Shown here: one piece after another, positions 1-26,014 of the stretch | How the letters are laid out: each line of letters begins with the position of its first letter | Numbering within the stretch: position 1 is the first letter of the stretch | Origin: a virus | DNA: 26,014 nt | IMG/VR virus record: IMGVR_UViG_3300046028_003541 | Location: 1-26,014 of that record | Strand: one strand, 5' to 3' | Made by a program: the position numbers and the translations under genes | Notes under the pieces: model-generated | The model's database searches: none | What the model saw: the letters and a program-made list of their open reading frames with translations, nothing else | Told to the model about the DNA's origin: nothing

Positions 1-740
1 AACATCGATATATTGAATGCTAATAGGAGCAATACCGCTAAAGGATCAAATACAAATATGAGGATTATTATAACAAATCTAACGGCTTTGTCAAGCAATT
101 GTTGATCATCTGACCCATAGATAAGTTCAGCAACATATTTTAGTGGGCCAACTTCCGCTTCAATCTTCTTTTGATTGGACTGTAATTTAATTCTATCAGT
201 CTTTAATTTGCCGATCTTATCAATCTCGGTTCTTTTTTCATCCACAAGAGTTTGTCTTGCTTCTTTCTGTTGCTTTGCCGCTTGTAAGGAAGATTTGGTC
301 TGCCCCTTTTCAATCATCTTCGAAATGGAATCATCGATGACTTTTATCTGTTTATCCAAATCTGCGATGCGTTCCTCTTGGAACTTTATATCGTTAGCAA
401 CAATTTCAATTTGATCACTAACACCAGTGTTCATTGTTAGTGTTTGTTCTATGTGGGCTCTTGATAAGAAGCCAAAGATTCCCATGCTTGTTATTAGCAT
501 GAGAACCACTATTGCTATTGTGAGATATGACTTGATTAGAAACGGTGTTTGTTTCCAGTTATTGTAAAGCCATGATACTGCGACGAGCTTACCAATTTCA
601 AGTGAAGTTCCCATAATGACCACAGGCCAAAATGCTCCTGCAAAGATTGCAGTAAGACCTATGATTGAGTAGTAAGCAGCAACGCCTGATATGATTAGTC
701 CTGTTAGAAAGACCAGATAGTTTAAGAAATGTTGTTTCAT
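1..740 (-). CDS. Membrane protein with long coiled coil (partial, runs off left edge)
   Basis: An uninterrupted frame of 246 codons starts at ATG 740-738 and continues past base 1, so the C-terminus is missing. Hydrophobic segments lie at about residues 6-28, 29-45, 69-92 and 220-242. Between the third and fourth segments, residues 105-200 are rich in Lys, Glu, Gln and Ile with heptad-like spacing, consistent with a cytoplasmic or periplasmic coiled coil held between membrane anchors. The start lies 7 bases after the polymerase stop codon (TAA at 748-750), with an AAGAG stretch just upstream, so the gene is the next cistron of the polymerase operon. I do not recognise a named family. The layout (N-terminal hairpin of membrane helices, coiled coil, final helix) would fit a phage-encoded inner-membrane protein, but its function is unknown. 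Confidence 0.8.
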   Translation of the reverse strand, partial: MKQHFLNYLVFLTGLIISGVAAYYSIIGLTAIFAGAFWPVVIMGTSLEIGKLVAVSWLYNNWKQTPFLIKSYLTIAIVVLMLITSMGIFGFLSRAHIEQTLTMNTGVSDQIEIVANDIKFQEERIADLDKQIKVIDDSISKMIEKGQTKSSLQAAKQQKEARQTLVDEKRTEIDKIGKLKTDRIKLQSNQKKIEAEVGPLKYVAELIYGSDDQQLLDKAVRFVIIILIFVFDPLAVLLLLAFNISM

Positions 741-747
741 CTCTTAT

Positions 748-3303
748 TTATGAGAAGAAGTCCTCCAACGAACTAACCTGCTCAGTCTTCCAACCAATGC
801 TATCAAGAATGATCTTCAACGGTTCCACAAAAGACTTCTCGAATTGTGTATCATAGTCGATATATTCTTTCAACTCAAGTTCTTCCGGCAGCGATTGCGG
901 AAAAGCAATCACATTAGACTGAATAGGATTTGGTTCTTTCAGAAACAAGAATTTGATCTTCTCACCTTCTTTAATGAGAGGCAGCTTCTTATCCAAATTA
1001 CCAATTACTACCATAGCATTATAGAGAAGTGATCCTCTTACATGAATTGGACAACCTTTACCATATACCATGTTAACATCCGAGAACTTCGCAAGTCCAT
1101 TAACTCCTCGAGGGAAAGCAATATCAGCAACATTCTGTGCCTTAAACTCTTGACGATAAGTCTCAACCATATCAATCAAATCATTTTCGGTTTTGTTTAG
1201 AACAATATCAATTGCTTCCCACAGGATCTTTCGACAATATGTCGGAGTAGATGACTTGATCATTTCAAGACCCATGACCTTGATCTTAGGCTTTGCGTAT
1301 TCAACACCTTCGTTGTTATAGACATTTAGAATGTAACGCTTCTTGGCTGTCCAGATACCTCTATCGGCCAAGGCTTCACGCTTCATTTGCATCTTCTGTT
1401 CGTAGGCGTTTACATACTCAGCAAGATCAGAATAAGCTTTGTCAATAAACGGTTGAATCCGATCTTCACACGCCTTATCCATGAAGGCGATGATTTCTCT
1501 TGTAGTTGCATTCGGCTTCTGCTTAATAATAGTTTCACACACCAGTTTGTCAAGAGATAGGTAAATCGAGTCTGTATCCGATGCAATGACATAATCGTGA
1601 TCCTTTGTTTTGAGTAGCTTGTTAAGATACTCGTTGATCTTGTTTTCTATCCATCGAATAGAAAGTTGACCGGCCGTGGTAATACCCGCAGCCTGTCGAA
1701 CGTCAAAGTACCTGAAATATTGGTTGCCAAGAGCGCCGTAAGCCGAATTGAGCGAAACTTTCTTCGCAAGTTGGAGATTGTTATATCGTGCAATGCGCTT
1801 TTCAATCTCATAGCGTTTTGATGGGTCGGTCTCTTTCTCAAGTTCTTTCTTAGCCGTAATAGCCTTCTTCTTGTACGCAGAGCGGTCATTATACATTGTC
1901 TCCATAATTTCAGGCAAGAACCCATGACGTTCTTTTGTAAAGAAATGTCCGTTGGGAGTTAGAGTTACATTTGCAGCCTTTAGAATACTTGTATTTATTT
2001 CTTGATTGAGCAGACCGTCAATTGAGACTTTGTTTATATTAAACTCGCGCAAGGTAGAATCATAATGGTCGGGTTCAATGATAGTATCTGGGCTGATATT
2101 GTACTGCATGATCAAGTGTGGATACAAACTGTTCAAGTCGAATGAAGCAACCCACTTGTGAATGCCAAGGATTGGATCCTTAACGAAAGCACCAACATAT
2201 GCTTCATCCTTATGGTGCTTGATGATAGGATCAACCACGATGTTCTTCTTACGGAGATGATTATATACGATAGCATCCCACATACGCACCTGAGAGAATG
2301 CGTCCATGTAGTTTGTCTTTGAATCATACGCAAGAGTTAGAACGAGTTCAATCAGTTTAATCTTATCATCAATCTTTTCTACCAGTTCAACGTCTTTGAT
2401 GTTATACTCAATGAATAGCTGATAGTTGTCTTTGTAGAGAGTATGAAGATTACCATACTCTTCATACGAAAGCTTACGCTCACCAACTTCTACATTGGCA
2501 ATAGCATCAAGTTTGTATGATTCCTGAGACTGACCACCAGGAGCAAACTTCTTATACATTGCGAGATAGTCAAGAATAGCAATACCCATTAGATCATAGG
2601 CTTGCTCTTCTGCGCCATTATATCCGCGGATCTTACGCTCATTCACAATCATCCAAGGAGATAGGCGCTTTGTAGCATCTTCACCAAGGACATTACGAAT
2701 ACGATTAACGAGATAGGGAATATCGAAACGCTCAACATTCCAACCAGTAACGATATCTGGATAGTTGTCTGCCCACTCGTCAATGAACCGCTTGATTAGA
2801 TCGATCTCATCTCTACACTGAATATACCAAACATCATCGCGCTTGTTATCAAACTTGCCACAACCCAGTACAATAAACTTGCCTTGATTATTCTTGAATG
2901 TGATGGCAGTGATAGGCTCACTTGCCTGTCCTGGCTCAGGGAATCCATTCTCGGATCCAACCTCGATATCGATATTGGTAACGTTGATATGACTTAGATC
3001 CCAGTCCACATCATCACTGAAATGGTCTGCGATAAAAGCATACTCATACTTTTGATTGCCATAGATTTTGAAGTTCTGTACATCTTTGTATGTCTCAACA
3101 AAGTCCCTTGTTTCGCGGATGTTGCCTGGCTTCATTTCAGCCATAGCTTCACCAGAAACGGAAGTAAACCCTGTATGCTCTTTTGATGGAACATACAGGG
3201 TTGGGAAATAATCAATTCTTCGCTTGACTTTTCTTCCGTCTTCTACACCGCGATACAGGACACGGGAACCGTAGACCTGAACATTAGTATAGAAAGATTT
3301 CAT
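748..3303 (-). CDS. 43: Family B DNA polymerase with proofreading exonuclease (T4 gp43 type)
   Basis: This is the replicative DNA polymerase, 851 residues (T4 gp43 is about 900). All exonuclease motifs are present: Exo I D112/E114 in NIDIEVGS, Exo II D194 in GWNVERFDIPYLVN, and Exo III D304 in YNIKDVE. The polymerase motifs are also complete: motif A D389 in DLNSLYPH, motif B K515 to G523 in KKVSLNSAYG, and motif C D576/D578 in ASDTDSIY. The Exo I residue numbers match those of T4 and RB69. The last residues (SSLEDFF) resemble the C-terminal sliding-clamp-binding tail of T4-like polymerases. The start codon directly abuts the stop of the upstream Sm-like gene (TAA then ATG). The gene appears intact, with no intein or split. 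Motif A has His after Tyr-Pro where many relatives have Ser. Confidence 0.97.
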   Translation of the reverse strand: MKSFYTNVQVYGSRVLYRGVEDGRKVKRRIDYFPTLYVPSKEHTGFTSVSGEAMAEMKPGNIRETRDFVETYKDVQNFKIYGNQKYEYAFIADHFSDDVDWDLSHINVTNIDIEVGSENGFPEPGQASEPITAITFKNNQGKFIVLGCGKFDNKRDDVWYIQCRDEIDLIKRFIDEWADNYPDIVTGWNVERFDIPYLVNRIRNVLGEDATKRLSPWMIVNERKIRGYNGAEEQAYDLMGIAILDYLAMYKKFAPGGQSQESYKLDAIANVEVGERKLSYEEYGNLHTLYKDNYQLFIEYNIKDVELVEKIDDKIKLIELVLTLAYDSKTNYMDAFSQVRMWDAIVYNHLRKKNIVVDPIIKHHKDEAYVGAFVKDPILGIHKWVASFDLNSLYPHLIMQYNISPDTIIEPDHYDSTLREFNINKVSIDGLLNQEINTSILKAANVTLTPNGHFFTKERHGFLPEIMETMYNDRSAYKKKAITAKKELEKETDPSKRYEIEKRIARYNNLQLAKKVSLNSAYGALGNQYFRYFDVRQAAGITTAGQLSIRWIENKINEYLNKLLKTKDHDYVIASDTDSIYLSLDKLVCETIIKQKPNATTREIIAFMDKACEDRIQPFIDKAYSDLAEYVNAYEQKMQMKREALADRGIWTAKKRYILNVYNNEGVEYAKPKIKVMGLEMIKSSTPTYCRKILWEAIDIVLNKTENDLIDMVETYRQEFKAQNVADIAFPRGVNGLAKFSDVNMVYGKGCPIHVRGSLLYNAMVVIGNLDKKLPLIKEGEKIKFLFLKEPNPIQSNVIAFPQSLPEELELKEYIDYDTQFEKSFVEPLKIILDSIGWKTEQVSSLEDFFS

Positions 3304-3624
3304 TTAAGCTCCTGGCATGATAAGATTACTGGAAGGTACAACAAGTCCACCAAACATGGTATTATACTGATTGATAAACTCTTTGATAGGATTGATTATA
3401 GCAAGAATATGGGCTTTGTCAAGATCAAAACTCTTGTCTTCACTAAATTCTGCCCAAGGAGCAAAGCCCACATTTGGAGTCTTAGGATCAAGCTTGTTTG
3501 GCATCACCACGATGCGAACTGGATTCTTCAATGTGATTGAAGTTGGAATTGGAGATGAAATGGTAACTTCCGCAAGTAACTCTTCACCAGTGATTAACTT
3601 AATAATTTTAATATTAGCGGCCAT
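3304..3624 (-). CDS. Small Sm-like phage protein of unknown function
   Basis: The 106-residue product begins with the pattern IKLITGEELLAEV, which resembles the first strands of Sm/LSm-like small beta-barrels in which a K-L-x-G-E-E stretch precedes a conserved hydrophobic strand. A basic, Pro-rich middle (about residues 30-50) and a helix near residues 75-92 follow. It sits immediately upstream of the DNA polymerase (its TAA is followed directly by the polymerase ATG) and its own ATG shares one base with the preceding stop (TAATG), so it is translationally coupled on both sides. Proteins of this size beginning in this way are common in T4-like marine phages. The Sm-like assignment is from pattern only and RNA binding is not shown. 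Confidence 0.7.
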   Translation of the reverse strand: MAANIKIIKLITGEELLAEVTISSPIPTSITLKNPVRIVVMPNKLDPKTPNVGFAPWAEFSEDKSFDLDKAHILAIINPIKEFINQYNTMFGGLVVPSSNLIMPGA

Positions 3625-3806
3625 TATTCCAACTCCATCATATAATCAAACACTCCAACTGTCATCCACTTTTCAGGGACATATGTCATCCGATTACCAC
3701 TCTCGGTCTTATAGACACACTTGTTATCATAGTCCATGACCTTAGCAAGCTTCTCCCACTTGCCATCATAGGCGCGTTGCACGAACTGAGTTTCAAGAAT
3801 ATTCAT
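3624..3806 (-). CDS. Small hypothetical phage protein
   Basis: This encodes 60 residues with many aromatic residues and a Tyr/Trp-rich C-terminal half, and no recognisable domain. The frame is open to a TTG at 3821, but GGAGAG lies just inside that TTG and is well placed (about 9 bases) for the ATG at 3806-3804, so I chose the ATG. The stop overlaps the ATG of the Sm-like gene by one base (TAATG). It belongs to a run of very small genes upstream of the polymerase, as is usual in T4-like genomes. No function can be assigned. Confidence 0.65.
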   Translation of the reverse strand: MNILETQFVQRAYDGKWEKLAKVMDYDNKCVYKTESGNRMTYVPEKWMTVGVFDYMMELE

Positions 3807-3821
3807 AATATAACTCTCCAA

Positions 3822-4022
3822 TTAATTAAATACTGTGCCGTTCATTTTTTCTTCGGTGGTAACGAATATCATCCGTTCACTATCGTCAGTATAGTATACA
3901 GGGTTTAGCCCTGCTTGTCTATAGTCTTCTGCGTATTTTATTGCTATATGGAAGTTGCTGTCGGGGCCGGATAGTTCTGCTGCTTGTTTAATAATTTCTT
4001 CGGAAATAGTTTGATAAGTCAT
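3822..4022 (-). CDS. Small hypothetical phage protein
   Basis: This encodes 66 residues. The N-terminal half looks helical (residues 5-35) and the C-terminal half has alternating hydrophobic residues that suggest beta strands. The ATG at 4022-4020 is preceded by AGAAGGA at a good distance. It ends just before the next small gene and shares its operon. I do not recognise the family. Confidence 0.65.
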   Translation of the reverse strand: MTYQTISEEIIKQAAELSGPDSNFHIAIKYAEDYRQAGLNPVYYTDDSERMIFVTTEEKMNGTVFN

Positions 4023-4043
4023 AGTTCTATTCCTTCTAAAGGG

Positions 4044-4262
4044 TTACCATACTCCGTCTTCTATTACCCACGCGCGACCATCATCTAAAAGTTTATCTAT
4101 ACAGGAATCACAAATGTCACCTGTTTCATATTTATCTTTCTTAAGAGCAAATCTCCGCATATCATGCAAAGAACCATACATAGCAAGAATGTAAAAATCA
4201 CCTTTACTCATAAAAAGTGTGCTATGACATTCTACATCTTCATTACAAATTTTACACTTCAT
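4044..4262 (-). CDS. Small protein with two CxxC pairs (zinc-ribbon-like)
   Basis: The product has 72 residues with a CxxC at residues 3-6 (CKIC) and a second CxxC near residues 51-54 (CDSC). This is the layout of a small zinc-binding ribbon or treble-clef-like fold. The segment between the pairs is mixed charged and aromatic. The ATG overlaps the upstream TGA stop by one base (TGATG), so it is coupled to the preceding gene. Metal binding is inferred from the cysteine spacing; nothing in the sequence reveals a partner or substrate. Confidence 0.65.
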   Translation of the reverse strand: MKCKICNEDVECHSTLFMSKGDFYILAMYGSLHDMRRFALKKDKYETGDICDSCIDKLLDDGRAWVIEDGVW

Positions 4263-4834
4263 CAGTCCCAGAGCCCCCGATAATATTTGCCAAAGAGACG
4301 AAAGCCGTTTGCGATACGATCATTGATTGCTTTGCGCTCGGCAAACTTTTCATCATCCCAACCTTCAGGCTGACGCTTATAGATTTCCACTTCCCAATCT
4401 TCATCAAGCTCTTTTTCAAAGGCATAGATCATTTCATCCATGACCCATTCCCAACGCCTATGATGGTTGCTGTCGGTATCCCACTCATACTCTTTTGGTT
4501 CAGCAGTAATAGAACGAAGGTGCTCAGGCACATCTTCATCATCAACAGACGGAGAACCATGCTTGGTAGCCTTGAGTTGCTTCAACATAGGAAGAACGAT
4601 AAGAGCAAGAGTATGATCCATATTCCAAGTATCATACTTATCAATACGAACCTTGACATTGCGTTCCTTCTTACTATGTATCCAATCACAGAAATTGCCA
4701 ACCCAGGTATCAGCGAGCCAAGAGCCAAAGTTATGGACACGCTCGTCTTTCTCCTTGTCCATCCAAAACAGGATCTTTTCTGCGATCTGGTATGGGCCAA
4801 TCCAGTTACAATATGGACCGATATAAACTTTCAT
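4262..4834 (-). CDS. Conserved T4-like phage protein of unknown function
   Basis: The product is about 190 residues and begins MKVYIGPYCNWIGPYQ. This opening, followed by a Trp-rich segment (FWMDK, DTWVGNFCDWIH), I associate with a widespread uncharacterised family of T4-like and other large phages. The frame extends upstream to 4888, but that would overlap the GT4 gene by 58 bases. The ATG at 4834 gives an exact ATGA overlap with the GT4 stop and has GAGAG upstream, so I prefer it. The mid-region is acidic, and a long amphipathic helix (about residues 135-165) precedes the C-terminus. The function is unknown. Confidence 0.75.
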   Translation of the reverse strand: MKVYIGPYCNWIGPYQIAEKILFWMDKEKDERVHNFGSWLADTWVGNFCDWIHSKKERNVKVRIDKYDTWNMDHTLALIVLPMLKQLKATKHGSPSVDDEDVPEHLRSITAEPKEYEWDTDSNHHRRWEWVMDEMIYAFEKELDEDWEVEIYKRQPEGWDDEKFAERKAINDRIANGFRLFGKYYRGLWD

Positions 4835-5832
4835 TTGTCTCTCTCTAAATTGTTCACAAAGGTCTTGTAAGATTCCTCCCAAGACCAACTATCATTAGCT
4901 ATTGTACTACACTTCTTTCTAGAAAGCAATAGGCATTTTTCTATTGCTGCTTCTAAATTTTCATCGGTATGTCCTGTATACTTATTATCGATAATATCGA
5001 TCGGACCCTGCACAGGATAAGCAGCAACAGGAGTTCCACAGAACATGGATTCAATCATAACAACGCCAAATGTATCCGCTTTGCTTGAAAAAACAAGACA
5101 GTCAGCAGTTTGATAAAACTCAGCAAGTTCTTTACCAAACTTATATCCAACAAACTTCACATTTGGATATTTTTGCTCAAGTTCTTTTCTATATGGACCA
5201 TCACCAACTACAATCTTAACATACTTATCTGGCAATGAACAGAACACATCTAGATTTTTCTCTTTTGAAACTCTGCCCACAGATAGAAGTATTGGCTGTT
5301 CTTTGCTTTTTGTAACTCTTGGTGTAAAGATTGTTGGATCAACACCTCTTGACCACATTATATGTCTACGACCAATATCGTTTTCAGTTAGATATTCTGC
5401 AACAGCCTTTGTCGCGCAGTAAACTTTTCTCTTACGGTGAAACCAACGCAAGTATTCTCTAGACATCCATTTTGGCACATTAGCAACATCTTTCAATACT
5501 TTTGGCCAATCGGTATGATATGAAGTGGTGTATCTCTTGTTTCTACTCGTTAGAATAAATCCAGCAGCTAATCCTAACGGCCCTTCTGTTGCAATATGAT
5601 ATACTGTTCCCTCTTGATGTTTAAGCATCTTAGACAATCCAGTAGGTACGACAAATGGAATTTCAGGATATGCCTTGAATCGAAATTGCGTCTTAAAAAG
5701 ACCAGGGTGAATAACGCATGTGTCATATCCATCTTTTGTTGCCAACTCTACCATCTTCTTTAGTGTCGTAACAACACCGCTTACTTGTGGTTCCCATGCG
5801 TCTGTGATGATTACTATTCTTTTGAAGTCCAA
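4831..5832 (-). CDS. Glycosyltransferase family 4 (GT-B fold, mannosyl/glycolipid type)
   Basis: This is a retaining GT-B glycosyltransferase of about 333 residues. The N-terminal domain starts with a beta strand (RIVIITDAWEPQVSGVV) whose G-V-V-T-T-L loop is typical of the acceptor-binding domain. The C-terminal donor domain has the LLSVGRVSKEKNL strand and the DTFGVVMIES nucleotide-sugar motif, in which Asp replaces the first Glu of the EX7E pair, as in the MgtA/SQDX-like branch. The frame is open to a TTG at 5892, but GGGAG eight bases before the TTG at 5832-5830 makes the latter the likely start, with no ATG nearby. It overlaps the phosphoesterase stop by 19 bases. Relatives often transfer mannose or glucose to lipid carriers. 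The actual donor and acceptor are not determinable here. Confidence 0.88.
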   Translation of the reverse strand: MDFKRIVIITDAWEPQVSGVVTTLKKMVELATKDGYDTCVIHPGLFKTQFRFKAYPEIPFVVPTGLSKMLKHQEGTVYHIATEGPLGLAAGFILTSRNKRYTTSYHTDWPKVLKDVANVPKWMSREYLRWFHRKRKVYCATKAVAEYLTENDIGRRHIMWSRGVDPTIFTPRVTKSKEQPILLSVGRVSKEKNLDVFCSLPDKYVKIVVGDGPYRKELEQKYPNVKFVGYKFGKELAEFYQTADCLVFSSKADTFGVVMIESMFCGTPVAAYPVQGPIDIIDNKYTGHTDENLEAAIEKCLLLSRKKCSTIANDSWSWEESYKTFVNNLERDK

Positions 5833-6569
5833 TGTACTATCTCCCAAGATCCGTTGGTGTTTTCTACTAATGCAGTACAACTTTCCACCCAATCTCCAGA
5901 GTTCATATACTCAACTCCATTGATTTGTTTAATCACAGCAGTATGTATGTGACCACAAATTACACCATCATAGTCTTGAGATTTACAATAATCGGCCAGT
6001 GTATTTTCAAAATCAAAAATAAAATTAACAGCACCTTTCACATTAGACTTTAGATAAGCTGAAAGACTCCAATATCCAAAACCAAACATATGCCTGATCT
6101 TGTTATAATAGTGATTCAATTTCAGTAAAATAGAATAGGCATTGTCTCCAAGATAACTCAACCACTTTGCGACTTTATGAACGCCATCAAACAAATCGCC
6201 GTGAACAACCAGATATCGTTTACCATTCACTGCGGTATAATCGTGAGTGTTTTTGATTTCAATCGATTCGATATCAATATAAACGTCTAACCAATCACGA
6301 AGAAATTCATCATGGTTGCCTGTAAGATAGACAACTTTTGATCCATGCTTCTGTTTGTTTATAACTTGACGAATGACGAGAGAATGTGATTGTGGCCAGA
6401 AGATGCGCTTTCTTAACTTCCATCCATCTATGATATCGCCAACAAGAAAAAGATTATCACACGAACTGTTCTTTAGAAAAGAATTGACAATCTCAGCCTG
6501 TGAACCTTCACTACCAAGATGTATGTCGGATATAAAAATTGATTTGTAATGCTTAATCTTTTTCTTCAT
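5814..6569 (-). CDS. Calcineurin-like metallophosphoesterase, LpxH-like
   Basis: This 251-residue protein has the full metallophosphoesterase signature: D15-x-H17 (SDIHLGS), GD45-x-x-D48 (VGDIID), GNHD at 84-87, a His in the LVVHGD segment, and a terminal GHIH near residue 207. The overall layout, with an insert between GNHD and GHxH, matches the UDP-2,3-diacylglucosamine diphosphatase (LpxH) group and its uncharacterised relatives in Gram-negative bacteria. In several proteobacteria an LpxH-like enzyme is encoded beside a GT4 glycosyltransferase, and the same order occurs here with a 19-base overlap. Lipid-linked or nucleotide-linked pyrophosphate hydrolysis at the membrane is the likely chemistry. 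Whether lipid A is the substrate is open. Confidence 0.88.
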   Translation of the reverse strand: MKKKIKHYKSIFISDIHLGSEGSQAEIVNSFLKNSSCDNLFLVGDIIDGWKLRKRIFWPQSHSLVIRQVINKQKHGSKVVYLTGNHDEFLRDWLDVYIDIESIEIKNTHDYTAVNGKRYLVVHGDLFDGVHKVAKWLSYLGDNAYSILLKLNHYYNKIRHMFGFGYWSLSAYLKSNVKGAVNFIFDFENTLADYCKSQDYDGVICGHIHTAVIKQINGVEYMNSGDWVESCTALVENTNGSWEIVHWTSKE

Positions 6570-6714
6570 GTAAGACTTTCTCGGCTGCTTCTTTCAAAGT
6601 ATTTAGAAGCCCAAGTCTAGCAAAGTTTACAAGAGTATCATAATCCATAGTCACAGTGATTGTAGCAGAACCATCTTCGTTTTCAATAAATTCATCTAAG
6701 GTAAAGTGATCCAT
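6553..6714 (-). CDS. Small acidic hypothetical protein (53 aa)
   Basis: This short gene encodes 53 residues starting MDHFTLDEFIENEDG, with an acidic N-terminus, a short beta-like stretch (SATITVTMDYD) and a C-terminal amphipathic helix. The ATG at 6714 overlaps the upstream TAA by one base (TAATG) and AGGAAG lies about 10 bases upstream. Its end overlaps the phosphoesterase start by 17 bases. The perfect junctions on both sides support it as a real cistron. I cannot assign a function. Confidence 0.7.
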   Translation of the reverse strand: MDHFTLDEFIENEDGSATITVTMDYDTLVNFARLGLLNTLKEAAEKVLHEEKD

Positions 6715-6965
6715 TATGTTGGGCTTCCTGACTTTCCAAGGGCCTTGAGTACAGTGTCCGAACTAGTTGACTGACAGGTGTAAAGCACCTTGCCAGAATT
6801 TGTACCAAGTTCAAGCTGCTTCTGGTTCACAACTGCAATACCAGATTCGTTGCAAGACTGCTCGTTATTGTATTGGGGATCTAATGGAAACTGAACTTCG
6901 GCATAAACATCGCCGTTGCTCATAATGGTAGTCAAAACGATAAACCAGATCATGTTATACCTCAT
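6714..6965 (-). CDS. Small secreted or periplasmic protein with signal peptide
   Basis: The product is 83 residues. It begins with a hydrophobic stretch (MIWFIVLTTIM) ending in VYA-EV, a plausible signal peptidase I site near residue 22. The mature part is about 60 residues and has two cysteines that could form a disulphide. The frame is open further upstream to 7046, but that part is entirely the tRNA gene and is not protein. The ATG at 6965 begins 5 bases after the tRNA CCA. A second ATG at 6953 has GAGG six bases upstream and could be the true start. It probably acts in the periplasm, function unknown. Confidence 0.65.
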   Translation of the reverse strand: MRYNMIWFIVLTTIMSNGDVYAEVQFPLDPQYNNEQSCNESGIAVVNQKQLELGTNSGKVLYTCQSTSSDTVLKALGKSGSPT

Positions 6966-6970
6966 AATAA

Positions 6971-7044
6971 TGGAGCGGGATACGAGATTCGAACTCGTTT
7001 CACTAGCTTGGAAGGCTAGGGCACAACCCATATACCAATCCCGC
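6971..7044 (-). tRNA. tRNA-Gly (anticodon UCC), CCA encoded
   Basis: A 74-base cloverleaf can be drawn on the minus strand. Acceptor GCGGGAT pairs with ATCCCGC over 7 bp, the D arm is GTAT/GTGC with GG in the loop, the anticodon stem is CTAGC/GCTAG around the loop CTTCCAA (anticodon TCC), and the T arm is ACGAG/CTCGT with loop TTCGAAT. Discriminator T is followed by encoded CCA. It lies inside the operon between a small gene and the secreted-protein gene, so it must be processed from a longer transcript. Phage tRNAs usually supplement host codon usage; GGA would be read by this one. Confidence 0.95.
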
Positions 7045-7055
7045 ATTGTTTGTAT

Positions 7056-7283
7056 TTAGTCAATTAATTTAGAAATGCCAATCAGTTCAGGAAACTTTCT
7101 TTCAAGGAGAATGAGTGCTTCCTTCTTATCACCCCGATTCCAATGATATTCAACCGCAATGATATCATGATGTTGTTCGCTAACAACAAAGAAACCTCGA
7201 GATTCAATTTCCTCAATCAAATCTTCTTCATCTAGGTCACCAAAATCAACATCAACGTAAACGGTCTGTTCAAAAGTAGGCAT
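7056..7283 (-). CDS. Small acidic phage protein
   Basis: The product has 75 residues with a strongly acidic N-terminal half (DVDFGDLDEEDLIEEI) and a helical C-terminus. The ATG at 7283 is preceded by AGAGGA at good spacing. It is the first gene downstream of the strong promoter at 7316-7344 and is followed directly by tRNA-Gly. Proteins with this acidic opening are frequent in T4-like marine phages, but I know of no function. Confidence 0.7.
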   Translation of the reverse strand: MPTFEQTVYVDVDFGDLDEEDLIEEIESRGFFVVSEQHHDIIAVEYHWNRGDKKEALILLERKFPELIGISKLID

Positions 7284-7315
7284 TAGATTTCCTCTGTGTG
7301 TGTTTCAGTATGGAT

Positions 7316-7344
7316 ACTATACTATGGAACTCACGCTAAGTCAA
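7316..7344 (-). promoter_or_regulatory. Strong sigma70-type promoter (TTGACT-N17-TATAGT)
   Basis: On the minus strand the -35 box TTGACT (7344-7339) and the -10 box TATAGT (7321-7316) are separated by exactly 17 bases. The -35 lies in the last codons of the DUF1289 gene, and the start point would fall near 7308. It would transcribe the 75-residue gene, tRNA-Gly and onward toward the polymerase. The short palindrome AGTAT-CC-ATACT (7308-7319) overlaps the -10 and start and could be an operator, but it may be chance. Confidence 0.75.
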
Positions 7345-7540
7345 GCGAAATCATCTTCCTCTGCCTGTTGGCTTCTTTGGCATCTTTGGAACGTTTCCTT
7401 GCTGCTTTGGCGATTTCACGTTTCCGTTCTTGGGTGGCGTAGAACCACTCGGTGATCTCCTCAGCCGTCCGGCCGCATCCGCGGCATATTCTTTGATCGT
7501 CTTCATATTCGCATACCTTTCTACAAATGGAATTATTCAT
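7331..7540 (-). CDS. DUF1289 family cysteine-rich protein
   Basis: The 69-residue product matches the DUF1289 pattern. It has Cys residues at ICRKVCEY and CRGCGRT followed by EITEWFYATQERKREI, giving four cysteines in the C-x3-C...C-x2-C arrangement described as a predicted Fe-S or metal site. The C-terminus is a strongly basic helix. It is the last gene of the glycan operon and overlaps the epimerase stop by 8 bases. Bases 7380-7500 are visibly richer in G and C than the flanks, suggesting acquisition from a bacterial host, where the family is common in proteobacteria. The family role is not established. Confidence 0.85.
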   Translation of the reverse strand: MNNSICRKVCEYEDDQRICRGCGRTAEEITEWFYATQERKREIAKAARKRSKDAKEANRQRKMISLDLA

Positions 7541-8519
7541 TGTTCTTCAAATGGTCCAAGCAGTAATCGATACTATCATAAAGTTTCTTTGTCGGTTCCC
7601 ATTTCAATTGATTCCTCGCTTTATTTATATTTGGAATTCGGATCTTAACATCATTAAGATAATCGGCAACAGTTTCAAATTCCAAATTATAGTTTTCAAT
7701 GAGGTTCTTTTCTCGGGCTAAAGAATGAATGACAGTTGCCAATTCTCGCATTGTTACAGGTTCTGGATTACCGAGATTAAAAACATCATTCTTAGTTTCT
7801 TCATCAAAAGAAAAATCAGCTATTGCTTTAGCAACATCTTGAATCCAAGTGAAACATCTTACCTGTTTGCCATCACCAATAATTTCAAGAGGATTGCGTT
7901 TCTCAATAACAATACTTTTTATATAGTCAGCAAAGACATGAGATGTTCCTATTTCACCCTCAGCCTTTTCATAAGGAGTAATAATATTGAATGGGCGCCA
8001 GATTGTGTAGTCGAGTCCGTATTGCTTTTGAAATGCGACAGACATACGTTCACCAACAAACTTGGACATTCCATATTCTGTATATGGCGCTTTATAGTTA
8101 TCTACCATATCTTCGCTCATGGGTATATTGATATCTTGTGGACAATTTTCATATACCATACTTGATGAGATATAGACCACTCTCTTAACGTTATGATTTA
8201 CAGCAGATTCAAGAATGTTGCCATGTAGTAAAGGATCATTATATAAAATGTCCGCGCAGTATTTGTTGAATCCACCAACACCGAAAATTCTAGCAGCAGC
8301 TTGAATGATAAAGTCTGGCTTGAATCTGCCAATTAGAGAATCAATATCGGACTTGTTTGTAAGATCCATCTTTTCGAAATCGTATCCTTTCGCTATTTCC
8401 ATTCTTTTGTTATAGCGAAACAAACTATCTACGCCGAGAACTTCATATCCCTTTTCAAGCAAATATGGAATGACCGCTTGCATCAAGCTGCCTTCGGATC
8501 CAGTCACTAAAATTCTCAT
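7533..8519 (-). CDS. NAD-dependent epimerase/dehydratase (extended SDR)
   Basis: This 328-residue protein is an extended short-chain dehydrogenase acting on nucleotide sugars. The N-terminal Rossmann strand is MRILVTGSEGSLMQ. Its third conserved Gly of GxxGxxG is replaced by Met, which is unusual. The catalytic SSSMVYE serine and the YGMSK (Tyr-x3-Lys) pair are present, as are the downstream RPFNI segment, an IGDGKQVRCFTWIQDV strand-turn and VFNLGNPE, typical of UDP-glucose 4-epimerase and GDP-sugar epimerase relatives. The start gives an ATGA overlap with the dehydrogenase gene. Together with that enzyme it would make modified nucleotide sugars for the glycosyltransferases upstream. The exact substrate cannot be read from the sequence. 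Confidence 0.88.
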   Translation of the reverse strand: MRILVTGSEGSLMQAVIPYLLEKGYEVLGVDSLFRYNKRMEIAKGYDFEKMDLTNKSDIDSLIGRFKPDFIIQAAARIFGVGGFNKYCADILYNDPLLHGNILESAVNHNVKRVVYISSSMVYENCPQDINIPMSEDMVDNYKAPYTEYGMSKFVGERMSVAFQKQYGLDYTIWRPFNIITPYEKAEGEIGTSHVFADYIKSIVIEKRNPLEIIGDGKQVRCFTWIQDVAKAIADFSFDEETKNDVFNLGNPEPVTMRELATVIHSLAREKNLIENYNLEFETVADYLNDVKIRIPNINKARNQLKWEPTKKLYDSIDYCLDHLKNNE

Positions 8520-9733
8520 ATTGTATAAACTCCGTCTGTTGTCTCTTTACTTAGATTTAAAAATTTCCATGCATCAGCAATTACAGTGCCTTGCTTCTTG
8601 GAGATATGGTTATCGAAGAACTTTTGAAATACTGTATGTGGTGTCATAACAATAAATGCATCAAATCCTGTCAAGTCATCTAAAGGCCAGTAGTTGTCTG
8701 GATGCATAAAGTATGGATCAAAGAAGGCGTACTCAATGCCGTGTCTCTTACAAATCTTTGCGAATTTGAAACTTAAACTATTTCTAGCATCGTCGCAATC
8801 AGCTTTGAATGTTGCTCCAAGAATACCAATCTTGCTGATATTAGGATTCTCATTCATCATCATCTTAAACATATATTGTGGCATACCTTCATTGATCAAG
8901 AATGAAGACTGAATCAATTCTGGATAATGTACATCTTCAAGTAGGAACTTACCATCTTTGAATAAACAAGGGCCGCCGACATTTGGTCCAGGTTTAGGTA
9001 ATGCCATACGTGAATAGCCTTTATTAGCAGCATCAATTATTTTGTGTACATCTAAACCTTGATCTGTGCCAATCATGTAGAACTCATTAGCAAGAGCGAA
9101 TGTCACGTAACGATACATATTGGTAATCAATTTACCAAACTCAGCCTCACGTTGTTTTAACCAAATACATTCCGGAACAAAGTTGAATAACTCACACGCG
9201 CGGTTGTATGCCTCTTCTGTACTTGCACCAATGAGTTGAGGAAACTTTTTGCTCTCTATAATACCCACACCTTGAGCTACACGCTCTGGAGCAAACACAA
9301 CATGTGTAGAAACAGAGGATTCTTCTTTTAAGATTTTCTCAATAAGTTCTGTAGTGCCAGGAGCAACTGTACTGCGAAGAACCACAAGCGTATTATCACG
9401 AATGCTTGGTGCAAGAGAGTATCTTACAAAATCTAAGATATCATCAACTCGAGGATTACCTTCTCCATCAACCGGAGTGCCAATCATGATTGCAACAGCA
9501 TCACACTCTTCCAAACGCTCGGTATCTGTAGTGTATATCAAACGATTGGTATTAAGCAAACTCATTAATAAGTCTTTTGCTCCTTCTTCTTTATGAGGAA
9601 CAAAACCACCTAATAGTTGTATACATGCCGCTCTATTACGATCAATACCTATAACTTCATGTCCAGCATCTGCCAAGACAAGAGAAAAAGGAAATCCAAC
9701 ATGCCCGGCAGCACCAATAACAGCTACTTTCAT
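8516..9733 (-). CDS. UDP-sugar 6-dehydrogenase (UDP-ManNAc/UDP-glucose type)
   Basis: This is a 405-residue four-electron nucleotide-sugar dehydrogenase that would oxidise C6 of a UDP-hexose to a uronate. The N-terminal Rossmann fold has VAVIGAAGHVGFP. K201 in EFGKLITNMYRY and the catalytic C256 in NVGGPCLFKD are both conserved. The GGPCL form of the cysteine motif is closer to the WecC (UDP-N-acetylmannosamine dehydrogenase) branch than to plain Ugd. The C-terminal UDP-binding domain contains ILGATFKADCDDARNS. Its ATG follows directly after the GDPD-like gene stop (TAA-ATG) and its stop overlaps the epimerase start. The product would be a uronic acid donor for the operon's glycosyltransferases. 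Confidence 0.92.
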   Translation of the reverse strand: MKVAVIGAAGHVGFPFSLVLADAGHEVIGIDRNRAACIQLLGGFVPHKEEGAKDLLMSLLNTNRLIYTTDTERLEECDAVAIMIGTPVDGEGNPRVDDILDFVRYSLAPSIRDNTLVVLRSTVAPGTTELIEKILKEESSVSTHVVFAPERVAQGVGIIESKKFPQLIGASTEEAYNRACELFNFVPECIWLKQREAEFGKLITNMYRYVTFALANEFYMIGTDQGLDVHKIIDAANKGYSRMALPKPGPNVGGPCLFKDGKFLLEDVHYPELIQSSFLINEGMPQYMFKMMMNENPNISKIGILGATFKADCDDARNSLSFKFAKICKRHGIEYAFFDPYFMHPDNYWPLDDLTGFDAFIVMTPHTVFQKFFDNHISKKQGTVIADAWKFLNLSKETTDGVYTI

Positions 9734-10234
9734 TTATAACGAATTCCTTAAAGTGAGTGGATAGTCAGTACATATTCCATGAAATCTTTCAAAATCTACA
9801 TCATAGTTTATATCATACTTCACTGTTTTGCAAGTAGAATATACAGCAATGCAGTTTTCTCTTGTTGATACTGAATTGATAGCATTCGGATGTACCCATA
9901 TAGTATTGTCTTTGAGAAGAATACATTGATCAATATCGTGGAAAAATGGTATTATATTTCTCTTCTTGATTCTTACCATTTCTTCTAATGCCCAAATATT
10001 TTTGCAATGAACGTAGAAATTTTGATTCATATACAATGTAGACCATTGTAGAAGGGCATCTACCGAAAATGGTTTGAGAGGAGAATCATGACCTAACCAA
10101 AACTTACTAGCAACATACCAGATATCAAATTCGATATCAAAGCCTCTCTCTAGAGCTTCGATTAGGTATGACTCGGTATTCTCTTTATCTTTATCTGGGC
10201 CAGTAAGATTGCCCCTATGAGAAATAATCCTCAC
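9734..10234 (-). CDS. GDPD/PI-PLC-like phosphodiesterase (short)
   Basis: The 166-residue product carries the glycerophosphodiester phosphodiesterase signature: H6-R7-G8, E-N-T at 18-20, E35-x-D37 in DIEFDIW, and H49 in LGHD. Later strands (FYVHCKNI, IWVHPNA, GICTDYP) fit a compact TIM barrel. It is shorter than the usual roughly 240-residue bacterial enzymes, so it is a minimal or divergent form. The start codon is GTG (10234-10232), overlapping the preceding TGA as GTGA. In a glycan operon such an enzyme might trim glycerol-phosphate substituents or act on a phosphodiester-linked sugar. That role is inference. Confidence 0.75.
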   Translation of the reverse strand: MRIISHRGNLTGPDKDKENTESYLIEALERGFDIEFDIWYVASKFWLGHDSPLKPFSVDALLQWSTLYMNQNFYVHCKNIWALEEMVRIKKRNIIPFFHDIDQCILLKDNTIWVHPNAINSVSTRENCIAVYSTCKTVKYDINYDVDFERFHGICTDYPLTLRNSL

Positions 10235-10836
10235 TTAAGTCTCACTATAAGGATTTTATCATCATCACGAACTAGCTTTGAGGGATCTCCCAAATAATCT
10301 TCTAGCTCGTACTTCACATTTAGCGTCTTTAGATGGTATTCAACAGCATTCTTAACTCTGGCATATTGGTTGCCTAGAATATCTTCGATGAAGAAGATGC
10401 CGCCCTTATTAAGCTTTGAGAACCAGACTCTAAAAGTTTCGATCTGGATATCCGGGTCATGCGATCCATCATCAATGATAATGTCAAAACTACCATCTTC
10501 AAATTCAATAGCAGCATCACGTTCTGTTGAACTACGTCCAAATCTAAGTTTTATATTCTTATCGTTCAATAGGTCTTGAGTGTATGGCATGTCTTTAATC
10601 GGATTTGGATGAAGATCGAATCCTACTATATCATACTTCTTAAAATACTTTTTCCACATAGCAAGAGATCCGCCGTGATCAACGCCAATCTCCAACATTC
10701 TAACATTTTTCTGATATGACTTAAACTCTTTATCATAAAGATAGATGTATGTATGATAGGGTAAACCCTTATCAGTGAAACCCTGATTGTGGTTGTAATC
10801 TTTTCCCATATCATTATAAATTTCTAACAGGTTCAT
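10231..10836 (-). CDS. Class I SAM-dependent methyltransferase
   Basis: This 201-residue protein has a Rossmann-like SAM-binding motif I, VRMLEIGVDHGGSLAMW (about residues 45-61), an acidic end of strand 2 in IVGFDLHP, and a DDGSHDPDIQ segment near residue 120 typical of cephalosporin-hydroxylase/macrocin-like methyltransferase relatives that bind a metal for O-methylation. It ends in a beta strand (KILIVRLK). GAAGGA precedes the ATG at good spacing. It lies among sugar genes, so an O-methyltransferase acting on a sugar hydroxyl is the likely role. Confidence 0.82.
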   Translation of the reverse strand: MNLLEIYNDMGKDYNHNQGFTDKGLPYHTYIYLYDKEFKSYQKNVRMLEIGVDHGGSLAMWKKYFKKYDIVGFDLHPNPIKDMPYTQDLLNDKNIKLRFGRSSTERDAAIEFEDGSFDIIIDDGSHDPDIQIETFRVWFSKLNKGGIFFIEDILGNQYARVKNAVEYHLKTLNVKYELEDYLGDPSKLVRDDDKILIVRLK

Positions 10837-10848
10837 ATTATTTTTCCT

Positions 10849-11550
10849 TCAGTATTTTTGGTTTAAGTTCATTCTGGCAACGTAGTCTACAATACCAAGC
10901 TGCACAGGAGTAAGATTAGCATTTTGAAATGCTGCGTTTACAATTGAATGTGGCGGCCATTGGCTACTGAGATTTGGATTTTTCGGATTGAAAAACTCAT
11001 TTGGAATAAATTCAATTATTTTTTCCATGTTGTTTCGCATAGATATTAGAATAACATCATTTGGATAGACATTGCCTTTATCTATTAACACATTGTTTGG
11101 TGTTAGGTCTGCGCTAAAGTCATTGTATACAAGATCACATCGCGTCTTGATTATAACATCGTAATTAAAATTATGAAGTTTTTCATACTCGCGCAGCACA
11201 TCAAACTCGCGCTTCAACTTATAGAATTGAGGATAGAAGGATACGATGTTGTCGTACTTGATTTTGATATCATCTTTGATCTTATCAAGATACTTATCCA
11301 TCTCTTCAGAAGAATCAACTGTTAGATTAATTAGATTAATACCATCAAACATGGTCCGAATTTGTTCTTCGCCTATATCTTCATCTTCATAATATTTTGT
11401 TAGATCCCGAATGTATGGTGCAAAACCATATTTCTTATCGTAAGTGGTAACAAACACATCTGGATTAAATTTAGAGAAAGACTTGACAAAACTGTCTTTT
11501 GTTTTTTCCCAAGTTCTTATATGCCCGGTAAGTATAATCGCAAGTTTCAT
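10849..11550 (-). CDS. Putative glycosyltransferase (GT-A-like)
   Basis: The product is 233 residues beginning MKLAIILTGHIRTWE. The central motif YDVIIKTRCDLVYN resembles the region around the metal-binding acidic residue in a group of uncharacterised viral and bacterial GT-A-like transferases, in which an Arg-x-Asp-Leu replaces a classical DxD. The middle (residues 85-130) is charged and helical. The C-terminus contains QWPPHSIVN. It lies between two methyltransferases in the operon with small gaps (6 and 12 bases). Classification as a glycosyltransferase rests on this motif and on context, and is moderate. Confidence 0.6.
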   Translation of the reverse strand: MKLAIILTGHIRTWEKTKDSFVKSFSKFNPDVFVTTYDKKYGFAPYIRDLTKYYEDEDIGEEQIRTMFDGINLINLTVDSSEEMDKYLDKIKDDIKIKYDNIVSFYPQFYKLKREFDVLREYEKLHNFNYDVIIKTRCDLVYNDFSADLTPNNVLIDKGNVYPNDVILISMRNNMEKIIEFIPNEFFNPKNPNLSSQWPPHSIVNAAFQNANLTPVQLGIVDYVARMNLNQKY

Positions 11551-11556
11551 GTTCTA

Positions 11557-12288
11557 TCAAGCCTTATAGAAATAATGTGTTGGAGCGCCTATGTTTGTTG
11601 GTATTAAACAAGTTGATGATATAGCATTCTCTTCTAGAAATCTATCTAGACCCGCAGCTTCACTCCAGATATGATGCGCGTACTCATCTAAGACAATAAT
11701 ACCACCACTACTTATACGCGGCCACAGAGCCTTCAATGTATGATATGTTGGCTCCGCAAGATCAAGATCAAGATAGAGAAGTGAAATCTTGAATCCAGGT
11801 CTACTCTCAACATACTTATATGATGTTTCTGAAATGTTTCCCTTTATTAATTCAAACTTGGATTGCTGAAATCCTGAAGAAGTAATCTTGCCTGAGATAC
11901 CTTCTATTGACAGATCGTTCTTATTCAAACTCTCACAACGATCAAAGACTTGTTGCATTGACTTCTTATCTTTTTCGTCAGTCAGTTTTTCAACAAAACT
12001 TGGCTCAAAGAAATCAAAACCAATTACCTTCTTAAGAGAATGTGGTTCTTGCATGTTCAAGAATTTTAACCATGCAAGAATACCAGAACCTTTGAATACA
12101 CCACATTCCACGATATCGCCTGGAATATTTTTTACCTTCTCATATAATGAATATCTCCAAAGAAGCTTATGAAGTACATTTCTATCGGACGATATTATGA
12201 ACTCATTATATGAATCGTATAGTTTCTGACCGTTCGTTATCTTATCATAGTTGTTGTATATGTTAACGGTCAATTTACAATTCCCCAT
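11557..12288 (-). CDS. TylF/macrocin-type sugar O-methyltransferase
   Basis: This 243-residue class I methyltransferase has the TylF/MycE/NovP features: IPGDIVECGVFKGSG (SAM motif I, about residues 57-71), the VIGFDFFEPSF acidic loop, LLYLDLDLAEPTY and IIVLDEYAHH. The acidic residues in the last two form the Mg-binding site that family members use to methylate sugar hydroxyls. The ATG lies inside the end of the RLP gene with a 19-base overlap, so the two are translationally coupled. A role in capping or decorating a glycan or a nucleotide sugar is likely. Its position directly after the RLP suggests that it could act on the RLP pathway product. Confidence 0.88.
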   Translation of the reverse strand: MGNCKLTVNIYNNYDKITNGQKLYDSYNEFIISSDRNVLHKLLWRYSLYEKVKNIPGDIVECGVFKGSGILAWLKFLNMQEPHSLKKVIGFDFFEPSFVEKLTDEKDKKSMQQVFDRCESLNKNDLSIEGISGKITSSGFQQSKFELIKGNISETSYKYVESRPGFKISLLYLDLDLAEPTYHTLKALWPRISSGGIIVLDEYAHHIWSEAAGLDRFLEENAISSTCLIPTNIGAPTHYFYKA

Positions 12289-13481
12289 TTTTCTATCGCA
12301 GTATTATACTCGGATCCATAAGTTTTGTCAATAGCTTGACGCATAGCTCTTGCACCAGAAAGAGTTCCTTCAGGATGACCGTGAATTGCACCACCAACAT
12401 TTGCCATATAATCATTACCAAACTTTGATGTAACATAATTGACAAGACCTGGATGCATTCCACAAGAAAGAGCCGGAACAACATTGTGATCATTCAGCAT
12501 CTTGTTAAGTTTTGTCAACTCTTCTTCACTATCTGATAGATATCCACCAAACATGCCAGCATGAATAGTATCAACACCAGAAATTGCAGCTAGTTTGGAC
12601 ATGACATACCATGAAATGCCAAAAGCATTATTCTTGTGTGTTATCACCTTGTCACCACTCTTCTGATAGTGGAGAAACATTGGCAAATCCATCTTACGAA
12701 TTGTATTATAAACACCAAGACCAGACCAGATGTTAATATGCACACCATTACCACCATTGTCGTGGACTAGTTTAACCCGATCCTGAATGTAAGCGGGATC
12801 CGAGTTAATGCAAAAACAATAAACAACATTAGGAAAATCAGAACGCAAGAACTTTGATATGAGAGGTATACGATCCTTTAAAGAGCAGAAAGACGGATTA
12901 GACATGATCTCATCTTCCTTAATAAAGTTTACACCACCTTCACACATCTCTGCAACCATCTTTAGTAATTCTTCAGGAGATAGTCCAATTTTTGGTTTGA
13001 CAATTCCACCAAGAAATGGCTTGTCAAACGTATTCGTGAACTCTCTCATGCCAGAAAGACCATACTTTGGTTTCTTGAAATATTGCATAACACTATTTGG
13101 AAAATGAATATCGATAACACGACATTTGGTAATGTGATCGATATCAGTTTGACCTCCCATAATCTGACAAAGAAGATGCGCGATACCATCTTCTTCCCAG
13201 TCCGTATTGATTATAGGAAATCCAATAACAACATTAGAAACTTTATTTTGACTAAGGCTATATTTAGCCGTGAGTGAATTGACACAAATGATTGCACAGT
13301 TGTTTTCAAAAAGCTTATCGTTTTCCCAATGATTTCTTACATTAGGATTACCAACACTTTGTCCAATCGCTAGATCGTGTGCTGCCTTATATACATTCTC
13401 GGTGCTTTCCAACTCATATTCGACTAGTACATAGTTATCAGCAATTTCTTTGGTAATCTCTCTTATCAATTCAAACGACAT
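12270..13481 (-). CDS. RuBisCO-like protein (form IV-like, RuBisCO large-chain superfamily)
   Basis: The 403-residue protein aligns end to end with RuBisCO large chains. Kept residues (spinach numbers in brackets) are K162 (K175) and K164 (K177) in VKPKIGL; the carbamate/metal triad K188 (K201), D190 (D203) and E191 (E204) in IKEDE; H271 (H294); H307 (H327); S339 (S379); and the phosphate-binding GG 363-364. Changed residues are Y314 for the loop-6 Lys334, G110 for N123, Y272 for R295, and Gly or Gln for E60. A carboxylase is therefore unlikely, and enolisation or isomerisation of a ketose phosphate is more plausible. The C-terminal GGAIHGHPEGT, ARAMRQAID and EKWGIV segments recall archaeal form III enzymes. 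AGGAG precedes the ATG, and the gene overlaps the cupin stop by 11 bases. Confidence 0.92.
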   Translation of the reverse strand: MSFELIREITKEIADNYVLVEYELESTENVYKAAHDLAIGQSVGNPNVRNHWENDKLFENNCAIICVNSLTAKYSLSQNKVSNVVIGFPIINTDWEEDGIAHLLCQIMGGQTDIDHITKCRVIDIHFPNSVMQYFKKPKYGLSGMREFTNTFDKPFLGGIVKPKIGLSPEELLKMVAEMCEGGVNFIKEDEIMSNPSFCSLKDRIPLISKFLRSDFPNVVYCFCINSDPAYIQDRVKLVHDNGGNGVHINIWSGLGVYNTIRKMDLPMFLHYQKSGDKVITHKNNAFGISWYVMSKLAAISGVDTIHAGMFGGYLSDSEEELTKLNKMLNDHNVVPALSCGMHPGLVNYVTSKFGNDYMANVGGAIHGHPEGTLSGARAMRQAIDKTYGSEYNTAIEKWGIVN

Positions 13482-13821
13482 ACTTGTCTCCTATAACAGA
13501 TGGAATTTTTATAGTAATCACTCTACAGTCTTCTAAGAATTTGGGTTTAATTATCTCACCTTTTTCTATAACGAATATATCTCCACTTTCAAAAGTGCGG
13601 ATTGATATGACGTTAAGATCATCATTATATAGCGCGACTTCTAATCTACCCTGAACTAAACAATTATATTCATCTGCTAGAGAATGATAATGCCTGGGCC
13701 ATTCTTCATCTTTCTTATGCTCTAATACAGCAATCTCAAAATCTTTGGTATTGTGAAGAGATGGTTCAAAATTACCAATAAACCATCCTCGAGTAAAGTT
13801 GGATATGTTATTGACTATCAA
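13471..13821 (-). CDS. Cupin-domain protein
   Basis: The 116-residue product folds as a single cupin by pattern. Motif 1, WPRHYHSLADEYNCLVQG, supplies two His and a Glu as possible metal ligands, and motif 2, FESGDIFVIEKGE, keeps the Gly-Asp turn but lacks the usual His. A reduced metal site or a non-catalytic, sugar-binding role is therefore possible. The start is TTG (13821-13819), overlapping the nucleotidyltransferase stop as TTGA, with AGAGG upstream and no ATG nearby. It overlaps the RLP by 11 bases. Cupins include RmlC-like sugar epimerases and, in the Rhodospirillum rubrum RLP pathway, a methylsulfurylase acting after the RLP. Which of these applies is unknown. Confidence 0.82.
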   Translation of the reverse strand: MIVNNISNFTRGWFIGNFEPSLHNTKDFEIAVLEHKKDEEWPRHYHSLADEYNCLVQGRLEVALYNDDLNVISIRTFESGDIFVIEKGEIIKPKFLEDCRVITIKIPSVIGDKYVV

Positions 13822-14558
13822 ATTTCACCTCTATAGTTAGCTAGAAAACAATCTAAGTCTTCAGGGATACCAATTGGCCAATGTTTGTCAATTCCCTGAA
13901 CAATAAACTTTTTATCATCATTGATTGCTTCTTGATAAACAGGAGCAACATAATATTCTCCATTCGTCTTACGACCACTTCTAATCATTTGTTCAGCATA
14001 ACGAACAAAATCAGATCCGTGTTGCCAGAAATATAATCCATTTGTTGCCATATGAGAGATTACTTTCTTCTCTGCAACCTCTGTAGCAAATCCAGTATCA
14101 TCAATCTTCACGAAACTATTCTTCGGATGTACAGAATCAAAAATTATCATGCCGCCATCAGATTTGGAATTGATAAAGTTATTCATCACTAGATTGGCAT
14201 TCCACTCAACAAACTGATCACTGTTTGCCATAAACAACGGACTATCATTGTCGATGAATGGGGCAGCCCTCATTACAGTACAAGCAGCACCTTCCGTTGT
14301 TTCATCTATAGGAATTACATTGCATTTTGGAACAAGCATATCCAACATCACATCAATACCGTATTTCTTGATGTGTTCTCCACGAACAAGGAATGTATAC
14401 TGTGCTTCAATATTCAGGTTCTCAATAACAACCTGAATCATTGGTTTACCTTTAACGCTAATTAGAGGTTTAGGAAAAGCATAACCTACTTGTGCAAAAC
14501 GAGAGCCGGCACCAGCCATAGGTATAACGACATTCAAGTTTGTGTTGCGATATTTCAT
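13818..14558 (-). CDS. Sugar-phosphate nucleotidyltransferase
   Basis: This 246-residue protein has the nucleotidyltransferase fold. The P-loop-like VIPMAGAGSRF (residues 11-21) binds the nucleotide, FPKPLI with K30 follows, and MANSDQFVEW carries the metal-binding Asp in the position of the family DxD-like loop. GLYFWQHGSDFV and GEYYVAPVYQ are further family features. It would activate a sugar 1-phosphate with an NTP, giving an NDP-sugar. The size matches short glycan-cluster enzymes of the LicC/HddC-like type. It has an ATGA overlap with the HtrL gene and a TTGA overlap with the cupin. As the first gene of the nucleotidyltransferase-cupin-RLP trio, it suggests that the RLP and cupin supply or modify its sugar phosphate. 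Confidence 0.9.
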   Translation of the reverse strand: MKYRNTNLNVVIPMAGAGSRFAQVGYAFPKPLISVKGKPMIQVVIENLNIEAQYTFLVRGEHIKKYGIDVMLDMLVPKCNVIPIDETTEGAACTVMRAAPFIDNDSPLFMANSDQFVEWNANLVMNNFINSKSDGGMIIFDSVHPKNSFVKIDDTGFATEVAEKKVISHMATNGLYFWQHGSDFVRYAEQMIRSGRKTNGEYYVAPVYQEAINDDKKFIVQGIDKHWPIGIPEDLDCFLANYRGEI

Positions 14559-15379
14559 AATCTATTATACCTTTTAAAAATCATAAACCAGTCGTTAGGA
14601 TCTGCTTGATGCAATTCAAAATCTTTTTCCTTATCAAGATAGGACATTAACAGAAGAGTTTGATCATCATCAATATAGCTTCTTTTTAGTAGAATGTCAA
14701 CATTTTTATAGATTGATGACTTAAGTTTTTTCCAGGCTTCTTTGCCACCAACAATATGACAGCCTTGTATATACACATCACCAGTTTTTACAATATCTCT
14801 AATGTCACGACTATAGACGATAGGATACTGATTGAAAAAATGGATTTTATTGGGATCAAAGTCATAGCGCCATTTGCCAGATATAGGTAGAGATTGCTTT
14901 GTTCTGCAATATCCAAAATCGATCCATGCTACTAGTGGAGTTTCAACGCTTGGTAATGCTTCGACAACAAAATCTGATTTCATAAAATTGATCATAACGT
15001 ACTTGGAATTCCAGTATTCAGGAAGCCAAGGCTCATTAACTTTGGAGATAAAGCTATCACTGTTCATTGTCTTATCAATATCTTTGAGAAGAGTTTCCTT
15101 GTCATGTGCAGAAAAAACTTCACCATCTGGATATGCTATGATTTTTGTTTTGTCTGCATGACCATGATCTTCACGAATTTTCTTGATTGTTTCAATGAAT
15201 TTTAATTCGGTAAAAATTACCATAGGGTTATCGATGGAAGCTAGAAGATTGAAATAAGATAGATAGGTTTCATTCGTTCTATGCTGATAAGGAGGAAGAA
15301 CGTGACCTCTAACAATACTAGGCCATGTTCCTCTACCAATATCAAAAAAAGCAGTTACAATAGTAATATCACTGGACAT
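14555..15379 (-). CDS. HtrL/YibB family protein
   Basis: The 274-residue product begins DITIVTAFFDIGRGTW and continues with SYFNLLASIDNPMVIFTE, then PLVAWIDFGYCR. This is the pattern of the HtrL/YibB family, found beside LPS-core genes in Escherichia coli. The fold is predicted to resemble GT-A nucleotide-sugar transferases. The WIDFGYCR segment carries an acidic residue where a metal would be bound, and GGKEAW and DDDQTLLLM lie near the C-terminus. It overlaps the GT10 gene by 11 bases and the nucleotidyltransferase by 4. Its presence among glycosyltransferases supports a glycan-transfer role, but the family is biochemically uncharacterised. Confidence 0.85.
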   Translation of the reverse strand: MSSDITIVTAFFDIGRGTWPSIVRGHVLPPYQHRTNETYLSYFNLLASIDNPMVIFTELKFIETIKKIREDHGHADKTKIIAYPDGEVFSAHDKETLLKDIDKTMNSDSFISKVNEPWLPEYWNSKYVMINFMKSDFVVEALPSVETPLVAWIDFGYCRTKQSLPISGKWRYDFDPNKIHFFNQYPIVYSRDIRDIVKTGDVYIQGCHIVGGKEAWKKLKSSIYKNVDILLKRSYIDDDQTLLLMSYLDKEKDFELHQADPNDWFMIFKRYNRL

Positions 15380-16262
15380 ATCGAATCACATTTCCTTCAA
15401 ACCAATTGACTAATCTATCGGTGTTCATAAATTTTGGAACTTGATTGTCAACGAAAATTGGTTCATTGAGCATATCATTATATAGTTGTTCATTCTGGTC
15501 GACTTCTACGATCTTTCGTACAAACTCTTCATCTGTCTCATAGTCGTGTCTGTTAAGAAAAGCTTTTGTATTGAAGTCCAATTCTACAGTTGCACTTCCC
15601 CAGTATATCGGTATTGTTCTTGAATAGAAAGCATGAACCAGTTTCTCAGTAACATATCCAGGATAAGAACCATTCTCATAGCATATAGCAAACTTGTGTT
15701 TAGAAAAGATATCCGTTTTGTTTTTTGTGCCTCTAGGAACAACATGTCCTACATTATTAAGATGAGGACCCCAGCAGTTTACTTTTTTGTATGTTGATAG
15801 ATATTGGACAAAATTGGTTCTTTCAGTGCAATTAGGATTACTGTTGATATACGCACAAAAATTTTCTGTTGCGAAAGGGACAGGCAAAATTTTCTCGTGT
15901 ATATCTTCGTGATTGCAATACCCTAGCTGGTTGATCATTCCCCAAATCTCTACAACATACAAGGGAAGTCTGAAATGAACACCACCATCTAGATGGTCAA
16001 AAGTCAAGGCGCGATGACATTTATAATTCCAGTATCGTCTATTCTCTCCAGTGTAGAAAACTTTTATCGTTTTAGATGGGTCATACTCTAAGTTTTTTGT
16101 GCCAAAATTTTCGTCTCCAAATATTAGTACATGAGGATTCTCATCATCATGTTTAATATTGAATTTTTTTGATAGATGACTAAGAAAGAATGGGACAGAT
16201 AATCCTGAAAACGTATCAGTAAACCCTATTCTTATTTCACGATCCGGCATGCTTATATTCAT
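15369..16262 (-). CDS. GT10 alpha-1,3/4-fucosyltransferase-like
   Basis: This is a GT10-family glycosyltransferase of about 297 residues. VFYTGENRR is the donor-domain entry motif, and KFAICYENGSYPGYVTEKLV followed by IPIYWGS is the family's alpha-1,3-fucosyl motif with the conserved Tyr-Val-Thr-Glu-Lys. The protein would transfer fucose, or a related deoxysugar, from a GDP donor to a glycan. The frame is open to 16316, but that start overlaps the upstream gene by 80 bases and has no ribosome site. The ATG at 16262, with AGAAG upstream and the N-terminus MNISMPDREIRIGFTD, looks better; 16250 is possible. No GDP-fucose synthesis gene is obvious in the window, so the donor would come from the host or another locus. 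Confidence 0.88.
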   Translation of the reverse strand: MNISMPDREIRIGFTDTFSGLSVPFFLSHLSKKFNIKHDDENPHVLIFGDENFGTKNLEYDPSKTIKVFYTGENRRYWNYKCHRALTFDHLDGGVHFRLPLYVVEIWGMINQLGYCNHEDIHEKILPVPFATENFCAYINSNPNCTERTNFVQYLSTYKKVNCWGPHLNNVGHVVPRGTKNKTDIFSKHKFAICYENGSYPGYVTEKLVHAFYSRTIPIYWGSATVELDFNTKAFLNRHDYETDEEFVRKIVEVDQNEQLYNDMLNEPIFVDNQVPKFMNTDRLVNWFEGNVIRYVQ

Positions 16263-17112
16263 TCTGCACTTCTGTGTTCCATTCTGGAATTCTATTATAC
16301 TGGTGAACAATGACATACGGTCTATCGTTTATTTTGTTTATGATAGTAGAAGACAAGTTCCCAGGATTATCTGACCTGTTATAATTAGATTTGTAATACT
16401 CTAATATCTCAGGAGAGTTCCTATATGCTATTCCTATATCACCATTGCCAGCTTTTATTCCAGGCAAAGAAGTTCCTGCATGAATAACATCTTCTGTTTC
16501 ATATACAAAGTTTTTCCAAACTACTGAGTGAAGAAGTATATTAAGTGCTGCTTGATCTGGACCACCACCACCTGAAGGATGCTGAGGTGCAGTAAACCCA
16601 AGAGAAGATAAACAGAGCATTAAGAACTGAAATAGATTTTTATCACCTGCAATAACACCAGCACAATAGATAGGACAATCTTTCATCTTATCATACATCT
16701 GTTCGCCATAAGACTGTTTCATATTGTTCTTTGACCAGGGTTCAATACCGTATGTGAATCCTTCTCTTGCAACAATTATCTTGTTATCAACTCTCAATAG
16801 ATTAGGATCTTCCTGAAAGATCACATCTTTAACATCTGTAGCAACTACAAAATCCACATCTGACATTTCACTATGGTCTAGAATTTTATAGATATCAAAA
16901 AATCTTAATACCATCGAACTGACATTATTAGAAGGATTTGTCATTACCAAATGTACATCATAGTCTTTAACATGATCCTGTAAAGATAGATTGTTGACTA
17001 AAAGAACAATTTTACCTTTGTATCCTGTTCGTCTTAAAGAAACTATCCACGGTTCAATATTAACAAAATCATAATTTATCGCTTGTCCAATAACTACACA
17101 GTTTCTCATCAT
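16237..17112 (-). CDS. Putative glycosyltransferase, TOD1/MUCI70-like
   Basis: The product is about 291 residues. It has a GT-A-like opening (NCVVIGQAINYDF), MVLRFFDIYKIL, and the segment VVATDVKDVIFQEDPN. In the last, Asp-x-x-Asp-Val-Ile-Phe-Gln is a strong match to the acidic motif of TOD1/MUCI70-type glycosyltransferase-like proteins. GPDQAALN near residue 180 resembles the catalytic helix of such enzymes. The ATG at 17112 overlaps the preceding stop as ATGA; an ATG three bases further in is also possible. It is the third gene after the operon promoter. Donor and acceptor are unknown. Confidence 0.72.
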   Translation of the reverse strand: MMRNCVVIGQAINYDFVNIEPWIVSLRRTGYKGKIVLLVNNLSLQDHVKDYDVHLVMTNPSNNVSSMVLRFFDIYKILDHSEMSDVDFVVATDVKDVIFQEDPNLLRVDNKIIVAREGFTYGIEPWSKNNMKQSYGEQMYDKMKDCPIYCAGVIAGDKNLFQFLMLCLSSLGFTAPQHPSGGGGPDQAALNILLHSVVWKNFVYETEDVIHAGTSLPGIKAGNGDIGIAYRNSPEILEYYKSNYNRSDNPGNLSSTIINKINDRPYVIVHQYNRIPEWNTEVQNEYKHAGS

Positions 17113-17690
17113 ACTATTCTTGCACAAACAACATCATTTGGAATATGACCATCTAAGAACTCAATCTTATAGTTTGGATTAATCTTTGTAAGACATTCCA
17201 TTGCACTTGACATACTCACATAAGACCATTCAGCAGAACCAAACAATCTCTTATCATCAACAAAGATGGTATGTTCTTTACATACACTCTTATCAATAAT
17301 GTTTAATTCATCTACTACAGGAGAACCACCACTCTTACCTCCAGCTAGAGGTCCGGATGCATGAGCATCTAACCAGAAAGTAGCTCGATTATTTCCAATC
17401 TCATCAATGATTATAGGAAGAATCTCAGTAGAATCGCCTAGCCAAATCTTAACAGTCGGTTCATTCTTAAACATTTCTACAGCATCATCATAAAGTTTCT
17501 TGTTCAACTCAATTGAGTGTATCTTCTTAAAACCATATTCTAGGGCAAGCTTTACAGTATCGCCCAAATATGTTCCTGTTTCAACAAAGATATCGCCAGA
17601 AGCATATGTCTTTAGATAGTCTAATGTTAAATGAGAAGGATGATTCCATTCATAAACTGTTTCGCCCGGTAGTATTAGTTTATATTCCAT
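17109..17690 (-). CDS. SAM-dependent methyltransferase-like protein
   Basis: This 193-residue protein has a Rossmann motif I DIFVETGTYLGDTV (about residues 33-46), then KKIHSIELNKKLY with the acidic SAM-ribose ligand, and VKIWLGDSTEILP. This matches FkbM-related class I methyltransferase-like proteins that accompany glycan clusters. The segment FWLDAHASG and a Gly-rich loop lie in the middle. AAGGG precedes the ATG, and the gene overlaps the GT2 stop by 16 bases. A sugar O-methyltransferase role is likely. Confidence 0.78.
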   Translation of the reverse strand: MEYKLILPGETVYEWNHPSHLTLDYLKTYASGDIFVETGTYLGDTVKLALEYGFKKIHSIELNKKLYDDAVEMFKNEPTVKIWLGDSTEILPIIIDEIGNNRATFWLDAHASGPLAGGKSGGSPVVDELNIIDKSVCKEHTIFVDDKRLFGSAEWSYVSMSSAMECLTKINPNYKIEFLDGHIPNDVVCARIV

Positions 17691-18412
17691 GGTAATTTGC
17701 CCTTATAATGTTCAAGTTGCTGTTCGTTACCCTTGATGAAGAAATTAGCATCAGGAGAATTTGGATTTGCGTCTGTTCTATAACATAGAGTGTGCTTATA
17801 ACTTGTATCCCACTTCGGATTTTGAGCTAATACACTGTAAAGATATTTGCGATCACCACCCCAACCAGAATGCCAAAAATGACATGTCTTTTGTAAGAAC
17901 TTTGTATTGAATGCAAAGGAAGATGTATCAACAAGATACTGAGGATCATTGTGTGAGAAATAGATTGGCCATTTGCCTAGAGCTTCACAGTTATCATCTG
18001 CGATATATGTCTTGTCGGGAGAGTATATCTTGCGTAATGAATAAGCGAAATCATTACCTTGATCAAGCACCTCTACAAGAGTTCTCACATGATCTTTCTC
18101 ATACCAGTTATCTTCATCAAGCAAAAAGACATAATCAGCATTGATTAGATGAGGAACACCAGCATAGATGCGATGACCGTAGAATCCATTTGCGCCTGTG
18201 TTCCAAGGTAAAGGTAAAATTTTCATTTTGGAATTTGGTGCAAAAGGTAGAATATCTACAGTTGAATCGAAATGTTTATTGCCATCAACGACGATAAGAT
18301 GTTCAAGATTGCCATATGTTTGCCTTTGAACGCTTTCAATAGCATCTGCTAGTTTTGGGGAACCGATTGTGGGTGTGATAACGACCACAGACTTTTCAAT
18401 AATGAGTTTCAT
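17675..18412 (-). CDS. Glycosyltransferase family 2
   Basis: This is a GT-A transferase of about 245 residues. The opening SVVVITPTIGS and the IESVQRQTYGNLEHLIVVDG segment are the classical GT2 nucleotide-binding start. YVFLLDEDNWYE (about residues 93-104) holds the DxD. The ending (HCFWHSGWGGDRKY-like, then LCYRTDANPN) is typical of a small GT2. The frame is open to 18454, but that lies inside the promoter/terminator element, so the ATG at 18412 (MKLIIEK) is the start. It is the first gene of the glycan operon, 31 bases downstream of the -10 box. Confidence 0.88.
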   Translation of the reverse strand: MKLIIEKSVVVITPTIGSPKLADAIESVQRQTYGNLEHLIVVDGNKHFDSTVDILPFAPNSKMKILPLPWNTGANGFYGHRIYAGVPHLINADYVFLLDEDNWYEKDHVRTLVEVLDQGNDFAYSLRKIYSPDKTYIADDNCEALGKWPIYFSHNDPQYLVDTSSFAFNTKFLQKTCHFWHSGWGGDRKYLYSVLAQNPKWDTSYKHTLCYRTDANPNSPDANFFIKGNEQQLEHYKGKLPWNIN

Positions 18413-18431
18413 AATATACCTATAAAAAGAA

Positions 18432-18460
18432 GAGAGGACACTATTATATAGCATCCTCTC
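18432..18460 (-). terminator. Hairpin terminator of pstS with the next promoter's -10 box in its loop
   Basis: On the minus strand, after the pstS stop, GAGAGGATGCTAT pairs with ATAGTGTCCTCTC (13 bp, two of them G-T wobbles) around an ATA loop, and is followed by TTCTTTTTAT. This is a good rho-independent terminator. The loop and the top of the stem spell TATAAT, the -10 of the promoter for the downstream operon. Confidence 0.8.
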
Positions 18461-18471
18461 CAGATTGTCAA
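18443..18471 (-). promoter_or_regulatory. Perfect-consensus sigma70 promoter (TTGACA-N17-TATAAT) for the glycan operon
   Basis: The -35 box TTGACA (18471-18466) and the -10 box TATAAT (18448-18443) match the consensus at every base, with a 17-base spacer. It lies in the 62-base gap between pstS and the GT2 gene and would start transcription near 18436. It is nested in the hairpin terminator at 18432-18460. Confidence 0.85.
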
Positions 18472-18474
18472 CTA

Positions 18475-19449
18475 TTACTTAAGCGGGATAAGACCCTTGT
18501 CTACGAGATAGCCATCCGAACCGATAGCATCTTCACTCTTGTATTCTTCCATGAACTTCTTCAAGTTTGGATTAGATTCCATATGTGAAGTCTTGAAGTA
18601 TACATAGAGCTTACGCGAGATAGGATACTGCCCAGCAGCAATTGCTCCGTATTCTGGAACAATGCCGTTAACAGTAGTGCCGCTGATTGAGTTCGTATTC
18701 TGCTCAAGGAAAGAGAATCCAAAGATACCTAGAGCCTTAGGATTGGCCTGAATCTTTTGTACGATTAGATTGTCATTCTCACCAGCCTCAACATATGCGC
18801 CATCTTCACGAACAGATAGACAGAATGTCTTTGTGTCTTCCGGTGATGCGATGATGTTGTTCTTCTTAATGACAGACTTACATTCCTTTTCAAACACCAA
18901 CTCAATAAATGAGTCACGGGTACCTGAAGTTGGCGGAGGACCTAGAACTTCAATCTTGTCAGCAGGAAGATCATCACGAATGTCCTTCCATGTCTTAGCA
19001 GTGTTCTCTTTGAAACCACCATCAACGAAAACATACTTGGCTAGAGCATTGTAAATGTCTTCGGTTGTTAAGTTCATATCAACATGTTCCTTGGATGCTG
19101 CTAGAACAATAGCATCAATACCAATTTCGATGACTTCTATTTCCTTAACGCCAGCCTTGGCACAAGCCTCAACTTCTTCCTTCTTCATCTTGCGCGAAGC
19201 ATTGACTGCATCGGGAGTTTCTGGGCCGTTACCAGCACAGAACAACTTAATACCACCACCAGTACCAGTTGATTCGACGATTGGTGCAGATACACCATTC
19301 TTTTTAGCAAACTGTTCTGCTACAGCGGTTGTGAAAGGATAAACAGTAGATGATCCAACGACACGAATCTGGTCGCTGGTAGCATAAGCAGCACTAGTGC
19401 CAAAAGCAAATAGAGCAGCAGCAAGAGTAATCATAGTCTTATTGTTCAT
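18475..19449 (-). CDS. pstS: PstS phosphate-binding protein
   Basis: This 324-residue protein is the periplasmic phosphate receptor of the Pst ABC transporter. The signal peptide is ITLAAALFAFGTSAAYA-TS (cleavage near residue 23). Phosphate-contact loops are SSTVYPF, the STGTGGGIKLFC Gly loop, NASRKM, and the late PPTSGTRDSF loop. No pstCAB or phoU is adjacent, so it would work with the host permease. Such genes are known auxiliary metabolic genes of marine T4-like phages and are thought to help infected cells take up phosphate. The GGAG before the ATG is well spaced. I cannot see a convincing Pho box; the upstream hairpin is described separately. Confidence 0.95.
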   Translation of the reverse strand: MNNKTMITLAAALFAFGTSAAYATSDQIRVVGSSTVYPFTTAVAEQFAKKNGVSAPIVESTGTGGGIKLFCAGNGPETPDAVNASRKMKKEEVEACAKAGVKEIEVIEIGIDAIVLAASKEHVDMNLTTEDIYNALAKYVFVDGGFKENTAKTWKDIRDDLPADKIEVLGPPPTSGTRDSFIELVFEKECKSVIKKNNIIASPEDTKTFCLSVREDGAYVEAGENDNLIVQKIQANPKALGIFGFSFLEQNTNSISGTTVNGIVPEYGAIAAGQYPISRKLYVYFKTSHMESNPNLKKFMEEYKSEDAIGSDGYLVDKGLIPLK

Positions 19450-19465
19450 AGTAACTCCATAATAA

Positions 19466-19495
19466 ATATTGAGGGAGCTGATTCCCCCTCAATAT
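19466..19495 (-). terminator. Hairpin between the hsp20 group and pstS
   Basis: ATATTGAGGG and CCCTCAATAT form a perfect 10 bp stem with a 10-base loop, followed on the minus strand by TTATT. It may end hsp20 transcripts or be a structured 5' leader of pstS. The T tract is short, so the terminator call is moderate. A weak promoter-like pair (TTGGCT-N16-TATATT) overlaps its upstream edge. Confidence 0.5.
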
Positions 19496-19501
19496 ATAGT
19501 G

Positions 19502-19549
19502 TTATTGGCCAGATAGCCAATCAGCTTCTTCATTAGTATAAGGAGCCAT
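19502..19549 (-). CDS. Possible 15-residue micro-ORF
   Basis: ATG to TAA encodes MAPYTNEEADWLSGQ. Its ATG shares one base with the preceding stop (TAATG), the same junction used by real genes next to it. That is the only support, and it may be chance. Confidence 0.2.
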   Translation of the reverse strand: MAPYTNEEADWLSGQ

Positions 19550-19698
19550 TACCAATGTCTCCTATCGTTATAGGACTTGCGGTCCCATTCACGCTGAAGC
19601 CATTCTAAGTGAGCTTGATCGGTAGCTTGACAAAGATAATCATACATACGATCATGCTCACTCTTGCGAGTGAATAGTTTCTTCAGTGTTCTTATCAT
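19549..19698 (-). CDS. DUF3563-like small protein
   Basis: The product has 49 residues with a basic N-terminus (TLKKLFTRK), then YDYLCQATDQAHLEWLQREWDRK. The last stretch resembles the conserved helix pair of the DUF3563 family of proteobacterial small proteins (YLxxATDxxxLExxxRExDR). The ATG overlaps the hsp20 stop by one base (TAATG), so it is translationally coupled. The function is unknown. Confidence 0.65.
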   Translation of the reverse strand: MIRTLKKLFTRKSEHDRMYDYLCQATDQAHLEWLQREWDRKSYNDRRHW

Positions 19699-20237
19699 TA
19701 CTTCTCCGATCTATCTCGTAGATATTCTTTGGTGGCATTGTTGCCATCCTCATTGAGAAGTTCTTTCTTGGATTCAGTCTTAGGCTCGTCACCGATGTTG
19801 ATCTTCTTTGGCTTCTTATCTTCAGGAATGAAGCGTTCAAGCCAAACCTTCAACATACCATTAATCAAATCAGCATTCTTGATTTCAACAGTATCGGCCA
19901 GAATGAACTGACGAGTGAATGCACGGTCAGCGATACCCTTGAAGATATAGTTATCGTCTGTATCGTTTGTCTGGATATTACCCTTGACGGTAAGTTTGCC
20001 GTCTTGCAATTCCAGTTCCAGATCCTGCTTACCAAAACCAGCAACAGCGATTTCAATAACGTAGGTGTTTTCACCAGTCTGTCTGATATTGTAAGGCGGA
20101 TAAGTTGGAATCTTAGGAAGCGTATCCGACATTTCTGAAAGTCTCTTCAAGATTGGTTCAAATCCAATTGTGGTATTGAACTGCTTCGGAAGAGAAAAAG
20201 ACATTGGATCGAAAAAGGGGATTTTATTGATAGTCAT
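19698..20237 (-). CDS. hsp20: Small heat-shock protein Hsp20 (IbpA-like)
   Basis: This 179-residue alpha-crystallin chaperone would hold unfolded proteins in the cytoplasm. The crystallin domain runs from about residue 48 (YNIRQTGENTYVIEIAVAGF) to about residue 140. DLELELQDGKLTVKG and LINGMLKVWLER are the family's strand signatures, and KKINIG supplies an I-x-I-type C-terminal anchor. The charged C-terminal extension (about residues 147-179) is longer than in bacterial IbpA. AGGAG precedes the ATG. Its own promoter (20301-20329) lies 60 bases upstream. hsp20 genes are typical of T4-like cyanophages and other marine T4-like phages, and this copy looks complete. Confidence 0.95.
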   Translation of the reverse strand: MTINKIPFFDPMSFSLPKQFNTTIGFEPILKRLSEMSDTLPKIPTYPPYNIRQTGENTYVIEIAVAGFGKQDLELELQDGKLTVKGNIQTNDTDDNYIFKGIADRAFTRQFILADTVEIKNADLINGMLKVWLERFIPEDKKPKKINIGDEPKTESKKELLNEDGNNATKEYLRDRSEK

Positions 20238-20298
20238 GTGTTAACTCCTGTTTAGCAAGTTAGTTGTTTATATCTTCCCGTTCAGGCGAAGACATGCA

Positions 20299-20329
20299 TA
20301 TTTATATCACGTTTTTCGATCCATGTCAA
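20299..20329 (-). promoter_or_regulatory. hsp20 promoter: TTGACA-N17-TATAAA, also exact T4 late motif TATAAATA
   Basis: The -35 TTGACA (20329-20324) and the -10 TATAAA (20306-20301) are 17 bases apart. The -10 continues as TATAAATA (20306-20299), the consensus late promoter motif of T4. The gene might thus be read both by host sigma70 and by phage late transcription. Confidence 0.75.
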
Positions 20330-20340
20330 GCGTTTAAAAA

Positions 20341-22872
20341 TTATTCTGCGTCAAAGAAGAACATATGCCATAGTCGACCGTCTTCCATGTCTGCACCAAA
20401 ATAGTCTGTGGCGGCATGAATACATCCGGCATCAAAGATTACCAGTCGATTAAAGATGTTACCGAAACTATCTACCTTATCATATGGAGTTCTATCCATT
20501 GTTGTCTTGATTCCATAGAACACTTCATTAAGTCTTGGATCAGAGTTATGGTACACTCTTGTTTTTTTATGCATGAAGGTAGATGTGCCACATCTCGGTG
20601 GAGCATTAGGTGTTAGATAGATCATGGCAGCATACTTCTGTGAATCGCAGTGGTATACAAGCTGTTCTCCACCAATGTTAAGTTGGAATCTACCGTTCAT
20701 TCCATGCTCTTTCCAAGCGGTAATCTTCTTTTGCATGATTGATTCAAATGATTGTTTGATTCCTGGAAAAAGAAACTGATAAACTGTTCTTCTACCAATG
20801 AATCCTCTACCAAGACCACCTTCAACATACTCTTGTCTCTGTGCAAACTCTCTGATTGCCATAGGATCTTTATAAAAATTATCTACAACAAAGGCTCTCT
20901 TTGCCAAACTCGTATTGATCTTGAAGATGTTTGTTTCATCTTTTGTAAAATCTACAATATTTTTTCTCTTGTAGACATAAGCGGTATCTAGATAATGAAT
21001 ATGTGTGAATCCTAGTGCATCTAACATATTAGGAACATCTTTAACTTCGCCCCAAGAAACATCATCGACTACACAGTATCCGTCTAGTTTAACGCGAGTG
21101 GCAAATTTCATTACATCTCTATGGGCTTGATCAGTGTGCTGGCCATCGATGTAAAGAAAATCGATATCTTCAATGATAGGTGCATCATCACTGGTTGTCT
21201 TGATAACATCGACATAATTTTCTACATCATACTCTTTCAAAAGATTCATGAAGAATTCATACATCTTCTGTAGATCGACATTTGTCCAGTAAGTGTATTC
21301 TTCGCCTAAGTTCTCATATCCTTTGCCAGCCTCTTCACTTGTCCAAGGATCAATAGCGTATAGTTTTCCTTTGTTATGTCTCTTCAATTCTAGAGCAACG
21401 GGCAGCACACTCTTACCACCAAACACACCAATTTCTACGCATACAGGATTTTCTACTCTACTACAAACATCATCGATGTAATCTACAAACGCTCCTGATT
21501 TGTCGAGGGAACACCATCCCCAACAAAGTTGACTGTCATACTTTTGATGCGCTTCGATAATAATATCTTTTGAATCTTGCTTAGTACTATTCATCATAAT
21601 AACTTCCTCATTTGGTTTTGAAAGAATGTAATCCCCAATGTTTTTTGTTTTTCCTGTAACACACATCATTTTCTTAAGAAGGTCAGGATCAACAAGATCA
21701 GGATGTACCCACCAATCTTCAAAATTCCAAAAACCATCTGGTGAAACATCATCAACGACTAATAGATATCCTTTTGATTTTAGGTACTCTCTTGCTTTAT
21801 CTCTAATCTCTCTCGTCATGTCAGCACTATAATCATGCTCATAAGTTATAACACGAAACTTATATTCATCAAAAGGAATTTGACGCAGACAATTGAAAGT
21901 GTTAACAGGAGGATCAATGTCCATTTGAAGATAGTCTATTACCTTATCTTCAAAATGATTTCTCAACAATGATTTGTAATCTGTAGTAATTGCATCCTGA
22001 TTATATAATACTGTTCTTGGTCTAGCATTTCTATACGATTCGGCATACTTATCATTTAGTTCAATTGATACGCCTCTCCAACTAAAATCTTGTTCAAGCG
22101 TTGCAGTATTGTTACCCCAATAAGGATCACAACCACCAACTTCAAGGAAAGTGCCGTTTCTTTTACCATTGAGAATAGACAAGATGAAGATATCTTGATA
22201 CACCTGAGCATAGTTTCGCTCAATTTTTTCAGAACCAGGAAATTTATGTCGCAGGTTTTCGTGGTCTTTTTTAAAGTATGGCGTGAAGACAACATTTGCT
22301 GGGCCACTACCAACATAAATCACTCTCTGTTCTAATAGATCCTGATGGTATTTGTCCATACTCTTATAGTATTGATCAATTAAATCTTGAAGTTCTCTAC
22401 GTGTTTGATTAGTTTTACCTATCCACCAACCCGAACGAGTTTTAGTAAAAGGGAGTCCCCATTTTGGAATAAATCCAACATCAAGATCCTTAAGGTCTTT
22501 TTGTTTAACTTCCATTTCATGACCCAGAGAAGCATACATATAACTTTCACTATGTTGACTTTCATTCTCCTGCTTTTTAGCCATAAGATAATATGCTTCT
22601 GGGCGTTCTGGCATCCATGCAATAGCAGCACGATACATATCTCTAGTGGTATTCGGTCTATTACCTTGTCTATCAAAGCAATTAGCAATACGAATAAGAC
22701 ATTCATATGCCATCAATCTATCTTTGGTTCTCTCGGCCGCGCGAAGTAAGTATGATATGGCAGCCGCAGTGTGACCAATCCTTTCATACTCACGACCTAT
22801 TTGATAATTGAGATTTGGATCTGAAGGATCGTTAACATATTTTAAAAGCATATCGTGTAAACTATCAAGCAT
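20341..22872 (-). CDS. Four-part fusion: TPR-like, FkbM methyltransferase, second methyltransferase, 2OG-oxygenase-like domain
   Basis: The 843-residue protein opens with helical repeats (about residues 1-125; YQIGREYERIGHTAAAISYLL is TPR-like). An FkbM-type methyltransferase lies around 218-385 (AQVYQDIFIL, TFLEVGGCDPYWGNN, YLQMDID). A second class I methyltransferase occupies about 470-625 (VCVEIGVFGGKSVLP, LYIDGQHTD, CVVDDVSWGE). The last domain, about 660-843, looks like a 2-oxoglutarate/Fe(II) oxygenase of the DUF6445 type: H741-x-D743 (VYHCD), a distal H819 (GCIHAATDY) and an Arg near 833. It overlaps the propeller gene by 8 bases. It is probably a multifunctional enzyme modifying glycans or virion proteins; this is inference. 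Confidence 0.8.
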   Translation of the reverse strand: MLDSLHDMLLKYVNDPSDPNLNYQIGREYERIGHTAAAISYLLRAAERTKDRLMAYECLIRIANCFDRQGNRPNTTRDMYRAAIAWMPERPEAYYLMAKKQENESQHSESYMYASLGHEMEVKQKDLKDLDVGFIPKWGLPFTKTRSGWWIGKTNQTRRELQDLIDQYYKSMDKYHQDLLEQRVIYVGSGPANVVFTPYFKKDHENLRHKFPGSEKIERNYAQVYQDIFILSILNGKRNGTFLEVGGCDPYWGNNTATLEQDFSWRGVSIELNDKYAESYRNARPRTVLYNQDAITTDYKSLLRNHFEDKVIDYLQMDIDPPVNTFNCLRQIPFDEYKFRVITYEHDYSADMTREIRDKAREYLKSKGYLLVVDDVSPDGFWNFEDWWVHPDLVDPDLLKKMMCVTGKTKNIGDYILSKPNEEVIMMNSTKQDSKDIIIEAHQKYDSQLCWGWCSLDKSGAFVDYIDDVCSRVENPVCVEIGVFGGKSVLPVALELKRHNKGKLYAIDPWTSEEAGKGYENLGEEYTYWTNVDLQKMYEFFMNLLKEYDVENYVDVIKTTSDDAPIIEDIDFLYIDGQHTDQAHRDVMKFATRVKLDGYCVVDDVSWGEVKDVPNMLDALGFTHIHYLDTAYVYKRKNIVDFTKDETNIFKINTSLAKRAFVVDNFYKDPMAIREFAQRQEYVEGGLGRGFIGRRTVYQFLFPGIKQSFESIMQKKITAWKEHGMNGRFQLNIGGEQLVYHCDSQKYAAMIYLTPNAPPRCGTSTFMHKKTRVYHNSDPRLNEVFYGIKTTMDRTPYDKVDSFGNIFNRLVIFDAGCIHAATDYFGADMEDGRLWHMFFFDAE

Positions 22873-23839
22873 TGAGCATATCCTTCACAACCATTTTAGA
22901 CAATCTAATAACATAAGCGGCGTTATCTTGAAATCCAAACGAGATAACTAGATCATTATCTTTTTCTGCAAGACCAGCAGCAAATTCTATCCTGGCATCT
23001 AGAAAAGAAAAGACCTCAGACTTTGAGATTACTCTATAATCTTTTGACCAGTAAATGAATCTGTGTCGATATGTGCCATCTTTTTTACCCAATTCACTTG
23101 AATGAAAATATGTTTCGTGTATGAGCATGAGGTAACCGTCTTCAAAAGGAATAACTTGACCACCACCGCGTTGATCAGCATTGAAGAAATATTCACTACC
23201 TAGATAAACTTGTTCGCATGTTTTATTGATTGGATCAACCTTAACAATTTCAACAGGATTACACCACTTCCAATAATGATACTGCTTATCGATAATCGGC
23301 ATCCAGTTCTTTTCACAATAAGAATCGTCTTTGAAAGGTGCTGGGATTCTAAATCTTGAAACTTCTTTAACGCTGTCTTCCGATATTTCCAATTCGGATA
23401 ATTCCATACGACCTTCGCCATTCGTCTTCGTATCACGACGAACACCAGTTAGATATATTTTGTTGTCCCATTTAACAATTCGTCCGTCTTCAAGTCCAAC
23501 AAATTCCCACACTGGCGGCATATCAAATTCAGAGGTATCAATTTTATGATACCACTTCATAGTGAGATCATCATTGAGTTCACCAAAATAGTTTGTTGTT
23601 CTTAAAGTCAAATCGTTTTCGGGATTGAAATAAACAAGAGGTCCATATGGATGTTCATGGATACCCAACTCTGAACTATACAATGTGTATTGGCAATGTC
23701 TTAGATTGAAGTATAGTTTGCCATTATCATTGTATATACTTGGATTGAACAGTCCAGTTCCACCTGTTAGTTCTGATGGAATAATGAGTGGTTGAATTTT
23801 ACCACCTGCGTCTAACGCTGCTTTTGTCAAATGTATCAT
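22865..23839 (-). CDS. GH130-like five-bladed beta-propeller protein
   Basis: The 324-residue product has the blade signatures of the GH130/GH43-like propellers that include mannoside phosphorylases: GLFNPSIYNDNGKLYFNLR at blade 1, VGLEDGRIVKWDNKIYLTGVRR, EKNWMPI, GGGQVIPFEDGYLMLIHE, and near the end RIEFAAGLAEKDNDLVISFGFQDN. The conserved Asp of LEDGRI is where GH130 enzymes place the catalytic acid. The gene lies between the DUF4376 and fusion genes in the tail-fibre block, so the protein may degrade or bind host surface mannoglycans, or modify fibres. AAGG lies upstream of the ATG. Catalysis is not proven. Confidence 0.78.
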   Translation of the reverse strand: MIHLTKAALDAGGKIQPLIIPSELTGGTGLFNPSIYNDNGKLYFNLRHCQYTLYSSELGIHEHPYGPLVYFNPENDLTLRTTNYFGELNDDLTMKWYHKIDTSEFDMPPVWEFVGLEDGRIVKWDNKIYLTGVRRDTKTNGEGRMELSELEISEDSVKEVSRFRIPAPFKDDSYCEKNWMPIIDKQYHYWKWCNPVEIVKVDPINKTCEQVYLGSEYFFNADQRGGGQVIPFEDGYLMLIHETYFHSSELGKKDGTYRHRFIYWSKDYRVISKSEVFSFLDARIEFAAGLAEKDNDLVISFGFQDNAAYVIRLSKMVVKDMLNA

Positions 23840-23865
23840 AATGTAACCTTAAAATTGTTTCACTT

Positions 23866-24612
23866 CTATTGTATATAGTCACTGCTTACTGGCCAATAAA
23901 TTGTATTGGCATAATCTCTTGGTATTGGTACAGAATCTTTTATCACTCTAGCATGGAAAATATATAGTCTCTCATGATCGGCTGCTCTTTTACCAAACGA
24001 TACAGTATCAAAAGCATCCATTGGTACGGTGCTATTGTCTTTAGCAATCCATACAAAAGGATCTGTTCCTCCATGCCAATAGTAATTGTTTGCTTGAGCA
24101 CCAGCCTGAATTGCCATGTGTGCTAGAAGTGCTGATCCAGAAATTCTTTTTTGATCTTCTGGTCTACTATCATACATAACACCATTGAAAAGAAATCCAT
24201 CTGCTATTTTTTGATCACGATAAACATTAATCTCATTTACAAGTCTTTCGTTTTCTATAGTCAACTCTTCTGGAGTTGGAGTGCGAACTTCCCAAGTTTG
24301 ATACCATTCACCATCAATCTTTGTTGGTTCAACTTCAACGCAGATTTGACTATCTGTATACGTTGGCTTTTCTGTTGGAATACGATTTACTTTTTTCCAG
24401 AGATCAACAAACACATCATATTCACCCAACTCAGTAATGATTGTGTTACCAGGTCTTGGATTTCCATTCCATTCAATTTCACCAATAGATTCATTTTGAT
24501 TCCACTGTAAAGCATGAAAATTTTCTGGTAAAGATGAACAATCAACATTTGAGGATTGTCCATCAATACCAACAAGATTATCACTTTTTATTATTGTTAG
24601 TCTGTTCATCAT
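23866..24612 (-). CDS. DUF4376 phage tail-fibre-associated protein
   Basis: The product has 248 residues. The C-terminal half (about 125-245) carries the DUF4376 pattern: NVYRDQKIADGFLFNGVMYDSR, RISGSALLAHMAIQAGAQ, TDPFVWIAKD, and VSFGKRAADHERLYIFHAR. Such domains occur in phage fibre assembly or accessory proteins. The N-terminal half contains Trp-rich strands (residues 30-80) and an acidic stretch. The start is one of two consecutive ATGs at 24612 and 24609, with GAGG upstream, and it overlaps the preceding gene by 32 bases. It probably works with the collagen-repeat fibre encoded upstream. Confidence 0.82.
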   Translation of the reverse strand: MMNRLTIIKSDNLVGIDGQSSNVDCSSLPENFHALQWNQNESIGEIEWNGNPRPGNTIITELGEYDVFVDLWKKVNRIPTEKPTYTDSQICVEVEPTKIDGEWYQTWEVRTPTPEELTIENERLVNEINVYRDQKIADGFLFNGVMYDSRPEDQKRISGSALLAHMAIQAGAQANNYYWHGGTDPFVWIAKDNSTVPMDAFDTVSFGKRAADHERLYIFHARVIKDSVPIPRDYANTIYWPVSSDYIQ

Positions 24613-24922
24613 ATATAATCCTCATAGGCGCTTCGTTAATATTTTGTTGTGGTGGGCTACTTAAAGCAATCATTGTATTTATCGTCGCTTCTGTTGCTCT
24701 TACATATTCATTTCTAAATGATTCTGTAGCAGCTCCTGCTTGTCTTGTTTGATTTGCATTTTCAATCAATAGATGTGGAAGCCAAGCAATTGAACATCCC
24801 CACTCATCAACTTCTTTACCCGTATTTGTATCTGTACCTCTAACTTGAATAAACCAGTTACACTGCATTTGAATGCAGTCTTTTTGTAAGAGAGGGCAAA
24901 AATTACCAGGTTTTAATTGCAT
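24581..24922 (-). CDS. Conserved phage protein with paired cysteines
   Basis: The product has 113 residues. The opening (MQLKPGNFCPLLQKDCIQM then QCNWFIQVRG) has three cysteines, and DEWGCSIAWLPHLLIEN supplies a fourth, which could bind metal. The C-terminal half is Gln/Ala/Asn-rich and may be helical. Similar proteins are common beside fibre genes in T4-like marine phages. AGGAG precedes the ATG, and its promoter region is at 24945-24973. No function is known. Confidence 0.75.
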   Translation of the reverse strand: MQLKPGNFCPLLQKDCIQMQCNWFIQVRGTDTNTGKEVDEWGCSIAWLPHLLIENANQTRQAGAATESFRNEYVRATEATINTMIALSSPPQQNINEAPMRIIYDEQTNNNKK

Positions 24923-24944
24923 AACGAACTACTCCTTTTTTATC

Positions 24945-24973
24945 ACAATATCACATTTATATTTATATGTCAA
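24945..24973 (-). promoter_or_regulatory. Promoter region with TTGACA-N17-TATTGT and an overlapping TATAAATA late motif
   Basis: TTGACA lies at 24973-24968, and TATTGT (24950-24945) follows at 17 bases. The exact T4 late motif TATAAATA begins immediately after TTGACA (24967-24960). Either element could transcribe the DUF4376/propeller/fusion group. The fibre gene stop is at 24976, so its coding sequence abuts the promoter. Confidence 0.7.
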
Positions 24974-24975
24974 GA

Positions 24976-26014
24976 TTAATTTTTCTGTGCGACGATAAAG
25001 TCAACATATTGTACTGCCATGTCTATGGCAGTACCGGTAAATGTGTGACTGTGTGCAGTACCAGAAAATGTGTGACTGTGTGCAGTACCAGCGAAGGTGT
25101 GTGTTGGGTGAGTCGCAGAGAATGAGTGACTGTGACTGCCGCTGCCACCATTGTAACCAGCTAAAAGTCTATCTGCTCCAACAGAGGTACCTCTAAGTGT
25201 GTAACTGTAGGCGCTTTGAGGTGCAAAGTAGGTTTGATCAAAATAATTGCTGCCATCAGGTGCACTGCCGGTGCCGCCGCCGGGACTTGCAATGTAGTGA
25301 GTGTGTGATGGCATTTCAGTAGTAGAAAGTGTAAATCCATTTGTAGTGCCGGAAATGCCGCCGGCAGAAATTGTACCGCCAGCGGTTTCTGAACTTATTG
25401 TACCGGCAGCGGTTTCTGAACTTATTGAACCACTCACAGACTTTGAAGCAAAAGCTGTAGTGAATGCAACAGTACCACCTGATCCAACTGTACCACTAAC
25501 AATTCTCATTGCTTTATTGTTGTGCGTAAGGTCTTTTGTCCAGCCAGTAGGTGCTGCGTCTTGTTGAAACACAAGTCTAGTACCAGAAACAAATATTTCA
25601 CCAGTTGATCCTTGCAGACCTGTGCCTAAAATACCCTGAAATCCATTTGCTCCTTGAGTGCCTGTAGTACCTTGAATACTGGTACCTATAGTGCCCTGGA
25701 ATCCATTAGCACCCTGTGTTCCTGTAGCACCTTGAGTGCCATTAGCACCTTGAATACTGGTACCTATAGTGCCCTGGAATCCATTCGCGCCTTGAGTGCC
25801 AGTTGTTCCTTGAAATCCATTAGCGCCTTGAGTACCTGTAGTGCCTTGAAATCCGTTTGCGCCTTGAGTGCCAGTTGTTCCTTGAAATCCATTAGCGCCT
25901 TGAGTACCAGTAGTGCCTTGAAATCCGTTTGCGCCTTGAGTGCCAGTTGTTCCTTGAAATCCATTAGCGCCTTGAGTACCAGTAGTGCCTTGAAATCCGT
26001 TTGCGCCTTGAGTG
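24976..26014 (-). CDS. Collagen-like tail fibre / tail-collar protein (partial, N-terminus off right edge)
   Basis: The frame is open from base 26014 down to TAA at 24976 (346 codons present), so only the C-terminal part is seen. The upstream part is Gly-X-Y repeats (GTQGANGFQGTTG). Three GxxxxG interruptions are visible (GTSIQG twice, GTGLQG once). The C-terminal domain, from about FQQDAAPTGWTKD, is a tail-collar/phage receptor-binding type. It has internal repeats (ISSETAAGT), PSHTHY, three HSHSF/HSHTF motifs and a final AVQYVDFIVAQKN strand. His-x-His pairs bind iron in the T4 gp12 fibre, and similar metal use here is plausible. It probably trimerises as a host-recognition fibre. A GTG at 25572 lies within this frame and is not the gene's start. 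Confidence 0.88.
   Translation of the reverse strand, partial: TQGANGFQGTTGTQGANGFQGTTGTQGANGFQGTTGTQGANGFQGTTGTQGANGFQGTTGTQGANGFQGTTGTQGANGFQGTIGTSIQGANGTQGATGTQGANGFQGTIGTSIQGTTGTQGANGFQGILGTGLQGSTGEIFVSGTRLVFQQDAAPTGWTKDLTHNNKAMRIVSGTVGSGGTVAFTTAFASKSVSGSISSETAAGTISSETAGGTISAGGISGTTNGFTLSTTEMPSHTHYIASPGGGTGSAPDGSNYFDQTYFAPQSAYSYTLRGTSVGADRLLAGYNGGSGSHSHSFSATHPTHTFAGTAHSHTFSGTAHSHTFTGTAIDMAVQYVDFIVAQKN
25791..26014. repeat. Tandem 72-bp repeat in the collagen-like region
   Basis: Units start at 25791, 25863 and 25935, with a partial fourth at 26007. Each 72-bp unit is two related 36-bp halves encoding 12 residues. Units two and three are identical, and unit one differs by one base (T for A at the GTACC-GTAG position). 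More diverged copies continue back to about 25610. Recent expansion by slippage or recombination is likely. Confidence 0.9.

Follow-up and report, generated by a model that had tools for sequence, protein, structure and literature searches.

What is a RuBisCO-like protein (RLP) doing among the sugar genes of a virus? The question is raised by the window analysed here, a stretch of 26,014 nucleotides comprising positions 1 to 26,014 of the IMG/VR virus record IMGVR_UViG_3300046028_003541, in which a gene for such a protein lies within a block of minus-strand genes. The reading that we favor, and consider somewhat probable with the substrate unknown and no assay in hand, is that the RLP is a non-carboxylating sugar-phosphate isomerase or enolase that feeds nucleotide-sugar synthesis for a phage-directed glycan. 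The features on which the discussion rests are as follows.

748..3303, minus strand: family B DNA polymerase, phage type, given as context (phrog_262, 1076 bits; PF00136)
7533..8519, minus strand: NAD-dependent nucleotide-sugar epimerase/dehydratase (PF01370, 2.9e-44)
8516..9733, minus strand: UDP-glucose/GDP-mannose dehydrogenase-like protein (PF03721, 1.2e-29)
9734..10234, minus strand: short GDPD-like phosphodiesterase, a provisional name (phrog_34507, 1.9e-21; HRG..EN..E.D..GHD pattern in alignment A4, n=32)
10231..10836, minus strand: methyltransferase, Methyltransf_24 (PF13578, 4.9e-10)
10849..11550, minus strand: GT-A-like glycosyltransferase of a fast-evolving family (model pLDDT 81; no match in Pfam; Foldseek matches to GT-A enzymes with E 6e-6 at best and TMq about 0.44)
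11557..12288, minus strand: TylF-type O-methyltransferase (PF05711, 1.1e-13)
12270..13481, minus strand: RLP, 403 aa (PF00016, 6e-40; AlphaFold pLDDT 95, pTM 0.92; best PDB matches form III RuBisCO and MtnW)
13471..13821, minus strand: cupin-fold protein with an HxH...E motif (H44, H46, E51), overlapping the RLP start (phrog_24762, 8.7e-25; 3d82 cupin, 1e-4; family alignment A3)
13818..14558, minus strand: sugar/alditol-phosphate nucleotidyltransferase, NTase (PF00483, 1.3e-10; 4evw NDP-sugar pyrophosphorylase, 7.5e-14)
14555..18454, minus strand: other block genes, the next three among them
14555-15379, minus strand: HtrL_YibB (PF09612)
15369-16316, minus strand: GT10 fucosyltransferase-like protein (PF00852)
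17675-18454, minus strand: GT2 (PF00535)

The RLP open reading frame occupies exactly 12270-13481, begins with ATG and lacks internal stops; plus-strand frame 1 across the same stretch is full of them. Its PF00016 score (137.8 bits, cut-off 30.1) and a model with the RuBisCO large-subunit fold along its full length bear out the preliminary description's claim of a full-length member of the superfamily. The model aligns to form III RuBisCO 2cwx_E with Z 44.3 over 379 residues, to 2d69_A with TMq 0.86 and to the MtnW enolase 2zvi with Z 43.2; the form III proteins (2cwx, 2d69) are the best fold match, at 25-26% identity, and also the best phmmer match. A chance reading frame is ruled out by fold and conservation. 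No family-specific model claims the protein: it scores below cut-off with rubisco_III (type III; 187 bits, cut-off 497), PRK04208 (184, cut-off 438), PRK13475 (110, cut-off 489) and two MtnW models (129.9, cut-off 513.6; 155.2, cut-off 409). PHROGs holds no match for the RLP and BFVD no full-length one (best TMq 0.39).

That the surrounding DNA belongs to a phage is indicated by the DNA polymerase, whose PHROGs match rules out a bacterial contig misassigned as viral, an outcome that would have undone the earlier reading of a phage operon. At a related locus (L006) a major head protein gene ~1.8 kb from the RLP rules out the same error. The PHROGs check of flanking proteins took in L002, L006, L057, L067 and L084, and left out the other 76 viral loci; a putative tail protein at 24979-25572 of the window has no PHROGs match at 1e-5.

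The residues of the active site were compared column by column in an alignment of 52 reference rows with representatives of the 57 groups into which the relatives were collapsed, using what we take to be spinach numbering, anchored on a form I-type row. The carbamate/metal triad (K188, D190 and E191, at K201, D203 and E204) and the KPK motif (K162 and K164, at K175 and K177) are identical in all 57 groups, as are H327, S379 and G381, and G403 and G404 are kept in 56 with one gap. Also found in 57 of 57 are the replacements of N123 by Gly110 and K334 by Tyr314, so that each residue singled out in the preliminary description holds in all the groups. Further replacements, which it had not recorded, are Gly40 at E60, Asn45 at T65, Gln273 at H294 (His in 52/52 reference rows), Lys274 at R295 (Arg or Pro in the reference rows) and Cys340 at G380, each in 57/57 groups, and Asp277 at H298 (56/57). 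E60, N123, H294, R295 and K334 are residues needed for carboxylation. As judged from aligned sequences alone, the active site of the phage clade is unlike that of every reference compared, with Gln for His294, Lys for Arg295, Tyr for Lys334 and Cys for Gly380; because of the Gln and Lys, its chemistry may differ from that of both RuBisCO and the known RLPs.

The clade to which the RLP belongs consists of the 82 viral records studied and two cellular contigs from an 84,980-species collection, and no member was found in 50,697 phage records; one scan for relatives gave 90 matches, ten of which were left out of the set. The family is thus widespread and mostly viral. The preliminary description had proposed recruitment into a phage operon: the nucleotide-sugar or glycan setting in a phage stands, and recruitment by a single phage is too narrow. 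In the best tree the clade lies by itself, outside the carboxylating forms I-III and apart from MtnW, DeepYkr and OiaX-like proteins. A joint clade with MtnW, absent from that tree, is not rejected (p-AU 0.288). The tree comes from a short search, and its reference set lacks the environmental clades named IV-Photo, IV-GOS and IV-EnvOnly, as well as other environmental RLP clades. Reference rows were labelled by NCBIfam scores (ten), by their own annotation (L141), by PDB or MtnW-model matches (L117, L144) and otherwise by position in the tree; the working label 'I_and_like' covers mixed forms.

The tree bears on one alternative, that the RLP is an OiaX-like decarboxylase, or another enzyme that cleaves carbon-carbon bonds, acting on a keto-acid sugar phosphate within a glycan pathway. 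A branch of the best tree sets the phage clade and the OiaX-like group on the same side, its support being only 24, and the dehydrogenase-like protein of the window could make sugar acids. The OiaX model, whose cut-off is 700, gives the RLP 145.5 bits. H294, R295 and K334 are all retained in the 17 OiaX-like rows, 14 of which have Ser at K177; the phage clade departs from them at each of these positions. We regard this alternative as unlikely. The best plasmid matches to the RLP, among the ten listed of 364 records, are OiaX-like, at 27-29% identity.

The neighbors of the RLP recur together. Across the relatives, in phages of diverse kinds, there is a compact cassette of sugar nucleotidyltransferase, cupin, RLP and GDPD-like protein, often with the GT-A-like glycosyltransferase. 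Within six genes of the RLP and on the same strand, the NTase is found in 53 of 57 groups, the cupin in 52 and the GDPD-like protein in 44; the glycosyltransferase family lies within 6 kb in 35. NTase, cupin and RLP are contiguous in 43/57, the cupin is the immediate 5′ neighbor of the RLP in 46/57, and in the bacterium Azospirillum the order GDPD-RLP-cupin-NTase is unbroken. These counts are uncorrected for a cassette missed by the gene caller (L008) and an opposite-strand NTase left uncounted (L007); since several loci end near the RLP, absence of the GDPD-like gene means little there, L060, L079 and L049 being examples. In the window the order NTase-cupin-RLP-TylF reported earlier is confirmed, with gene gaps of -4, -11 and -19; elsewhere its first three genes mostly hold together and TylF proves a local, inconstant member (5/57). 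Counting against the favored reading, neither NTase nor cupin accompanies the RLP at L024 and L063; L063 also has, about 7 kb off on the opposite strand, an RpiB-like reading frame, the one such match among the RLP loci. At L022 and L033 the RLP directly follows the NTase with no recognised cupin, and its product could thus plausibly feed the NTase itself.

The individual assignments vary in strength. In alignment A8 (n=23) the NTase has the invariant columns G16, G18, R20, K30, D114, E163 and K164. Pfam cupin models match the 41 cupin members only weakly and in part (Cupin_7 in 18, Cupin_2 in 10) and leave the window cupin unmatched. For the putative GDPD-like family, an assignment that is weak in profile searches and remains provisional, Pfam matched none of the 32 members and phmmer reached GDPD 1v8e only at E 0.52; a cyanophage gene that matches the protein is annotated as glycerophosphoryl diester phosphodiesterase.

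The constancy of the cupin invites another explanation, a phage shunt from 5′-methylthioadenosine (MTA) to isoprenoids, in which the RLP isomerises 5-methylthioribulose-1-phosphate and the cupin strips the methylthio group, so that MTA is recycled or 1-deoxyxylulose-5-phosphate is made, the glycan genes being mere neighbors. A DeepYkr RLP and a cupin methylsulfurylase do cooperate in R. palustris and R. rubrum, to judge from the part of the report available (PMC5893883), and the position of the cupin just 5′ of the RLP in 46 groups would fit. We nonetheless find it improbable: the AU test rejects a clade uniting phage and DeepYkr-type proteins (p-AU 0.00018), the Lys of the phage clade at R295 is Pro in the MtnW and DeepYkr rows, the 20 window proteins scanned with Pfam include no MTA phosphorylase or methylthioribose-1-phosphate isomerase domain, and the NTase is as constant a neighbor as the cupin.

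Cassettes without an RLP are informative about what the slot may require. From the best 80 of 497 cupin matches, three loci were dropped in which the cupin reading frame was not recognised, leaving 77; the RLP is present in 67 and absent in ten, a share biased upward because the cupin query came almost wholly from RLP cassettes. Five of the ten have the order NTase-cupin-X-GDPD, where X, in the RLP position, is phosphomannomutase-like (domain above cut-off in all three scanned of the five) and was not matched in the available stretches of 84 RLP loci. Because four of the five X proteins are 76-89% identical, the replacement has been seen in about two lineages. The cyanophages Bellamy and SynMITS9220M01 have an RpiB-NTase fusion next to the same cupin (RpiB matches 3.9e-32 and 4.1e-33). 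The other five RLP-less loci lack the phosphomannomutase arrangement: in L227 the order is NTase-cupin-methyltransferase-GDPD, and inspection by eye of the genes listed, without a Pfam scan, revealed no isomerase; the NTase of L198 and L229 is fused to HAD; L199 matches L198 in gene order; and the L197 locus stops at the cupin. Nearby genes therefore do not always supply an isomerase or mutase. A slot that takes either RLP or phosphomannomutase, beside a cupin that also partners RpiB, offers a direct and testable guess at the chemistry.

Under the sugar-phosphate isomerase reading, the RLP would enolise a phosphorylated ketose through its carbamylated-lysine/Mg site, and reprotonation of the enediolate elsewhere would make it a sugar-phosphate isomerase, an epimerase or an enzyme of 1,3-carbonyl shift. 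Its product would pass to the adjoining NTase, directly or after the cupin, for synthesis of a nucleotide-activated rare sugar or polyol, which the glycosyltransferase of the cassette would transfer to a glycan, whether of the host surface or of the virion; the GDPD-like protein perhaps frees a phosphorylated precursor or recycles a phosphodiester. Enolisation, the order of the steps and the glycan end product are inferred; the fold, the residues, the clade, the cassette and the sugar-phosphate enzymes in the RLP slot or beside the same cupin are observed. The earlier proposal of a form IV-like, non-carboxylating protein in a phage nucleotide-sugar or glycan operon is thus supported in outline by clade, lost residues and cassette, without the reaction having been demonstrated. 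Only tentatively, and with more doubt than assurance, we go further and suggest that this is a RuBisCO clade evolved by tailed phages, to which most viral genes of the superfamily belong, of “carbonyl-shifting” isomerases that replace a phosphosugar mutase in a portable nucleotide-sugar cassette by moving the carbonyl, where the mutase would carry the phosphate to the opposite end of the sugar.

It could also be that the RLP is no longer an isomerase and has a dehydratase, binding or structural role through Gln273-Lys274-Ser275-Gly276 and Cys340, which are invariant in the 57 groups; no row among the 52 references has Gln273, Lys274 or Cys340 in the corresponding column. This we doubt, as the fully conserved metal and carbamate residues lead us to infer catalysis of the type usual in the superfamily.

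That the RLP is a real carboxylase for phage carbon fixation or nucleoside salvage, as the usual viral 'rbcL' annotation implies, is very hard to sustain: the carbamate triad and KPK motif are kept, and a soil-virus rbcL1 whose membership in the RLP clade is unknown is reported as active when co-expressed with rbcS (PMC12615777, available in part), but E60, T65, N123, H294, R295 and K334 are all replaced in all 57 groups, the type III model is not satisfied and the neighbors are glycan-type rather than Calvin-cycle genes, and carbon fixation as the main reading is rejected because of these losses and neighbors. RuBisCO-type genes on viral contigs have been read as carbon fixation in several accounts (PMC12607003, PMC12615777, PMC8506154, PMC13390420, PMC12376549, PMC13288924), including a landfill protein grouped with 'RbcL-like' proteins (PMC12607003); the portions of these sources available describe no glycan cassette that we could find, and those of PMC9875498 and PMC13269706 no phage RuBisCO. 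Nothing on the RLP clade was found in literature on IV-GOS, which one paper names, on the RuBisCO superfamily with phage, or on glycans.

When 2.9 million viral contigs were scanned for patterns in four rounds (queries mixed, form I, form II and OiaX-like, each reduced to two short patterns, so that coverage was not exhaustive), no RuBisCO relative outside the RLP clade was found, and published viral 'rbcL' genes therefore deserve re-examination. If most such genes on viral contigs belong to this clade, then much reported viral 'rbcL' serves glycan chemistry instead of carbon fixation; a link between viral “RuBisCO” genes and carbon fixation may often be lacking. This matters for ecology, where several recent papers count viral 'rbcL' as carbon fixation and the RLP clade lacks carboxylation residues. 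To our knowledge the functions established for RLPs are few and belong without exception to salvage or catabolism. The placing of a largely viral clade in a cassette for sugar biosynthesis would, if true, give the fold a further task and, very likely, a reaction not described before.

It is worth considering the phage RLP beside the systems that it resembles. Form III RuBisCO, the best match in fold, has carboxylation residues that the phage protein lacks. The published viral 'rbcL' genes are likewise RuBisCO-type genes on viral contigs, with membership in the clade unknown. The OiaX-like RLPs (the 3-oxo-isoapionate-4-phosphate decarboxylase group) are bacterial and act in sugar-acid phosphate metabolism. 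MtnW (2,3-diketo-5-methylthiopentyl-1-phosphate enolase) shares the non-carboxylating fold, the carbamate-metal triad and Gly at E60, but its rows have Lys at the N123 column where the phage clade has Gly. Unlike the phage clade, the five DeepYkr-type rows carry His, Arg and Pro at E204, K334 and R295; 3qfw, the DeepYkr protein of R. palustris, typifies the proteins of the rejected joint clade. The sugar clusters of cyanophages and jumbo phages, with NTases, HADs, epimerases and cupins, are described in the accessible part of PMC7824862; their NTases and GDPD-like proteins are of the same families, as is a cupin in two of the phages, and in the phage records searched they lack an RLP, with the RpiB-NTase fusion in Bellamy and SynMITS9220M01. 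A parallel in arrangement is the DeepYkr system of R. rubrum and R. palustris (RPA2169 and RPA2170 in the latter): according to the available part of PMC5893883, the substrates of the two RLPs of methionine salvage are 2-keto 1-phosphates, and the DeepYkr one, paired with a cupin, shifts a carbonyl along a ketose phosphate. The phage pair of RLP and cupin differs in its company, being joined by an NTase, a GDPD-like protein and a glycosyltransferase.

The open reading frame proposed at 12270–13481 is real: it comprises 403 codons on the minus strand, and its product, the RuBisCO-like protein (RLP), matches the RuBisCO catalytic domain in a Pfam scan (6e-40). It matched six NCBIfam models (three RuBisCO, two MtnW, and OiaX) and fell short of the cut-off in each case. 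The closest PDB fold to an AlphaFold model built from an alignment of 57 relatives (pLDDT 95, pTM 0.92) is a form III RuBisCO (2cwx_E, Z 44.3, 379 residues), with MtnW also among the best matches (2zvi, Z 43.2); a predicted viral structure library contained nothing resembling the RLP over its full length (best TMq 0.39).

Comparing representatives of 57 groups (clustered at 90% identity) with 52 reference rows (forms I–III, OiaX-like, MtnW and DeepYkr type) reveals an active site that is partly retained and partly rebuilt. In spinach numbering, K175, K177, the carbamate lysine K201, D203, E204, H327, S379 and G381 are retained in 57/57 groups, including the carbamate/metal triad and KPK lysine pair recognized in the preliminary description; G403 and G404 are retained in 56/57, with a gap in one row. 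Equally uniform are the replacements E60G, T65N, N123G, H294Q, R295K, K334Y and G380C, so that the changes already claimed at 123 and 334 hold in every group; H298 is Asp in 56/57. Because position 294 is His in 52/52 reference rows, Gln there distinguishes the phage clade (the RLP and its mostly viral relatives) from every group in the comparison. The C1-phosphate site keeps its glycine part, and the other phosphate site has changed; read with the established RuBisCO structure, these residues suggest a singly phosphorylated substrate with a polar tail. Loop-6 lysine mutants of RuBisCO are known to enolise without carboxylating, which fits this picture. Judged on residues and model cut-offs, all of them sequence-based, the protein classes as a RuBisCO-like (form IV) protein and not as an OiaX, an MtnW or a carboxylating RuBisCO.

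The phage clade sits on a long stem with full support (SH-aLRT 100) in an 80-row tree, in which OiaX-like, MtnW and DeepYkr-type sequences each make up a supported group of their own. A joint grouping with DeepYkr was rejected (p-AU 0.00018). Grouping with MtnW was not rejected (p-AU 0.288) and the tie to OiaX-like proteins is unsupported (branch value 24), and therefore the sister of the phage clade is unresolved.

When 2.9 million IMG/VR contigs were searched with a five-sequence RLP profile, a relative was encoded in 90 stretches; we retained 80 of these, each on its own contig. With one first-scan contig, two cellular loci and the window, these give 84 loci (82 of them viral records) in the 57 groups. 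A scan of 50,697 INPHARED records gave no relative, and the 364 plasmid records matched are all below 60% identity (27–29% in the ten listed). A collection of 84,980 species genomes yielded two loci: L007, a Patescibacteria MAG whose RLP is nested within viral diversity in the tree, and L008, Azospirillum oleiclasticum, whose RLP is sister to all other members. Among 286 genomes of the former's phylum only that MAG carries a clade RLP (659 bits; the next best, 223 bits, is a form III protein), and in the Azospirillum class (385 genomes) A. oleiclasticum alone does (473 bits, next best 127). All these counts are lower bounds, because each scan relied either on short conserved patterns or on a sample of genomes. 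Seven relatives turned up on viral contigs with a mixed form I/II/III profile, three of these contigs being new (L240–L242), and all seven belong to the phage clade (560–695 bits on the phage profile versus 147–201 on the canonical one); profiles for form I, form II and OiaX-like proteins, again with two short patterns per query, gave no relative. As far as such scans reach, the phage clade would account for the whole RuBisCO superfamily in the viral collection.

The RLP has recurrent neighbors. Up to six genes away on the RLP's own strand, a sugar nucleotidyltransferase (NTase) is present in 53/57 groups, a cupin in 52/57, a short GDPD-like protein in 44/57 and all three in 40/57. The order NTase–cupin–RLP is uninterrupted in 43/57; the cupin is the immediate 5′ neighbor in 46/57, most commonly with a 4-base overlap (24 loci). 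Two loci (L022 and L033) pass directly from NTase to RLP without the cupin. The GDPD-like family keeps the pattern H-R-G, E-N, E-x-D, G-H-D in its alignment; its name is provisional because it has no Pfam match. Structure prediction (pLDDT 81) gives a GT-A-like fold to a fast-evolving family that lies within 6 kb of the RLP in 35/57 groups (best E 6e-6, TMq about 0.44). The nine window genes that run from NTase to epimerase are separated by −19 to 12 bases and look like one transcript. The preliminary description's observation is confirmed, and its reading, a form IV-like enzyme in a phage sugar/glycan operon, is supported in outline and considerably widened.

Some individual loci add detail. 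The Azospirillum order is GDPD–RLP–cupin–NTase, contiguous, followed at 6771–9568 by genes that by their motifs resemble the two sulfate adenylyltransferase subunits, and a TPR glycosyltransferase-like protein; this is possibly a bacterial glycan sulfation locus, of use for genetics. L063 (2528–2959 and 10001–11230) has RLP–GDPD without NTase or cupin, and an RpiB-like frame on the opposite strand about 7 kb off. Two RLP loci carry a second nucleotidyltransferase of the same family with a HAD phosphatase fused ahead of it (L006, 11156–12520; L017, 13575–14972).

The phage genes near the cassettes vary: ssDNA-binding, helicase or primase proteins (L084, L067, L057), a head protein (L006), and tail fibre and PhoH-like proteins (L002). 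The module therefore seems mobile between phage lineages, an inference from neighboring genes. The window itself adds:
6971–7044, minus strand: tRNA-Gly (TCC), overlapping a small called frame (6714–7046) that is probably not a gene at this end
14555–15379: a member of the HtrL_YibB family (5e-46), encoded within the phage glycan block; family listed as function unknown
18475–20237: PstS-like phosphate-binding protein and Hsp20, both also found in marine T4-like phages, between the glycan block and the large methyltransferase fusion
20341–22872: 843-aa protein, an unusual fusion of Methyltransf_24 with weak FkbM-type and DUF6445 domains
25028–26014: tandem repeats (periods 18, 27, 36, 72, 78) at the end of the window, which may represent a repetitive tail-fibre gene

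It is informative to examine cassettes that lack the RLP. The best 80 of 497 loci from a cupin scan were kept; the cupin was recognized in 77, with the RLP in 67 and without it in 10. Five of these 10 have the order NTase–cupin–X–GDPD, X lying exactly in the RLP position:
6318–7037 (to 7061 in L232): X, 240–248 aa, in the RLP slot of phage loci L212, L214, L224, L225 and L232
The three X proteins scanned contain a phosphomannomutase domain (PF03332; 36.5–49.2 bits, cut-off 22.4). X forms two lineages, 46–49% identical, and had no match in the stretches analysed from the 84 loci with an RLP. The remaining five loci say less about RLP function: a methyltransferase in the RLP position (L227), an NTase fused to a HAD domain (L198 and L229), the gene order of L198 (L199), and a stretch ending at the cupin (L197). 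In cyanophages Bellamy and SynMITS9220M01, an NTase adjoining the same cupin is fused to RpiB, a ribose/galactose-phosphate isomerase domain. The records of two cyanophage loci annotate the nucleotidyltransferase–RpiB fusion as ‘phosphatase’ (L085 and L086, both 7847–9004). In several RLP-less cassettes, therefore, sugar-phosphate-rearranging enzymes replace the RLP or adjoin its partner, and this indirect evidence is the strongest hint at its function.

Viral rbcL has been taken as a carbon-fixation gene (PMC12607003, PMC12615777, PMC8506154, PMC13390420, PMC12376549, PMC13288924), as far as the accessible portions of these papers go. Within the same limit, one reports five landfill instances, the function also in random IMG/VR viruses, and a landfill viral protein grouped with ‘RbcL-like’ sequences (PMC12607003), and another assayed rbcL1 jointly with rbcS (PMC12615777). 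New RuBisCO branches were noted in GOS data (PMC1821046), and jumbo-phage sugar clusters have been described with no mention of RuBisCO in the main text available (PMC7824862). We found no literature connecting phage glycan synthesis with an RLP or naming the phage clade, in a search that did not cover most subscription papers or any preprints.

We lean, with some reserve, toward an RLP that works like a sugar-phosphate isomerase or enolase. Carbamylated K188 (numbered in the RLP itself, K201 in spinach), with Mg2+ on D190 and E191, would take the C3 proton from a sugar phosphate with a 2-keto group; since Lys334, Asn123 and His294 are missing, no CO2 would be added to the enediolate, which would instead be reprotonated to an isomer, epimer or carbonyl-shifted ketose. 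The NTase would activate this product for the glycosyltransferase, and the cupin may supply another isomerase or epimerase activity. In the portion of the source available, the RLP of R. rubrum and R. palustris shifts the carbonyl of 5-methylthioribulose-1-phosphate and, like the phage RLP, is partnered with a cupin (PMC5893883).

Follow-up and report, generated by a model that had tools for sequence, protein, structure and literature searches.

A compact junction between a phosphate-binding protein gene (pstS) and a glycosyltransferase gene of a T4-like phage very probably acts, to judge from the comparison of related sequences, both to end pstS transcripts and to start the glycosyltransferase operon, with the promoter nested in the terminator. 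The junction lies in the window (the whole stretch of viral-record DNA analyzed here, 26 kb), whose main genes are on the minus strand. The overlap of promoter and hairpin after pstS, which a sequence-only reading had pointed out, is real: a promoter matching the consensus at 12/12 positions has its TATAAT -10 hexamer at the tip of a hairpin with a T-rich tail.

On the minus strand, the interval from the pstS stop (18475) to the glycosyltransferase ATG (18412) reads TTGACA-ATCTGGAGAGGATGCTA-TATAATAGTGTCCTCTCTTCTTTTTATAGGTATATTATG (Table 1). Promoter scanning gave a sigma70 score of 12/12 with a 17-nt spacer right after pstS, and terminator scanning detected the hairpin GGAGAGGATGCTAT-ATA-ATAGTGTCCTCTCT (18461-18431), with 14 pairs including three G.U, a 3-nt loop and then TCTTTTTATA. 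The earlier description of a 13-bp hairpin followed by a T-rich tract needs only slight correction, the stem having 13-14 pairs, three of them wobbles. The loop had been said to spell TATAAT, but it is only ATA, and the hexamer consists of the last T of the 5' arm, these three loop bases and the AT with which the 3' arm begins. The supposed 40-base element (18432-18471) has to be extended to about 50 bases (~18421-18471), with the -35 outside the hairpin.

Table 1. Features of the junction and its flanking genes, in window coordinates
Feature	Position	Strand	Basis
pstS, phosphate-binding protein, upstream gene	18475..19449	minus	PF12849, E 9e-41; ORF list; stop at 18475
-35 hexamer TTGACA, outside hairpin	18466..18471	minus	Promoter scan; allele comparison
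5' arm of terminator hairpin, GGAGAGGATGCTAT	18448..18461	minus	Terminator scan, fold, covariation
-10 hexamer TATAAT, hairpin tip	18443..18448	minus	Promoter scan; allele comparison
3' arm of terminator hairpin, ATAGTGTCCTCTCT	18431..18444	minus	Terminator scan, fold, covariation
Predicted transcription start zone of downstream operon, within 3' arm	18434..18439	minus	Inferred from -10 position
T-rich tail TCTTTTTATA, predicted termination zone	18421..18430	minus	Terminator scan; T-rich in most alleles
AGG, possible ribosome-binding site of downstream glycosyltransferase	18419..18421	minus	Sequence, inference
GT2 glycosyltransferase, first downstream gene	17675..18412	minus	PF00535, E 1e-11; MKL start conserved in relatives

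Folding of 76 nt as RNA gave -21.6 kcal/mol (z -3.1, with 1 of 200 shuffles as stable), and folding with DNA parameters gave -8.6 kcal/mol. The window element has, at the sequence level, the marks of a terminator, namely a stable hairpin directly after a stop codon and a T-rich tract; conserved -35 and -10 hexamers 17 bp apart, within the 16-18 bp of sigma70 promoters, are found in the window and in all 21 alleles described below. The T4-type late promoter sequence TATAAATA is not what the element carries, which is TATATAAT; elsewhere in the phage group TATAAATA occurs 17 times on the gene strand and never on the other. Upstream of hsp20 (20238-20340, minus strand) we also observed TTGACA...TGATATAAATATG, where an early sigma70-type promoter and a T4-type late promoter (TATAAAT) seemingly share one -10. 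Comparison of the element with Rfam returned no match above a family's own threshold.

A perfect TTGACA-N17-TATAAT is expected 0.0025 times per strand of the Markov-resampled window, and two were seen on the gene strand and none on the other. The second of these (12303-12331, minus strand) lies inside the 3' end of a RuBisCO-large-like gene; a TylF-like methyltransferase gene starts 15 nt further on, and no such terminator hairpin was reported there. The RuBisCO-large-chain family protein itself (12270-13481, minus strand; PF00016, E 6e-40) is encoded within a glycan/nucleotidyl-transferase cluster.

Protein comparison showed the family-B DNA polymerase of the window phage to be ~51% identical to Synechococcus myovirus polymerases. 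In a protein search that found only distant PstS relatives, the nearest to the window PstS was that of Pelagibacter phage Mosig (43%), and the bases directly after pstS of phage Mosig hold no such element. When the region was compared as DNA with annotated phages, no match was obtained, and no Pho box (CTTA-N7-CTTA) was present on the gene strand of the whole window. "Glycan operon" proved a fair name for the downstream genes, which comprise a GT2 glycosyltransferase and further genes of this kind. The likely start of the glycosyltransferase is the ATG at 18412; the mechanically called ORF begins instead at an ATG within the hairpin. Another terminator-like hairpin, with 12 pairs and a loop without a promoter, separates a small upstream gene from the pstS start (19466-19495, minus strand); its stem letters differ among relatives and the hairpin itself remains.

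Related loci were sampled by their PstS or glycosyltransferase proteins and were thus not selected by the element. Hairpin and promoter were found together in 20/20 loci retrieved with the PstS protein, and a wider PstS search added one locus with the element (L177) and two without it (L175 and L176). In L176, a distant relative, a promoter-like TTGACT comes right after the pstS terminator hairpin, adjacent rather than nested. The glycosyltransferase protein retrieved 58 loci, and most of those near the window have the same composite upstream, with promoters scoring 10-12/12 and always a 17-bp spacer. We collected 21 distinct composite alleles upstream of the same glycosyltransferase gene, which align without gaps through the hairpin and which share descent, so that they do not represent 21 independent events. 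Their -35 is TTGAC[A/T/G] in 20 cases and ATGACA in one, their -10 is TATA[A/C]T in all 21, the spacer is 17 bp throughout and the promoter score is 10-12/12. The few bases between the -35 and the hairpin vary among alleles while the -35 stays. The tail has 5-7 T in 8 positions in 18/21 alleles and a weak 4 of 8 in the remaining three; L229 and L195 have weak T tails, yet their promoters score 11/12 and 12/12. No PstS motifs were found upstream in four loci (L195, L232, L234 and L250), where the element still precedes the glycosyltransferase. The phages carrying the nested element are a group of freshwater T4-like phages. Across 12 relatives, TTGAC-N-TATANT sites fall on a single strand of each record, the gene strand wherever this was checked, and number 68 as against 7 for a reversed control pattern. 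Because both signals persist in relatives despite changes in the letters, the overlap of terminator and promoter was probably selected rather than coincidental.

Outside this set the two signals come apart. L292 has both pstS and the glycosyltransferase and keeps TTGACT-N17-TATACT, but another hairpin (CAAGAGGGGTAAAATCCCTCTTG) is the predicted terminator there. It is situated further upstream and reaches only the -35 (TTGACT) with its 3' end, leaving the TATACT, 17 bp away, without a hairpin of this kind. Since the geometry differs and both signals are kept, a hairpin at the -10 is dispensable: both predicted functions are retained in L292 and nesting itself is optional. In another homologue (L255) the hairpin and T tail are kept and the -35 is absent; a 167-kb relative (L251) has another hairpin and no promoter. 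At the loci of more distant glycosyltransferase homologues (55-60% identity, L266-L291), a terminator-like hairpin is present in most cases, but its loop differs and no promoter is nested in it; nesting thus looks like the invention of one clade.

The homologues L255 and L266-L291, together with the purine-poor start region described below, are what one would expect if the element were a terminator only, its promoter-like letters being due to chance or a fossil and the glycosyltransferase operon being served by read-through or from elsewhere. We consider this improbable, given that a perfect promoter match is expected just 0.0025 times, that a -35 outside the hairpin and beside variable bases is nevertheless kept in 21 alleles, always 17 bp from the -10, and that L292 keeps its promoter where the hairpin leaves the -10 uncovered.

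The stem of the hairpin covaries among the 21 alleles: both sides have changed in 7/13 stem pairs and 95.2% of cells are paired. The covariation score was 0.478, compared to 0.310 +/- 0.020 in shuffles, none of 500 being as high, and controls slid along the alignment scored far lower. It is to be noted that some of the alleles came from a scan with a 21-base core, and the sample is partly biased because this core fixes part of the upper stem. As relatedness also inflates shuffle tests, we place more weight on the kind of departure from pairing. Over the 11 inner pairs, the 21 alleles contain 197 Watson-Crick, 34 G.U and 0 A.C cells, the G.U cells occurring at seven different pairs. A DNA palindrome or cruciform should tolerate A.C as well as G.T, each being the other's complement. 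Departures that are only G.U and never A.C indicate that selection is acting on the hairpin of the sense RNA, not on a DNA palindrome or cruciform.

Two readings built on DNA symmetry were rejected on this asymmetry of 34 versus 0. The proposal that opening of the promoter is governed by extrusion of a hairpin or cruciform finds no support in L292 either, whose promoter has no hairpin at its -10. The other is a promoter with a palindromic operator over the -10, a target for a dimeric repressor or a phage regulator, and without any termination. In its favor, a long inverted repeat with the -10 at its center is in the classic place of an operator, and three alleles have a weak T tail. A DNA site should give G.U and A.C in about equal numbers, however, and the stem letters change with pairing kept, unlike a sequence-specific operator; most alleles have a T-rich tail, and the hairpin directly follows the stop codon. 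An operator is thus very unlikely. The reading as both terminator and promoter has in turn gained from the 21 alleles, with their compensatory stem changes and invariant 17-bp spacing, from its persistence after loss of pstS and from the separation of the two presumed functions in L292.

In relatives, a hairpin resembling this one and tipped by CTATATA[A/C/G]T is also located upstream of a further glycosyltransferase-like gene. The -35 at this second site is perfect in some alleles (17 bp to TATATA) and absent in others, so that the tip may have another role there. Scanning of viral contigs detected the 21-base core pattern only upstream of the two glycosyltransferase genes, and scanning of bacterial and archaeal genomes gave three matches. 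The recurrence supports a reusable module, whose tip may not be a -10 in every copy. It also bears on the possibility that CTATATA[A/C]T is an RNA loop recognized by a protein such as an antiterminator or processing factor, and no -10 at all, the hairpin regulating either the pstS 3' end or the operon 5' end: at the second site the tip is kept in terminator hairpins and a suitably spaced -35 exists in only some alleles. At the window's site, in contrast, -35 and spacer are constant, and L292 keeps CTATATACT without the surrounding hairpin but with TTGACT at 17 bp, which makes a recognized loop very unlikely.

A generic scan for nested elements at loose thresholds yields 0.8 per 112 kb strand in resampled sequence, and for this reason we do not claim weak nested examples elsewhere. 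Other arrangements were nonetheless noted. TTGACT-N16-TATAAT occurs upstream of a primase-like gene in L058 (~15978-16040; G008:75978-76040) and in G014 (near 123132), where a long hairpin includes the -10 in its 5' arm and the start codon in its 3' arm, an arrangement suggestive of possible translational control. In two promoters (G006:32226-32254 and G004:18711-18739), the 17-bp spacer is itself the hairpin (TTGACATTAGGTTCTACCTAATGTATAAT and TTGACACTAGATCAAATCTAGTATATAAT, respectively).

Under the favored reading of a nested terminator and promoter, the 14-pair hairpin would form in pstS transcripts and terminate them within the T-rich tract (~18421-18430), and a host holoenzyme of the sigma70 class would recognize TTGACA-N17-TATAAT in the same DNA and start within the 3' arm. 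Transcripts begun there would escape the terminator because they lack the 5' arm and cannot form the hairpin, and only RNA reading through from pstS would be stopped. Expression of pstS would in this way be isolated from that of the glycosyltransferase operon within ~50 bp. Nesting appears to have a cost. Sigma70 promoters prefer, without this being a rule, a purine start ~7 nt after the -10. The junction departs from this preference: positions 5-11 after the -10 are C or T in 21/21 alleles, since the purine-rich 5' arm forces pyrimidines upon them, and in the window the start zone 18434..18439 contains pyrimidines except for G18439. A purine start at the usual distance being impossible, initiation would have to use C/U, or else the purine located 4 nt past the -10, and its efficiency may be modest. 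A mechanical coupling of the two operons, in which a polymerase that has just released the pstS RNA would already sit on the glycosyltransferase promoter and would either reinitiate there or, by occupying it, keep it blocked, is conceivable but rather unlikely.

The element resembles intrinsic (Rho-independent) terminators in its stable, G+C-containing hairpin after a stop codon, its T-rich tract and its compensatory stem changes, and differs from them in that the apical part is not free but is the -10 hexamer of a promoter of the same direction. Likewise, TTGACA-N17-TATAAT on the gene strand is typical of the host-type sigma70 promoters of T4-like phage early genes and of other sites in these genomes, whereas here a terminator hairpin encompasses the -10, the discriminator and the start zone, with the resulting pyrimidine-only start zone. 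All nine pstS genes of marine T4-like cyanophages are flanked by predicted promoters and terminators (PMC3037559); the portions of that study considered here describe such flanking elements, not a nested covarying one. After intrinsic termination, E. coli RNA polymerase can in vitro remain on the DNA and reinitiate at nearby promoters, the elements being separate (PMC6978380; PMC6978322), and antisense starts near terminators have been seen in vivo, with sense coupling between neighboring operons proposed (PMC6978322). Such reinitiation would be expected to benefit a sense promoter located close to an intrinsic terminator; here, unlike in those systems, the predicted terminator and promoter are the same DNA. 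We found no report of exact terminator-promoter nesting in the open-access literature.

The element would thus be a compact terminator-promoter part whose basic functions are themselves ordinary. It offers a natural and evolutionarily maintained case of one short DNA stretch carrying two signals usually thought separate, and its natural variants (nested, separated, promoter-less and weak-tailed) suit tests of how a terminating polymerase affects a co-located promoter, the question opened by single-molecule studies of reinitiation.
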